From: an uncultured Opitutia bacterium
GTDB lineage: Bacteria > Verrucomicrobiota > Verrucomicrobiia > Opitutales > Puniceicoccaceae
Reading direction: 5' to 3'
Assembly (NCBI GenBank): GCA_913056175.1
Contig: CAJXLM010000017.1
Location: 1-53,426, forward strand
DNA: 53,426 bases
Shown: positions 1 through 53,426 of the stretch, piece by piece
Layout: every line of letters begins with the position of its first letter
Numbering within the stretch: the stretch's first letter is position 1
The notes under the pieces: model-generated
The model's database searches: none
What the model was told of the DNA's origin: nothing
Seen by the model: only the letters and a program-made list of their open reading frames with translations
Program-made: the position numbers and the translations under genes

Positions 1-63
1 CACCAGCTCACTCCGAACGTAGTACACCCCACTCCCCTCCACCTTGTAACGCGCCATCCGCAT
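1..63 (-). CDS. Start of a Y1/REP-associated transposase-like protein, cut by the window edge
   Basis: An ATG at 61-63 (second ATG at 55-57) opens a leftward frame that runs off the left edge after 21 codons with no stop. From the second Met the peptide reads MARYKVEGSGVYYVRSELV. This resembles the N-terminus of the IS200/Y1-type transposases (RAYTs) annotated in many Verrucomicrobia. The HUH and tyrosine motifs would lie outside the window, so the call rests on a short N-terminal resemblance from memory. The palindromic repeat array just upstream (365-1125) supports it, because RAYT genes often sit beside REP palindromes. Confidence 0.4.
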   Translation of the reverse strand, partial: MRMARYKVEGSGVYYVRSELV

Positions 64-364
64 CGTAACCCCACCCCAAAACAGATTTTCTCGCTTTGCA
101 AGCCCAATGTGGGGGACAGACCGTCAGCAAACCATTGGCTGAGGGGGGAAGCTTGGGGGGGACGGGGGTTGGCGGGGGATGCGTTGGGGGATCCTCGATG
201 GGCGTTGTTGCGGGGGCGGATTTTCGAGGTGGGACGGGGGCGGGTGACGAGGATTTCGGGCTCTGGCCTAAAGGAAGGAGGAGAGGCAAAGGCTTTCCCG
301 GGCGCCGGGTCGGTTTCCGGGCCCGGGTGGTCCCGGGCTGTGCGCCGACAGGCTTTGCGCTAAC

Positions 365-1125
365 GGGCTGTGCTTCAAAGAGCTCCTGCCAACGGGATGC
401 CGCCAGCAGGCTGGGCACCAAAGAGCTGGGCGATGACGAGCTCCCGCCAACGAGCTGAGTGCCCACGGGCTGGGAGCCGACGAGCTCATACCAAAGAGCT
501 GGGCGACGACTGGCTTCCGCCAACGGGCTTTGTTCCAACGGGCTCCTGCCAACGGGATGCCGCCAGCAGGCTGGGCGCCAAAGAGCTGGGCGATGACGAG
601 CTCCCGCCAACGAGCGGAGTGCCCACGGGCTGGGAGCCGACAAGCTCCCGCCAACGGGCTGGGCGACGACTGGCTTCCGCCAGCGGGCTGTGTTCCAACG
701 GGCTCCTGCCAACGGGATGCCGCCAGCAGGCTAGGCGCCAAAGAGCTGGGCGACGACGAGCTCCCGCCAATGAGCTGAGTGCCCACGGGCTGGGAGCCGA
801 CGAGCTCATACCAAAGAGTGGGCGACGACTGGCTTCCGCCAGCGGGCTGTGTTCCAACAGGCTCCTGCCAACGGGATCCCGCCAGCAGGCTAGGCGCCAA
901 AGAGCTGGGCGACGACGAGCTTCCGCCAGCGGGCTGAGTGCCCACGGGCTGGGAGCCGACAAGCTCCCGTCAAGCGGGCCGGGCGACGACGGACTCCCGC
1001 CGGCGAGTTGGGTGCGGACGGGCTCCGGCCAGCGGGCTATGCGCCGCCGGACTCCCGCCGGCGGGCTGGGTGCCGACGAGCTCCCGTCAGCGGGCTAGAC
1101 GTCGACGGGCTCCCGCCAACCGGGG
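365..1125. repeat. Array of about 18 degenerate REP-like palindromic units with a 160-bp higher-order period
   Basis: The basic unit is about 19 bp, approximately RGCTYCYGCCARCGGGCTG. Copies begin near 382, 448, 510, 541, 600, 644, 671, 701, 760, 830, 860, 920, 961, 990, 1019, 1048, 1080 and 1106. Each can fold imperfectly, AGCTCCCG against CGGGCT, around a CCAA loop. A longer block recurs with a period of 160, 160 and 159 bp, starting at 381, 541, 701 and 860. The last 200 bp has only the short unit, more diverged. All frames are open because the sequence is GC-rich and repetitive; I see no protein gene. Bases 64-364 hold no recognisable gene and merge into the array. Confidence 0.8.
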
Positions 1126-1197
1126 AGGGAACCCCGGCCTTGTCCGCACCGTGTCCCGAGCGTCAAGGGGCGCGGGGCCCCGCTGGCCTGGCGGTCC

Positions 1198-1602
1198 TTA
1201 GGACTGTCGGCTACCGCCGTGGGGATCACGGGACCAGATTCCGTTGAGGATCCCGGCCCGCCGCGTCAAATCGTCGGCGATGAGGCGGAAGCCGATCCCG
1301 TTGCCCGAGCGGTAGTACTGGTAGGTTCCCGGGGTGGGATCGCTGGCGACGGCGTCGGTTCCTATCTCATTGATGAAGGTGATCTCCCGATCCGGGCCCA
1401 ACTCATAGACTCCCTCCGCCTCGATTCCCGGGCGACCCTGGATGTCGACATGGAAGGTATTGTCCGGACGAAGCAGAAGGTGCACCTCACTCCCGTTCGG
1501 GGCCGTGCGGTACCAATCACCCGCCAGGGGCGGCCCCAGATTGACCACGTTGCAGGCACTGAGGACGACAAAGAGGGGCAGGAGGGAAAGGGCACGCTTC
1601 AT
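1198..1602 (-). CDS. Small predicted lipoprotein, unknown function
   Basis: From the ATG at 1600-1602 the 134-residue product starts MKRALSLLPLFVVLSAC, a signal peptide ending in an LSAC lipobox, so it should be lipidated on Cys and anchored in a membrane. A TTG four codons upstream is possible but less likely. The mature part has a GDWYRT segment, then alternating short beta-like stretches (TFHVDIQG, GVYELG, EITFINEIG, YQYYRSG). This resembles a small lipocalin or META-like beta barrel, but I do not recognise a family. It stands alone, followed leftward by the repeat array; the palindrome GCGGGGCCCCGC lies 12 to 23 bp past its stop. Confidence 0.65.
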   Translation of the reverse strand: MKRALSLLPLFVVLSACNVVNLGPPLAGDWYRTAPNGSEVHLLLRPDNTFHVDIQGRPGIEAEGVYELGPDREITFINEIGTDAVASDPTPGTYQYYRSGNGIGFRLIADDLTRRAGILNGIWSRDPHGGSRQS

Positions 1603-1738
1603 AGGGGCAGTCAAAGCCGCGGCCAGCCGCGTGTCCAGCCTGTGCCGGGGCCAGCCCTGCTCCGCCCCACCCGGGGCTAGGCGCCCGCCCTCCCTCCAGC
1701 CCCGCGCATTCTCCCGCCCCGTTTCCCTGGGCGCGGGC

Positions 1739-2530
1739 TCACTTCACCAGGCGCCGCGTCATGGCGCGGTGGGCGGCCGGCACCAGCACGACGAACCAGA
1801 CCAGCAGGACCGTCAGCGAGCCCCACTGAAACGGCAGGCCGAGGGTAATGGAGCGGACCAGGTCGGCGAGCCCGGCCAGCGGGAGCAGCTGGACCACCGG
1901 CTGGATCCATACCGGCAGGTTGGCGATCGGGTAGAAGATCCCGCAGAAGACGAACATTGGGAAGACCAGGAAGTACTGCGGGTAGTTGAGTTCCTCGATC
2001 GTGCGGGCGAAGGCAGCGGAGAGCACACCCAGCGCGGAAAAAGTCAGCCCCCCGACCACCACGACCGGGACCAGGCGCAACCAACTCCACGGGTCGAGAA
2101 TGCCGAGTGCGGACCCAATCCCCGCGATGACCAGGGCGGAGAAGGAGGCGCGGGAGGCGTCCCAGAGCAGCTCCGCCCAGAGCACCTCGCGGAGGGTGAC
2201 CGGGGTGACCGCGACCGACTGGAAGACCCGCTGGTAGTACATCCGGACAAAGGAACCGAAGGCGCCCTCGAAGTACCCTTGGAGGAGGAGGGCCTGGGCA
2301 ATGATCCCGGCGAAGACGAACTCGCGGTAGCCCAGCTCGACGCCCCGGTAGTCGACCCCTGGGATCAGGCTGGCCAGCCCAAAACCGAAGGCCAGCAGGA
2401 AGAGGAGAGGCTGGGTGACCGTGACGGTGACCCCGTAGAGCAGGCTCTTCCGGAAGACCGCGAAGTAGCGCAGCCAGACCCGGAAGATGTCGCGGGGATT
2501 GAGGGCGAGAGGGCGGGAGGAGGGAGGCAT
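1739..2530 (-). CDS. ABC-2 type exporter permease (NodJ/DrrB-like)
   Basis: This is the membrane subunit of an ABC-2 exporter, partner of the ATPase encoded just upstream (stop at 2544). From ATG 2528-2530 it has 263 residues with about six hydrophobic segments. A conserved-looking stretch (FPMFVFCGIFYPIANLPVWI, then LPLAGLADLVRSI) is typical of the C-terminal half of ABC-2 permeases, including the NodJ family. A longer in-frame start at 2581 would overlap the ATPase gene by 38 bp; the ATG at 2530, 13 bp past the ATPase stop, is the better choice. Substrate cannot be told from sequence. Family members export polysaccharides, lipo-oligosaccharides or drugs. Confidence 0.85.
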   Translation of the reverse strand: MPPSSRPLALNPRDIFRVWLRYFAVFRKSLLYGVTVTVTQPLLFLLAFGFGLASLIPGVDYRGVELGYREFVFAGIIAQALLLQGYFEGAFGSFVRMYYQRVFQSVAVTPVTLREVLWAELLWDASRASFSALVIAGIGSALGILDPWSWLRLVPVVVVGGLTFSALGVLSAAFARTIEELNYPQYFLVFPMFVFCGIFYPIANLPVWIQPVVQLLPLAGLADLVRSITLGLPFQWGSLTVLLVWFVVLVPAAHRAMTRRLVK

Positions 2531-2543
2531 GGGGAAGCTTGTT

Positions 2544-3356
2544 TCAATCCAGCTGGCGACCGGTGAGGCGAAGGAAGACATCCTCGAGGTTGGGCGGTCT
2601 TTTCCAGAGCAGGCCCGGCCGCACCTCTTCCTCGATTTCCTCGGTACCCGCGTGCCGGGCCACCAGTTCCCGGGGCGGAGCCAAGTCGAGGATGCGGCCC
2701 TCGTGCATCAGGGCGATCCGGTCGCAGAGCCGCTCCGCCTCGTCCATGTAGTGCGTGCTGAGGAGGACCGCGGTACCCTTGGCGCGTTCCTCGGCGAGAA
2801 TCCGCCAGAGCCCCCGCCGGATGTCCGGGTCGAGTCCCGTGGTCGGCTCGTCGAGGATCAACAGGCGGGGGGAAGAGACCAGGGCGCGGGCCACCTGGAG
2901 GCGGCGTCGCATGCCCCCCGAGAGGTGCTCGACCAACTTGCCGGCCTTCCCGGCGAGGTCGAGCCGCCGGAGCAGTTCATCGGCTTTCGTGGCCGCGTCC
3001 CGGTGGGAGATTCCGAAGTAGCGGGCGTGGCGGATCAGCTGGTTGCGGGCGGAGAAATCGGTATCGAGCGAGTCCTCCTGCTGGCAGACCCCCAACCAGC
3101 GCCGCGCTTGCTTCGGCTCGCGGGCGACATCGTGGCCGAAGAGGACGACCCGTCCGTCGTCGGCCGGGTAGAACCCACTCACGCACTGGATGGTCGTCGA
3201 CTTGCCCGATCCGTTCGGCCCGAGCAAGCCCAGGCACTCCCCCCGCTGCACCTGCAGGTCGATGCCGTCGACCGCGACCAATCGTTGGCTGCCGCGCGTG
3301 CGATAGCTCTTGCGCAGGCCATCGATGACCAGGGGGAGTGCGGATTCGTCCGTCAT
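2544..3356 (-). CDS. ABC-2 type exporter ATP-binding subunit (NodI/DrrA-like)
   Basis: This 270-residue nucleotide-binding domain starts at ATG 3354-3356 (MTDESALP...). Walker A is GPNGSGKST, the signature is LSGGMRRRLQVARAL, Walker B is LLILDEPTTGLDP, and the H-loop is STHYMDEAERLCDRIA. The LSGGMRRRL signature and the DxDxxxGLW stretch after Walker B are typical of NodI/DrrA ATPases of ABC-2 exporters. It forms a two-gene minus-strand operon with the permease at 1739-2530 and is divergent from the glcD-like gene at 3527. An alternative GTG at 3395 would add 13 residues of no domain value. Confidence 0.9.
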   Translation of the reverse strand: MTDESALPLVIDGLRKSYRTRGSQRLVAVDGIDLQVQRGECLGLLGPNGSGKSTTIQCVSGFYPADDGRVVLFGHDVAREPKQARRWLGVCQQEDSLDTDFSARNQLIRHARYFGISHRDAATKADELLRRLDLAGKAGKLVEHLSGGMRRRLQVARALVSSPRLLILDEPTTGLDPDIRRGLWRILAEERAKGTAVLLSTHYMDEAERLCDRIALMHEGRILDLAPPRELVARHAGTEEIEEEVRPGLLWKRPPNLEDVFLRLTGRQLD

Positions 3357-3511
3357 GGGTGCCGTGACCCTCGACGCGGATTCCGTCCCATGCAATCCCG
3401 GTGGCGGCGGGCAACGGAGATTCCCCGGACAGGAAACCTGTTGCGGGTGCCGGCGAGGCCCTCCTGCACCCGCGGAGTCCCCTCTTTCTCGTGGCGGCGG
3501 GACCCGTTTTC

Positions 3512-3524
3512 CGTTAGGCTAACG
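3512..3524 (+). promoter_or_regulatory. Perfect palindrome CGTTAGGCTAACG abutting the glcD start
   Basis: Six-base arms CGTTAG and CTAACG flank one G and end 2 nt before the ATG at 3527. It could be an operator. Alternatively TAGGCT (3515-3520) could be a -10 element so close to the ATG that the mRNA would be almost leaderless. I see no convincing -35 box at the right distance. Confidence 0.3.
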
Positions 3525-3526
3525 CC

Positions 3527-4957
3527 ATGTTGAATGCGCAGGCTCTGGAGACGCTACAGTCCGAGCTCGGCGGCCGCGTCCGCACCGATCCCGAGCAGCT
3601 CTATCCGCACTCCTTCGACGGCATGCGCCTCGCCTTCCCCTACGAGGCGGACATCGCCGTGGAGCGGGAGGAAGAAGTCGGCACCGTGCTCCGCCTCGCG
3701 AACCAGTACGACATCCCCGTGACCACCCGCGGGGCCGGCAGCACCCTGACCGGGGCGGCGGCCCCGGCGCGCGGCGGCTGGGTGCTCTCCACGGAAAAGC
3801 TCGGAGGCATCGCCCTCGACCCCATCAACCGCACCGCCACCGTCGGGCCCGGCGTAGTTCTCGCCACCCTCCAGGAACAGGTGGAGGCGGCCGGGTTGTT
3901 TTATCCCCCCGACCCCTCCTCCCGGAAGTACTGCACCCTCGGAGGCAACCTCGCCTGCAACGCCGGGGGCATGCGCTGCGTGAAGTACGGGGTGACCGGC
4001 GACTACGTGCTCTCCCTGCGCGGCTACCTGCCCACCGGCGAATATGTCGAGTGGGGCCGTCCCCTCCGCAAGTACGTCGTCGGCTACGACCTGCGCAGCC
4101 TCTGGGTGGGCAGCGAGGGCACCCTCGGCGTGATCACCGGAGCCACCCTCCGCCTCCTCCCCCGGCCCGAGCGGCAGTGGAACCTCCTCCTCGCCTACCC
4201 CACCGAAGCGGCCGCCCTCGCCGCCGTGCTCGACGGGCTTGAGGGCGGACTCCGGCCGGCCATTCTCGAGTTCCTCGACATCCCCAGCGTGACCGGGGCC
4301 GAGCGGGCGGCCGGGCGGCCCATCTTTGCGGACTGCCCCGGCCACAGCCTCCTGCTCCTCCAGCTCGATGGCTCGGCGAGGGAGGTAGAGGAACAACGCG
4401 CGCTCGCCCTCGCCTGGGCCGAGCGGGGCGCCTCCGCCTACCGGGAGGCCGCCAGCCCTGCCGAGGCCGAGGAGCTCTGGAACCTCCGCCGGGCCTGCTC
4501 CTCGGCGATGTTCGAGCTCGGGGACAGCAAGCTCAACGAAGACGTCGTCGTACCCCTCGACCGGCAGGTCGACCTCCTCCACCACGTGGAGGACCTGCGC
4601 CAGCGCCACCGCGTGAATATCGCCGTGTTCGGGCACGCCGGCGACGGCAACCTGCACGTGAACTTCATGCACCACGCCGCGGATCCCGCCGAGTGCCAGC
4701 GGGCCCGCGAGGCCCTCGGGGAGCTTATGCGGACCGTTGTCGACCTGGGCGGGGCCATCAGCGGCGAGCACGGGATCGGGCTGGCCAAGTCCCCCTTCCT
4801 CTCCCTCCAGCTCCGGTCCGCGGAAAGCGAGGCGATGCGGGCAGTGAAGCAGGCCCTCGACCCCTGCGGCATCCTCAATCCCGGCAAGATCTTCGAGCCC
4901 TTCGAGGTGTGGGACAAGCCGAAGGAGAGCTACCGCTTCCCCTGGGACCACGCCTGA
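3527..4957 (+). CDS. glcD: FAD-linked oxidase, glycolate oxidase GlcD / D-lactate dehydrogenase family
   Basis: This 476-residue PCMH-type FAD enzyme oxidises a 2-hydroxy acid such as glycolate or D-lactate. FAD-binding motifs are GSTLTGAAAP near residue 70, the PPDPSS and GGNLACNAGGMRC region at about 129-150, and the C-terminal FAD-oxidase domain with GHAGDGNLHVNF (about 370) and SGEHGIG (about 412). It ends with the usual ILNPGKIF. Length is normal for GlcD (about 480-500). No glcE or glcF partner is adjacent, so it may act alone like D-lactate or 2-hydroxyglutarate dehydrogenases. The start is fixed by LETLQSELG, which aligns with the family N-terminus. Confidence 0.88.
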   Translation: MLNAQALETLQSELGGRVRTDPEQLYPHSFDGMRLAFPYEADIAVEREEEVGTVLRLANQYDIPVTTRGAGSTLTGAAAPARGGWVLSTEKLGGIALDPINRTATVGPGVVLATLQEQVEAAGLFYPPDPSSRKYCTLGGNLACNAGGMRCVKYGVTGDYVLSLRGYLPTGEYVEWGRPLRKYVVGYDLRSLWVGSEGTLGVITGATLRLLPRPERQWNLLLAYPTEAAALAAVLDGLEGGLRPAILEFLDIPSVTGAERAAGRPIFADCPGHSLLLLQLDGSAREVEEQRALALAWAERGASAYREAASPAEAEELWNLRRACSSAMFELGDSKLNEDVVVPLDRQVDLLHHVEDLRQRHRVNIAVFGHAGDGNLHVNFMHHAADPAECQRAREALGELMRTVVDLGGAISGEHGIGLAKSPFLSLQLRSAESEAMRAVKQALDPCGILNPGKIFEPFEVWDKPKESYRFPWDHA

Positions 4958-5632
4958 GCCTGGTGCCGGGCCACAGAGCGGGAAAGCGCATTCGGCGAAA
5001 AGCTGAAAACAGCGCCTTGGGTTCACCTTTCCCGGGCCCGCGGGAAGACCCTTGGCCAGAATGGCATTGACCCTTCCCGCCCCCGCATGATTCGCTCTCC
5101 TTTTCGTCGTGATTAGAACGACGCACGCTCGCCCTGCTGCCCTCCACCCCGTTCCCCCGACCCACGAGCCTTTTTCCTTCCTGTCATCCGACGGATCCCG
5201 AACCCCGACGGGCTCCGCCCTTTCCTTTCTCCGCCGCGGGCGTGCTGTCTCGGGGTTTGGGCACGGTAATACCAACGGAGGCGGTCCTTCCGCCCCCTCG
5301 GTAGCCCGCGGCGGAGTCTGGGGGCGGGGCGGATCTTCCTTCCGAGGGCAGGGGTGTATGCAAAAAGAGGATAGTTGCGTATACAAAAAAGATTGACTGT
5401 TCGGCGCGGCTCCGATCCCTTGCGGTTCGCTGACCCCAGCGATTGACCCCATTCCCCCGGCCCACCAACCAGCACCCCCGCTGCAATCGATTCCATTCCT
5501 GCTGCAATCGATTGCGCTCGCCCTCGCCCCTCCCCGATCCATCACCCCGCCTCCGCGCTCCCCCTTTCTTGTGATTCTCGGAGACCCGCTGTTCGACCGG
5601 TTCTCTTTCTGCAAACATCCCCTACCCCCCCT
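4958..5632. other. Intergenic region of 675 bp between glcD and importer A; no gene seen
   Basis: I find no credible coding frame. It holds a possible glcD terminator hairpin at 5029-5046 (TTCCCG, six-base loop, CGGGAA; no T-run). It also holds a 23-bp-spaced direct repeat (GTATGCAAAAAGA at 5356, GTATACAAAAAAGA at 5379) in an unusually A-rich patch, and the paired LacI-type operators at 5482-5516. A TTGACT at 5393-5398 could be a -35 element, but no good -10 follows. Confidence 0.6.
5482..5516. promoter_or_regulatory. Paired LacI-type operators ahead of importer A
   Basis: Site 1, TGCAATCGATTCCA (5482-5495), and site 2, TGCAATCGATTGCG (5503-5516), each match the perfect palindrome at 46421 at 13 of 14 positions. 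Their centres are 21 bp apart, two helical turns, so two regulator dimers would bind the same face of the DNA. They lie 117-151 bp before the importer A start. See the separate finding on the regulon. Confidence 0.75.
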
Positions 5633-6670
5633 ATGAAAAAGAAAGCAAAGACCCTTATCCTCAGCGCGCTGGCCGTGGCCACTGGAGCACAGGCCCTCCT
5701 CGCGGCAACCGTGGGCGTCTCGTGGGCCCGTTTCCAGGAGGAGCGCTGGGTCACCGATGAGAAGGCCCTCGAGGAGCGGCTCGAGGAACTCGGCCACCGG
5801 CTCCTCACCGCGGACGCCCGCGGGTCCTCCACCCGCCAGGCTGCGGACATCGAGGGCCTGCTCGCGCGCGGCGTCGATGTGCTCCTCGTCGTCGGTCACG
5901 ACACCCAGGCGGTGATTCCGGCGGTGCAGCGGGCTCTCGACGACGGCGTCCCCGTGATCGCCTACGAGCGCCAGATCAAGCACCCGGACGTGACCTATGT
6001 GGGCTTCGATCCCGTGCTCGTGGGCCGGGCGCAGGCGCGGGCGCTTCTCGAGGTGCAGCCCGACGGGAACTATGTCCTGATCAAGGGCGGGCAGCAGGAC
6101 CAGTACGCGCACGGGACCTACCAAGGCCAGATGGACGAGATCGGGCCCCTTGTGGAAGACGGGACCATCGACATCATCGCGGAGCAGTGGACCACCGACT
6201 GGAAGCCGGAGGTCGCCCAGGCCAACATGGAGAACATCATCACTGCGCAGGGGGACCGGATCGACGCGGTTCTTTGCTCGAATGACGGGATGGCCAGCGG
6301 CGTGGTCGCCGCCATGGAGCAGGCTGGTCTCGTCGGACTGCCCCTCTCCGGGCAGGATGGGGATGTGGCGGCCGTCAACCGGATCGCCCGTGGCAGCCAG
6401 ACGATGACCGCCTGGAAGGACGTCCGGGTGCTCGGGCGCCGTGCCGCCGACCTTGCCGACGCGATCGCCAAGGGGAAGGATCTCGCCAGCCTGCCCGGCG
6501 CGACCACCTTCACCGACGAGGAGCTGGGCATCGAGCAGCTCGCGTTTCCCCTCGATCCCACGACCATCACCGCGAACAACCTCGAGCTGATGATCGAGGC
6601 CGGTTGGGTGACGCGGGAACAGGTCTGCCGCGGAGTGCCGCCCGGGACCGCGGAAATCTGCGAGTCCTGA
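5633..6670 (+). CDS. Importer A: periplasmic sugar-binding protein, XylF-like
   Basis: This 345-residue CUT2 substrate-binding protein has a signal peptide (MKKKAKTLILSALAVATGAQ, then cleavage near ALLAA). The mature part has the Peripla_BP_4 fold. VLLVVGHDTQ and GVPVIAYERQI, SNDGMASG, then LSGQDGDVAAVNRIARG and TMTAWKDVR match the XylF branch, where GQDAD and MTVYKP are typical. It should deliver a monosaccharide or polyol to the permease at 6753 and ATPase at 7936. The leader before the ATG is C-rich with no Shine-Dalgarno. A long hairpin follows the stop. Substrate is not determinable; xylose itself is only one option. Confidence 0.9.
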   Translation: MKKKAKTLILSALAVATGAQALLAATVGVSWARFQEERWVTDEKALEERLEELGHRLLTADARGSSTRQAADIEGLLARGVDVLLVVGHDTQAVIPAVQRALDDGVPVIAYERQIKHPDVTYVGFDPVLVGRAQARALLEVQPDGNYVLIKGGQQDQYAHGTYQGQMDEIGPLVEDGTIDIIAEQWTTDWKPEVAQANMENIITAQGDRIDAVLCSNDGMASGVVAAMEQAGLVGLPLSGQDGDVAAVNRIARGSQTMTAWKDVRVLGRRAADLADAIAKGKDLASLPGATTFTDEELGIEQLAFPLDPTTITANNLELMIEAGWVTREQVCRGVPPGTAEICES

Positions 6671-6680
6671 ACCCCTCTGG

Positions 6681-6720
6681 CGGGTGGGGAGCCCCCCGAT
6701 CCGGGAGGGTTCCCCGTCCG
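6681..6720 (+). terminator. Intra-operon stem-loop after the importer A binding protein
   Basis: Pairing from 6681/6720 inward to 6697/6704 gives about 16 pairs (three wobbles, one mismatch) around a six-base loop. There is no T-run, and the permease starts 33 bp downstream. It is better read as an mRNA-stabilising or partial-attenuation hairpin that favours the binding protein than as a full terminator. Confidence 0.6.
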
Positions 6721-6752
6721 GCCCCTTGCCCCTTCCCTCCTCCGATGGCCCC

Positions 6753-7928
6753 ATGAGCTGGCACGACGTCCTGCGGACCCTCGATCCACGGCACAAGCGC
6801 CTCCTCGCGCTCGGGGCTTCCCTCGTCGTGATCTGGGTCGTCTTCGACCTCCTGAGCGGCGGCCTTTTCTTTTCCCCGCGGAACTTCTACAACCTCGCCG
6901 TCCAGTCGAGCACCGTCGCCCTCCTCACCGTGGGCATGGTTCTCGTGATCATCACCCGGAACATCGACCTCTCCGTCGGGTCCGTGCTCGGGCTCACCGG
7001 CATGGTCATCGCGATCCTGCAGATCGAGGTGTTCCCGGCCGCGGCCGGCTGGAACTGGCCCCTCACCCTGGCGATCGGACTGATCGCAGGGACCCTTATC
7101 GGCCTCTGGCAAGGCTTTCTCGTGGCCTATGTCGGGATTCCCTCCTTCGTGGTCACCCTCGCCGGGCTGCTGATTTTCCGCGGCCTCACCTTCGAGATCA
7201 GCCAGGGCCAAACCTTCTCCCCCTTCCAGGCCGGCTACCGGATCTTTGGGGGCGGCCAACAGGGATCGCTCGGCGAGGCCGCTTCCTGGATCGTCGGCGG
7301 AGTCGCCCTCGTCGTCCTCCTCGGCGCCCTGGCCCGACGGTTGCGAAGCGGTGAGGCATCCCTCCCCTTCACCCTGCTGGGTGGGCTCTTTGCCAGCGCT
7401 CTCACCCTCTTCATGATCTACCAGTTCAATGCTTACGACCGGCCACGGACGGACCTCGGGTACGGGATTCCCTCCCCCCTCCTCCTGCTCACGCTGGCCG
7501 CCACATGGATCGGACTCTTCGTGAATCGGGCTCCCGTGGGCCGCCATGTCTACGCCGTGGGCCAGAACCTCGAAGCCGCCCGGCTCGTCGGTGTTCCCGT
7601 GCGCCGGGTCGTGCTCAAGGTATTCGCGCTCATGGGCCTCCTCTGCGCCGTCGGGGCAGTGATCACTACCTCCCGCCTGAACGCCGGCACCACCAATCTT
7701 GGTACCTTACTTGAACTCAATGTGATCGCAGCTGCCGTCATCGGGGGCGCTTCCCTCGACGGAGGCCGGGGCTCGATCCTCGGGGGCATCCTCGGTGCCT
7801 TTGTCATCCAGAGCCTCGACACCGGCATGGTCCTCATCGGGGTGAGCAGCTCCCTCCGCCAGATCCTCATCGGATTCGTCCTCATCGGCGCGGTGTGGGT
7901 CGACCGTATCGCCGTCCGCAGGTCCTGA
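6753..7928 (+). CDS. Importer A: CUT2 sugar permease, XylH-like
   Basis: The product from ATG 6753 (MSWHDVLRTLD...) is a 391-residue inner-membrane permease, close to the 393 residues of XylH. It has about ten hydrophobic segments. Family hallmarks are MVLVIITRNIDLSVGSVLGL, GIPSFVVTLAGLLIFRGL and AAAVIGGASLDGGRG. An extra soluble-plus-membrane insertion in the middle (around ARRLRSGEASLPF) is typical of the XylH branch. An in-frame start at 6684 would add 23 Pro/Ser-rich residues and run through the hairpin, so it was not chosen. It is followed after 7 bp by its ATPase. Confidence 0.9.
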   Translation: MSWHDVLRTLDPRHKRLLALGASLVVIWVVFDLLSGGLFFSPRNFYNLAVQSSTVALLTVGMVLVIITRNIDLSVGSVLGLTGMVIAILQIEVFPAAAGWNWPLTLAIGLIAGTLIGLWQGFLVAYVGIPSFVVTLAGLLIFRGLTFEISQGQTFSPFQAGYRIFGGGQQGSLGEAASWIVGGVALVVLLGALARRLRSGEASLPFTLLGGLFASALTLFMIYQFNAYDRPRTDLGYGIPSPLLLLTLAATWIGLFVNRAPVGRHVYAVGQNLEAARLVGVPVRRVVLKVFALMGLLCAVGAVITTSRLNAGTTNLGTLLELNVIAAAVIGGASLDGGRGSILGGILGAFVIQSLDTGMVLIGVSSSLRQILIGFVLIGAVWVDRIAVRRS

Positions 7929-7935
7929 GATCGCC

Positions 7936-8730
7936 ATGAAACCCCTCCTCCAGATCGAATCCATGACCAAGCTATTCGGGGGGGTCCACGCCCTCGAAGA
8001 GGTCTCCCTCGACCTGCATTCCGGTGAGGTCGTCGGCGTGATCGGCCACAACGGCGCCGGCAAGTCCACCCTCATGAAGATTGTCTCCGGGGCCCTCCGC
8101 CCCGATCACGGCCGGATCCGGATTGATGGGGAAACCGTCACCCTCGATTCCCCGATCCGTGCCCACCAGCTCGGGATCGAGATGATCTTCCAGGACCTCG
8201 CCCTCCTCGACAATCTCAACGCCACCGAAAACTTCTTCCTCGGCCGTGAGCTCACCCGCTCCTTCCTCGGTTTCCGCTGGAATGACGCCCAGCGCATGCA
8301 GACCATCGCCAAGGAGGCCATCCACAACATCAACCCCCACTTCCACCGCTTCCGCACCGAAGTCGGCCTCCTCTCCGGCGGCCAACGCCAATCCGTCGCC
8401 ATTGCCCGGGCCGTCCACCTCGACACCCGGGTGCTCATCATGGACGAGCCCACCGCCGCCCTCGGGCCGGAGGAGACCGAAATGGTCCGCCAGCTCGTCC
8501 TCCGCCTGAAGAAACGCGCCCTCGGGATCTTTCTCATCGGGCACGACCTCCAGGACATCCTCCGGCTCTCCGACCGCATCGTCGCCATGCGCGGCGGGCG
8601 CGTGGTCGGCACCGTCGAGGCCGCCCGCGCCAGCGAGGATGACCTCCTCGGCATGATCATCTCCGGGAAGGTCCCCGCCGCCGCCCTTCCCGGGCCCGGG
8701 GCCGTCACCCTCGATCAGGAAAAAGATTGA
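7936..8730 (+). CDS. Importer A: single-domain sugar ABC ATPase
   Basis: This 264-residue ATPase powers importer A. Walker A is GHNGAGKST, the signature LSGGQRQSVAIARAV, Walker B VLIMDEPTAALGPEE, and the switch His is in LIGHDLQDILRLSDR. CUT2 systems usually have a fused two-domain ATPase of about 500 residues. This one has a single domain, as in FrcA-type systems, so a homodimer must act. Operon A ends here: no gene follows for 127 bp, and the next gene has its own operator (8798). Confidence 0.9.
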   Translation: MKPLLQIESMTKLFGGVHALEEVSLDLHSGEVVGVIGHNGAGKSTLMKIVSGALRPDHGRIRIDGETVTLDSPIRAHQLGIEMIFQDLALLDNLNATENFFLGRELTRSFLGFRWNDAQRMQTIAKEAIHNINPHFHRFRTEVGLLSGGQRQSVAIARAVHLDTRVLIMDEPTAALGPEETEMVRQLVLRLKKRALGIFLIGHDLQDILRLSDRIVAMRGGRVVGTVEAARASEDDLLGMIISGKVPAAALPGPGAVTLDQEKD

Positions 8731-8797
8731 CGCTGTTGAGATTCCTTCGATCGTTTCGCTCTCTCGCATTCTTCCCAAGACAGCTTCTACCCCTCTC

Positions 8798-8811
8798 CGC
8801 AATCGTTTGCA
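8798..8811. promoter_or_regulatory. LacI-type operator (12 of 14) before the Gfo/Idh gene
   Basis: CGCAATCGTTTGCA differs from TGCAATCGATTGCA at positions 1 and 9 and keeps the central CG. It lies 47 bp before the ATG at 8858 in a 127-bp gap, the right place to control that gene separately from importer A. Confidence 0.55.
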
Positions 8812-8857
8812 CCCGCCCTTGCTTCGGTATTCGCGCCGGTGAGTTGCCGTTTCCCCC

Positions 8858-10021
8858 ATGACCGCCTCCCCTCCCCGCTCCCCTACCCCTCCCCCTGCGA
8901 TCCGCTGCGGCATCGGCCTGATCGGTTCCGGCTTCATGGGCCGTTGCCATGCGAATGCGTTTCGGTCGGTGGGCGGCCTTTTCCCGCTTCCGGCGGAGCC
9001 CGCGTTGCGCTGGTTGGCGGATGTGGATGAGCCCACCGCGGAGCGGGCGGCGCGGGAGCTCGGGTTCGAGCGGTCGACCGCGGACTGGCGGGAGCTCGTG
9101 GAATCGCCCGAGGTGGACCTCGTGGCAATCACCGCCCCAAATGCCCTGCACGAGCCCATCGCGCTGGCCGCGGCGGCGGCGGGGAAGGCGATCTACTGCG
9201 AGAAGCCCCTCGCCCCCGACCTCGCGGCGGCCCGGCGCATGCGGGAGGCCGTGGAGAGCGCCGGCGTGGCGAACAAGGTAGCCTTTGGCTTCGTGTCGAA
9301 CCCCCTCATCGACCACGCCCGCCAGCTCATCGCCGAGGGGGCCATTGGCCGGGTCACCGGATTCCGGGGCCGCCATGCGGAGAACTACATGGCGGACCCG
9401 CAGGCCCCCCACTCCTTCCGGACGGATCCCGTGGGGGGCGGGGCCCTCGCCGACATCGGCAGCCACATCCTCGCCCTTGCCCGCAAGCTCGTCGGCCCTG
9501 TGGAACGGGTCGTCGGGGCCAGCTCCACCTTCTTCAAGGAGCGTCCCGTGGCCCCCGGTTCGGAGGAGCTTCGGCCCGTGGAGGTGGATGACACCACCCA
9601 GGGGATCCTGCACTTCGCGGGGGGCGTGCTCGGCAGCGTGGAGGCAAACTGGGCGGCGACCGCCCGGACCATGGACCTTTCCTTCGAAATCAGCGGCACC
9701 GAGGGGGCGATCGCCTTCACGCAGGAGCGGATGAACGAGCTCCTCCTCTACCGCCGGGACGAGCCCCAGGACCAGCGCGGTTACCGCCGCATCGAGGCCG
9801 GCCCACAGCATCCCCCCTACGGCGCCTTTTGTCCCGCTCCCGGCCACCACCTCGGCTTCAACGACCTCAAGGTCATCGAGGCCGCCGACCTCGTCCAGGC
9901 CTGGCACGAGGGCCGCCCGGCCGCGGCCGATTTTGCGGAGGCCTGCGCCGTACAAGCCACCGTGGAGGCCCTGCACACCTCCGCGCGGAACGGATCCGCG
10001 GAAACCCCCGTGATTCCCTGA
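8858..10021 (+). CDS. Gfo/Idh/MocA family NAD(P)-dependent sugar/polyol dehydrogenase
   Basis: This 387-residue oxidoreductase has an N-terminal Rossmann fold (GLIGSGFMGRCHANAF, residues about 19-34), the EKP motif (YCEKPLAPDL) that holds the nicotinamide, and the second-domain motif GGGALADIGSHILALARKL with the conserved Asp and His. The family oxidises or epimerises sugars and inositols. Residues 1-14 are Pro/Ser-rich and may be dispensable. It sits alone between importers A and B behind its own operator, so it probably acts on the solute of importer A or B. The exact substrate cannot be read from sequence. Confidence 0.88.
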   Translation: MTASPPRSPTPPPAIRCGIGLIGSGFMGRCHANAFRSVGGLFPLPAEPALRWLADVDEPTAERAARELGFERSTADWRELVESPEVDLVAITAPNALHEPIALAAAAAGKAIYCEKPLAPDLAAARRMREAVESAGVANKVAFGFVSNPLIDHARQLIAEGAIGRVTGFRGRHAENYMADPQAPHSFRTDPVGGGALADIGSHILALARKLVGPVERVVGASSTFFKERPVAPGSEELRPVEVDDTTQGILHFAGGVLGSVEANWAATARTMDLSFEISGTEGAIAFTQERMNELLLYRRDEPQDQRGYRRIEAGPQHPPYGAFCPAPGHHLGFNDLKVIEAADLVQAWHEGRPAAADFAEACAVQATVEALHTSARNGSAETPVIP

Positions 10022-10086
10022 GCCCTTGCAGCGTCCCCGACGCCCCGAACCGAACAACCCACCCCAACCAACCACCCCAGTACCCC

Positions 10087-11052
10087 ATGAAAACCCTGAC
10101 TGCCCTCCTCTCCACCCTCCTCGTGGCCTCGGCGACCCTGCTCGGTGTCGCTCCGGCCCAAGCCGAGACGACCAACATCGCCTTCGTGGTGAAGGACATG
10201 ACCAACCCCTACTACTGGCGCATGCGGGCCGGTGCCGAAGAAGCCGCCGCCGAGAAGGACATCAACCTCCTCTGGACCGCCGCCCAGTTCAACGGGGACA
10301 TCCAGGGCCAGATCGGGATCGTCGAGTCCCAGCTCGTCCGCCAGCCCGACGCCCTCGTCCTCGTCCCGATGAACGCGACCGCCCTCTGCCCCAAGGTTCG
10401 CCAAGCCAACCGGCAGGGCGTCCCCGTGATCAATCCCGACACCCGCCTCGCCGCGGAGAACTGCGGCGATTCCGCTACCTTCGTGGGCCTCGACGAGAAG
10501 GCTCTCGCCGTCCAGCTCGCCGAATTCGTGGTCGAGGAGACCGGGGGCGAGGCGAACGTCGCGATCCTCGAGGGCTTCCGGGGCAGCTCCACCGCCGAGG
10601 ACCGTCTCGAGGGCTTCGTGGAAGTCTTTGACCAGTACGACGGCATGAACGTGGTGGCCTCGAGCACTGCCGAGTGGGACCGCGAGAAAGGGCTCAAGGT
10701 CACCGAGGACTTCCTGCAGGCCCATCCCGATCTCGACGTGATCGTCGCCTCCAATGACCAGATGGCGCTCGGGGCCATCCAAGCGGTGAAATCCGCCGGC
10801 AAGGCCGACCAGATCGAGGTCGTCGGCGTGGACGCCATCCCCGCTGCCCTCGACGCCCTCCGCAACGGCGAACTCCTCGCCACCGTGGACGGGAACACCG
10901 ACCGCGTCGGCTACGAGTCGGTGATGGCCGCCTACGCCGTGGCCGCCGAGGGCGCGGACGACCTCCCTGCCTGGACGAAAGTGCCCTCCCGGATCCTCCT
11001 GCAGGAGGACGTGACCGAGGAGTACCTGCAGAGCCGCGGAATCGAGCCCTGA
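10087..11052 (+). CDS. Importer B: periplasmic sugar-binding protein, RbsB-like
   Basis: The 321-residue CUT2 binding protein has a clear signal peptide (MKTLTALLSTLLVASATLLG, then cleavage after APAQA). The mature part begins TTNIAFVVKDMTNPYYWRM, the usual RbsB-type strand and ligand loop. Later LVLVPMNATALCPKV, GVPVINPDTRL, VASNDQMALGAIQAV and VVGVDAIPAALDALRNGEL define the fold. The ATG at 10087 is chosen because it begins the signal peptide; the same frame is open further upstream but without coding sense. The leader (10049-10086) is almost free of G. It begins the operon with the RbsA- and RbsC-like genes. Confidence 0.92.
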   Translation: MKTLTALLSTLLVASATLLGVAPAQAETTNIAFVVKDMTNPYYWRMRAGAEEAAAEKDINLLWTAAQFNGDIQGQIGIVESQLVRQPDALVLVPMNATALCPKVRQANRQGVPVINPDTRLAAENCGDSATFVGLDEKALAVQLAEFVVEETGGEANVAILEGFRGSSTAEDRLEGFVEVFDQYDGMNVVASSTAEWDREKGLKVTEDFLQAHPDLDVIVASNDQMALGAIQAVKSAGKADQIEVVGVDAIPAALDALRNGELLATVDGNTDRVGYESVMAAYAVAAEGADDLPAWTKVPSRILLQEDVTEEYLQSRGIEP

Positions 11053-11112
11053 TTCTGGAGCTGTCCGGCTTTCTCACGCCCCCTCCCCTTCCCCCGACCC
11101 GACCCGTCACCG

Positions 11113-12642
11113 ATGGTTGCCCCCCTCGGTCCCTCCCCCGCGGACCCCCTCCTCGAGGCGCGCGGCATCGTGAAGGCCTTCCCCGGCGTGCGCGCCCTCA
11201 AGGGCGTGGACCTCGACCTCGCGGCCGGGGAGTCGCATGCCCTGCTCGGGGAGAATGGCGCTGGCAAGTCCACCCTCATCAAGATCCTCAGCGGGGTCTA
11301 CGCTCCCACCGAGGGATCCCTGCGCCTCGCGGGGGAGGAGATCCGGCTCGCCTCACCGTCCGAGGCGATGGCCCGCGGGATCGTGACCATCCACCAGGAA
11401 CTCAGCCTCGCCCGGCATCTCTCCATCGCGGAGAATGTCTTCCTCGGCGTGGGCAAGCCGCAGCGCCGGGGCGGCTGGATCCGCTGGAAGGAGATGTATG
11501 AGCAGGCCGCCGCGATCCTCGGACGCCTCGGACTTTCCCACGACCCCCGCCGCCGCGTGCGTGACCTCAATGCCGGCGAGCAGCAGCTCGTGGAAATCGC
11601 CAAGGGCCTCGCCCTCCGCCCCCGCATCCTCATCCTCGACGAGCCCACCTCCGCGCTGACCGCCGTGGAAATCGACCAACTCTTCGCGGTGATCGAGGGC
11701 CTGCGCCGGGAGGGCATCAGCCTCCTCTATGTTTCCCACCGGCTCGAGGAGATCTTCCGGATCACCCAGCGAGTCACCGTGTTCCGGGACGGCGAAAGAG
11801 TGGGCACCGTGCCCACCGCGGAGCTCGACGAGGGCGAAGTCGCCCGGATGATGACCGGCCGCGAGGTCAGCCTCGTCGACCGGGCAACCTTCCGGGCCGA
11901 TGCCCACATCGGCGGGGTCCTGCTCGAGGCGCAGGAGCTTTCCGACGAGAAGCTCTCCGGGGTCAGCTTCGACCTGCGGCGGGGCGAAATCGTCGGCCTT
12001 GCCGGCCTCATGGGCTCGGGCCGCACCGAGATCGGCCGCCGCCTCGTCGGGGCGCGGAGAGGCGGCGGCAGCCTCTCCCTGAACGGGGTTCCCTTCCATC
12101 CCCGCAGTCCCCGGGAGGCCCTCCGCGAGGGAGTCGCCTACTCCACGGAGGACCGCAAGAACGACGGCCTGCTCCTCCAGCAATCCGTCCGCCACAACCT
12201 TTCCCTCTCCGTCCTCCGGGAGATCGCCCGGCACGGCTGGTTTTCCCCGTCCGAGGAGCGCCAGCTCGCCGAGGGAGCCGTGGAGAAGTACAACGTGGCG
12301 ACCTCCGGCTTGCGCAAGCAGGTCCGCTTCCTCAGCGGGGGCAACCAGCAAAAGGTGATGATCGCCCGGGCGCTCGCCTGCAACCTGCGCCTCATCATCC
12401 TCGACGAGCCCACCAAGGGGGTCGACATCGGGGCGAAGCAGGAGATCTACCAGCTCGTCCGCACCCTCGCCGACGACGGCATCGCCGTACTCTTCATCTC
12501 CTCGGAAATCTCCGAGGTCGTCGACGTCTGCGACCGGATCCTCCTCGTCCACGAGGGAAGGATCACCGGCACCATGGACCGCGCCGAAGCCGACAAGGAA
12601 AAGGTCCTTGCGGACCTACTCGAGGAAGGGGGACATGCTTAA
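11113..12642 (+). CDS. Importer B: two-domain sugar ABC ATPase, RbsA-like
   Basis: This 509-residue protein has two fused ATPase domains, as in RbsA. The first has Walker A GENGAGKST, signature LNAGEQQLVEIAKG and Walker B ILILDEPTSAL. The second has the usual degenerate P-loop GLMGSGRTEIG, signature LSGGNQQKVMIARA and Walker B LIILDEPTKGVDIGAKQ. The second P-loop lacking the GKS lysine is normal for the family. It overlaps the permease start by 8 bp, which suggests translational coupling. Confidence 0.93.
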   Translation: MVAPLGPSPADPLLEARGIVKAFPGVRALKGVDLDLAAGESHALLGENGAGKSTLIKILSGVYAPTEGSLRLAGEEIRLASPSEAMARGIVTIHQELSLARHLSIAENVFLGVGKPQRRGGWIRWKEMYEQAAAILGRLGLSHDPRRRVRDLNAGEQQLVEIAKGLALRPRILILDEPTSALTAVEIDQLFAVIEGLRREGISLLYVSHRLEEIFRITQRVTVFRDGERVGTVPTAELDEGEVARMMTGREVSLVDRATFRADAHIGGVLLEAQELSDEKLSGVSFDLRRGEIVGLAGLMGSGRTEIGRRLVGARRGGGSLSLNGVPFHPRSPREALREGVAYSTEDRKNDGLLLQQSVRHNLSLSVLREIARHGWFSPSEERQLAEGAVEKYNVATSGLRKQVRFLSGGNQQKVMIARALACNLRLIILDEPTKGVDIGAKQEIYQLVRTLADDGIAVLFISSEISEVVDVCDRILLVHEGRITGTMDRAEADKEKVLADLLEEGGHA

Positions 12643-13567
12643 GTGGACCCGGGAGAGGCCCGTCCTCTGGATCCTCGCGGTGATGCTCATCCTCGGGGCG
12701 ATCCTCAGCTTTCTCTCCCCCTTCTTCCTGACGGTTCCGAACCTGACGAACCTCCTCAAGCAAGTCTCCATCCTCGGGCTGCTCGCCGCCGGCCAGACGC
12801 TCGTGATCATTTCCCGCGGCATCGACTTGTCTGTTGCCTCCATCCTCGCCCTCTGCGCGGTCGTCATGGGGGGCCTCATGTCACAGATGGGTCTCCCGCC
12901 CGGGGTCGCCCTGCCCGTCGGCATCGCCCTCGGCGGACTCGTCGGGGCGATCAATGGCCTCGTCATCGTGAAGACCGGGATCCCGCCCTTCATCGCCACC
13001 CTCGGGATGATGGGAATCGCCCGGGGACTCGCCCTCGTCTACACGCAGGGCGTTTCCTTCCAGTTGTCCTCGCCCACCCTCATCTGGATCGGCGAGGGCA
13101 CCTTCCTCGGCCTGCCCATCCCCATCTACATCGTCCTCCTCGTCTACGCGGTCCTCTACCTCCTCCTCAACCACAACTCTTTCGGCCGCAATGTCTACGC
13201 GATCGGGGACAACGAGGAGGCCAGCCTCCTTGCCGGGATCAACGTCGACCGTCACAAGATTCTCCTCTACACCATCAGCGGCGTCTGCGCCGGCATCGCC
13301 GCGGTGGTCCTCATCAGCCGCCTCTCCTCGGCCCCGCCCAACGTTGCGCAAGCCGCCGAGCTGCAGGCGATCGCCGCTGTCATCATCGGGGGTACCAGCT
13401 TTTCCGGTGGGATCGGGACCGTGGAGAGCACCCTGATCGGTGCCATGATCATGACGATGATCACGAACGGCCTGAACATCCTCGGGGTCTCGTCCTTCTG
13501 GCAGCAGGTGTTCGTCGGCGTGATCATCATCCTCGCCGTCTGGCTCGACAAACTCAAGGGCCGCTGA
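12635..13567 (+). CDS. Importer B: CUT2 sugar permease, RbsC-like
   Basis: The 310-residue inner-membrane permease from ATG 12635 (MLKWTRERPVLWIL) has about eight to ten membrane segments. Motifs typical of RbsC are QTLVIISRGIDLSVASIL, VKTGIPPFIATLGMMGIARGL, NVYAIGDNEEASLLAGI and AAVIIGGTSFSGGIG. Length is ordinary for RbsC (about 320). The start overlaps the end of the ATPase gene by 8 bp, and a longer start at 12608 would overlap further without adding a sensible segment. Confidence 0.92.
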   Translation: MLKWTRERPVLWILAVMLILGAILSFLSPFFLTVPNLTNLLKQVSILGLLAAGQTLVIISRGIDLSVASILALCAVVMGGLMSQMGLPPGVALPVGIALGGLVGAINGLVIVKTGIPPFIATLGMMGIARGLALVYTQGVSFQLSSPTLIWIGEGTFLGLPIPIYIVLLVYAVLYLLLNHNSFGRNVYAIGDNEEASLLAGINVDRHKILLYTISGVCAGIAAVVLISRLSSAPPNVAQAAELQAIAAVIIGGTSFSGGIGTVESTLIGAMIMTMITNGLNILGVSSFWQQVFVGVIIILAVWLDKLKGR

Positions 13568-13630
13568 CCCCGCGCCCCAGTCCCCGGCCCCTCCCCATCC
13601 TTCACCCTACCCCTCAACCCAATCCCCCCC

Positions 13631-14452
13631 ATGAAATTCGGAATCTGCCAGTGGAGCCTGCCCCTTGACGGGCCCTATGCGTGCACGGTCGCCCAGCGCC
13701 TCGGACTCGAGGGCATCCAGCTCGACATGGGCACCTGGGAGCGCGGCCTTCCCCTCTCCCGGCCGGCCGTCCGCGAGGCCTGGCTGGAAATGGCCGAGCG
13801 CACCGGCATCGCCTTCCCCTCCATCGCGACCACCCTCGCCGACTACTTCGACCTGACCGCACCCGAAGGAAGCGAGGACCGCACCATTGTGCAGTACGCC
13901 TTCGACAAGGCCGTCGAAGCGGCCGTCCACATGGGCGTGGGCACGGTGATGACGCCCACCTTCGAGAAGAGCGCGGTCCGCAGCGAGGAGGAGTTCCGGC
14001 AACTCGTCACCTTCCTGCAGTACGCCTGCGACCGTTGCGCCGACCACGGCCTCACCATGGCCACGGAGAATCCCCTCTCCGCGGAGGACACCCTCCGGCT
14101 CTTCCGGGAGGTGGACCGGGCGAACCTCACCCTCTACTTCGACACCCAGAACTACTTCCTCCACTGGGACGCCGACTCGGCCGCCCTCATCCGCGAGTTG
14201 CACGGCCTCTTCGGGGAGCAGCTGCACGTGAAGGACGGGCGCAACAAGGACCTCAGCGGAGCCATCCTCGGGGAGGGGGACAGTGGATTCGCCGCCTCCG
14301 TAGCGGCCCTCCACGAAGTCGGCTACGACGGCTGGATCATCCTCGAAAACTACTACGACCGGGAACCGCTCCGCGCGGAAAACAGGGATCCCGAGGCACT
14401 CATCCGGCGTGATCTCGCGGTCGCCCAGGGGGCTTTCAACCGATCCCCCTGA
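13631..14452 (+). CDS. Sugar phosphate isomerase/epimerase (AP-endonuclease-2-like TIM barrel)
   Basis: This 273-residue TIM-barrel protein of the xylose-isomerase-like/AP_endonuc_2 family shows TMATENPLS, FDTQNYF, the metal-binding-type LHVKDGRNKDLSGAILGEGD and GYDGWIILENYYD. These are typical positions for Glu, Asp and His ligands of a divalent metal. Members epimerise or isomerise keto sugars or dehydrate inososes; IolE, IolI and IolH belong here. It follows importer B by 63 bp of C-rich leader and precedes an IolG-like dehydrogenase, so a role in processing a dehydrogenated polyol is likely. IolE itself is encoded elsewhere (30245). Confidence 0.82.
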   Translation: MKFGICQWSLPLDGPYACTVAQRLGLEGIQLDMGTWERGLPLSRPAVREAWLEMAERTGIAFPSIATTLADYFDLTAPEGSEDRTIVQYAFDKAVEAAVHMGVGTVMTPTFEKSAVRSEEEFRQLVTFLQYACDRCADHGLTMATENPLSAEDTLRLFREVDRANLTLYFDTQNYFLHWDADSAALIRELHGLFGEQLHVKDGRNKDLSGAILGEGDSGFAASVAALHEVGYDGWIILENYYDREPLRAENRDPEALIRRDLAVAQGAFNRSP

Positions 14453-14464
14453 GACGCGACCCCG

Positions 14465-15517
14465 ATGAGCCCGGAACCCACCTACCAATTCGCCGTCCTC
14501 GGGACCGGCCGCATCGGCGCGATGCACGCCGGGATCCTCGCCCGCCATCCCGGAGCGTCCGTCCGCTGGTGCTACGATGTCGACCCCGCCCGGGCGGAGA
14601 CCGTCGCCGCCGCGCACGGGGCCCGGGCCACCACCCGGCTGGAAGAAGCCCTCGGGGACCCCGACACGGACGCCGTCCTCATCGCCTCGGCCACGAACAC
14701 CCACGTCGATCTCATCCTCGCCGCGGTCGCCGCCGGCAAGCCCATCTTCTGCGAGAAACCCCTCGATGTGGATCTCGCCCGCGTGGAAGAGCTCGGCCGC
14801 CGGCTCGAGGGCAGCACCGTGCCCCTGCAGGTCGGCTTCAACCGCCGCTTCGACCCCAGCCACGGGGGCGTGCAGGCGGCCGTGGCCCGCGGGGAGATCG
14901 GCGCGCTCGAGCTGCTCGTCATTACCAGCCGTGATCCCGGCCCCCCGCCCCCGCGGGCGATCCTTGAGGCCTGTGGGGGCCTCTTCCGGGACACCACCAT
15001 CCACGACCTCGACATGGCCCGCTTCGTCCTCGGGGAGGAACCCACCGAGGTCTACGCCACCGCCGCCAACCGCGTGGATCCCCTCTTTGCCGAGCTCGGC
15101 GATGTGGACACCGCCATGCTCGTCCTGAAGACGGCCTCCGGCGCCCTCTGCCACATCAACAATTCCCGCCGGACGAACTACGGCTACGACCAGCGCGTGG
15201 AAGCCTTCGGGGCCGAGGGCATGGTCCGCTCGAACAACCACCGTCCCTCCGAGGTTTCCCACCACTCCGCCACCGGCACCAACCGGCGCGACCTGCTCCG
15301 GCACTTCTTCATCGAGCGCTACGCGGAAGCCTACGAGGCCGAGATCCGCGACTTCCTCGCCATGCTCCGGGAGGGCCGTTCCCCCTCCGTCGGTTATGCC
15401 GACGGCCACCGCGCCCTCGTCCTCGCGGAAGCGGCCCTCCTCTCCCACCGCGAGAACCGACCCGTCCGCCCCTCCGAGATCTCCCCCCTGTACCCCTCCC
15501 CCGCATCCCCCGCATGA
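14465..15517 (+). CDS. IolG-like inositol/sugar 2-dehydrogenase (Gfo/Idh/MocA)
   Basis: This 350-residue oxidoreductase has GTGRIGAMHAGIL (NAD-binding), FCEKPLDVDL (EKP motif), VGFNRRFDP and GGLFRDTTIHDLDMARFVLGE, with the catalytic-type Asp-His pair. It is closely similar to the protein at 27234-28250 over the whole length, including the INNSR segment, so the two look like paralogues of the IolG branch. It probably oxidises an inositol isomer or related cyclic polyol brought in by importer B. It is separated from the upstream gene by 12 bp and overlaps the SDR gene by 4 bp (ATGA). Confidence 0.85.
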   Translation: MSPEPTYQFAVLGTGRIGAMHAGILARHPGASVRWCYDVDPARAETVAAAHGARATTRLEEALGDPDTDAVLIASATNTHVDLILAAVAAGKPIFCEKPLDVDLARVEELGRRLEGSTVPLQVGFNRRFDPSHGGVQAAVARGEIGALELLVITSRDPGPPPPRAILEACGGLFRDTTIHDLDMARFVLGEEPTEVYATAANRVDPLFAELGDVDTAMLVLKTASGALCHINNSRRTNYGYDQRVEAFGAEGMVRSNNHRPSEVSHHSATGTNRRDLLRHFFIERYAEAYEAEIRDFLAMLREGRSPSVGYADGHRALVLAEAALLSHRENRPVRPSEISPLYPSPASPA

Positions 15518-16398
15518 GTTCCGATTCCCATCCCACCGGCCCCTTTGGGTCCATCGCCGAGTACGCCGCCGGCACCGCCGACTGCCCCGTCACCGAACAG
15601 TTCGCCGGCCGGGTGGCCGTGGTGACCGGATCCACCCAGGGGCTCGGCCTCGCCGCCGTGGAGAAGATGCTCGCCCGCGGCCTCTCCGGGGCCGTCCTCT
15701 GCGGGCGCAACGAGGAGGCCGGGCAGGCGGCGGCCGAGCGCCTCTCCTCCCCGGCGGCCAAGGTGATCTTCCAACGGACCGACCTCGCCGACCTCGATGA
15801 TTGTGCCGCTCTCCTCGAGCGGGCCGCCAGCGCGTTCGGGACCGTGGACATCCTCGTGAACTCCGCCGGGATCACCGACCGCGGGGGTATCCTCGACGCC
15901 GACCGTGATCTCTGGGAACGCACCTTCGCGATCAACGCGCGGGCCCCCTTCTTCCTCCTCCAGGACTTCGCGAAGCGCCTCATCGCCGCCGGCAAGCCCG
16001 GCTCCGTGGTCAACGTCGCCTCCATCATGGCCCACGGGGGCATTCCCGTCCTCACCGTCTACGCCTCCGCCAAGTCCGCCCTCATCACCACCGGCAAGAA
16101 CGCCGCCTTCTCCCTCGCCCGCCACGGGATCCGGGTGAACACGCTCACTGTCGGCTGGATGGACACCCCGGCCGAAAACCGCACCCAGCAGGTCTACCAC
16201 GACCGGCCCGAGGGTTGGCAGGAGGCCGCCGGGCGAGAGCTACCCGCCGGGCGTCTCCTCAAGACTCCCGAAGTCGCCCGCTGGATCGCCCACCTCGCCG
16301 GTCCCGAATCCGGGATCATGACCGGATCCGTCATCGACTTCGACCACGGTGTGGTCGGCGTCTACGAAACCACCCCCCTCCCAGCTCCCCTCTCCTAA
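15514..16398 (+). CDS. Short-chain dehydrogenase/reductase
   Basis: This 294-residue classical SDR has the cofactor motif TGSTQGLGLAAVEKM (about residues 37-51), NSAGITDRGG (NAG-like), the catalytic Ser in NVASIMAHGG, and YASAKSALITTGKN (YxxxK). It is preceded by about 30 extra residues rich in Pro, Ser and Gly. The reaction is probably NAD(P)-dependent oxidation of a sugar or polyol hydroxyl. It is the last gene of the importer B operon, translationally coupled to the IolG-like gene through ATGA. A weak hairpin follows (16399-16418: GTCCC and GGGAC arms around GGCG). Confidence 0.88.
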   Translation: MSSDSHPTGPFGSIAEYAAGTADCPVTEQFAGRVAVVTGSTQGLGLAAVEKMLARGLSGAVLCGRNEEAGQAAAERLSSPAAKVIFQRTDLADLDDCAALLERAASAFGTVDILVNSAGITDRGGILDADRDLWERTFAINARAPFFLLQDFAKRLIAAGKPGSVVNVASIMAHGGIPVLTVYASAKSALITTGKNAAFSLARHGIRVNTLTVGWMDTPAENRTQQVYHDRPEGWQEAAGRELPAGRLLKTPEVARWIAHLAGPESGIMTGSVIDFDHGVVGVYETTPLPAPLS

Positions 16399-16483
16399 AC
16401 GAGTCCCGGCGGGGACCCGTGCGGAGTTCCGCCCCCTCCTCTCCCCCTCATTCCTGCCCGGGCACTTCGCGCGCCGCAAAAAA

Positions 16484-16512
16484 TTACATCATATTTCCTA
16501 TCTGCATTTAAA
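16484..16512 (+). promoter_or_regulatory. Candidate promoter of importer C in an A+T-rich patch
   Basis: TTACAT (16484-16489), a 17-bp spacer and TTTAAA (16507-16512) match the sigma-70 consensus at 4 of 6 positions each. They lie in a 38-bp stretch (16478-16515) with about 20% G+C inside very GC-rich sequence. No copy of the TGCAATCGATTGCA operator is present here, so importer C seems to be controlled differently. The rest of the 264-bp gap shows nothing else. Confidence 0.4.
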
Positions 16513-16662
16513 CTAACCCCCCTCCCCTCGACCTAAATCCCTTATACGGGACCCACTGCTTGGGCCCCCCGCCGCCCCCGGAGCCCTCTTTCCGCCGCCG
16601 ACTCACCCGGACCCTTTCCCCGTGAAAGCCGGTCCGCCTACCCCAACCCACGACCCAACCCA

Positions 16663-17763
16663 ATGAAAACAACCCAACGACCCCATCGCTCGCGGATTCT
16701 TGCCGCGGGCCTTTGTACGGTGGCGGCAGCCAGCCTGCTACCCGCCGCCGAGACCGACGCCGCCGAGGAGGCGGAGGTGTACTTCATGCTCCCCAACAGC
16801 ACGACCATCCGCTTCGAGCGGCGGGATGCCCCGCTCTTCGAGCAGGCGATGGCCGAGCGCATGCCGGAGGCGAACGTGACCGTGCAGAATGGCCAGGGCG
16901 ACCCCACCCGCCAGCAGCGCCTTGTCGAGGATGCGATCGCCCGGGGGGCCGACCTCATCGTCTACACCTCCTCGGACGCCAACCTCGCCGCCGGCGCGCT
17001 CAGCGCGGCGGAGGAGGCCGGAGTCCCCGTGGTCCTCTACGAACACGACGCCATCGGCGGGAAGGCGGAGGCCCATGTGCTCTTCGACGCACTGGCCGTC
17101 GGCCAGGCCCAGGGGGCGCGGGCCGCCGAGCACATCAACGCCATGGACAAGGACGTCGTCAAGGTGGCCCGGGTGAAGGGCAATCAGGGCGAGTACGGGA
17201 CCATGATGTACGAGCGGGGCCAGAACGAATACCTGCAACCGCTCATCGACTCCGGCAAGGTGGAGGTCGTCTGCGAGGACTTCACGCCGAACTGGAATCC
17301 CGTGGAGGCGCAGTCCTTTGCCGAGGACTGCCTCACCCGGAACGGCGGTGATGTCGACCTGTTCCTCGGCATGAACGACGGGACGACCGGCGGTTCCGTG
17401 GCGGCCCTCATCTCGCAGGGCTATGCGCCCGGTGAGGTGATCGTGACCGGCGGCCAGGACGCGACCATCGAGGCCCTCCAGTTCATCGCCCAGGGCTGGC
17501 AGGACAACACCGTCTTCAAGGACCTCCGGACGATGGCGGACGCGGCCGCCGACCTCTCCGTCGTCGTCCTGCACGAGGGCGGAATGCGCCAGCACATCAA
17601 CGGCGCGGTCAACAACGGGTACATGAACGTGCCGGCGGCTTTCCTGCCGGTCGAGAATGTCACCGCCGAGAACATCGGGATGGTGGTCGATGCCGGCATC
17701 TACACCTGGGAGGAAATCTGCCAGGGCTCCGAGGATTCGGAGGTCTGCCAGGAGAACCTCTGA
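16663..17763 (+). CDS. Importer C: periplasmic sugar-binding protein, XylF-like
   Basis: This 366-residue CUT2 binding protein starts at ATG 16663 with a long signal peptide (about 30 residues, Arg-rich start then AAGLCTVAAASLLPA). XylF-like features are ADLIVYTSSDANLAAG, GVPVVLYEHDAIGG, LFLGMNDGTTGGSVAAL and VTGGQDATIEALQFIAQGWQ followed by NTVFKDLRTMADAAADL. It has several Cys residues in the mature part, including EEICQGSEDSEVCQE at the C-terminus, which could form disulfides. It is followed by a hairpin and then the ATPase. Ligand unknown. Confidence 0.9.
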   Translation: MKTTQRPHRSRILAAGLCTVAAASLLPAAETDAAEEAEVYFMLPNSTTIRFERRDAPLFEQAMAERMPEANVTVQNGQGDPTRQQRLVEDAIARGADLIVYTSSDANLAAGALSAAEEAGVPVVLYEHDAIGGKAEAHVLFDALAVGQAQGARAAEHINAMDKDVVKVARVKGNQGEYGTMMYERGQNEYLQPLIDSGKVEVVCEDFTPNWNPVEAQSFAEDCLTRNGGDVDLFLGMNDGTTGGSVAALISQGYAPGEVIVTGGQDATIEALQFIAQGWQDNTVFKDLRTMADAAADLSVVVLHEGGMRQHINGAVNNGYMNVPAAFLPVENVTAENIGMVVDAGIYTWEEICQGSEDSEVCQENL

Positions 17764-17777
17764 TCGTTGGTTCCTGC

Positions 17778-17806
17778 GGCGGCCCGTCCCCCCGGGGCGG
17801 GCCGCC
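17778..17806 (+). terminator. Intra-operon stem-loop after the importer C binding protein
   Basis: GGCGGCCCG (17778-17786) pairs with CGGGCCGCC (17798-17806). The inner Cs and Gs extend it past a single bulged T. No T-run follows, and the ATPase starts 28 bp downstream. Same arrangement as at 6681 and 21069. Confidence 0.6.
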
Positions 17807-17833
17807 CTTCCTCTCCCCCCGCTCACCCGAACC

Positions 17834-18613
17834 ATGCAGCCGCCTCCCCTTCCCGACCCCATCCTCAGCCTCCGCCATATTTCCAAGTCCTTCGGCGGCG
17901 TGAAAGCGCTCCAGGATGTTTCCATCGAACTGCGCCCCGGGGAGACCACCGCGCTCGTCGGCGACAACGGCGCGGGCAAGTCGACCCTCGTCAAGGTCAT
18001 GTCCGGGGTCCTCCGGCCGGACGAGGGGCAGTACCTCTTCGAGGGCCGGGAAGTGCCGGTCAACGGACCCCGCGATGTCGCCCGCCTCGGCGTACAGACC
18101 GTCTACCAGGACCTCGCCCTCTGCAACAATCTCGACGCCGTCCAGAACCTCTTCCTCGGCCGGGAGCGCACGGGGCCCTGGTGGACCGGATTCCGCGTGC
18201 GCCGGGCGGAGTGCGAGCGGCGCGCCCGCGATGTCCTCCGCCGGATGCGGCTCGACTCCATCGCCCTCGACCGTCCCGTCGGGGCCATGTCGGGCGGCCA
18301 GCGGCAGAACATCGCCATCGCCCGGTCCATCCTCTGGGAACCGAAGGTCGTCCTCCTCGACGAGCCGACCGCCGCGCTCTCCCACTCGGCGGCCGAACAG
18401 GTCGGCGCCCTCATCAACGGGCTCGCCAGCCACGGTCTCGCCGTCCTCGTGATCTCCCACGACATCCACAATTTCGTCCTCGAGAATTCCGACCGCATCG
18501 AGGTGCTCCGCCTCGGCAAGAACGCCGCCCACTTCCGCTCCGGCGAAGTGACCGGCGAACAAGTGGTCAATGCCATGGTCGGCGGGAAAGAGGGGGTCAA
18601 CTCCGCCGCCTGA
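17834..18613 (+). CDS. Importer C: single-domain sugar ABC ATPase
   Basis: The 259-residue ATPase from ATG 17834 (MQPPPLPDPILSLRHIS) has Walker A GDNGAGKST, Q-loop YQDLAL, signature MSGGQRQNIAIARSI, Walker B VVLLDEPTAALSHSAAEQ and H-loop VISHDIHNFVLENSDR. It is a single domain, unlike RbsA, so it must dimerise. Gene order here is binding protein, ATPase, permease, which differs from importer A. A longer open frame begins at 17657 inside the binding-protein gene and was rejected. Confidence 0.9.
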   Translation: MQPPPLPDPILSLRHISKSFGGVKALQDVSIELRPGETTALVGDNGAGKSTLVKVMSGVLRPDEGQYLFEGREVPVNGPRDVARLGVQTVYQDLALCNNLDAVQNLFLGRERTGPWWTGFRVRRAECERRARDVLRRMRLDSIALDRPVGAMSGGQRQNIAIARSILWEPKVVLLDEPTAALSHSAAEQVGALINGLASHGLAVLVISHDIHNFVLENSDRIEVLRLGKNAAHFRSGEVTGEQVVNAMVGGKEGVNSAA

Positions 18614-18650
18614 CCACCGCCCCCCGACTCCCTCCCTTCCCCCGACAGCC

Positions 18651-19886
18651 ATGAGTGTCGCCCATCCCGCCCAGAACCCGCCCCCCCCCGAACCTGCCGG
18701 AGGCGGCGCGCCGCCCCGCTCCCGGAGAGGCCTCGCCGAGCGCATGTCCAGCGAGCTCCGCTTCCTCCCCGTGGCCCTCGGGCTGCTCGCCCTCTTCCTC
18801 TTCTTTGCCACGCAGAGCGATGTCTTCCTGACCAGCCGCAACCTGAACAACCTGCTCATCCAGAGCACGGTGACCGGGATCATCGCCCTCGGCCTCGTCT
18901 TCGTCCTCCTCACCGGATCGATCGACCTGTCCGTGGCGGCCACCTCGGGGGTGGCCGCGGTCTTCATGTCGAAATGCGTGGTCGACTTCGGCTTGCCCAT
19001 TCCCGTGGCCATCGCCCTCGGCATCCTCGCGGGGGTGCTCATCGGGTCCGCCTCCGGCCGGTGGATCACCTTCGTCGGGGTGCCCTCCTTCGTGGTGACC
19101 CTCGGGGTCGGCCTCATCCTCAACGGCGTCCAGCTCATGCTCCTGCCCCGCACCGGACGCTACAACCTCCTCAACACCGGGGTCGAGGACATCGCCGGCA
19201 CCTACCTGACCGGCGGGGCCGCCTGGACGGTGGTCCTCGTGGCGATCGCCCTCTTCGCCCTCCTACGGATCTCCCACTGGCGGGGCCGGATCCGCGAGGG
19301 GCTGGCCGCCCCTCTCGGCGGGCAGGTCCTCCTCCCGGTGGCGATCATGGCCGCCGTCGTCATCGCCATCCTCCTCTACCTGCAGGGGATGAAGGGCCTC
19401 CCCATGCCGGTGATCCTTTTCGGGGCCCTCCTCTTCGCCCTTTCCTATCTGGCTGGGGAGACCCGCTTCGGGCTCGCCCTGTACGCGATCGGCAACAACG
19501 AGGAAGCCGCCCGCCGGGCCGGGATCAAGGTCGACCGCATCCGCATCAGCGCTTTCGCCATCGCCGGGGGCATGGCCGCGGTCGGCGGGATCCTCGCCGC
19601 CTCCCGTATCCTCGGAGTCTCCGTCTCCTCCGGCGGCGGGGTCGGCGGGGGTGCCCTCCTCCTCGAGAGCATCGCCGCTGCGGTCATCGGGGGCGTCAGC
19701 CTCTTCGGCGGGCGCGGGCGGGTGGTGGGGGCCCTCTTCGGAGCCCTCATCATCGCCACCGTCTCCAACGGGCTCAACCTCATGGGAGTGGCCAATGAGG
19801 CACGCCTGGTGGTCACCGGCCTCCTCCTCGTCCTCGCCGTCTCCCTCGACCGCGGGATCGAGAGATTCGCCGGGTCCAACTCCTGA
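18651..19886 (+). CDS. Importer C: CUT2 sugar permease, XylH-like
   Basis: The 411-residue permease has a Pro/Gly-rich cytoplasmic N-terminus of about 40 residues, then about ten membrane segments. Motifs are LVFVLLTGSIDLSVAATSGV, GVPSFVVTLGVGLILNGV and AAVIGGVSLFGGRGRVVGA. The central insertion around ISHWRGRIREGLAAPLGG with an extra hydrophobic helix is a XylH-branch feature shared with importer A. The ATG at 18651 is preferred over an upstream in-frame start at 18570 that overlaps the ATPase gene. Confidence 0.9.
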   Translation: MSVAHPAQNPPPPEPAGGGAPPRSRRGLAERMSSELRFLPVALGLLALFLFFATQSDVFLTSRNLNNLLIQSTVTGIIALGLVFVLLTGSIDLSVAATSGVAAVFMSKCVVDFGLPIPVAIALGILAGVLIGSASGRWITFVGVPSFVVTLGVGLILNGVQLMLLPRTGRYNLLNTGVEDIAGTYLTGGAAWTVVLVAIALFALLRISHWRGRIREGLAAPLGGQVLLPVAIMAAVVIAILLYLQGMKGLPMPVILFGALLFALSYLAGETRFGLALYAIGNNEEAARRAGIKVDRIRISAFAIAGGMAAVGGILAASRILGVSVSSGGGVGGGALLLESIAAAVIGGVSLFGGRGRVVGALFGALIIATVSNGLNLMGVANEARLVVTGLLLVLAVSLDRGIERFAGSNS

Positions 19887-19904
19887 GCCGGCATTGCTGG
19901 CTCA
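19884..19904 (+). terminator. Hairpin overlapping the importer C permease stop codon
   Basis: TGAGCCGGC (19884-19892), loop ATT and GCTGGCTCA (19896-19904) form 9 pairs with one wobble. The first three bases are the stop codon. There is no T-run, so it may act with Rho or as an mRNA end. It separates importer C from importer D. Confidence 0.5.
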
Positions 19905-19973
19905 AAGGGAAACCCGCCCGCCGCCCGCCGACGGTTCCCCCTACGCCCCTCCCGCCTCTCCCCCCGATTTTTG

Positions 19974-20000
19974 TGCAATCGATTCCATTCGGTCTTGACT
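19974..20000. promoter_or_regulatory. LacI-type operator and possible -35 element before importer D
   Basis: TGCAATCGATTCCA (19974-19987) matches the palindrome at 46421 at 13 of 14 positions and is identical to site 1 of importer A. TTGACT (19995-20000) follows 7 bp later and could be a -35 element, with an A/T-rich -10 region around 20015-20023 that is not a close match. The importer D ATG is at 20106. Confidence 0.65.
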
Positions 20001-20105
20001 TCCCCCGGAGAGCCAAAAATTTTCCGGATGTCGACGCACCCCTCCTGTCGGCGTTCCGCCCGCCCCGCGGAAGCTTTGTTCACCAACCCTAACCCAGTAC
20101 CCCCC

Positions 20106-21053
20106 ATGAAGAAGATCAAGAAATTGGCGGCCGTAACCACGGCGGCCACCCTTGCCCTCGGCGCCTTCGCCACGGCCGAGGACGAGAAGCTCGTCTTCAT
20201 CTACCACTCCGGAGATGAGGACTTCTGGTGGAACACCATCAAGAATACCCTCAACCAAGCCGAGGACGAGATGGACATCACCGTGGACGTGCGCAATCCC
20301 CCGAACGGGGACTCCGCACAGATGGCCCGGATCGTGGAGCAGGCCGCCGCCGCGGACTACGACGGGATGATCGTGACCATCGGTGACTACGACGCCCTGC
20401 GGGACCCGATCACCAGCGCGGTGAACATGGGCATGCCCGTGATCACGGTGAATTCCGGCACGCAGGAGCAATCCGAGGAGATGGGGGCGATGATGCACAT
20501 CGGCCAGCCGGAATTCGAGGCCGGCCGGATCGGCGGGGAAAAAGCCCGCGAGGAGGACGGCATCACCGACTTCGTGTGCTTCAACCACCAGATGGGGAAC
20601 ATCCCGCTGACCGATCGTTGTGCCGGATTTGCTGCGGGCCTCGGCCTCGAGGAGCTCGGCGACCGGATGGTCGACATCGGGGGGGATCCCGTCCAGGCGA
20701 AGAACCGCGTCTTTGCCTACATGAAGGCGAACCCCGATGTGGAGGCGGTCCTCACCCTCGGGCCCAACGGCGGGGATCCCACCCTGCAGGCTCTCGAGGA
20801 GCTCGGCCTGGCCGGGGAGATTCCCTGGTACTCCTTCGAGTTGTCCGACGACATGTCCCAGGCCCTGCGGGACGGCGTGCTCCGCTGGAGCATTGACCAG
20901 CAGCAGTTCTTCCAGGGCTACCTCGCGGCCAACCTGATGACCAATTACCTCCGCTACGGCGTGCAGATCCCGCACCACATCAACTCCGGTCCGGGATTCA
21001 CCACCAAGGAAAACATCGACCAGGTCTCCGAGCTCGTCGGGACCTTCCGCTGA
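20106..21053 (+). CDS. Importer D: periplasmic sugar-binding protein, FrcB/RbsB-like
   Basis: This 315-residue CUT2 binding protein has a signal peptide (MKKIKKLAAVTTAATLALGA, cleavage near FATAE). The mature part begins EKLVFIYHSGDEDFWWNT, and DYDGMIVTIGDYDAL, MPVITVNSGTQEQ, ALTECG-free C-terminal lobes and VLTLGPNGGDPTLQAL follow the usual two-lobe pattern. Two adjacent Trp residues in the first loop (DFWWN) could stack on the sugar ring, as aromatic residues do in the family. The leader before the ATG is C-rich with no Shine-Dalgarno. A perfect hairpin follows the stop. Confidence 0.9.
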   Translation: MKKIKKLAAVTTAATLALGAFATAEDEKLVFIYHSGDEDFWWNTIKNTLNQAEDEMDITVDVRNPPNGDSAQMARIVEQAAAADYDGMIVTIGDYDALRDPITSAVNMGMPVITVNSGTQEQSEEMGAMMHIGQPEFEAGRIGGEKAREEDGITDFVCFNHQMGNIPLTDRCAGFAAGLGLEELGDRMVDIGGDPVQAKNRVFAYMKANPDVEAVLTLGPNGGDPTLQALEELGLAGEIPWYSFELSDDMSQALRDGVLRWSIDQQQFFQGYLAANLMTNYLRYGVQIPHHINSGPGFTTKENIDQVSELVGTFR

Positions 21054-21068
21054 GTCCCTTCGGTTCTC

Positions 21069-21104
21069 GGGTCGGGGGGGTCGGGCTGGAGACCCCCCCG
21101 ACCC
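21069..21104 (+). terminator. Perfect 14-bp stem-loop after the importer D binding protein
   Basis: GGGTCGGGGGGGTC (21069-21082) and GACCCCCCCGACCC (21091-21104) are exact inverted repeats around GGGCTGGA. No T-run follows, and the permease starts 40 bp later. It is the strongest of three such hairpins that follow binding-protein genes in this window. Confidence 0.75.
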
Positions 21105-21144
21105 GTCCCTTTCTCGCTGCCCCTCCCCTCCCTCTTTTCCCGCC

Positions 21145-22245
21145 ATGACTGACGAACGGGTCAAGGAACTCGGATTCGCCCAGAAACTCCTCATGCGTCC
21201 GGAGATGGGTGCGTTCTGCGGCGTCATCCTCGTCCTCATCTTTTTCCTCCTGATCGCCGCCGACAACGGCATGTTCAATCCGGACGGGATCCAGAACTGG
21301 TCGGTGGTCTCCGCCCAGTTCGCGATCATCGCCGTGGGCGCCTGCCTGCTGATGATCGCGGGCGAATTCGACCTTTCCGTGGGGTCGATGATCGGCTTCT
21401 CCGGGATGGTCCTGGCCATCGCCTCCCTCCATTTCGGCCTGCCCGTATGGGTCGGCATCCTCCTCGCCTTCGTGCTCTCCATGGCCCTCGGAGCCTTCAA
21501 CGGCTTCCTCGTGATCAAGACCGGGCTGCCGAGCTTCATCGTCACCCTCGCCTTCCTCTACATCCTGCGGGGCCTGACGATCTTCATGTCCGTCACCACG
21601 ACGAACAAGACGATCCTCAGCGGCATGAAGCCCCTTGCCGAGGAGGACTGGCTCGCACCCTTTTTCGGGGGGGAGGCCTTCCAGGGATTCTTCCAGTGGA
21701 TGGGCAACATGGGCTGGATCGAGACCTACACCCGGGGAATTTTCGAGGGCCAGCCCGTGGTCAGCGGAGTGCCCGCCCTGATTTTCTGGGCCGTCGGCCT
21801 CGTGATTTTTGCCCAGTTCCTGCTCACCCGCACCCCCTTCGGCAACTGGATCTTCGCGGCCGGGGGCGATGCCCATGCGGCCGCGTACGCCGGGATTCCC
21901 GTGAAGCGCGTGAAGATCCTCATGTTCATGTTCACCGCCTTCTGTGCCTGCGTCTTCGCCATGTGCCAGGTGACGGAGTTCGGATCCGCCGGGGCCGACC
22001 GCGGACTCCTCAAGGAATTCGAGGCGATCATCTGCGTGGTCATCGGGGGAGCTCTCCTCACCGGGGGCTACGGGTCGGTAATCGGGGCGGGCCTCGGTGC
22101 GATCATGTTCGGGGTCGTCCAGCAAGGCCTCTTCTTTTCCGGGGCGGAGAGCTCCCTTTTCCGCGTCTTCCTCGGCGGTCTCCTCCTCATCGCCGTGATC
22201 ACGAACACCTACATCCGGCGCCGCGTCATCGGGGCGGGAGACTGA
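21145..22245 (+). CDS. Importer D: CUT2 sugar permease, FrcC-like
   Basis: This 366-residue inner-membrane permease shows about ten hydrophobic segments. GACLLMIAGEFDLSVGSMIGF, VIKTGLPSFIVTLAFLYILRGLTIF, IFAAGGDAHAAAYAGIPVKRVK and AIICVVIGGALLTGGYGS match the fructose/FrcC branch, in which GEFDLSVG replaces the more usual GxIDLSVG. A periplasmic-looking insertion at about residues 150-200 (from TTTNKTILSGMK to the IFEGQPVV stretch) is longer than in RbsC. Its stop is 4 bp before the ATPase start. Confidence 0.9.
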   Translation: MTDERVKELGFAQKLLMRPEMGAFCGVILVLIFFLLIAADNGMFNPDGIQNWSVVSAQFAIIAVGACLLMIAGEFDLSVGSMIGFSGMVLAIASLHFGLPVWVGILLAFVLSMALGAFNGFLVIKTGLPSFIVTLAFLYILRGLTIFMSVTTTNKTILSGMKPLAEEDWLAPFFGGEAFQGFFQWMGNMGWIETYTRGIFEGQPVVSGVPALIFWAVGLVIFAQFLLTRTPFGNWIFAAGGDAHAAAYAGIPVKRVKILMFMFTAFCACVFAMCQVTEFGSAGADRGLLKEFEAIICVVIGGALLTGGYGSVIGAGLGAIMFGVVQQGLFFSGAESSLFRVFLGGLLLIAVITNTYIRRRVIGAGD

Positions 22246-22249
22246 GGGG

Positions 22250-23176
22250 ATGACCTCCGCGGACCCAACCAGCGACACCCCGCCGCCCGAGGAGTCGGCC
22301 GGCGAGGCCACCGATCCCCCCGCTTCCCCGGCCGGGCCGGTGTCACCGCCCCCCGCAGCGGAGGGACCGACCGCTCCGCCCGCCGACCCGGCGGAGTCCC
22401 CGGCCCACCTCCTCGAGCTGGACAACATCAAGAAGCACTTCGGCTCGGTGATCGCCCTCGACGGAGTCTCCTTCGACCTCCGTCCCGGCGAGTGCCACTG
22501 TCTCCTCGGGGACAACGGCGCGGGCAAATCGACCTTCATCAAGACCATGTCCGGCGTCCACCAGCCCACCGAGGGCCAGATCCGCTTTGCCGGCGAGCCG
22601 GTGGTCTTCCATAATCCACACGATGCGATCCAGCGGGGCATTGCCACCGTCTACCAGGACCTCGGGATGATCCCGCTCATGTCGGTCTCCCGGAACTTCT
22701 TCATGGGCAACGAGCCCCGCAAGCGGTGGCTCGGGATCCCCGTTTTTGACCATGCCACCGCCAACCGGATCACCATGGAGGAAATGAACCGCATGGGGAT
22801 TCAGCTTCGCAGCGCTGACCAGGCCGTGGGCACCCTCTCCGGCGGGGAACGGCAGACCGTGGCCATCGCCCGCGCGGTCTATTTCGGCGCGAAGATCCTC
22901 ATCCTCGACGAGCCGACCTCCGCCCTCGGCGTCCGGCAGACCTCCAATGTCCTCGCGACCATCGACAAGGTCCGCAAGCAGGGCATCGGCGTCGTCTTCA
23001 TCTCCCACAACATCCGCCACGCCATCGCCGTGGGCGACCGGTTCACCGTGCTCAACCGCGGACGCACCCTCGGGACGGCGCGTCGCGGGGAGATCACCGA
23101 GGGAGAGCTGCAGGACATGATGGCCGGGGGCAAGGAGCTGGCCGTCCTCGACAGTTCCCTCGGGGGCACCATCTAG
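22250..23176 (+). CDS. Importer D: single-domain sugar ABC ATPase with Pro/Ala-rich N-terminal tail
   Basis: The 308-residue ATPase has a roughly 52-residue low-complexity tail made mostly of Pro, Ala, Ser and acidic residues. The domain then begins at HLLELDNIKKHFGSVIALDG. Walker A is GDNGAGKST, signature LSGGERQTVAIARAV, Walker B ILILDEPTSALGVRQTSN, H-loop FISHNIRHAIAVGDR. It resembles FrcA. There is no good internal Met near the domain start, so the tail is probably translated. It is the last gene of the importer D operon. Confidence 0.9.
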   Translation: MTSADPTSDTPPPEESAGEATDPPASPAGPVSPPPAAEGPTAPPADPAESPAHLLELDNIKKHFGSVIALDGVSFDLRPGECHCLLGDNGAGKSTFIKTMSGVHQPTEGQIRFAGEPVVFHNPHDAIQRGIATVYQDLGMIPLMSVSRNFFMGNEPRKRWLGIPVFDHATANRITMEEMNRMGIQLRSADQAVGTLSGGERQTVAIARAVYFGAKILILDEPTSALGVRQTSNVLATIDKVRKQGIGVVFISHNIRHAIAVGDRFTVLNRGRTLGTARRGEITEGELQDMMAGGKELAVLDSSLGGTI

Positions 23177-23185
23177 GCCGAGACC

Positions 23186-23214
23186 GCCGGGACCAGGGCC
23201 AAAGGTCCCGCGGC
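23186..23214 (+). terminator. Hairpin between convergent importer D and iolY-like genes
   Basis: GCC-GGGACC (23186-23194) pairs with GGTCCC-gc-GGC (23204-23214) around a nine-base loop with a two-base bulge. It lies in the 72-bp gap between convergent stops and could end transcripts from the plus strand. No T-run is present. Confidence 0.4.
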
Positions 23215-23248
23215 CGACCGATCCCGCTGCCGGAGCCGCGGAACCCGC

Positions 23249-24442
23249 CTACCCCGACGAAGAACTCCCGCCGCCACCGAGCCCGACCCACCCGCCTTCC
23301 TCCTGCGAGCGCAGCACCGCGTCCACGAATCGCATCCCGGCAAGGCCGTCCTCGAACGTGGGAAAATCGACCTCGCCCTCCACGAGCCTTTTCCCCCGAC
23401 GCCGTGCCTCGACCGCGAGGGCCATCTCGCGATAGAGATTGGCCCATGCATCGGAGAAGGCTTCCGGGTGTCCACGGGGAACCCGGAGGCGGCGGACCGC
23501 CTCTGGGAGCATTCCGGCACCCTCGCCCCTCTGGAGCGTGCGGGCGGGCTCCCCGACCGGGCGGAAGTGGAGGAACTCCGGCTCCTCCTGGCACCACTCG
23601 AGGCCGGCCTCACTCCCGGAAAGCCGGATCCGCAACCCTCCCTGGGCACCGGCGAAGGCCTGGCTCACCAGGAGCGTACCGGGCACCCCTCCCCTCCAGC
23701 GCACCTGCACGAAGGCCGTATCCTCCAACTGCTTCGGGGCCCCGGCACAGTGCAGATCCGCGCGGACCGCCTCGACCTCGCGTCCAGTGATGAACCGGGC
23801 GAGGTGCTCGGCGTGCGTACCGATGTCCCCGACCGTAAAACTCGGCCCGCTCCGGGCGGGATCGAGCCGCCAGGGAACCGGGTCGGTGGCGTCCGTCAGG
23901 TCCATCGCCCACTCCTGCAGGAATTCCACATGGATCTGGCGAAGCTCCCCGAGGAGACCCGCCCGCACCATTTCCCGGGCCTGGCGGGCCATGACATGGG
24001 CGCTGTAGCAGTAGGTGACCCCATAGACGACGGCCGTGCGCCGGTAGACCTCGGCCAGTTCCTCCGCTTCGGCCAGCGTGGAGGTGAGCGGCTTGTCCGA
24101 GATCACGTCGATGCCCTCTTCCATGAAAACGGTGGCAACTTCCGCATGGAGGTGGTTGGGCACGGTGATCGCCACCGCCTCGATGCCATCCTCACGGCGG
24201 CCTTCCGCGCGGGCCATCGTCCGGAAGTCCGCATAGGACCGCTCCGGATCGAGGTGCCAGGCGCGCCCCGAGGCCGCCGCCCTCGCCGGATCCGAGGACA
24301 GCGCCCCCGCCACGATCTCCCAGCGATTGGAGAGGCGGGCCCCTCCCGCATGCACCTCCCCGATGAAGGCGCCCTCGCCCCCGCCGACCACCCCCAGCCG
24401 CAGCCGGCGCTGGGCCGGCGGAAAACTTCCCTCGGGTGCCAT
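23249..24442 (-). CDS. Gfo/Idh/MocA dehydrogenase, IolY-like (scyllo-inositol dehydrogenase type)
   Basis: The 397-residue oxidoreductase from ATG 24442 (MAPEGSFPPAQ) has GVVGGGEGAFIGEVH, AITVPNHLHAEVA, ISDKPLTSTLAEAEELAE (DKP in place of EKP) and FTVGDIGTHAEHLARFITG with the Asp/His pair. The GGGEGAFIG start and LEWCQEEPEFLHF stretch are, from memory, typical of the rhizobial IolY scyllo-inositol dehydrogenase family. Its ATG shares one base with the iolB stop (TGATG). It would convert another inositol isomer to scyllo-inosose, the substrate of IolE. Confidence 0.8.
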   Translation of the reverse strand: MAPEGSFPPAQRRLRLGVVGGGEGAFIGEVHAGGARLSNRWEIVAGALSSDPARAAASGRAWHLDPERSYADFRTMARAEGRREDGIEAVAITVPNHLHAEVATVFMEEGIDVISDKPLTSTLAEAEELAEVYRRTAVVYGVTYCYSAHVMARQAREMVRAGLLGELRQIHVEFLQEWAMDLTDATDPVPWRLDPARSGPSFTVGDIGTHAEHLARFITGREVEAVRADLHCAGAPKQLEDTAFVQVRWRGGVPGTLLVSQAFAGAQGGLRIRLSGSEAGLEWCQEEPEFLHFRPVGEPARTLQRGEGAGMLPEAVRRLRVPRGHPEAFSDAWANLYREMALAVEARRRGKRLVEGEVDFPTFEDGLAGMRFVDAVLRSQEEGGWVGLGGGGSSSSG

Positions 24443-25284
24443 CAGTGCTGTCCTCCGCTCGAGTCGCCCTCCTCCGGCGGTGAGGGGGAGAGGATCCATG
24501 CGTGGGCCGGATCGTTGCGGAACCTCCACCGCCGAACCGGGCCGGCCATCACGTTCAGGTAGTACAGCTCGTATCCATGGGGGGCGCCGCAGGGGTGGTG
24601 ACCCCGCGGCACGAGGACGAGGTCGTGATCCTCCACCGCCATGCAGGCGTCGAGGGTACCGTCCTCGGTGTAGACGCGCTGCACCGCGAATCCGCCGGAG
24701 GGTCGCAGGCGGTGGTAGTAGGTTTCCTCAAGATAGGTCATCTCCGGCTCCTCGGCGGCGTCGTGCCGATGGGGCGGGTAGGAGGACCAGTGCCCGGCGG
24801 GCGTGAACACCTCGGTGACGAGGAGGCGCGCCGCGACCGGGCGGTCTTCCATGGCGATCGGGTGAATCCAGCGACGGTTCGTGCCCTCGCCCCGCTCCAC
24901 GCCGACGATTCCCTGCGGGCCGATGGCGCCGGCCGGCGGGTGCCCCTCCCCGCGCGGGGCGCTGCCGACCGCGAGGACGGTCGGCGTGGTCGCCTCGGCC
25001 GACCACTCCGTCCCCGGCGGCGCGTAGAAGGCGTGCGGCGGGGTCTTCGCGAAGACATCGAGCCGGTCCCCGCGTTCGCCGTAGGATTCCCCGTCCACAG
25101 TGATCCACGCCCTTCCCTCCACGAGGACGAGGATGGCCTCCCGGTCCCCGGTGGCCTCCTCCACCCGGTCCCCGGGAGCGAGCCGGTAGACGTCAAAGCC
25201 CACGTAGGACCAGTCGGCCTCTTCCGGGGTCAGGTGGTGGATCCGACCGCGCTCCCCGGCCGGCTTTCGCTGCAATTCATGCAT
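24442..25284 (-). CDS. iolB: 5-deoxy-glucuronate isomerase
   Basis: IolB converts 5-deoxy-D-glucuronate, made by IolD, to 2-deoxy-5-keto-D-gluconate. The 280-residue product from ATG 25284 (MHELQRKPAG) is a double cupin. HWSSYPPHRHD followed by MTYLEETYYHRL is the conserved metal-binding segment with two His and a Glu, and VLVPRGHHPCGAPHGYELYYLNVMAG is the usual C-terminal signature. Length is close to the family norm of about 270. Its start overlaps the end of iolC by 8 bp and its stop touches the next ATG, so it is in one operon with iolG and iolC. Confidence 0.95.
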   Translation of the reverse strand: MHELQRKPAGERGRIHHLTPEEADWSYVGFDVYRLAPGDRVEEATGDREAILVLVEGRAWITVDGESYGERGDRLDVFAKTPPHAFYAPPGTEWSAEATTPTVLAVGSAPRGEGHPPAGAIGPQGIVGVERGEGTNRRWIHPIAMEDRPVAARLLVTEVFTPAGHWSSYPPHRHDAAEEPEMTYLEETYYHRLRPSGGFAVQRVYTEDGTLDACMAVEDHDLVLVPRGHHPCGAPHGYELYYLNVMAGPVRRWRFRNDPAHAWILSPSPPEEGDSSGGQH

Positions 25285-27190
25285 GGTTTTCCCTTTCTGC
25301 GGACGCACGTCCGTCGCTCCAGCTCGCCCAGAGGGATCGGTACCTTTCGGCCATCCCGCGGACACACTCCTCCTCGCTCGCCTTCCCCTGCAGCCATGCC
25401 CGGGCCGCGTCCCCGAAGACCGTCCGCCCCACCGCGAATCCCCGCACCAGCGGCTCGCGCGCGGCCAGCTGCAGGTGCCGCCCCAATTCCTCGAGGGGCG
25501 CGTCCCTCCCGAGCACGAGAATGCCCCGCGTGCGCGGATCGTGGCTCTCGATGGCCTCCCGGACCGCCCGCCACGCCTCCGCCGAGCCGAGGGCCTCCAG
25601 CTTCCACCAGTCCGGGGTGAGTCCGGCCCCGTAGATTTTCCGGATCACCGCCGGCACCGTCTCCCGATCCCCCTCCCCCACCGCCGAGGGCACCACCTCG
25701 AGAAGCCATTCGAGCCCGCGGTTCCGGGCGGCCCGGTGGACCCGGCCGAGGGTGGCCAGTTGGTCGGCCCAGAGGGGGTCGGGATCGTCCGGGTGACAGA
25801 AGCAGAGCACCTTCACGACTTGCGTCACGGGCCAGGCGGTGAGGCCCTCGGCGGCTTCCCCGACCTCCGGTTCGAGCCGGAGCGGGCGGCTGCCCGGCAC
25901 CTCGACCGGCCGCCCCACCCAGAGGTCGGTCCCCGTCGCCTCCCGCAGGGCCCGCCGGCCGAGGCGATCGTCGCAGAGGATGCCGCAACCCGGCTGGTCC
26001 ATCGCCACCCGGCGGGCCGCCCGCAGACACAATTCCTTGAAGGCACCGATCCTTTCCGGGGTCGCTCCCTCCATGGCTTCGAACTGCGACCGGTGGTCGA
26101 AGGCAAACACCCCCAACTCCGGCCAGGAACGGCGGCGGGTCGTGGACCAGTGGACTTGCTCGAGGATTGCATCCTTGCGGAGGGCGCGCTCGGGGACGCC
26201 CCGCTCGAGAAAGAAGCGCAACTCCTCCCAGCTGGGATAGGCGGGCGTGCAGCCGTGGCGGCTCACCGCGAGGGCCCCGCAGGCGTTCGCCCAGGTCAGG
26301 CTCGTCGGCCAGTCCTCGCCCCGCAGCCAACCGCGGAGCAGGCCGGCCATGAATCCATCCCCCGCCCCGAGGACATTGAAGACCTCCACCGGGAACCCCT
26401 CCCCGACCACGCCGTCCTCCAGCGACTCCGGAATGTCTCCGGGCAGGGCCACCGAGCCGAGGGGGCCGCGCTTGCAGACCAGGGTCGCCTCCGTGTGCCG
26501 CCGCACTTCCCGGAGGGCCTCGAGGGTGGAGGTCGTCCCGCCGGCGATGTGAAACTCCTCCTCGGTGCCGACAATCAGGTCGAAGAGCGGGAGGATCGCC
26601 TGCAGGCGTGCGGTGACCTCCCCGCTCGCCACGAAGCGGCTCTCGCCGTCGCCGTGGCCGGCCACGCCCCAGAGATTCGGGCGGTAGTCGATGTCGAGGA
26701 TGCGGCGAGCTCCATGGGCCGCCGCGAGGTCCACCAGCCGCTGCGAGGCCGCGGCCACCCCCGGCTGGCTCCAATGGGTGCCCGTGGCAACCACCGCGCC
26801 CGCCCGGGCCACGAAGTCCGGATCGATGTCCTCGGGCCGCAACCCCATGTCCGCGCAATTCTCCCGGTAGAACACGAGGGGGAAGTGGTGGTCGTCGCGG
26901 ATCCCGAGCACGACGAGAGCCGTCAGCCGTTCCCGGTCGATCTTGATGCCGCCGGCATCGACCCCCTCCCGGGCGAGCTCCTCCCGGAGGAAGCGCCCGA
27001 GGGGCTCGTCCCCGACTGCGGTGACCAAGCCGGTCCGCAGGCCGAGGCGGGCCCCTCCCGTCGCCATATTCGTGGGGGATCCGCCCACATACTTCCGGAA
27101 ACTCGCCATGTCCTCCAGCCGTCCCCCCACCTGTTCGCCGTAGAGGTCGACCGAGGAACGGCCCATGGTAATCACGTCGAGGTCCCGCAT
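25277..27190 (-). CDS. iolC: IolC 5-dehydro-2-deoxygluconokinase fused to a DUF2090 aldolase-like domain
   Basis: The 637-residue protein from ATG 27190 has a PfkB kinase domain (about 1-330). GGSPTNMATGGARLGL binds the substrate, DIDYRPNLW lies in the core, and NVLGAGDGFMAGLL holds the catalytic Asp278. The rest (about 340-637) is the DUF2090/IolC C-terminal domain with VFAFDHRSQFEAM and FCHPDDPDP. This domain is annotated in databases as a probable 5-dehydro-2-deoxyphosphogluconate aldolase. No separate iolJ is in the window, so the fusion may perform both steps. An in-frame upstream extension to 27364 would overlap iolG and was rejected. Confidence 0.93.
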   Translation of the reverse strand: MRDLDVITMGRSSVDLYGEQVGGRLEDMASFRKYVGGSPTNMATGGARLGLRTGLVTAVGDEPLGRFLREELAREGVDAGGIKIDRERLTALVVLGIRDDHHFPLVFYRENCADMGLRPEDIDPDFVARAGAVVATGTHWSQPGVAAASQRLVDLAAAHGARRILDIDYRPNLWGVAGHGDGESRFVASGEVTARLQAILPLFDLIVGTEEEFHIAGGTTSTLEALREVRRHTEATLVCKRGPLGSVALPGDIPESLEDGVVGEGFPVEVFNVLGAGDGFMAGLLRGWLRGEDWPTSLTWANACGALAVSRHGCTPAYPSWEELRFFLERGVPERALRKDAILEQVHWSTTRRRSWPELGVFAFDHRSQFEAMEGATPERIGAFKELCLRAARRVAMDQPGCGILCDDRLGRRALREATGTDLWVGRPVEVPGSRPLRLEPEVGEAAEGLTAWPVTQVVKVLCFCHPDDPDPLWADQLATLGRVHRAARNRGLEWLLEVVPSAVGEGDRETVPAVIRKIYGAGLTPDWWKLEALGSAEAWRAVREAIESHDPRTRGILVLGRDAPLEELGRHLQLAAREPLVRGFAVGRTVFGDAARAWLQGKASEEECVRGMAERYRSLWASWSDGRASAERENHA

Positions 27191-27233
27191 GTCCCGTTGT
27201 CCGCCCGCGCCCGCTCGACCCCCAAGGGAGCGC

Positions 27234-28250
27234 TCAGCCAACCGTGCCCACTTCCTCGACCCGGACCCTCCGGCCCTCCCGCAGCGACCGGTAGGCCGTC
27301 TCCGCGAGGAGGAGGGCCCGGTGGCCGTCCTCAAAGCCCACTTCGGGCGGGGTGCCCTCGGCAATGGCCCGCACGAAGGCCGAGATCTCCTCGCGGAAGG
27401 CCTCCTCGTAGCGCTCCAGGAAGAAATACTCGTAGGGTGCGGCCGCCTCCGTCTGCGTCGCCGTGGAGAGGCGGACCTCGTGGGGCCGGCGGTTGGCGGA
27501 CTGCAGCATTCCCTCCGTGCCGAGCAGCTCCACCCGCTGGTCCGAGCCGTACACCGCCGTGCGGGAGTTGTTGATATGGCACTGCACGCCCGAGGCTGTC
27601 CGCAGGAAGATCATGGCCGTGTCGTGGTCGTCCAGCTCCTCCATGAGCGGCGGGTCGATAAGGCGACCCGCCGTGGCGAAGACCTCCACCGGCTCCTCCC
27701 CGAGAAAGAAGCGGAGCAAGTCAAAGTCGTGGATGGTCATGTCCCGGAAAAGTCCCCCCGCCTGCTCGTAGTACGCGCGCGGGGGCATGTGCGGATCGCG
27801 GGAGGTGACGATCACCTGGTGAAGCTCCCCGATCGCCCCCGCCCGCAGGGAATCGCGCGCGCCACGATGGCCGGGATCGAAGCGCCGGTTGAAGCCGAGC
27901 TGGACGGGGACTCTCGAGCCCGCGATCCGGCGGGCGCACTCTTCCACCCGGGCGAGGCTCAGGTCGATCGGCTTCTCGCAGAGCACCGGTTTCCCCGCGG
28001 CAACCGCCCGCTCGATGGAGTCCGCGTGGGTCTCGGTGGCCGTCGCCACGAGGACCGCATCCACCTCCGCGGACTCAAAGATCTCCTCCGGCGAGGCCGC
28101 TACCTCCACCCCGAGCCGATCGCCCACCTCCCGGGCGGAGGGCTCGTGGATATCGTAGACCCGGGCGAGGCAGGCATCCGGGTGGGTGGAAAGATTCGCG
28201 GCGTGCATCTTCCCGATGCGGCCGCAGCCGAGCAGGGCAAATCGTATCAT
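27234..28250 (-). CDS. iolG: Inositol 2-dehydrogenase
   Basis: IolG oxidises myo-inositol to scyllo-inosose with NAD. The 338-residue protein starts MIRFALLGCGRIGKMHAAN (NAD-binding GxGxxG). It has LCEKPIDLSLARVEECA (EKP), LGFNRRFDPGH and GGLFRDMTIHDFDLLRFFLGEE with the catalytic Asp and His. Length equals typical IolG (about 335-345). It is the first gene of the leftward iolG-iolC-iolB-iolY-like operon and is divergent from iolD across a 134-bp region carrying an operator. A close paralogue lies at 14465-15517. Confidence 0.93.
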   Translation of the reverse strand: MIRFALLGCGRIGKMHAANLSTHPDACLARVYDIHEPSAREVGDRLGVEVAASPEEIFESAEVDAVLVATATETHADSIERAVAAGKPVLCEKPIDLSLARVEECARRIAGSRVPVQLGFNRRFDPGHRGARDSLRAGAIGELHQVIVTSRDPHMPPRAYYEQAGGLFRDMTIHDFDLLRFFLGEEPVEVFATAGRLIDPPLMEELDDHDTAMIFLRTASGVQCHINNSRTAVYGSDQRVELLGTEGMLQSANRRPHEVRLSTATQTEAAAPYEYFFLERYEEAFREEISAFVRAIAEGTPPEVGFEDGHRALLLAETAYRSLREGRRVRVEEVGTVG

Positions 28251-28298
28251 GGGGACGGGGACTGGGGATCAAGAAGGCGCTGGAGCCGGGACTCCTCG

Positions 28299-28352
28299 TG
28301 CAATCGATTTCGTTTTGATTTTACCGAGGATTCGATGTCAATCCACATTGAC
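28299..28352. promoter_or_regulatory. Divergent iolG/iolD control region: LacI-type operator plus a second palindrome
   Basis: TGCAATCGATTTCG (28299-28312) matches the LacI-type consensus at 12 of 14 positions. A different inverted repeat, GTCAAT-CCAC-ATTGAC, lies at 28337-28352. TTGATT at 28315-28320 could be a -35 element for iolD with the second palindrome in the -10 region. Both sites are placed to control the two divergent operons. Confidence 0.6.
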
Positions 28353-28384
28353 GCGACCCCTCTCACCCCGGCATCCCCAAGCTC

Positions 28385-30241
28385 ATGACAACCTCCCCCC
28401 AACGACTCACCATGGCCCAGGCGCTCGTGCGGTATCTCTGTGCGCAGCGCATCGAAGTCGACGGCGTGGTAGTGCCTTACTTTGCGGGTGTCTTTGCGAT
28501 CTTTGGCCATGGCAATGTCACTTGCCTCGGGGAAGCCCTGCACGGCGAGCGGGACCGCCTGCCGACCTGGCGGGGCCAGAACGAGCAGTCCATGGCCCTC
28601 GCGGCGATCGCGTACGCGAAGGCGAGGCGGCGGCAACAATGCATGGTGGCGGCCGCCTCGATCGGGCCCGGCTCGACGAACATGGTGACCGCGGCCGCCC
28701 TCGCCCACGCCAACCGGCTGCCCGTTCTCCTCCTCGGCGGGGATGTGTTCGCCTCGCGGCGGCCGGATCCCGTCCTCCAACAAGTCGAGGATTTCGGCGA
28801 CCCGACCGTGAGCGTGAACGACGCCTTCCGGCCGGTCACCCGTTACTGGGACCGGATCACCCGGCCCGAGCAACTCCTCGGCTCCCTGCCGCAAGCGGTG
28901 GCCACCCTCCTCGACCCGGCGGAGTGCGGCCCGGTTTTCCTGGGATTGTGCCAGGACACCCAGGAGGAGGCCTTCGACTATCCGGGGGAATTCTTCGCCG
29001 AAACCCTCCACCGGATCCGGCGTCCGCGTCCGGACCGCGCCGAGGTCGCCGCCGCGGCGGACTGCCTCCGCGGGGCGCGGCGGCCCCTCTTGCTCTGCGG
29101 GGGCGGGGTGCACTATGCGAAGGCCGCGGAATGGGCGGGAGAGTTCGCCGAGCGCCGCGGCCTCCCCCTCGCGGAAACCATCGCGGGAAAGGGATCCGTC
29201 ACCCACGACCACCCGGCCCATGTCGGCCCCCTCGGGGTGATCGGTTCCTCCTCGGCCAACACCCTCGCCGCCGAGGCGGATGTCCTCCTCGCGGTGGGCA
29301 CGCGCCTGCAGGACTTCACGACCGGCTCGTGGACCGCCTTCTCTCCCGACGCCCGGATCATCGCCCTGAACACCGCCCGCTGGGACGCCGTCAAGCACCG
29401 CTCCCTCCCCGTCGTCGGGGACGCCCTCGAGGGGCTCCGGGAACTGGACGAGGCCCTCGGGGACTGGGAGGCCGACCCCGCCTGGAGAGCCCGGGGGCGG
29501 GAAGCCTTCGCGCGCTGGAATGACACCCTCGACCGGGCCCAGGCGCCTCCCCCCGGCGGGGGCCTACCGACCTACGCGCAGGTGGTCGGCCTGGTCAACC
29601 GGCTCGCCGGGGAGACGGACCGCATGGTGACTGCCGCCGGGGGACTGCCCGGAGAGACCACCAAGGGCTGGCGGGTGCGCCGACCGGGCACCTTTGATTG
29701 CGAGTTCGGCTATTCCTGCATGGGCTACGAGATCGCCGGGGGCTGGGGCAACGCGATGGCCGCGCCCGAGGGGAGCACCCCGATCGTCCTGGTCGGGGAT
29801 GGGTCCTACCTCATGATGAACTCCGACCTCTGGTCGAGCGTGCTCACCGGTCACAAGATGATCGTGGTGGTCTGCGACAACGGGGGCTACGCCGTCATCG
29901 ACCGCCTGCAGACGGCGAAGGGCGGGGCCTCCTTCAACAACCTCCTGCGCGATTGCCGGGTGGACCCGTCCGCGAGCACCGTCGATTTCGCCCGCCACGC
30001 GGAATCGATGGGCGCACGGGCCCGCCACGCGGAAACTCTTGCCGAGCTCGAGGACGCCTTTCGCTGGGCGCAGGGCACCGACCGGACCACCGTCCTCTCC
30101 ATCCGCACCGATCCCCACGCATGGGTGCCGGGAGACGCGGCCTGGGATGTCGGGGTGCCCGAGGTCAGCGAGCGGCCGGAGGTGGTCGCCGCCCGTGCGG
30201 AGCAGCGGGCGCTCCGCCGGCGCCAACGGGTCGGCTTCTGA
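28385..30241 (+). CDS. iolD: 3D-(3,5/4)-trihydroxycyclohexane-1,2-dione hydrolase
   Basis: IolD is a ThDP enzyme that opens the ring of the diketone made by IolE. The 618-residue product has the N-terminal domain with GVFAIFGHGNV and catalytic-type Glu67 in GQNEQSMALAAIA. The C-terminal ThDP/Mg domain is VGDGSYLMMNSDLW (471 onward) with Asn499 in VCDNGGYAVIDRLQ. Length is normal (about 615-640). It starts an operon with iolE (3 bp apart), divergent from iolG. Confidence 0.96.
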   Translation: MTTSPQRLTMAQALVRYLCAQRIEVDGVVVPYFAGVFAIFGHGNVTCLGEALHGERDRLPTWRGQNEQSMALAAIAYAKARRRQQCMVAAASIGPGSTNMVTAAALAHANRLPVLLLGGDVFASRRPDPVLQQVEDFGDPTVSVNDAFRPVTRYWDRITRPEQLLGSLPQAVATLLDPAECGPVFLGLCQDTQEEAFDYPGEFFAETLHRIRRPRPDRAEVAAAADCLRGARRPLLLCGGGVHYAKAAEWAGEFAERRGLPLAETIAGKGSVTHDHPAHVGPLGVIGSSSANTLAAEADVLLAVGTRLQDFTTGSWTAFSPDARIIALNTARWDAVKHRSLPVVGDALEGLRELDEALGDWEADPAWRARGREAFARWNDTLDRAQAPPPGGGLPTYAQVVGLVNRLAGETDRMVTAAGGLPGETTKGWRVRRPGTFDCEFGYSCMGYEIAGGWGNAMAAPEGSTPIVLVGDGSYLMMNSDLWSSVLTGHKMIVVVCDNGGYAVIDRLQTAKGGASFNNLLRDCRVDPSASTVDFARHAESMGARARHAETLAELEDAFRWAQGTDRTTVLSIRTDPHAWVPGDAAWDVGVPEVSERPEVVAARAEQRALRRRQRVGF

Positions 30242-30244
30242 ACC

Positions 30245-31174
30245 ATGCGCGCCTACCCCGGGATTTCCCCCATCGCCTGGTGGAACGACGACCTCGAAGA
30301 GCTCAGCGAGGATGTCAGCCTCCGGGAATGCCTGCGCCAGTGCCGGGCGGCGGGCTTCCTCGGCGTGGAGAACGGGAGGCGGTTTCCCCAGACTCCGCAG
30401 GCGCTTCTCCCGGTCCTCAACGAAGCCGGCCTTCGCGTCTGTGGAGGCTGGTTTTCCGGGCACCTCCTCACCGGGGATCTCGAGGAGGAAAAGGACCGTA
30501 TCCTCCCGCAGCTCGAGCTATTCCGCGCCGCCGGGGCTCCCTGCATCACCTACGGGGAGACCGCCGGGAGCATCCAGGGTCGCCGCGAGCGTCCCCTCGC
30601 CACGAAGCGGGTGCTCAGCGAGGACGAGATGCGGACGTACGGCCACCGCTTGACCGCGTTCGCCGAGTGGTGTGCCGACCGGGGCATGCCCCTCTCCTAC
30701 CATCATCACATGGGCGCGGTCGTACAGACCGGGCCGGAGATCGAGGCCCTCCTCCGCCATTCCGGGCCCGCCCTGCCCCTCCTCTACGATACCGGTCACC
30801 TCGTTCTGGCCGGGGCCGATCCCCTCGAGGTCCTCGACCGACACCACGCGCGCATCAACCAGGTCCACCTCAAGGACGTGCGCTCCGGGATCCTGCGGAC
30901 GGTGAACCCGCGGCGGGAGAGCTTTCTCGACGCGGTGGTGCGGGGGGTCTTCACCGTGCCCGGCGACGGCGACCTCGCCTTCCCGCCGATTGTCGACCGC
31001 CTTGCCGGGTACGGGTACGAGGGATGGTTCGTCGTTGAGGCGGAGCAGGATCCCCGCCCCTGTCCCCCGGAGACCATGGCCCGGCGGGGCGGGGCCACCG
31101 TGGTACGCCTCCTCCGGGAAGCTGGCTACTCGGTCGTGGAGGAACCGTGGAGAGGTCCGGACTCCCCACGCTGA
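30245..31174 (+). CDS. iolE: Inosose dehydratase
   Basis: IolE dehydrates scyllo-inosose (2-keto-myo-inositol) to the diketone used by IolD. The 309-residue TIM-barrel protein has GISPIAWWNDD at the N-terminus, LSYHHHMGAVVQT, YDTGHLVLAG, INQVHLKDVR and FTVPGDGDLAF, which are IolE hallmarks and contain the metal-ligand Glu, Asp and His positions. It is coupled to iolD by a 3-bp gap. The stop is followed by 67 bp, then the convergent beta-hydroxyacid dehydrogenase gene; I see no clear terminator. Confidence 0.94.
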   Translation: MRAYPGISPIAWWNDDLEELSEDVSLRECLRQCRAAGFLGVENGRRFPQTPQALLPVLNEAGLRVCGGWFSGHLLTGDLEEEKDRILPQLELFRAAGAPCITYGETAGSIQGRRERPLATKRVLSEDEMRTYGHRLTAFAEWCADRGMPLSYHHHMGAVVQTGPEIEALLRHSGPALPLLYDTGHLVLAGADPLEVLDRHHARINQVHLKDVRSGILRTVNPRRESFLDAVVRGVFTVPGDGDLAFPPIVDRLAGYGYEGWFVVEAEQDPRPCPPETMARRGGATVVRLLREAGYSVVEEPWRGPDSPR

Positions 31175-31241
31175 CGGGCCCGGCCTGCCTCTTTTGCCTT
31201 CCCCTCTTTCCCGAGGCCGCGTGCGGAGTGCCCGCCGCGGT

Positions 31242-32123
31242 TCAGGAGCGGCCGCCTCCCGCCCGCTGCCGGGCGATTTCCCCAATGCTGGCCCAATCGT
31301 CCTCGGCGTGGCCCTGCTCGAGGGCGGCCGTCATCATTTCCCGGACCACCGGGCCGAGGGCCGGCTCCGCCCCCACCTCCTCGCTGGCGGCCTGGGCGAG
31401 GCGGAGGTCCTTCAGGCCCAGCTCGGTGGTAAAGTTGGCCGGCTGGTAGCGTTTTTCCGCGATGAGCGGTCCGTAGGCCTGGAAGACCGGGCAGGCGAAG
31501 AGGGACTGGGAAAAGAAGGAGACAAAGGTTTCCCCGGAAATCCCGTGGCGTTCGGCGAGGGCGATGCTCTCCCCCATCATGGCGAGGGAGGAGGCGATCA
31601 TCTGGTTGACGGCCAGCTTGACGACGACCGCCTGGCGTGGGTTCTCGCCAAAGACAAAGGTGCGCTGGCCGACGGCCGCGAAGACCGGCTCGCAGCGCTC
31701 GAGATCGGCCCCGGCGCCCGCGGCAATCAGGAAGAGCTTGCCGGCGCGGGCGAGGTCCCCCCGGCCGGAGACCGGGCAAGCCACCCAGCGGGAACCGTGC
31801 TCCCCGTGGAGACGGGTCAACTCGTCGGCGAGCTCCAGGCTGATCGTGGAAGAGGAGATGTGGAGGGCCTCCGGGCGGAGGGCCGCCAGCAACCCACTCT
31901 CCACGAAGGCCGCCCGCACCGCCGCGTCGTTGGCGAGCATGGTGACCACCACCTCGCAATCGGCCAGCTCCCGCGGGTCGCCCGTGGCGGGGATCCCGCG
32001 CTCGGCAAAGGGCCGCCGCTTGTCCTCGCTGCGGTTGCACACCACCAGCTCGAGCCCGGCCGCCGCCAGGTTGTCCGCCATGCCGGCACCCATGGTACCG
32101 AGTCCGAGAATGCCAATCTTCAT
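31242..32123 (-). CDS. Beta-hydroxyacid dehydrogenase (3-hydroxyisobutyrate / tartronate-semialdehyde reductase family)
   Basis: This 293-residue NAD(P)-dependent enzyme begins MKIGILGLGTMGAGMADNLA (Rossmann GxGxxG). It has the substrate-binding motif ISSSTISLELADEL, WVACPVSGRGDLARAGKL (family normally PVSGG) and VVKLAVNQMIASSLAMMGES with the catalytic Lys in KLAVNQ. It overlaps the lacI stop by 4 bp (ATGA), so it is co-expressed with the regulator. It could reduce malonate semialdehyde, an end product of the inositol pathway, or tartronate semialdehyde. This is inference. VSGRGD in place of VSGG is a small deviation. Confidence 0.85.
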   Translation of the reverse strand: MKIGILGLGTMGAGMADNLAAAGLELVVCNRSEDKRRPFAERGIPATGDPRELADCEVVVTMLANDAAVRAAFVESGLLAALRPEALHISSSTISLELADELTRLHGEHGSRWVACPVSGRGDLARAGKLFLIAAGAGADLERCEPVFAAVGQRTFVFGENPRQAVVVKLAVNQMIASSLAMMGESIALAERHGISGETFVSFFSQSLFACPVFQAYGPLIAEKRYQPANFTTELGLKDLRLAQAASEEVGAEPALGPVVREMMTAALEQGHAEDDWASIGEIARQRAGGGRS

Positions 32124-33214
32124 GAGGAGGGGATCGAGGGCTTCAGGGAAGTTTCCGTGGCGCGGGGAGGATCGTCCACCGCGCCGCCAGGCGCCGGTCC
32201 ACTGCTGCGCCGGGCGACGAGGACCGGCTCCAGCTTCACGGTGAGCGGGCCCTCGCTTTCCCCCTGCATCTCGCCGAGGAGGATTTCGGCAGCCCGCGCG
32301 CCCAGCTGGACGTGGGGAATGGCGACGGTGGTGAGGGGCGGGTCAAACATCTCGGAGAAGGGCATCCCGTTGAAGCCGACCACCGAGACCTGGTCCGGCA
32401 CCCGCAGGCCCGCCTCCTTGAAGACCTGGACGGCCCCGATCGCGATGAGGTCGTTGCCCGCAACGATCGCAGTCGCGGAGGGACGCGCCGAGAGGAATTG
32501 GCGGGCGCAGCGGGCACCCTCCTCGCGGGAGAAGGCCGTGCACTCGCACTCCTCCGCCTCCAGCCCGTACTCCCTGACGTACCGGCGGAGGGCCTCGCGC
32601 CGCTCGAGGCCCTGGAGAACGTCGACGGGGCCGTTGAAATGGACGATCCGCCGGTGGCCGAGGGACGCGAGGTGGGCGACGGTCTGGCGGATGCCCTCGG
32701 CCTCGTCGTTGAGGACCTCGTGATAAAGGCCCCGCGCCCCGCGGACCGAACGGTTCAGGAGGACGAGGGAGACTCCCTGCTCGCGGCAGAAGTCGATCAC
32801 CGGATCCTCCAGAAAGGCGGAGGCGTAGATGAGTCCGTCCACCCGGCGCCCGAGGAGTCGCTCGACCTCCCGCCGGGCGAGATCGATCCGGTTGTCGGAG
32901 TAAGCGATGAGGGTGACGAGGCCGGCCTCGTCCATCCGGTTCTGGATGCCCCGGACAATCGGGGGAAAGATCGGGTTCTGGATGTCGGGAATGATCACGC
33001 CGACCGTGCGGGTGCGCCCCGTGCGCAGGCCCGTGGCGTAGACATCGCCGACATAGCCCATCTCCTCCGCCTTTGCCCGGATACGGGCGGCGAGGTCAGC
33101 ACTGATCAGGGATCGACCTTTCGGGCTGAGAGCCCGGGACACCGTGGAGGGGCTCACTCCAAAATGCTCGGCCAGGTCCTTGATACGAACCGGATCCTTA
33201 CGCGCCAAAACCAT
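32120..33214 (-). CDS. LacI-family transcriptional regulator, probable local regulator
   Basis: The 364-residue protein has an N-terminal helix-turn-helix (IKDLAEHFGVSPSTVSRAL, residues 11-29) and a hinge helix YATGLRTGRT (59-68) with the Leu that wedges into the central CpG of LacI-type operators. A periplasmic-binding-like sensor domain (GVIIPDIQNPIFPPIVRGI onward) follows. It is the only transcription factor I see in the window. The palindrome TGCAATCGATTGCA and its seven relatives, with central CG, have the form expected of a LacI-type operator. Link to them is inference. The region upstream (33215-33296) has no such site; GATAAT (33249-33254, minus strand) may be its -10 box. Confidence 0.92.
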   Translation of the reverse strand: MVLARKDPVRIKDLAEHFGVSPSTVSRALSPKGRSLISADLAARIRAKAEEMGYVGDVYATGLRTGRTRTVGVIIPDIQNPIFPPIVRGIQNRMDEAGLVTLIAYSDNRIDLARREVERLLGRRVDGLIYASAFLEDPVIDFCREQGVSLVLLNRSVRGARGLYHEVLNDEAEGIRQTVAHLASLGHRRIVHFNGPVDVLQGLERREALRRYVREYGLEAEECECTAFSREEGARCARQFLSARPSATAIVAGNDLIAIGAVQVFKEAGLRVPDQVSVVGFNGMPFSEMFDPPLTTVAIPHVQLGARAAEILLGEMQGESEGPLTVKLEPVLVARRSSGPAPGGAVDDPPRATETSLKPSIPSS

Positions 33215-33296
33215 TCCAGTATTCCCGGCCGTTCCGGCCCGGCAAGTTTATTATCCCGCGGGTGAATCGGGGCGATCCGCCGGGAACCGCCCGGCC

Positions 33297-34058
33297 CTAA
33301 CGAGCCGGGGCGGCTGTCAGGGCGGAGAGCGGGTCCTCCACCAGGCCGCAGTAGTGCCGGAGGAAGCGGGCCGCATCCGCCCCGTTGATGACCCGGTGGT
33401 CGTAGGTGAGATCGAGCGGGACCATTTCCACCGGCTGGAAGCACTCGCCATCCCAGACCGGTGCCACCTCCGAGCGGGTGATCCCGAGGATGGCCACCTC
33501 CGGCGGGTTGACGATCGGGCTGAAGGCCCGCCCCCCGATCCCGCCGAGGTTGGAGATCGTCATGCTGGCCTGTCCCATCGCGGTGAGCGGCAGGCGACCC
33601 TCGCGGGCCTGGGCGGAGAGGGAGAGGATCTCGGAGGCGATCTCCCAGACCCCCTTGCGATCGGCGTCGCGGATCACCGGGACGAGCAGGCCCTGCGGGG
33701 TGTCCACGGCCAGGCCGATGTCGCAGTACTCCCGGTACCAGAGAGTGGTCCCGTCGGCGGAGAGGGCCGTGTTGAAGAGCGGAAAATCCTCCAGGGCCCG
33801 GGCGAGGATCTTCACGTGGAAGGCCAGCCCGGTCAGCTTGGTCCCGCGCTCCTCCGCCTCGTCGCGCAGGGAGCGGCGGAATTCCTCGAGAGCCCCGACC
33901 GGGGCCCGGTCGTGGTGGGTGACCGCGGGGATCGTTTGGTGGGAGCGCAGCAGGTTGGCCGCGGCCACGCGGCCCAGCTTGCCGACCGCTTCCCCGCGGA
34001 CCGGCCCGCGAAACCAGGAGGTCTCCTCGCCGGTGGGTTGGATTGCCGCGTCCGCCAT
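33297..34058 (-). CDS. Bare E2 catalytic core of a 2-oxoacid-dehydrogenase-like complex
   Basis: The 253-residue protein from ATG 34058 is an acyltransferase of the 2-oxoacid dehydrogenase family (CAT-like fold). It has YCDIGLAVDTPQGLLVPVIRDAD, SMTISNLGGIGGRAFSPIVNPPEVAILGI and DLTYDHRVINGADAARFL with catalytic His221. Asn225 replaces the more common Asp of DHRxxDG; this variant also occurs, from memory, in Azotobacter E2p. There is no lipoyl or peripheral subunit-binding domain; these are on the separate protein at 35491-36564. Its ATG shares one base with the aldehyde dehydrogenase stop (TGATG). Confidence 0.88.
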   Translation of the reverse strand: MADAAIQPTGEETSWFRGPVRGEAVGKLGRVAAANLLRSHQTIPAVTHHDRAPVGALEEFRRSLRDEAEERGTKLTGLAFHVKILARALEDFPLFNTALSADGTTLWYREYCDIGLAVDTPQGLLVPVIRDADRKGVWEIASEILSLSAQAREGRLPLTAMGQASMTISNLGGIGGRAFSPIVNPPEVAILGITRSEVAPVWDGECFQPVEMVPLDLTYDHRVINGADAARFLRHYCGLVEDPLSALTAAPAR

Positions 34059-35488
34059 CACCAGTTCGTGGAGATGTACTGGGTTTCCATGAACTCGAAG
34101 ATGCCGGCGTGCCCGCCCTCGCGGCCGAGCCCGGACTGCTTGGTACCGCCAAAGGGAGCCGCCGGATCCGAGACCAACCCGCGGTTCAAGCCGACCATTC
34201 CGTAGTCGAGACGCTCGCTGATGCGGAGACCCTTGGCCATGTCCCGGGTAAAGACGTAGGCGACGAGTCCGTACTCCGTTGCGTTGGCGAGGCGGACAAC
34301 CTCTTCCTCGTCGGCAAAGGCCTGGATCGCGGCCACCGGGCCGAAGATCTCGTCGTGCATGCAGGCCGCCTCCGTGGGAACCCCCGAGAGAACCGTGGGC
34401 GGGTAGAAGAAACCCGGACCCTCCGGCGCCTCGCCCCCGCAGTGAACCCTCGCCCCGCGGGCGACCGCGTCCTTCACGAACTCGGCCACCTTGTCACGGG
34501 TGGCCGCGTTGACCAGCGGGCCGACATCCACGCCCGGCTCGAGACCGTTGCCCACTTGGAGGCCCTCCATGGCTTTGGTGAGCGCGGCGGTGAACTCTTC
34601 CTCGACCGACTCGTGCACGTAGATCCGGTTCGCGGCCGTACAGGCCTCGCCCATGTTCCGCATCTTCGCGACCATCGCGCCCTCGACCGCGGCCGGGATG
34701 TCGGCGTCCTTGCAGACGATGAAGGGAGCGTTCCCGCCCAGTTCCATGGCCGGGGTGATCACGTTGTCGGCGGCCTCCTTGAGCAGGATCCGCCCGACCT
34801 GGGTGCTCCCCGTAAAGGAGACCACCCGGGCCCGGTGGTCGTGCAGCATCTGGGAGACCGCCGGGCCGGAGCGCCGGGTCATGAGAACGTTGACCACGCC
34901 CGGCGGCACGCCGGCTTCCTCGAGGATCGGCATGAGCGCGAGCATGGTCAACGGGGTCTCCAGGGCTGGCTTGATGATGACCGGGCAGCCCGCGGCCAAG
35001 GCCGGGGCGATCTTGCGGGTGCCCATGGCGGCCGGGAAATTCCACGGGGTGACCAGCACGCCGATGCCCGCGGGCTTGTGGTGGACGAGGGTACGGGCCC
35101 CACTCGCCGGGGAGTGACCCATGTGGCCATCGATGCGGACGGCCTCCTCGGAGAACCAGCGGAAGAATTCCGTGGCGTAGGTCGCCTCTCCCATGGCGTC
35201 GGCGCTGGCCTTCCCATTCTCCAGGGTGATCAGCCGGGCGATCTCCTCGCGCTGGCCACTCATGATGTCGAAGGCCCGGCGCAGGATTTCCGCGCGTTCC
35301 CGGGGCTTGCGGGCCGCCCAGTCGGCGAAGGCCCCGTCCGCCGCGTCGAGCGCGGCGGCCACATCCTCCTCGGTGGCCGTGGCGACCTCGGCGAGGACGG
35401 ACTCGTCCGCCGGATTGTAAACCGGGGCGGTGGAGCCGTCGGAGGCGTCCCGCCACTCCCCGTTGATGTAGAGCTGGGTGTGATGCAT
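34058..35488 (-). CDS. NAD(P)-dependent aldehyde dehydrogenase, succinate-semialdehyde-dehydrogenase-like
   Basis: The 476-residue protein starts MHHTQLYINGEWRDA. It has the full ALDH set: Asn150 in TPWNFP, SFTGSTQVGR, general base Glu249 in AMELGGNAPF, catalytic Cys283 in GEACTAANRIY and EIFGPVAAI. The ending PFGGTKQSGLGREGG resembles GabD-type enzymes. It is encoded between the lipoyl protein and the E2 core, 2 bp after the former and overlapping the latter. It could oxidise malonate semialdehyde or another aldehyde from the pathway; methylmalonate-semialdehyde dehydrogenase (IolA) is not encoded here. A longer open frame upstream runs through the lipoyl gene and was rejected. Confidence 0.92.
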   Translation of the reverse strand: MHHTQLYINGEWRDASDGSTAPVYNPADESVLAEVATATEEDVAAALDAADGAFADWAARKPRERAEILRRAFDIMSGQREEIARLITLENGKASADAMGEATYATEFFRWFSEEAVRIDGHMGHSPASGARTLVHHKPAGIGVLVTPWNFPAAMGTRKIAPALAAGCPVIIKPALETPLTMLALMPILEEAGVPPGVVNVLMTRRSGPAVSQMLHDHRARVVSFTGSTQVGRILLKEAADNVITPAMELGGNAPFIVCKDADIPAAVEGAMVAKMRNMGEACTAANRIYVHESVEEEFTAALTKAMEGLQVGNGLEPGVDVGPLVNAATRDKVAEFVKDAVARGARVHCGGEAPEGPGFFYPPTVLSGVPTEAACMHDEIFGPVAAIQAFADEEEVVRLANATEYGLVAYVFTRDMAKGLRISERLDYGMVGLNRGLVSDPAAPFGGTKQSGLGREGGHAGIFEFMETQYISTNW

Positions 35489-35490
35489 GA

Positions 35491-36564
35491 TCAGAGAAGT
35501 TGGTAGAGGGGGTTGCGAAGGCGGCGGGCCACCCCGTCGAGAATCGCGGCGGCCCCGGCAGTGTTTAAAATACCCGAACGCGCTTGGAGGACAAGGGAAA
35601 GCACCTCCCCTTCCGCCGGCAAAAGCCAGAGGTCCGCCCCGCCCTCCGGCGGGCCCTCCACCTCGCGCAGGCTTGATCCCGTGGCGTCGATCACCCGGAG
35701 ATCGGGCGTCCCCTCGGCGATCGGTTCCGCGGCTCCCAAACGGGAACGGTCGGGGTCCGCGAAAAGTCGAGGTTCCCCATGAAGACCGACCACCTCGACC
35801 CGGAGGGCCCCGGTCGTGTCCGGACCCTCCCGGCGCCACGCACCCCCCACCAACGAAGCGAGGGCGGCCCGGCGAGCGGACAGACCGCCGAGACGGGCGC
35901 AGAGCTCCTGCCAGCCCCCGGCTTCCGTCACTGCGCGCAGGGAGAGCCGAGTGGGGCCGGTCGCCGGCGCGGGCGCGGTCGAGTGCTCGGCGAGGGCCGC
36001 TTCCACATCGCGGGCGTGCAGCGGTTCCCGGCCCACGGCGGCGCGAATCCCGGCAAGGTCGAGCCCGTGCGCGGCGGCGATCGCCTTGGCCTTCGGGGAG
36101 GCGAGGACGCGGCCGGGGAACGACGCGGGCGGCGTGGAGGGAGGGGCCGCGGGAGGGGACGCGGGTTCGGGCGGCAGGATCTCGCGGGGCTCGGTGGCGG
36201 GTGCGGCCTCCGCAGCCGGGGCCGGGATGGGCTCGGAGCCGGAGTCGGAGGAAGCGTCCTCCCCGCCGGGCGCGGCGCCGGCCGTGCCCTCCCCCGCCCC
36301 CGCGGCCGCGGCGGCGGCTTCCTCGGCGGTCGCCACCACTTCCGCGACCACCTCCCCGACCGGGACTTCCGCGCCCGCCTCGAAGAGGAGACGGGCGATG
36401 TAGCCATCCTCGCGGGCCTCGATCTCCTGCACCGACTTGTCGGTCTCCACCTCCATGACCACATCCCCGGGGGCGACCCGGTCGCCGGCCTCGACCCGCC
36501 ACGCGGCGATCACTCCACTGTCCTGGGCCATGCCCAGGGCGGGCATGAATAGATCCTTAGGCAC
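35491..36564 (-). CDS. Lipoyl-domain protein with subunit-binding domain and degenerate E2-like core
   Basis: Start is GTG at 36564 (MPKDLFMPALGMAQ), overlapping the E1-beta stop by 8 bp. Residues 1-80 form a lipoyl domain with Lys43 in METDKSVQEIE-type context. Residues 82-150 are an Ala/Pro/Glu-rich swinging linker. About 155-193 resembles a peripheral subunit-binding domain (SPKAKAIAAAHGLDLAGIR). Residues 205-357 have no DHRxxDG; the C-terminus (LSLVLQARSGILNTAGAAA) looks like a decayed E2 end. This recalls the E3-binding protein (protein X) of mitochondrial complexes. The acyltransferase is a separate gene (33297). No E3 gene is adjacent. Confidence 0.85.
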   Translation of the reverse strand: MPKDLFMPALGMAQDSGVIAAWRVEAGDRVAPGDVVMEVETDKSVQEIEAREDGYIARLLFEAGAEVPVGEVVAEVVATAEEAAAAAAGAGEGTAGAAPGGEDASSDSGSEPIPAPAAEAAPATEPREILPPEPASPPAAPPSTPPASFPGRVLASPKAKAIAAAHGLDLAGIRAAVGREPLHARDVEAALAEHSTAPAPATGPTRLSLRAVTEAGGWQELCARLGGLSARRAALASLVGGAWRREGPDTTGALRVEVVGLHGEPRLFADPDRSRLGAAEPIAEGTPDLRVIDATGSSLREVEGPPEGGADLWLLPAEGEVLSLVLQARSGILNTAGAAAILDGVARRLRNPLYQLL

Positions 36565-37555
36565 GCGCCACCTCCCCCCGGATCAGCTGGAGCGCGCGCT
36601 CGACGGTGCGGGCCACGTCCGGCACCGTCTGGTCCTCGAGGGCCGGCGAGAAGGGCACCGGCACATCCCATGCCCCGAAACGGGTGACCGGGGCGTCGAG
36701 GTGGTAAAAGGCCTTGTCGGCGATCCGGCTGGCGATCTCCGCGGTGGCCCCGTAGCTCTGGTGGCCCTCGTCGAGCACGATCACCCGACCGGTCTTCCGG
36801 ACCGACGCGAGAATGGTGTCCTCGTCGAGGGGTACCAGCGTGCGCACATCGATGACGTCGGCACTGTAGCCCTCCGCGCGGAGACCCTCGGCGGCTTCCT
36901 CGGCGACCTGGACCATGGAGCTGGTGGCCACCAGCGAGAGGTCCTCCCCTTCCTGGAGCCGGTTGGCCTGGCCAAAGGGGATCAACTCCTCTTCCTCCGG
37001 CTCGGGGACGGGACCCTTTGCCTGGTACATCAGCTTGTCCTCGAAGATCACCACCGGGTTGTCGTCGCGCACGGCGCTCTTGAGGAGACCCTTTGCCTCG
37101 CGGGGAGAGGAGGGCAGGGCCACCTTCAGGCCCGGGATGTGGGCGACGAGAGCCTGCAGGCTCTGGGAGTGCTGGGCGGCGGAGCGGCGGGTGGCCCCGA
37201 GATTGGTCCGCAGGACCATGGGCACCTTGAGCTTCCCCCCGCTCATGTAGCTCTGCTTGGCGGCTTGGTTGCAGAGTTGGTCCATGACCAGGAAGAGGAA
37301 GTCCCCGAACATCAGGTCGACGATCGGGCGGGTGCCGGTGAGGGCGGCCCCGACCGCCATGCCGACAAAGCCCGGCTCCGAGATCGGGGTGTCGATGATC
37401 CGCTCCGGGCCGAACTCCTCCACCAACCCGGAGAGCACCTTGAAGGGCGTGCCGGCCTCGGCGACATCCTCGCCCCAGAGGAAAACGGTGGGATCGCGCC
37501 GCAGTTCCTCGGCGATGGCTTCGTTGACGGCCTGGGAAAATGTGATGGTGCGCAT
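36557..37555 (-). CDS. ThDP-dependent dehydrogenase E1 beta subunit
   Basis: This 332-residue transketolase-like subunit starts MRTITFSQAVNEAIAEELRR and has VFLWGEDVAEAGTPFKV, DTPISEPGFVGMAVGAALTG, RPIVDLMFGDFLF, GLKVALPSSPREAKGLLK and VIDVRTLVPLDEDTI, all standard for E1-beta of pyruvate, acetoin or branched-chain dehydrogenases. It would pair with E1-alpha (10 bp upstream) to form the alpha2beta2 decarboxylase. Substrate class (acetoin, pyruvate, branched chain) cannot be fixed. An in-frame extension to 37633 overlaps E1-alpha and adds a Pro-rich segment, so ATG 37555 was chosen. Confidence 0.92.
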   Translation of the reverse strand: MRTITFSQAVNEAIAEELRRDPTVFLWGEDVAEAGTPFKVLSGLVEEFGPERIIDTPISEPGFVGMAVGAALTGTRPIVDLMFGDFLFLVMDQLCNQAAKQSYMSGGKLKVPMVLRTNLGATRRSAAQHSQSLQALVAHIPGLKVALPSSPREAKGLLKSAVRDDNPVVIFEDKLMYQAKGPVPEPEEEELIPFGQANRLQEGEDLSLVATSSMVQVAEEAAEGLRAEGYSADVIDVRTLVPLDEDTILASVRKTGRVIVLDEGHQSYGATAEIASRIADKAFYHLDAPVTRFGAWDVPVPFSPALEDQTVPDVARTVERALQLIRGEVARA

Positions 37556-37565
37556 GGTTCTCGGG

Positions 37566-38606
37566 TCAGGAGGCGTAGACGTGATCGCGGGCGGCCTCGG
37601 CCGGTGGGTAGGGGGCCTCGAGGGCGTACTCAACCGCCTCTTCCGCCTCCCGGCTGATGGCCTCGCCGATGGCGGTGAGCTCCTCCGCGGTGGCGATGCC
37701 CCTCTCGAGGAGGACCTCGCCGAAGAGCGGGATCGGGTCGCGCTCCGCCTTCCAGTGTTCCTCCTCCTCCTTGGTCCGGTAGTAGGAGCGGTTGATGTCG
37801 CCGACGTGGTGGCCGAAGTAGCGGTAGGTCTTCAGGGCGAGGAAGGTGGCCCCCTCCCCGGCCCGCGCCCGGGCCACGGCCCGGTCGGCCGCGGCCATCA
37901 CCGCGAGCAGGTCCTGCCCATCGACTTCCTCCGCCTCGATCCCGAAGGCGCGGGCGCGCTCGAGCATGTTCCCGGCGAGCATCTCGTCGATGTGGGTGTA
38001 CTCCCCGTACTGGTTGTTCTCGCAAGCGTAGATGACCGGCAGTTTCCAGAGGGCGGCCATGTTCATGACCTCGTAGAGAATGCCCTGGCCGAGGGCCCCG
38101 TCCCCGAGGAAACAGACGGCCACGCCGCCGGTGCCGAGATACTTGGCGGAGAAGGCCGCCCCCGTGGCGATCCCGGTGCTGCCCCCGACGATCGCATTGG
38201 CCCCGAGGTTGCCGTTCTCCTGGTCGGCGATGTGCATGGAACCGCCCTTCCCGTGACAGTAGCCCTCCTCCTTGCCGAGGAGCTCGCAGAACATCGGGCG
38301 GAAGGTGGCCCCCCGGGCCACGCAATGGCCGTGACCGCGGTGGGTGCTGGTGATCTTGTCCCGCTCATCGAGAGCCTCGCACACGCCGACCGCGGAGGCC
38401 TCCTGGCCGCTGCTCATGTGGGTGAGCCCGGGCATCTTGGCCTGCAGGTAGAGCTCGTTGGCATTGTCCTCGAAGGCGCGGATCCGCACCATCTGGCGGT
38501 AGGCCTCGAGCAGTTGCTCGGGGGTGCGCCCGGCGGAGTCCACCGTTTTCCTGGCTGCCTTGCGGGCCGTCTTCGTGGTCTTGCGAGTGGTTTTCCTGGC
38601 TGTCAT
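37566..38606 (-). CDS. ThDP-dependent dehydrogenase E1 alpha subunit with a Lys/Arg/Thr-rich tail
   Basis: The 346-residue subunit has the ThDP motif GDG (168-170) to ENN (196-198), RGHGH (90-94) and GGSMHIAD, all standard for E1-alpha of the AcoA/PdhA type. The first 21 residues contain nine Lys/Arg and seven Thr in a repeating pattern (TARKTTRKTTKTARKAARKT), unlike ordinary E1-alpha. A terminator-like hairpin with an 8-U tract ends 8 nt before the ATG. It starts the E1-alpha, E1-beta, lipoyl, ALDH, E2 gene run. With the split E2 this forms a 2-oxoacid- or acetoin-dehydrogenase-like complex. Confidence 0.92.
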   Translation of the reverse strand: MTARKTTRKTTKTARKAARKTVDSAGRTPEQLLEAYRQMVRIRAFEDNANELYLQAKMPGLTHMSSGQEASAVGVCEALDERDKITSTHRGHGHCVARGATFRPMFCELLGKEEGYCHGKGGSMHIADQENGNLGANAIVGGSTGIATGAAFSAKYLGTGGVAVCFLGDGALGQGILYEVMNMAALWKLPVIYACENNQYGEYTHIDEMLAGNMLERARAFGIEAEEVDGQDLLAVMAAADRAVARARAGEGATFLALKTYRYFGHHVGDINRSYYRTKEEEEHWKAERDPIPLFGEVLLERGIATAEELTAIGEAISREAEEAVEYALEAPYPPAEAARDHVYAS

Positions 38607-38614
38607 GGAGAATC

Positions 38615-38696
38615 AAAAAAAAGGTGGCACAGCGGCAGGCGGGCCTTCAGCGTCGGCAACCCCTCACCTCGCCGCGATCCTCGCCCGCGCTGTGCC
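38615..38696 (-). terminator. Intrinsic terminator/attenuator between the M24 gene and E1-alpha
   Basis: Read on the minus strand, GGCACAGCG (38696-38688) pairs with CGCTGTGCC (38634-38626) around a 53-nt loop that can form a further GCGGGC/GCCCGC stem. ACC follows, then eight T (38622-38615). The E1-alpha ATG is only 8 nt further on. So E1-alpha transcripts must pass through this structure or begin inside it. Confidence 0.75.
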
Positions 38697-38711
38697 AAAA
38701 GGTTTCCGGGC

Positions 38712-40007
38712 TCAGTAGGCGTTCGCGACGAACAGTTCCTCGGCCGGGAAGAGCGTGATCACCCGGCAGCCGTCCGCGGTCACCACGACCTCCTCCTCGA
38801 TGCGGGCGGCACCGTTCCCGTCGGCCGCGGCGCAGTAGGTCTCCAGCGCGAAGACCATCCCCTCCTTGATCTCGGAGGGACTCTCCATGGAGGTGAGCCG
38901 GCTGATGATCGGGCGCTCGTGGAGGGCGACCCCGAGACCGTGCCCGAACTGGAGCCCGAAGGCGGCCATCTCGCTGGGGAAGCCGATCTCCTCGGCGGTC
39001 GGCCAGACGGAGGCAATCCGGTCGGTGGTCATGCCCGGACGGACCAGCTCGATGGCCTGGTCCAGCCACTCCCGTGCCTTCTTGTAGGCATCCGCCTGGC
39101 TCTGGCTGTACCGGCCCACGTTGAGGGTGCGGTAGTAACAGGTGCGGTAGCCCATGAAGGACTGGATGATGTCGAAGAAGGCCTGGTCGCCCGGGCGGAG
39201 CATCCGGTCGGTGAAGTTGTGCGGGTGCGGACTGCAGCGCTCCGCGGAGACCGCGTTGATCGCCTCCACGTCGTCGGAGCCGTGTTCGTAGAGGAACTTG
39301 TTGACCATGCCGACGAGGTCGTTCTCGCGGATGCCCGGCTTGAGATGGTCCGCGATGAGCTGGTACGCCCCGTCGACCATGGCAGCCGCCTTGTTCAGGA
39401 GCATGATCTCATCGATGTTCTTGATCTCGCGGGCGGCCAGCATGACCTGCTGCCCGTCGCGAACCTCGAGGCCTTCGGCCTCGAGCGCCCGCAGCATGGG
39501 CGGCTCGATGAAGTCGACCCCGACCGGCATGTCCGCCAGTCCGTGCTCGCGGAGCAGGCCGGCGATCTCCTTGGCGAACTGGGCGAAGAGGCCCGCCTCT
39601 TCCGGCACGGAGCCGCGCAGGCCGAGCATGCCCGCCCGCCAGTGGTCCTGGGGCAGCCACGGGCTGTAGATCCGGTGGTGGGCCGCCGCCGAGCCGAAGT
39701 CCCAATGGTAGGGGTCCTCCTCGCCGGCCACCAGGCAGAAACGACAGATCTTGTCCCGCGACCACTCCCCGATCACCGAGCCGGTGATGTACCGGATGTT
39801 GTTGTTGTCGAAGCAGAGGAGCGATCCGAGGTCGGAAGCCCGCAGGGACTGACGGGTCCGGCCAAGACGGTAGTCGCGCAAGCGGTCGAACTGGATCCGG
39901 TTCTCGAAGTCGACCGACATGTTGCCGGGACTCGCGATCGGGCCGGACCAATTCCAGTGCGGATCCGTAATGCTATCGTTTGCAGGGTGGGAGGATGAAG
40001 TGTCCAT
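38712..40007 (-). CDS. M24-fold (creatinase/Xaa-Pro peptidase/DddP-like) protein lacking two metal ligands
   Basis: The 431-residue protein has an N-terminal creatinase-like domain (FDRLRDYRLGRTRQSL, LLCFDNNNIRYITGSV) and a C-terminal pita-bread domain. Of the five canonical metal ligands, His356 (FGHGLG), Glu389 (ALETY) and the Glu near 404-406 (IEEEV) are present, but the two Asp positions are Ile281 and Tyr291 (within FDIIQSFMGYRTCYYRT). It is thus probably not a metallopeptidase; creatinase is a metal-free member. Start may be ATG 40007, or ATG 39920 (MSVDFENRIQF), because an operator-like site lies at 39971-39984. Confidence 0.8.
   Translation of the reverse strand: MDTSSSHPANDSITDPHWNWSGPIASPGNMSVDFENRIQFDRLRDYRLGRTRQSLRASDLGSLLCFDNNNIRYITGSVIGEWSRDKICRFCLVAGEEDPYHWDFGSAAAHHRIYSPWLPQDHWRAGMLGLRGSVPEEAGLFAQFAKEIAGLLREHGLADMPVGVDFIEPPMLRALEAEGLEVRDGQQVMLAAREIKNIDEIMLLNKAAAMVDGAYQLIADHLKPGIRENDLVGMVNKFLYEHGSDDVEAINAVSAERCSPHPHNFTDRMLRPGDQAFFDIIQSFMGYRTCYYRTLNVGRYSQSQADAYKKAREWLDQAIELVRPGMTTDRIASVWPTAEEIGFPSEMAAFGLQFGHGLGVALHERPIISRLTSMESPSEIKEGMVFALETYCAAADGNGAARIEEEVVVTADGCRVITLFPAEELFVANAY
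39971..39984. promoter_or_regulatory. LacI-type operator-like site (12 of 14) at the M24 gene 5' end
   Basis: TGCTATCGTTTGCA differs from the consensus at positions 4 and 9 and keeps the central CG. If translation starts at 39920 it lies 51 bp upstream of the gene; if at 40007 it lies inside codons 9-13. Weaker than the sites at 5503 or 46421. Confidence 0.4.
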
Positions 40008-40055
40008 GAGAGTCGATGCGGGAGGGTTGTGGCGGGCGGAGTCGCGGGCGGAGGG

Positions 40056-40865
40056 TCACTTCGTGACCCAGCCGCCGTCGATGGAGATCATCTGGCCAGT
40101 CATGTAGTCGCTGTCGTCACTGGCGAGGAAGGCGGCGGTGCCGACGACGTCCTTCGGATAGGACAGGCGCTTGATGATGAGATTGTTCTCGACGATGTCG
40201 TCGTAGGCCTGGCCCTCACGCTCCTTGAAGCCGATGTCGACGAGGTCCTTGTCGAGCTGTTCCCAGAGGGGGGTCACCACGACGCCGGGAGCGTAGGCGT
40301 TCACGGTGATGTTATGCTCGGCGAGGCCGAGGGCGCCGCACTCGGTCAGGGCGAGGCAGCCGTACTTGGAGGTGCAGTAGACGGTGACATCGACGAGCGG
40401 CTTGCGCGAGGCGATGGAGCCCACGTTGATCAGCTTGTAGGGGTGATCCTCCATGGGGCCTTGCTCGATCATGCGCCGGGCGGTCTCCTGCATGCCCAGC
40501 CACATCGCCTTGGTGTTCACGTTCATGATGAAGTCCCAGTTTTCTTCATCGATATCCATGAAGAAGCGAGGCTTGTTCACGCCGGCGTTGAAGAGTGCGA
40601 CGTTGATGCTACCAAAAGCCTCGGCGGTCGCGGCGACCGCGGCTGCATTGTCCTCGCGCTTGGTCACGTCGAGCTTCACAGCCACCGCCCTGCCGTTGCC
40701 TTTCCCATTGATGTGGTCGGCAACCTTCTGGGCCCCTTCCTCGTTGAGGTCCCCGAGGCAGACGTTGGCGCCCAGTTCGGCGAAGTGGACGGCGTTGGCG
40801 GCACCCATGCCCTGGGCGGCTCCGGTGATGAGGATGTTCTTTCCCTTCAGGCGATCGGGGTCCAT
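40056..40865 (-). CDS. Short-chain dehydrogenase/reductase (acetoin reductase/polyol dehydrogenase-like)
   Basis: This 269-residue classical SDR has TGAAQGMGAANAVHFAE (NAD-binding), FNAGVNKPR, NVGSIASRKP with the catalytic Ser, VYCTSKYGCLALT (YxxxK), YAPGVVVTPLWEQLDKD and DYMTGQMISIDGGW. The PLWEQLDK segment is seen in acetoin/sorbitol dehydrogenases. A Shine-Dalgarno (AAAGGAAC) precedes the ATG, unlike most genes in the plus-strand importers. It lies between thuA-like and M24 genes in the leftward operon of importer E. Confidence 0.9.
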   Translation of the reverse strand: MDPDRLKGKNILITGAAQGMGAANAVHFAELGANVCLGDLNEEGAQKVADHINGKGNGRAVAVKLDVTKREDNAAAVAATAEAFGSINVALFNAGVNKPRFFMDIDEENWDFIMNVNTKAMWLGMQETARRMIEQGPMEDHPYKLINVGSIASRKPLVDVTVYCTSKYGCLALTECGALGLAEHNITVNAYAPGVVVTPLWEQLDKDLVDIGFKEREGQAYDDIVENNLIIKRLSYPKDVVGTAAFLASDDSDYMTGQMISIDGGWVTK

Positions 40866-40895
40866 GCGTAGTTCCTTTCTTGGTATGAGGTAGGG

Positions 40896-41615
40896 TTAGC
40901 GGTTGCTGTTCTTGCGACCGGAGGCCGCCCAAAGGATGCCGCGCCGGGTCATTTCCCGGACGGTGGGATGCTCGAGGTCTTCCACGCGGTGGCCGATCGA
41001 GTGGTAGAAAATCCGGCCCTGGTCCCAGCGCCGCTTCCAGGCGATGGGGATTTCCGCGCCCTCGATCCACCAGAGGTGTTCCCCGCTGAAGACGGTGGTG
41101 GCGAGGACCTCGTTGGTCGGATCGGTCAGCATGTAGTACTGCTCGGAGTGGAGCCGGAAGCTGGAGAGGCCCTCCATGATTGGGTCGTTCGGCTTCTTCA
41201 CGAGAACTTCGTAGTCCACGAAGTCCTCCGAGGGCACGGGATTGTCCGGCCAGCCCGGCGGGTGCGCCACGAACTGGCCACCGATGAGGAAGTGGTAGGT
41301 GGGGTGGTCGCGGAAGGCGTCCCCCATGTGTCCGTGCCAGCCGGCGAGGCCGACTCCCTCGGAGACCACCTGGATGAGGCCGTTCTCCTCCTCGCGGTTG
41401 ATGTTGCCGAACTCCGGCTGGTGGCTGGAGCGGGCGCTCGACCAGATGGGGAGGATGACATCGTAGCCGCGCATCCGGTCGACCTCGGCGAGCGGGGCCA
41501 GCGTGTCGAAGACATCGACGGTGACCCCCTCGGGCTCGAGGAGACCTTGGGTCCATTGGACGAAGCGGGCGGGGTCGTGGCCCTCCCAGCCCCCGGCAAA
41601 GACAGCAGCATTCAT
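40896..41615 (-). CDS. ThuA-like domain protein
   Basis: The 239-residue protein from ATG 41615 (MNAAVFAGGWEGHDPARFV) is a ThuA/glutamine-amidotransferase-fold protein. GVGLAGWHGHMGDAF and FIGGQFVAHPPG-like segments (HFLIGGQFVAHP) are usual for the family. It also has EQYYMLTDPTNEVLATTVF and a closing GRIFYHSIGHRVEDLEHP. ThuA proteins take part in trehalose/disaccharide or 3-keto-sugar catabolism. Its start overlaps the stop of the ATPase gene by 4 bp (ATGA). A longer frame starting inside the ATPase gene was rejected. Confidence 0.87.
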   Translation of the reverse strand: MNAAVFAGGWEGHDPARFVQWTQGLLEPEGVTVDVFDTLAPLAEVDRMRGYDVILPIWSSARSSHQPEFGNINREEENGLIQVVSEGVGLAGWHGHMGDAFRDHPTYHFLIGGQFVAHPPGWPDNPVPSEDFVDYEVLVKKPNDPIMEGLSSFRLHSEQYYMLTDPTNEVLATTVFSGEHLWWIEGAEIPIAWKRRWDQGRIFYHSIGHRVEDLEHPTVREMTRRGILWAASGRKNSNR

Positions 41616-43162
41616 GATTCGGGTGAGGTGTTGGAATCGTGCGCGGTGGAGGCCAGTTCCCCCACCCCGGTAATGGCACGGCCCACGCTTTCCTCGCTGA
41701 TCTCCTCGCCGACCAGCTCGGAAACAATGCGGCCCTCGTAAAGGGAGAGGACCCGGTCGGACACCCGGATGATCTCGGGCATTTCCGAGGAGACCACGAT
41801 GATCGCGTAGCCCTCGGCAGCGAGGTCGCGGAGGAGCTGGTGGATCTGGGCCTTCGAGCCCACGTCGATCCCGCGGGTCGGCTCGTCCACGAGGAGGATG
41901 CGGGGCTCGGTGGCCAGCCACTTGCCGATGACCACCTTCTGCTGGTTCCCACCGGAGAGGTTGTCGACCGGGTAGGAGGGTCCGGGCGCCTTGATGGACA
42001 GCTTTTCCCGGTATTCCTCAAAGAGCCGCTTCTCGCGGCTCGGGTGCGCGAGGTTGCCCCACTGGTTCATCACGGTCATGCCAAGATTGCGGTCGCAGGC
42101 CAGGGAAAGGGCCAAGCCGTTTTCCTTGCGGTCCTCGGGGATGAGCGCAATGCCCCGGGCGATCGCCTCCTCCGGGTTGTGCTTGTCGAGGCGCTCGCCG
42201 GCCACCCGGATCTCGCCGCGGTAGCACTTCCGGAGGCCGAAGATGGCTTCGAGGATCTCGGTGCGTCCGGACCCGATCAGGCCGTAGAAGCCGAGGATCT
42301 CGCCGGAGCGCAGCTCGAAGGAGACCTCGCGGAAGGCACCCCGGCTCCACAGGTCACTCACCTGGAGGACTACATCCTCGCCGGAGCGGAAATCGGTGCG
42401 AGCGGCGTGCGAAACCTTGCGACCGATCATCCGCTCGACCACGGAATCCTCGTCGGTCTCCGCGGTCTCGAGCACGCCCTGCGGGGTGCCGTCGCGGAGC
42501 ACGGTGATCCGGTCGGAGAGCTCGAAGATCTCGTCCATCTTGTGGGAGATGTAGACGATACCGACCCCCTGGGAGCGCAGGTCCCGGATGATCTCGAAGA
42601 GCAGGAGGCGCTCGCGGTCGGTCAGCGAGGTGGTCGGCTCGTCGAAGATGACCACGCGGGTCTCGTAAACGAGGGCCCGGGCGATCTCCACGAGCTGCTT
42701 GTGGGCCACGGTAAGGTTGCGGATGAGGGCGCGCGGGGAGAACTGGCAGTTCAGGCGGTCGAGCAGGCGGCGCGAGTCCGCGTAGAGCTTCTTCCAATCG
42801 ACCCGTCCGAGGGACTTGCGGGGGAGCTCGCCGAGGAAGAGGTTCTCGGCGACGCTGAGGTCCTCGACGAGGGAGAGTTCCTGGTGGATCATGGCGATCC
42901 CCCGCCGTTTCGCGTCCTGCGGGGACTGCAGGGCCACGGTCTCGCCGCCGATGGAAACGCTTCCTTCCTCCGGCTGGTAGATGCCGTCGATCACCTTCAT
43001 GAGGGTCGACTTGCCGGCGCCGTTTTCCCCGACGAGGGCCATGACCTCGCCCGGGCGCACCTCGAAGGAAACCCCGTCGAGGGCCTTGACCCCGGGGAAG
43101 GACTTGGAAACGCCCTCTACGGAGAGGACGGGCGTTTTCGAGGGTTCCGCGGGCTGGATCAT
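41612..43162 (-). CDS. Importer E: two-domain sugar ABC ATPase, RbsA-like
   Basis: This 516-residue fused ATPase from ATG 43162 (MIQPAEPSKTPVLSVEG) has N-terminal Walker A GENGAGKST, signature NLTVAHKQLVEIARAL and Walker B VVIFDEPTTSL. The C-terminal half has the degenerate P-loop GLIGSGRTEIL, LSGGNQQKVVIGKWL and ILLVDEPTRGIDVGSKAQ. It serves two different permeases, and its start overlaps the second permease stop by 4 bp (ATGA). It is the second dual ATPase of the window besides importer B. Confidence 0.93.
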   Translation of the reverse strand: MIQPAEPSKTPVLSVEGVSKSFPGVKALDGVSFEVRPGEVMALVGENGAGKSTLMKVIDGIYQPEEGSVSIGGETVALQSPQDAKRRGIAMIHQELSLVEDLSVAENLFLGELPRKSLGRVDWKKLYADSRRLLDRLNCQFSPRALIRNLTVAHKQLVEIARALVYETRVVIFDEPTTSLTDRERLLLFEIIRDLRSQGVGIVYISHKMDEIFELSDRITVLRDGTPQGVLETAETDEDSVVERMIGRKVSHAARTDFRSGEDVVLQVSDLWSRGAFREVSFELRSGEILGFYGLIGSGRTEILEAIFGLRKCYRGEIRVAGERLDKHNPEEAIARGIALIPEDRKENGLALSLACDRNLGMTVMNQWGNLAHPSREKRLFEEYREKLSIKAPGPSYPVDNLSGGNQQKVVIGKWLATEPRILLVDEPTRGIDVGSKAQIHQLLRDLAAEGYAIIVVSSEMPEIIRVSDRVLSLYEGRIVSELVGEEISEESVGRAITGVGELASTAHDSNTSPES

Positions 43163-44148
43163 ACCTGTTCGGAGAGCCGCACCTTTCGGCTGCTCAGTTG
43201 CTTGTCGAGGATGAGGACGGCGATGAGGATGCCGCCAAGGATGACGTACACGTAGAAGGCTTGCACCTGCATCATGTTCATTCCGTTGCGGAGGATGGCG
43301 ATCGAGAGGATGCCGGCAAAGCTGCGGAGGATGGACCCGTAGCCGCCCGCCAGCTTGGTGCCCCCGAGGACCACCCCGGTGATCACCCAGAGCTCGTAAT
43401 CGCGGCCGAGATTGGGAGTGGCCGCCCCCATCTGGGAGCTGAGGGTGACCCCGGCGAGCCCGGTGAGACCCCCGAGGATGAGGTAGTTCACGAACATGTG
43501 CGGGCCCACCCGGATGCCGGCGTTCACCGCCGCCTCGGGATTGCCGCCAACGGCGAAGGTGTTGCGGCCGTGCACGGTCCGGGTGAGGAGCAGGTGGACG
43601 AGCGCGACGAGGACGAGGAAAAGGATGGCGATGGTGGGCACGGCGAGCGGCCCGAGGGGCACCGAGCTCATCCCGATGTCCGAGAAGAGGAAGTTCATCG
43701 CGAAGAGCGACTGCTCTTGCGTGTAGACGAAGACGAGGCCGCGGATCCCGATCATCGCCCCGAGGGTGACAATGAAGGCGTTCACCCCGGTCTTCCACAC
43801 GAGGAATCCGTTCAGGCCGCCGAGGGCCATCCCGGCGAGGATGGCCATGAAGAAGGCGCCGAGAATCGCCCAGTCGCCCAACTGGGCGAAGATCGGCCAG
43901 GACTGGGCGTCGACCATGACCACCGCGCAGAAGGCGAGAATCGCGCCCACGCTGAGGTCGATGTTCCCGTTGATCATCACGAGGGTCATGCCAAGGGCGA
44001 TGATCCCGAGGGTGGACGCCTGGATGAGGATATTCTCGAAATTCTGGATGTCGAAGAAGTTGGGCGCGAAGAGGCTGAAGAAGACCGTGATCGCGATGAG
44101 GAAGGCCCAGATGGGCTGCTCGAGGAAGAAGGACTTGAACTTATCCAT
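43159..44148 (-). CDS. Importer E: CUT2 permease 2, RbsC-like
   Basis: This 329-residue inner-membrane permease has ALGMTLVMINGNIDLSVGAIL, WKTGVNAFIVTLGAMIGIRGL, NTFAVGGNPEAAVNAGIRVG and GVVLGGTKLAGGYGSIL. It has about eight to ten membrane segments. With permease 1 (44167) it probably forms a heterodimeric channel, in place of the usual RbsC homodimer. The genes are separated by 18 bp. Confidence 0.92.
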   Translation of the reverse strand: MDKFKSFFLEQPIWAFLIAITVFFSLFAPNFFDIQNFENILIQASTLGIIALGMTLVMINGNIDLSVGAILAFCAVVMVDAQSWPIFAQLGDWAILGAFFMAILAGMALGGLNGFLVWKTGVNAFIVTLGAMIGIRGLVFVYTQEQSLFAMNFLFSDIGMSSVPLGPLAVPTIAILFLVLVALVHLLLTRTVHGRNTFAVGGNPEAAVNAGIRVGPHMFVNYLILGGLTGLAGVTLSSQMGAATPNLGRDYELWVITGVVLGGTKLAGGYGSILRSFAGILSIAILRNGMNMMQVQAFYVYVILGGILIAVLILDKQLSSRKVRLSEQV

Positions 44149-44166
44149 GGTTAGGTTCCCCGTTCC

Positions 44167-45333
44167 TCAGGCGTAGGGCGAGAGCAGGCGCCCGCGGCGG
44201 GCCCCCACATCCAGCCACACCGCGACGATGATGACGACCCAAGTGACCAGCCACTGGGTCCAGTAGGAAAAGCCGAGCAGGAGCAGGCCGTTCTGGATGA
44301 AACCGAGGAGGAGCACCCCGATGACGGTCTTGCTGATCTTGCCGGAACCGCCGAGGAGGCTGGCCCCGCCCACGATGATCGCAGCGAGGACGAGCAATTC
44401 GTAGCCCTTGCCGACGGTGTTCTGCGAGCCCATGACGCGGCTGCCCATGACGACGGCCGCGCACCACACGCAGAAGGCGGAGATCAGGTAGGAAAAGAAG
44501 ACGGTCTTGACCCGGTTGATTCCGGAGTACTCGGCGGCGGAGGCCTTGCTGCCGATCGCGAAGATCCGGCGGCCGAAGGTCGTCCCGTGGAGCACCCACT
44601 CGAGAATGATGGCCAGGCCGAGGAAAAGGAGGATGGGGACGGCGATCCCGGCGATCTCGCCCCGCCCGAAAAAGGCAAACCAAGTATCGGACTGGTTGGT
44701 GATGTCGGCGTTCTGCCCGCCGCTGTAGATGAGGGTGAAGCCCTGGATGGCCGAGAGCATCCCGAGGGTCACGATCAGGGAGTTCAACCGGAGGACTCCC
44801 ACGAGAGTACCGTTGATCGCCCCGCAGGCGAGGGCGGCCACGAGTGCTACGGCCATGGCGGGGGCCGGCCCGATTTTGTCGTGCAGATCCACGACGAGAA
44901 TGGTCGCGAAGGAGAGCATCGACCCCACGGAGAGGTCGAGGTTCCCGCTGATCACGACAATGGTCACCCCGAGCGCCATGATCCCGATGATCGAGGACTG
45001 CCGGAGGACACTGGAAAAGTTGTCGAAACTGAGAAAGCGGTCCGAGGCGAGGGAGAAGCCCACCATCGCAATCACGAAGGCGAGAAGGATCCCCTGCTTG
45101 GCGAGCACCTTCGTCCAGGAGAAGTCGGGGGAATCGAGCCCGAGGAGGGCACGAAAGCGGGCCCCGATCCCACCGGCCACGACAGCTTCTTCCGCTTCGT
45201 GGAGGGCTTCCTGCGATTGCTGGTGCACCGGGTCGGGACCGGCTTCCGGGGGACCGGAGGCGCGCGGCGGTTGCGCCGCCGCGCGCCGGGTCCCGGAAGT
45301 CAGCTCGCCGGAGGAATCGTCCGAGGATGGCAT
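44167..45333 (-). CDS. Importer E: CUT2 permease 1, RbsC-like with a long N-terminal tail
   Basis: This 388-residue permease has a hydrophilic cytoplasmic N-terminus of about 75 residues (Ser, Pro, Ala, Glu/Gln-rich, HQQSQEALHEAEEA). Membrane segments with ALGVTIVVISGNLDLSVGSM, GVLRLNSLIVTLGMLSAIQG, IFAIGSKASAAEYSGI and AAIIVGGASLLGGSGKI follow. It is about 60 residues longer than permease 2, which it resembles only at these motifs. It is 45 bp downstream of the binding-protein gene. Confidence 0.92.
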   Translation of the reverse strand: MPSSDDSSGELTSGTRRAAAQPPRASGPPEAGPDPVHQQSQEALHEAEEAVVAGGIGARFRALLGLDSPDFSWTKVLAKQGILLAFVIAMVGFSLASDRFLSFDNFSSVLRQSSIIGIMALGVTIVVISGNLDLSVGSMLSFATILVVDLHDKIGPAPAMAVALVAALACGAINGTLVGVLRLNSLIVTLGMLSAIQGFTLIYSGGQNADITNQSDTWFAFFGRGEIAGIAVPILLFLGLAIILEWVLHGTTFGRRIFAIGSKASAAEYSGINRVKTVFFSYLISAFCVWCAAVVMGSRVMGSQNTVGKGYELLVLAAIIVGGASLLGGSGKISKTVIGVLLLGFIQNGLLLLGFSYWTQWLVTWVVIIVAVWLDVGARRGRLLSPYA

Positions 45334-45378
45334 GCTACCGATCGTGGCGGAGTCGTCGTTGTCGGCGAGCCGGATCGA

Positions 45379-46368
45379 TCAGAACACCGGCTTGGTGTAC
45401 TGGTCCATGTTCTCCTGGGTGATCTTCGGGGTGTCGAAGTAGTTGGACTTCGGCACGTCCTCACCCTTGACCACGGCCACCGCGGTGCGGAGCGCGTTGC
45501 GGGCGTCCTCCACGGGGCTCTGGTAGATGGAGCCCCAGTACTCGCCGCGGCCCATGGCCTCGTAGCCCACCGCGAAGTTGGTCGCGCCCACGAAGATGAT
45601 CTCGTCGGCCCGGCCCGCCGCCTTCGCGGCGTTCAGGGCACCCACGCCCATGTTGTCATCCCCGGAGTAGACCCCGTCGATGTCGTCGTACTTGGTCAGG
45701 AAAGTCTCCATGACGGTCTGCGACTTTTCGCGGTTCCAGTCACCGGGCTGGGTCTCAATGAGCTCGACATTCGGGCAGACCTCGGGGAGGCGCTCCTCAA
45801 AGCCCTGGGCCCGCTCGATGGCAGTCGTGTACCCGGGCATGCCCGCGATTTGCACGATCACGGCTTCGTCCTCGATGCCCATCTCCGTGAAACGGTCGCA
45901 CATGATCTCCGCGGAGTAGATCCCCTGGGTGATGTTGTCCGGACCGGAGAAGGAGGCGATGAACTGCTGGCCCTCCTCGGCAATCTGCGAGTTGGTCACG
46001 ATCACCGGGATGCCGGCCCGCTCCGCCTGGCGCACCACCGGCACGACCGCCTTGCCCTGGGTCGGCCAGATGATGATCGCGTCCACATCCTGCTGGATGA
46101 GGTCCCGCATCTGGTTGATCTGCTTCTCCACGTCCCCCTGCGCGTCGAGGACGATCGCCTCCACCTCGGGGTTGTTGTTGGCCGCCTCGATGAAGGCCTG
46201 CTCGTAGGTCGTCTGGTAACTATCGATCCCCACGTTGTTCTGGGTGATGCCGATGGTGATCACTTCGTCTTCTTGCGCCACGGCCGTGGCCACCAGCGCC
46301 GCCGGCAGGAGTCCGGCCACGGCGCGGACCACCGTCCGCGCCAGCTTGGAGGTAGGTTGGGATAACAT
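45379..46368 (-). CDS. Importer E: periplasmic sugar-binding protein, RbsB-like
   Basis: The 329-residue protein from ATG 46368 has a signal peptide (MLSQPTSKLARTVVRAVAGL, cleavage after TAVAQ). The mature domain begins EVITIGITQNNVGIDSYQTTY. IIIWPTQGKAVVPVV, GIPVIVTNSQIAEEG and VYSGDDNMGVGALNAAKAAG are Peripla_BP_4 marks. A real Shine-Dalgarno (AAAGGAAG) lies about 8 nt before the ATG. Two LacI-type operators lie 53 and 162 bp upstream. First gene of a leftward run of at least seven genes up to the terminator at 38615. Confidence 0.92.
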   Translation of the reverse strand: MLSQPTSKLARTVVRAVAGLLPAALVATAVAQEDEVITIGITQNNVGIDSYQTTYEQAFIEAANNNPEVEAIVLDAQGDVEKQINQMRDLIQQDVDAIIIWPTQGKAVVPVVRQAERAGIPVIVTNSQIAEEGQQFIASFSGPDNITQGIYSAEIMCDRFTEMGIEDEAVIVQIAGMPGYTTAIERAQGFEERLPEVCPNVELIETQPGDWNREKSQTVMETFLTKYDDIDGVYSGDDNMGVGALNAAKAAGRADEIIFVGATNFAVGYEAMGRGEYWGSIYQSPVEDARNALRTAVAVVKGEDVPKSNYFDTPKITQENMDQYTKPVF

Positions 46369-46420
46369 GTTGTTCTTCCTTTGGGTTCGTTGGGTTGTTC
46401 AGGGTCCCGACCGACCGAGG

Positions 46421-46434
46421 TGCAATCGATTGCA
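46421..46434. promoter_or_regulatory. Perfect 14-bp LacI-type operator before importer E
   Basis: TGCAATCGATTGCA is a perfect palindrome with central CG and serves as the reference site for this window. It lies 53 bp before the importer E ATG (minus strand). Its form (TGNAANCGNTNNCA) is that of CcpA/LacI-family operators. Confidence 0.8.
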
Positions 46435-46529
46435 GCCGGGCGGGAACGATGAGAGCGAAAGCGAATTCGAGAGCGGGGTACGGGGTAAGGCGGGGCTGCG
46501 GGGTTTGCGCTGGAAGAGAAAACCGCTCC

Positions 46530-46543
46530 TGCAATCCTTTGCA
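46530..46543. promoter_or_regulatory. Second, weaker LacI-type operator before importer E
   Basis: TGCAATCCTTTGCA matches 12 of 14 positions and differs at the two central positions 8 and 9. Centre-to-centre distance to the perfect site is 109 bp, which could allow DNA looping by a tetrameric regulator. Confidence 0.55.
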
Positions 46544-46757
46544 AGACCAAATCGAAATTTTTTTGGGAGGGTCTCAAGGGTCTGCGAGGCGCGGCAGGCC
46601 GCCGGGAAAAGGGCTCGGTGCGGTGGGGGGAGTGGGAAGCCCGCACACGCAGGGGGGCGGCGTGGCGGCTGGAGCCGTTGCCTTCGGGGGACCGCAGGCG
46701 ATCGGGCGCCCTTTAGCGTTGCGAATCCCGCCTCGCCCGTATGGGCTCATCGGTCGA

Positions 46758-46831
46758 CGGGGCGTAGCGCAGCCTGGTAGCGCATCTGCTTTGGGAGCAG
46801 AGGGTCGCTGGTTCGAATCCAGTCGCCCCGA
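46758..46831 (+). tRNA. tRNA-Pro (anticodon TGG)
   Basis: Acceptor arms CGGGGCG (46758-46764) and CGCCCCG (46824-46830) pair fully, with discriminator A. The anticodon stem TCTGC/GCAGA encloses TTTGGGA, giving TGG at 46792-46794. The T-arm CTGG-TTCGAAT-CCAG is canonical. CCA is not encoded. Confidence 0.96.
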
Positions 46832-46896
46832 CTCTTTCCATCCGAAAGGGATTGACTTGGCACTCACCCCGCGAGCACTCTCCGGGTTTTGGTCTC

Positions 46897-46974
<78 letters not shown>

Positions 46975-47021
46975 CCTGCGGGAAGAGTTTCTGGCTAGGC
47001 ACGAATCGAACTCTGGGTCGC

Positions 47022-48041
47022 ATGGGTAGGAGGGCCGCAGGCAAATCCCGCGTTCCCCCGGGGCGACGACGCCCCTCCCGGGTTGTCAGCCTCTTCCTGC
47101 TGGCTCTCGGCGTTCAGGCGGCTCTCGTAGCGACCACTCTCTTTGTGGTGGTCCTGGTTCCCCCGGAGCGGGAGCAACCCGATTTCGGGGCGAGCCAGAC
47201 GATCCACCTGCCCCAGCGGCAGCTCGAGCACCAGCAGGCGGTGGCGGCCTTCGAGCAGGTCGCCCAAGCCCCCCTTGCAATGGAGAAAGTGCGCCTCGAG
47301 GAGGTCACGCCAGAAGCCCTTCCGGACGTCCCCGCCCTGCCCTCCATGAATCTCTCCCCCGCGACCCCCTCCGCGGCCAGCCCGGCCGCCACCGCCCTCC
47401 TCGGGGCGGCGGGTTTTGGCAGCCAGCTGGGCGACCTCGGCGGTGAGGCCTCCTCGGTTTCGCTGCTCGGCGTGGAAGACCGGGCGGAGCGAATCCTCAT
47501 CGTCCTCGATGTTTCCCGCTCGGTGGTGAATGCGATGGCCTCGGCGGGCCAGCCCATCGAACAGATCCGCGAGGAGACCCTCGCCCTCATCGAAGGGCTG
47601 AACGCGAACACCCTGTTCGGCCTCCTCCAGCATTCGCGCCAGTACGAGCTCTTCCGCGACTACCTCCTCCCGGCAACGGTGGCCAACAAGGCGGCGGCCC
47701 GGCGCTGGATGCGAACGGAATTCGAGACCGCGGGATCTCTCTCCGGGCAGAAGTACGAGGGGGAGGACGGGGTAGCCGCGGTTCTCGAGGCGGCCTTCGA
47801 CCTGCGGCCGCAGGTGATCTTTCTCCTTTCCGACGGCAGTTACCAGCGGACGCGGCCCGGCGGGGGCCAGGAAACGATCCCCTGGAGGGAGCTGGAAGAG
47901 CGGGTGCAGCTGCGGCAGGACCAGCTGGAACGGCCAGCTCGCCTCCATACGATCGGGTTTGCGGTGGACGAGGACGACCGGAGCGGCTTTCGTCGATTGG
48001 CTCGCCGCAACGGCGGGCGTAGCGAGTTCTACGACGAATGA
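47022..48041 (+). CDS. Membrane-anchored VWA-domain protein, unknown role
   Basis: The 339-residue protein has an Arg/Lys-rich start, a membrane helix at about 21-47 (VVSLFLLALGVQAALVATTL) and then a linker rich in Pro, Ala and Ser. A von Willebrand A domain begins at about 157 (RILIVLDVSRSVVNAM). The MIDAS motif DxSxS is present at Asp163-Ser167, and FLLSDGSYQR gives a further Asp. Such proteins occur next to exporters of TonB/ExbB-like systems in Planctomycetes/Verrucomicrobia, but no partner is near here. Function unknown. Confidence 0.75.
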   Translation: MGRRAAGKSRVPPGRRRPSRVVSLFLLALGVQAALVATTLFVVVLVPPEREQPDFGASQTIHLPQRQLEHQQAVAAFEQVAQAPLAMEKVRLEEVTPEALPDVPALPSMNLSPATPSAASPAATALLGAAGFGSQLGDLGGEASSVSLLGVEDRAERILIVLDVSRSVVNAMASAGQPIEQIREETLALIEGLNANTLFGLLQHSRQYELFRDYLLPATVANKAAARRWMRTEFETAGSLSGQKYEGEDGVAAVLEAAFDLRPQVIFLLSDGSYQRTRPGGGQETIPWRELEERVQLRQDQLERPARLHTIGFAVDEDDRSGFRRLARRNGGRSEFYDE

Positions 48042-48108
48042 AGCGGACCTTCCCCCTGCCCGGCAACCGACTCCCCGCGGATGGCGCGCCCGGCGCGCCC
48101 ACCCCGGA

Positions 48109-48840
48109 ATGACCCACGACTCCCCCGACCCACCCCCCTTTTACCGGCCGGAGTGGTGGCGGCGGGCCCTCGTCTGGCCGCTCGTCCTTCTCCTCCGCCT
48201 GTGGGGGCTAACCCTCCGGCTGGACCTGGACCCCGAGGAGTGGCGGAGGGCCCGGGCCGTTCCCGAGCCGGTGGTGATCTGCTTCTGGCACAACCATATC
48301 CTCCTCGCCGCCTTTCTCTTCCGCCGTTTCCGCCGACCCTACCCCATGGCCGCGGTGGCCAGCCCGAGCCGCGACGGCGCCTGGCCGGCCACCCTCTTCA
48401 CCCTGTTCGGGGTGCGGGTGCTGCGGGGTTCCTCCCACAACCGGGGAGCCCGGGCCGCCCGGGAAATGCTCGGCGTGCACCGCGGGGGCCTCGACCTCTG
48501 CCTGACCCCGGACGGCTCCCGCGGGCCCCGCTATCGGCTGCGCCGGGGCCCCGCCTTCTTCGCGGGGAGGGCCGGCTCCCCCGTGGTCCTCCTCGGGGCC
48601 AGCTTCGGGAAGGCATGGCGGCTGAACACCTGGGACCGTTTCTTCCTCCCGGTTCCCTTCAGCCGCGTGCGGGTACGCCTCCGCGTCGTGCCGGGCTCCC
48701 CCGCGCACACCCGGGAGGAGGAGGAAGCCCGACGGGCCTCGCTCCAGGGCCAGCTCCGCGCCATCAGCGAGGATCCCGAGGAAGAGCCGGAGCCGGCCGG
48801 GAACGGCGGGGGCCCCGGCTCCTCGCCCAGTCCCGGCTAA
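48109..48840 (+). CDS. DUF374 family lysophospholipid acyltransferase-like protein
   Basis: The 243-residue protein from ATG 48109 (MTHDSPDPPPFY) has an N-terminal membrane helix, then FWHNHILLAAFLFRRF, VASPSRDGAWPA, LRGSSHNRGARAAREM and LTPDGSRGPRYRLRRG, which are the DUF374/LPLAT signature blocks. Family members transfer acyl chains in lipid A or phospholipid synthesis. The C-terminus is a Glu/Pro/Gly-rich tail of about 30 residues. An upstream in-frame start at 47959 overlaps the VWA gene by 83 bp and was rejected. Confidence 0.87.
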   Translation: MTHDSPDPPPFYRPEWWRRALVWPLVLLLRLWGLTLRLDLDPEEWRRARAVPEPVVICFWHNHILLAAFLFRRFRRPYPMAAVASPSRDGAWPATLFTLFGVRVLRGSSHNRGARAAREMLGVHRGGLDLCLTPDGSRGPRYRLRRGPAFFAGRAGSPVVLLGASFGKAWRLNTWDRFFLPVPFSRVRVRLRVVPGSPAHTREEEEARRASLQGQLRAISEDPEEEPEPAGNGGGPGSSPSPG

Positions 48841-48892
48841 TTCCTTTGCCACCCTTCCGACCCGTCGTTTCAATCCGGCGCTGGCAAGAACC

Positions 48893-49186
48893 ATGAATCC
48901 CCCGGCAGGAGAATCCACCGAGCCGGCCTTCCGGCTGAAGGTCGAGAACCGCATGGGCATCCACGCGCGACCGGCCGCCATGATTGTGCGGGTGGTCAAC
49001 GAATTCCAGGGGGATATGTGGGTGGAGAAGGACGGGGAGCGGGTGAACGCGAAGAGCATCATGGGCCTGATGATGCTGGCCGCCGGGCCGGGCTCGGAAC
49101 TCTGCTTCCTCCCCAGCGGGGGCGATGCCACCGAGGTGCGCGCCGAGCTGGAGGATCTGTTCCGGCGGAAGTTCGACGAGGACTGA
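48893..49186 (+). CDS. ptsH: HPr-family phosphocarrier protein
   Basis: The 97-residue protein has the phosphorylatable His24 in MGIHARPAAM and regulatory-type Ser55 in AKSIMGLMMLAAG, both classic for HPr. There is an extra ten-residue N-terminus before the domain. No enzyme I or EII gene is near, so it may act in a PTS-like regulatory chain or with an HPr kinase. This is inference. Its neighbours are unrelated housekeeping genes. Confidence 0.9.
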   Translation: MNPPAGESTEPAFRLKVENRMGIHARPAAMIVRVVNEFQGDMWVEKDGERVNAKSIMGLMMLAAGPGSELCFLPSGGDATEVRAELEDLFRRKFDED

Positions 49187-49245
49187 GCGGCGGGCGATCG
49201 GCGCCCTTGGCCCCCGGCACCTGCCCTCCCCCCACGGACCCGGGC

Positions 49246-50376
49246 TCAGGCGCTCCGGCGCTCCTCCTGCAGGCGGAGCTGGCCACAGGCCGCCTCGATG
49301 TCGTGCCCTTTTTCCCGCCGCAATGTCACGGAAATTCCCGCCTTGCGCAGGACACCGGCAAAGCGCTCCTGCCGTTTCCGGTTCGGCCGGGTCCACGGGA
49401 GGCCTTCCACCCGGTTGTAGGGGATGCAGTTCACGTGCGCGTGCAGGTCCCCGGCAATGCGGGCGAGGGCCTCGGCCTGGGCGAGGCTGTCGTTGACCTC
49501 CTCGATGAGGATGAACTCGAGCGTGACCATCCGGTTGTGCCGCTCGCGGAAGGAGCGGACCGCATCGAGGAGCTCGGGGATGGGATACTTCCGGTTCACC
49601 GGCATGATGCGCGAGCGCACCTCGTCGGTCGCCCCGTGCAGGGAGACGGCCAACCGGAGGGGCACGCCGAGGTCGGCGAGGTCGCGGATGCGCGGGGCGA
49701 GGCCAGAGGTGGACACGGTGATCCGGCGGGCCCCGAAGCCAAAGCCCCACTCGCGGTGCAGGCTCTCGATCGCCCCGGTGACCGCCTCGAAGTTCGCCAG
49801 CGGTTCCCCCATCCCCATGAAGACGATATTGTCAAAGGGCACGTGGTCCCGCCGGACCGTGCCGGGAGCATCCGCTTCCCTCTGGCGCTCCCCCACCCGG
49901 AGGAACTGGCCGAGGATTTCCCCCCGGGTGAGATTCCGCTTCCAGCCGGCGAGGCCGCTGGCACAGAACTTGCACCCGTAGGCACAGCCCACCTGGCTCG
50001 ACACGCACACCGTGCTCCGCGAGCGCTCCACGCCCACGCCGGTCTGGGGCGCCTCGATGAGGACGGTCTCGATCAGCGCCCCGTCCTCGAGGCGCCCGAG
50101 CAGCTTGGTGGTCTCGTCCCCGGAGCGTTTCCAGAACACCCGGTCGACGGGATTCCCCGCGAATTGCTCGGCCAGCCAGGAGCGCAGGCCGGCCGGGAGA
50201 TTGGTCATCGCCGCGGGTTCGGTGACCCCCCGCCGGTAGATCCACTCGAGGACCTGGCCGGCCCGGTAGGCGGGCTGGCCAGCGGCGAAGAGCCGGGCCC
50301 CGAGGGTCTCCGGATCCTCCTCGAGCAGGGAGGGTTTTTCCGGTCGAAAGACGCGGCGATTCGAGCTTTTCTCCAT
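49246..50376 (-). CDS. rlmN: 23S rRNA (adenine-2503-C2)-methyltransferase
   Basis: RlmN is a radical-SAM enzyme that methylates A2503 of 23S rRNA and A37 of some tRNAs. From ATG 50376 (MEKSSNRRVF) the 376-residue protein has the CxxxCxxC cluster motif (Cys131, 135, 138 in GCAYGCKFCASG), the conserved Cys124 in CVSSQVG and the methyl-carrying Cys364 in EAACGQL. ATG 50382 is an alternative two codons earlier. Length is normal (E. coli 384). Its start codon lies 5 bp from the divergent kdsC start, or overlaps it. Confidence 0.95.
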   Translation of the reverse strand: MEKSSNRRVFRPEKPSLLEEDPETLGARLFAAGQPAYRAGQVLEWIYRRGVTEPAAMTNLPAGLRSWLAEQFAGNPVDRVFWKRSGDETTKLLGRLEDGALIETVLIEAPQTGVGVERSRSTVCVSSQVGCAYGCKFCASGLAGWKRNLTRGEILGQFLRVGERQREADAPGTVRRDHVPFDNIVFMGMGEPLANFEAVTGAIESLHREWGFGFGARRITVSTSGLAPRIRDLADLGVPLRLAVSLHGATDEVRSRIMPVNRKYPIPELLDAVRSFRERHNRMVTLEFILIEEVNDSLAQAEALARIAGDLHAHVNCIPYNRVEGLPWTRPNRKRQERFAGVLRKAGISVTLRREKGHDIEAACGQLRLQEERRSA

Positions 50377-50380
50377 CGGC

Positions 50381-50935
50381 ATGAGCGAATCAGGCAAGGA
50401 AGCGACGACGCTCGCCGACCGCTGGCGGGCGGCCCGGGCACTCCTTCTCGACAGTGACGGCGTCCTCACGGATGGCGGGGTCTTCTTCGGGGCCGAGGGA
50501 GAGGGGGAGTTCCGCCGCTTCGACATCAAGGACGGCTTCGGGCTGGCCCGGCTCTCCGCCGCGGGCTTTCCCATCGCCATCCTCAGCCGTTCCTCCTTTC
50601 CGGCCATCCGCACGCGGGCGGAACGGCTCGGGTTGCACTCGGTCTTTCTCGGCGTAGAGGACAAGGTGGAGACGGCCGACTTCTGGCGGCAGGAGCTCGG
50701 GCTGGCCTGGGACGAGCTGGCCTTCATGGGGGACGACATCCCGGACCTCCGCCTGCTCGCGCGGGTCGGGCTCGCCCTCGCACCCGTCGACGCGGTTCCC
50801 ACGGTGCGGGCCCGCGTGCACTGGACGAGCCACCACCCGGGGGGGCAGGGCGCGGTCCGGGAGGCCTGCGACCGCTTCCTCGTCCTCCACTATGGGCTCT
50901 CCCTCGATCACGACCCGAGTGCGGAGAGGAAGTAG
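50381..50935 (+). CDS. kdsC: KDO-8-phosphate phosphatase (HAD family)
   Basis: KdsC removes phosphate from KDO-8-P in lipopolysaccharide synthesis. The 184-residue HAD protein has nucleophile Asp24 and Asp26 in LLLDSDGVLTDGG, AILSRSSFPAI (usual SGR motif II), HSVFLGVEDKVE and FMGDDIPDL (motif IV). Length fits (E. coli 188). DSD in place of the common DVD is a minor change. It starts divergently next to rlmN, and its 3' end overlaps the convergent uracil-DNA glycosylase gene by 28 bp. Confidence 0.9.
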   Translation: MSESGKEATTLADRWRAARALLLDSDGVLTDGGVFFGAEGEGEFRRFDIKDGFGLARLSAAGFPIAILSRSSFPAIRTRAERLGLHSVFLGVEDKVETADFWRQELGLAWDELAFMGDDIPDLRLLARVGLALAPVDAVPTVRARVHWTSHHPGGQGAVREACDRFLVLHYGLSLDHDPSAERK

Positions 50936-51909
50936 TTTCGCTGCTTCTCGCTGATCGGGAGGGAGACCGTCTCCATCACGGAGAGGAGATCCTCCCAGAC
51001 CTTGCGCTTGCTGCGCACCGAGTCGTGGTGGAGGAGGTAGGACGGGTGGTAGGTGATCATTACGGGGATCTCGCCGAGGGAATGCCAGCTGCCCCGCAAC
51101 TCCCCCATACGGCCCTTCGTCTCCAAACCGAGGAGGCCGCGGGCCGCGGTACCACCGAGAGCGACCACGGCCCGGGGGCGCACGAGGTCGACCTGGGCCC
51201 GCAGGTAGGGTAGCCCGTAGGCCATCTCCTCGTCCGTAGGCGGCCGGTTGCCGTAGGCTTTGCCAGTGGGCGGGCGCCAGTGGAGAATGTTGCCGATGTA
51301 GACCTCCTCGCGCCGCAGGCCCATCGCCCGGATCATCCCGTTGAGGAGTTGACCGGCCGGGCCCACGAAGGGTTCCCCCTGCATCTCCTCCTCGGCTCCG
51401 GGCGCCTCCCCGCAGAAGAAAACGGGGGCGTCGAGGGGACCGTTCCCGAAGACGAGCTGCTTGCCGGGGAGAATCTGCCCGGACCCGACAGGGCAAGACC
51501 TCACCTCGGTGCGCAGTTCCTCCCACTGCTCCGCGCGGGACTCCGACCGCAGGCTTACGGTCGGGGGCGGAGGAATCGTCGCTCGCGCCGCTCCCGCTTC
51601 CCCGGTCTCCGCACGGGAGGTCGCCACCACCCGACGCTCCCGCCCGGGTGCCGCGAGGGGCTCGGGGGAGGCAGGCACGTCCCCCCCGCGGACACCGGAG
51701 GATTGCTTGGCCGTTCCCCGGGACGAGCCGGACGCCCGGGTCGAAGCGGAGGGGGAAGGGGTCTCATCCGCGGACGTCGAGGATCCCGCGAAACGTTCCC
51801 GCAGCGCCGTGAGCGTCTCCGCGGAGACGCTCAAGCGCTCCACACCCTCCGAGCGGAGGAGGTGCAACTCCTGGACCATTCCGTGGAGAAGGGACCGCGG
51901 GGAATTCAT
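50908..51909 (-). CDS. Family-4-like uracil-DNA glycosylase lacking most Fe-S cysteines
   Basis: The 333-residue protein from ATG 51909 has a Ser/Pro/Ala-rich linker (about 40-125) and a C-terminal UDG domain. Catalytic motif GEAPGAEEEMQGEPFVGPAG (167-186) and ITYHPSYLL near the end are intact. Of the four cysteines that hold the [4Fe-4S] cluster in family 4, only Cys139 (RSCPVG) is present: Val136, Trp211 (HWRPP for CRPP) and Gly232 (YGLPYL) replace the others. It overlaps the ribE stop by 4 bp and the convergent kdsC end by 28 bp. A longer frame into ribE was rejected. Confidence 0.88.
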   Translation of the reverse strand: MNSPRSLLHGMVQELHLLRSEGVERLSVSAETLTALRERFAGSSTSADETPSPSASTRASGSSRGTAKQSSGVRGGDVPASPEPLAAPGRERRVVATSRAETGEAGAARATIPPPPTVSLRSESRAEQWEELRTEVRSCPVGSGQILPGKQLVFGNGPLDAPVFFCGEAPGAEEEMQGEPFVGPAGQLLNGMIRAMGLRREEVYIGNILHWRPPTGKAYGNRPPTDEEMAYGLPYLRAQVDLVRPRAVVALGGTAARGLLGLETKGRMGELRGSWHSLGEIPVMITYHPSYLLHHDSVRSKRKVWEDLLSVMETVSLPISEKQRNYFLSALGS

Positions 51910-52535
51910 GCCGAGTCGGTCGCCGGATTCGTGGTCGCGCGCGCTTCCAGCATTCGTTCCACGTACTTCGCGAGAAGATCGTACTCGAGGTTCACCCACT
52001 CTCCCGCCGAGCGATCCCGCAAATGCGTCACCTCGAGGGTGTGCGGGATCAACCAGACCGCGAACCCGTCCGCATGCACCTCGGCCACGGTCAGGGAAAT
52101 GCCGTCCACGGCGATACAGCCCTTCGGGACAAGGTAACGAAGGGCCTCCGGGCTGGTCCGCACGCGCAAATAATGGTCCGCCCCGCGGGGCTCGAAGAGG
52201 TCCACCGCGGCACACTCGTCGATGTGCCCCGACACCATGTGACCGCCCATCCGGGTGGTCGGGAGGAGGCTGCGCTCGAGATTGACGAGCCGGCCGGGCG
52301 AGAGTTGCCCGAAGTTGGTAAGCCGTACGGTCTCGCCGAGCAGGTCAAAGCGCAGCCGACCCTCCGCGGCCGACGCCGTCGCGGTCAGGCAACAACCGTT
52401 GACCGCGACGGAATCCCCCGTCGCCACTCCCTCCACGAGGCGGGGCGCGTGCACCTCCAGCACGTAGCGATCCGTCTCTTCCTCCCGCGCAAAACGAACG
52501 ATCTCCCCGGCTTCCTCTACGAGACCCGTAAACAT
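51906..52535 (-). CDS. ribE: Riboflavin synthase alpha subunit
   Basis: This 209-residue enzyme makes riboflavin from 6,7-dimethyl-8-ribityllumazine. It starts with the invariant MFTGLVEE and contains two similar beta-barrels: GDSVAVNGCCLT (about 40-52) and GCIAVDGISLTV (about 138-150). GGHMVSGHID is the conserved trimer-interface stretch. Length is normal. The ATG at 52535 is unambiguous. Its stop overlaps the uracil-DNA glycosylase start by 4 bp (ATGA). I see no RFN (FMN) riboswitch upstream. Confidence 0.96.
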   Translation of the reverse strand: MFTGLVEEAGEIVRFAREEETDRYVLEVHAPRLVEGVATGDSVAVNGCCLTATASAAEGRLRFDLLGETVRLTNFGQLSPGRLVNLERSLLPTTRMGGHMVSGHIDECAAVDLFEPRGADHYLRVRTSPEALRYLVPKGCIAVDGISLTVAEVHADGFAVWLIPHTLEVTHLRDRSAGEWVNLEYDLLAKYVERMLEARATTNPATDSA

Positions 52536-52970
52536 CCCCCAACCCTATGCCACAAGGATTCCCATCGCCAGTGCAAAGACCGCGCAAGGCCCTGCCGGAC
52601 GCCCCCACCCTCGATCCCCCACCCCCCCAGAAAAACCCACCCGAGCCCCCGTCACCAACCCCCCACCACGCCCCCAGCCCAAAATGCCCTCCAGCAATCC
52701 CAGATAAACGATTGTGAGGGACAAACCACTAGTAAACAACCATCCACGGCACGATTGGCCTAAACGTGGAGCTGCACGGTGAGCGGAATCCCGCAAAAGC
52801 GGTTCAGGGGCAGCGATCGAGCGCGATGGGGGTCGGTGCGGACCGCGAATTGGTCGTTTCAAAGCGTGCCGACCCGACAAAAGACAAAGGAGAGGCGATT
52901 TCCCCTCTCTTCGGAAGGGATGAAGGGGAGGCAAGGCGACGAGCTGCCACGAAACGGGAGCCGGAAGCGT
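52536..52970. other. Intergenic region of 435 bp between ribE and the right-edge gene; no gene seen
   Basis: The left part (52536-52690) is C-rich on the plus strand and has no FMN riboswitch core. No credible coding frame is visible. The right part contains the hairpin at 52888-52911, which could terminate the right-edge gene. The ribE promoter must lie in here but I cannot pick a convincing -35/-10 pair. Confidence 0.6.
52888..52911 (-). terminator. Possible terminator of the right-edge gene
   Basis: On the minus strand AAGAGAGG (52911-52904) pairs with CCTCTCCT-type sequence (52895-52888), eight pairs with one wobble, loop GGAAATCG. TTGTCTTTTG follows, a T-rich but interrupted tail. It lies 60 bp past the stop of the gene at 52971. 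Confidence 0.45.
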
Positions 52971-53426
52971 TTACCGCGGTCTTCGCCTTCGTCGGAGGGG
53001 GCGGGCGGTGCAGAGCCGGGCCCTGGCGTCATCGGCGAGGGTGCGCAGGGGGACGGAGGAGTCGTAGCCACGCCAGCGGCGGCAGTGGTGGGCGACGAAC
53101 TCCTCGCTGCCCACGATCATCCCACGGTCGAGCTGCTCGACGAAGTCCCACCATTCGGACCGGCGGGCGTGCACGTCGAGGTTCACCGTCGGGGTGAGAC
53201 CGGTGGCCAGCAGGTCGAAGAGCGCCCGGCGGAGCGGACGCAGCCGCTCCGCCCACGCGGAGGGGAGATGCGTCCGGGCCTCCTCCGCGGAGAGGCTCCG
53301 CTGCCAGGGCCAGTCCTCCGGATGGGCGGCGCTGCCCGCCCGCACGGGGGCGGTCCGCACGAAGGCCCGGTAGTAGTCGAGCACGTCCGGGCGCTCCTCG
53401 AGGAGGGAGCTGGCGAAGCGCCCCTT
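52971..53426 (-). CDS. C-terminal part of a transposase-like (RAYT?) protein, cut by the window edge
   Basis: The frame is open from 53426 to the stop at 52971, about 150 residues; a GTG at 53384 is not needed as start. The segment DYYRAFVRTAPVRAGSAAHP with EDWPWQRS resembles the common Y1-transposase pattern 'NPVRAGLVARPEDWPWSS'. RGMIVGSEEFVAHHCRR recalls the RGRPFGSEEW stretch near RAYT C-termini. The last residues are a basic Arg-rich tail. The HUH and Tyr motifs would be outside the window, so the call is tentative. Confidence 0.4.
   Translation of the reverse strand, partial: KGRFASSLLEERPDVLDYYRAFVRTAPVRAGSAAHPEDWPWQRSLSAEEARTHLPSAWAERLRPLRRALFDLLATGLTPTVNLDVHARRSEWWDFVEQLDRGMIVGSEEFVAHHCRRWRGYDSSVPLRTLADDARARLCTARPLRRRRRPR

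Follow-up and report, generated by a model that had tools for sequence, protein, structure and literature searches.

The question raised by this locus is what a protein of the M24 fold, in which one residue of the metal site has been replaced, is doing in the middle of a set of catabolic genes. In the window, the whole stretch of 53,426 nucleotides that was analysed, the protein (P0001) is encoded within a 14-gene array on a single strand, from a periplasmic binding protein (SBP; 46368) to a beta-hydroxyacid dehydrogenase (31242). The genes follow in the order SBP, two permeases, ATPase, ThuA, SDR, M24, E1alpha, E1beta, lipoyl protein, aldehyde dehydrogenase, E2, LacI, and dehydrogenase, mostly with small overlaps or gaps of less than 50 bases, the widest being 105 bases after the M24 gene and 82 before LacI. 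The CUT2/ribose-type match of the SBP is compatible with a polyol substrate for the importer, and is not proof of one; as for the nitrogenous polyol suggested in the earlier note, no evidence was found that the compound contains nitrogen.

Features of the array and of the metal-site region of P0001. Positions are those of the window.
Feature	Position	Strand	Remarks
Periplasmic binding protein (SBP), Peripla_BP_4	45379-46368	minus	Nearest solved structures CUT2/ribose-type sugar-binding
ABC permease, BPD_transp_2	44167-45333	minus
ABC permease, BPD_transp_2	43159-44148	minus
Sugar-type ABC transporter ATP-binding protein	41612-43162	minus	Two ABC domains
ThuA-domain protein	40896-41615	minus
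SDR dehydrogenase	40056-40865	minus	Closest curated model acetoin reductase/2,3-butanediol DH, below cut-off
Cys-type M24 protein P0001	38712-40007	minus	ATG start, 431 aa
First Asp ligand through GYRTC290YYRT	39115-39174	minus	D279 codon 39171-39173 to R293 codon 39129-39131
C290 codon	39138-39140	minus	GYRTCYYRT motif match 39127-39152
2-oxoacid dehydrogenase E1 alpha, PDH-like	37566-38606	minus
E1 beta	36557-37555	minus	More likely start: ATG at 37555
Lipoyl-domain protein	35491-36564	minus	No Pfam match in remainder
Aldehyde dehydrogenase, SSADH-like	34058-35488	minus	527 bits, under 646-bit cut-off
E2 acyltransferase catalytic domain	33297-34058	minus
LacI-family regulator	32120-33214	minus
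3-hydroxyisobutyrate-dehydrogenase-family (beta-hydroxyacid) dehydrogenase	31242-32123	minus

Some further features of the array were observed. The E2 component is split: its lipoyl-domain protein and its catalytic domain are encoded by separate genes on either side of the aldehyde dehydrogenase gene, an order also present on Roseobacter plasmids. Between the M24 and E1alpha genes (38600-38720, minus strand) the transcript can fold into a long hairpin, in which GGCACAGCG pairs with CGCUGUGCC, followed by eight U (fold z-score -2.4). It was not listed by a simple terminator scan; it could be a partial terminator setting the ratio of M24 to dehydrogenase. In addition, myo-inositol genes adjoin the operon at 28385-31174 and about 24.0-28.4 kb, comprising an IolD over its cut-off, an IolE-like gene, and weaker matches to IolG, IolC, and IolB.

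The open reading frame at 38712-40007 had been read from its letters as an M24-fold protein, and this identification is borne out. Pfam PF00557 (Peptidase_M24) covers residues 204-411 (E 4e-36, 125 bits against a gathering threshold of 23), and the predicted structure has the pita-bread fold that goes with this family. No NCBIfam equivalog model exceeded its cut-off for P0001; the top scores were for the DMSP lyase DddP (NF043017, 113 bits against 600) and PepQ (73 against 630), and the ectoine hydrolase DoeA/EutD model (TIGR02993) was likewise well below its threshold (58 against 613). Public annotation of plasmid homologues reads 'Xaa-Pro peptidase' or 'M24 metallopeptidase'.

In alignments to Pyrococcus prolidase and DddP, FFD279 is matched with the first of the two canonical Asp residues, and C290 with the second, the bridging one. 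The phmmer alignment is ungapped, GDQAFFDIIQSFMGYRTCYYRT of the query lying over GDLVVIDLGALYNHYNSDITRT of Pyrococcus furiosus prolidase, and a profile alignment gives the same register; the first Asp is therefore retained as D279, and the second is replaced by C290. The ligand positions are thus D279, C290, H356, E389, and E404, and the two second-shell histidines conserved for catalysis in M24 enzymes, H261 and H363, are both kept. The distance from D279 to C290 is 11 residues, equal to that between Asp260 and Asp271 of E. coli aminopeptidase P. The canonical metallopeptidase set of D, D, H, E, E is consequently incomplete in P0001 by one residue, the second Asp. The earlier note had held that both Asp ligands were lost, as Ile281 and Tyr291. 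Neither assignment survives: I281 matches Asp297 of DddP, an extra, non-canonical ligand that is absent from methionine aminopeptidases (PMC4108388), the earlier reader having followed DddP numbering, and Tyr291 is one residue out of register, the residue concerned being C290. The same note's retention of His356, Glu389, and a Glu near 405 does agree with the alignments.

In 84,980 species genomes scanned, 315 stretches encoding relatives of P0001 were found, of which 80 were kept at about 65-74% identity. In an alignment of 90 rows (P0001, its own locus L001, and 88 others at 37-74% identity), D279, C290, H356, E389, E404, and H261 are identical in every row. H363 is identical in 87, the exceptions being two actinobacterial plasmid copies (W) and one haloarchaeal copy (Y). 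Motif positions 286-288 and 290-294 are identical in all 90 rows and T289 in 89, so the segment GYRTCYYRT, previously described as conserved-looking, is indeed conserved. Across 35 Cys-type rows, reaching down to 30% identity, none of the five ligand positions varies, and a Natrialba protein keeps them too; with 43 of 231 M24-domain columns invariant, such five-fold invariance would arise by chance with a probability of about 2e-4, on the assumption that columns are drawn independently. Position 281 is I or L in the close family and Y in more distant members.

Here, the Cys-type M24 subfamily is defined by D279-x10-C290-Y-Y-R-T together with H356, E389, and E404. This pattern was found in all 90 rows, in L118, and in a second M24 protein of L031, and it spans Alpha- and Gammaproteobacteria, the marine HIMB59 clade, Actinobacteria, and haloarchaea. 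The suggestion of a separate subfamily therefore holds, as a distinct and conserved group. No relatives were found in viral contigs. On sequence evidence, the Cys-type M24 proteins are a widespread, uncharacterised family in which one of the five ligands has been swapped, always for Cys. A full-text literature search found no published study of the family or operon, and the HIMB59-clade papers it returned do not name the gene; an AEGEAN169 paper infers creatine use for one clade.

Additional M24 genes were noted in several genomes. The second Cys-type M24 of L031 (L031:15192-16469) is at the same locus, is 30% identical, reads GYKTCYYRT, and keeps all five ligand positions, and a beta-keto acid cleavage enzyme gene lies between the two. 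In two lineages, a second, degenerate M24 is found near the Cys-type gene (L032:6736-7926, plus strand; L095:7367-8485, minus strand), with E, Q, H, Q, G at the ligand places. Outside the window, the same genome encodes an ectoine-hydrolase-like M24 (G000:C35:16594-17757) in which all five ligands are replaced; it scores 454 bits to TIGR02993, below the 613 cut-off.

Taking both Asp ligands as lost, the earlier note had favoured a metal-free enzyme hydrolysing C-N bonds in the manner of creatinase or ectoine hydrolase. These enzymes share the M24 fold and a small-molecule role with P0001 (VIA-align Z 35.2 for EutD 6twj and 32.5 for creatinase 1kp0), and one ligand is indeed replaced. However, the two ectoine-hydrolase-type proteins in the alignment (L003 and L115), one of them from the window's own genome, carry E, P, Y, I/M, and S/T at the five ligand places and so keep none of the ligands, against four of five in P0001 (the column-by-column comparison covering the ectoine-hydrolase type). 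These four are invariant in every Cys-type member examined, and ligands that were no longer needed should have drifted across bacteria and archaea. The metal-free proposal is therefore set aside as improbable, and on this contrast in ligand retention P0001 is probably still a metal enzyme.

Cys at the metal centre also raises the idea of a cysteine hydrolase, in which C290 would be the nucleophile and the other ligands would hold a structural metal or none. C290 is invariant and takes the place of a metal-centre residue, so by homology it should face the active site. Nothing further speaks for this idea, all other metal ligands being kept, and we know of no precedent for a cysteine-nucleophile hydrolase in the M24 fold; it is considered very unlikely.

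Comparisons of predicted structure and phylogeny place P0001 more closely. In a first AF2 model, built with 29 close homologues, region 246-290 had pLDDT below 50; it was redone with three distant rows added. The second model (pLDDT 84.5, pTM 0.85) has a two-domain M24B fold and matches M24B structures across residues 26-431 by Foldseek and VIA-align. The top four Foldseek matches are DddP structures (TM 0.79), and the VIA-align Z-scores are 35.3 for DddP and 35.1 for prolidase, with EutD level with both; given these near-ties, structure alone offers no choice among the three. In the tree, Cys-type rows group with DddP and rhizobial betaine-cluster M24 proteins with support of 98/94 when the motif columns are left out. 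Support for the Cys-type rows as a single clade is 99/95 with all columns and 57/18 with the motif columns removed and fewer rows. By sequence, tree, and predicted fold, P0001 is nearest to DddP and the betaine-cluster M24 proteins.

This placement allows for a DddP-like lyase, carrying out beta-elimination on a betaine- or sulfonium-type compound. DddP (4s01, 4rzy, 4b28) resembles P0001 over the full chain, shares the first Asp, the His, and both Glu ligands, and is the nearest characterised enzyme by phmmer; in four Hyphomicrobiales loci, EgtB-EgtD genes, of trimethylhistidine chemistry, adjoin the M24 gene. Likewise, the Sinorhizobium and Rhizobium proteins of the tree group (L112 and L114) are catabolic and linked to solute importers, in clusters with betaine transporters and methyl- or Rieske-type enzymes. 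The differences are, however, at catalytic positions. Identity to DddP is 23-25%, the score for the DddP model is far under its cut-off, and DddP has the bridging Asp where P0001 has Cys. Its extra ligand Asp297 is I or L in the close Cys-type family, its proposed base Asp377 corresponds to H363, and DddP rows carry W at the H261 position and D at the H363 position. The rhizobial proteins, at 25-29% identity, retain every Asp ligand, the additional one of DddP type among them, and the importer in the window looks sugar-type, not betaine-type. A DddP-like elimination is thus regarded as unlikely, and prolidase-like metal-assisted hydrolysis is preferred because the catalytic residues differ from those of DddP, the His positions H261 and H363 being prolidase-like.

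M24B prolidases and aminopeptidase P (1pv9, 1wy2, E. coli PepP) share with P0001 the ligands D279, H356, E389, and E404, the 11-residue ligand spacing, and both catalytic His, and they differ in having the bridging Asp rather than Cys290. With an M24B fold over its full length, P0001 could be taken for the ordinary Xaa-Pro peptidase that the annotation of its plasmid homologues implies. Against this, Asp260 and Asp271 mutants of E. coli aminopeptidase P are reported to be inactive (PMC10377022), and it is the bridging Asp that has been lost. In addition, unlike prolidase and aminopeptidase P genes, Cys-type M24 genes are found in catabolic operons and not with peptide genes; the small-molecule setting is conserved, and the annotated loci show neither peptidase nor peptide transporter genes close by. 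An Xaa-Pro peptidase is hardly credible here, and the public family name, Xaa-Pro peptidase or M24 metallopeptidase, probably conveys the wrong function.

The setting recurs in other lineages. Plasmids of Rhodobacteraceae, Phaeobacter, Tritonibacter, and Marinovum carry the same genes in the same order, SDR-M24-E1a-E1b-lipoyl-ALDH-E2, beside an importer of the same kind. Among the 88 other loci, the 26 HIMB59-type loci (each containing the M24 gene by construction of the search) all have E1alpha, E1beta, and SDR genes, and 24 have ALDH. The other 62, which are not independent and include some short contigs, have E1alpha in 25, E1beta in 22, ALDH in 18, and a hydroxyacid dehydrogenase in 33; E1 is present in 23 of the 46 with at least 4 kb downstream. 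In Streptomyces, the M24 gene is beside ALDH, E1, and E2 genes, and in Natrialba, E1 genes are about 5 kb away. This recurring context speaks for a catabolic step feeding an acyl-CoA-forming dehydrogenase, rather than protein turnover, and supports the small-molecule role earlier proposed from the operon.

Importers near the Cys-type M24 vary with lineage (sugar ABC, TRAP, MFS), and neighbours elsewhere include BKACE, cobalamin-independent methionine-synthase-like proteins, EgtB-EgtD, and TauE. Such variety suggests use of the enzyme in several upstream routes, or on an intermediate that these have in common. The EgtB and EgtD homologues, of ergothioneine type, lie directly upstream of the M24 gene in L083, L091, L096, and L101, in three of which there is also a methionine-synthase-like gene. 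Inositol genes flank the M24 operon in HIMB59-type loci too. As the HIMB59 operon sits inside inositol genes, the M24 protein was considered as a stand-in for IolD; this was rejected, a true IolD being present in seven of eight HIMB59-type genomes searched and a partial match in the eighth. Candidate pathways (2,3-butanediol/acetoin, pantothenate, alkylpyrazine, carnitine-type, and ergothioneine) each fit some neighbours and none fits all, and none had enough support to be adopted.

The favoured explanation, held with middling confidence and drawn from sequence comparison, is that P0001 is a metal-dependent small-molecule hydrolase with Cys in place of the bridging Asp. P0001 would be cytosolic and would hold one or two divalent metals through D279, C290 (as thiolate), H356, E389, and E404; the metal site would activate water, with H261 and H363 assisting as in aminopeptidase P. 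The bond cleaved, in a small catabolic intermediate, would be an amide, another C-N bond, or a carbonyl bond of similar kind. This intermediate would derive from a compound taken up by the linked sugar-type ABC importer and oxidized by the SDR, and its products would pass to the aldehyde dehydrogenase and to the dehydrogenase complex of 2-oxoacid (or acetoin) type. The fold, the ligand pattern, its conservation, and the gene neighbourhood are what the analysis shows; that metal is bound, that Cys is one of its ligands, that the reaction is a hydrolysis and not an elimination, and that the steps run in this order is what we infer. Several observations count against this explanation: H363 is W or Y in the actinobacterial and haloarchaeal relatives, over half of the non-HIMB59 loci have no E1/E2 genes near the M24 gene, and DddP, a lyase, is among the nearest known enzymes by PDB sequence search and tree. 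Furthermore, since loss of the corresponding residue, Asp271, is reported to inactivate E. coli aminopeptidase P (PMC10377022), C290 may disable the metal chemistry.

As to how the gene came to be in this genome, GYR[ST]CYYRT was found in one of 388 genomes sampled from the phylum of the window, the window's own, and in five of 115 sampled around an alphaproteobacterial member, the chosen centre included. The nearest proteins to P0001 are in proteobacterial MAGs (73-74% identity), and Roseobacter plasmids encode an SDR and an SBP with 71-85% identity to those of the window, the SDR itself 80-85%. From this rarity and these relatives, lateral acquisition is the simplest account.

P0001 probably takes part in degrading a small nutrient that the cell imports. 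It is proposed, tentatively and with some doubt, that the D-to-C exchange gives a working dinuclear or mononuclear site with a Cys thiolate bridge, of which no description in a pita-bread fold was found in the literature searched, and that the enzyme carries out one step in degrading a metabolite common in sea and soil, also within the streamlined HIMB59 (AEGEAN-169) clade. The family is a natural test of thiolate replacing the bridging aspartate in a dinuclear metal site. Given its 65-74% identity across several bacterial groups, its presence in HIMB59, and its conserved catabolic gene set, the Cys-type M24 is a likely marker for a pathway, so far undescribed, of abundant ocean bacteria.
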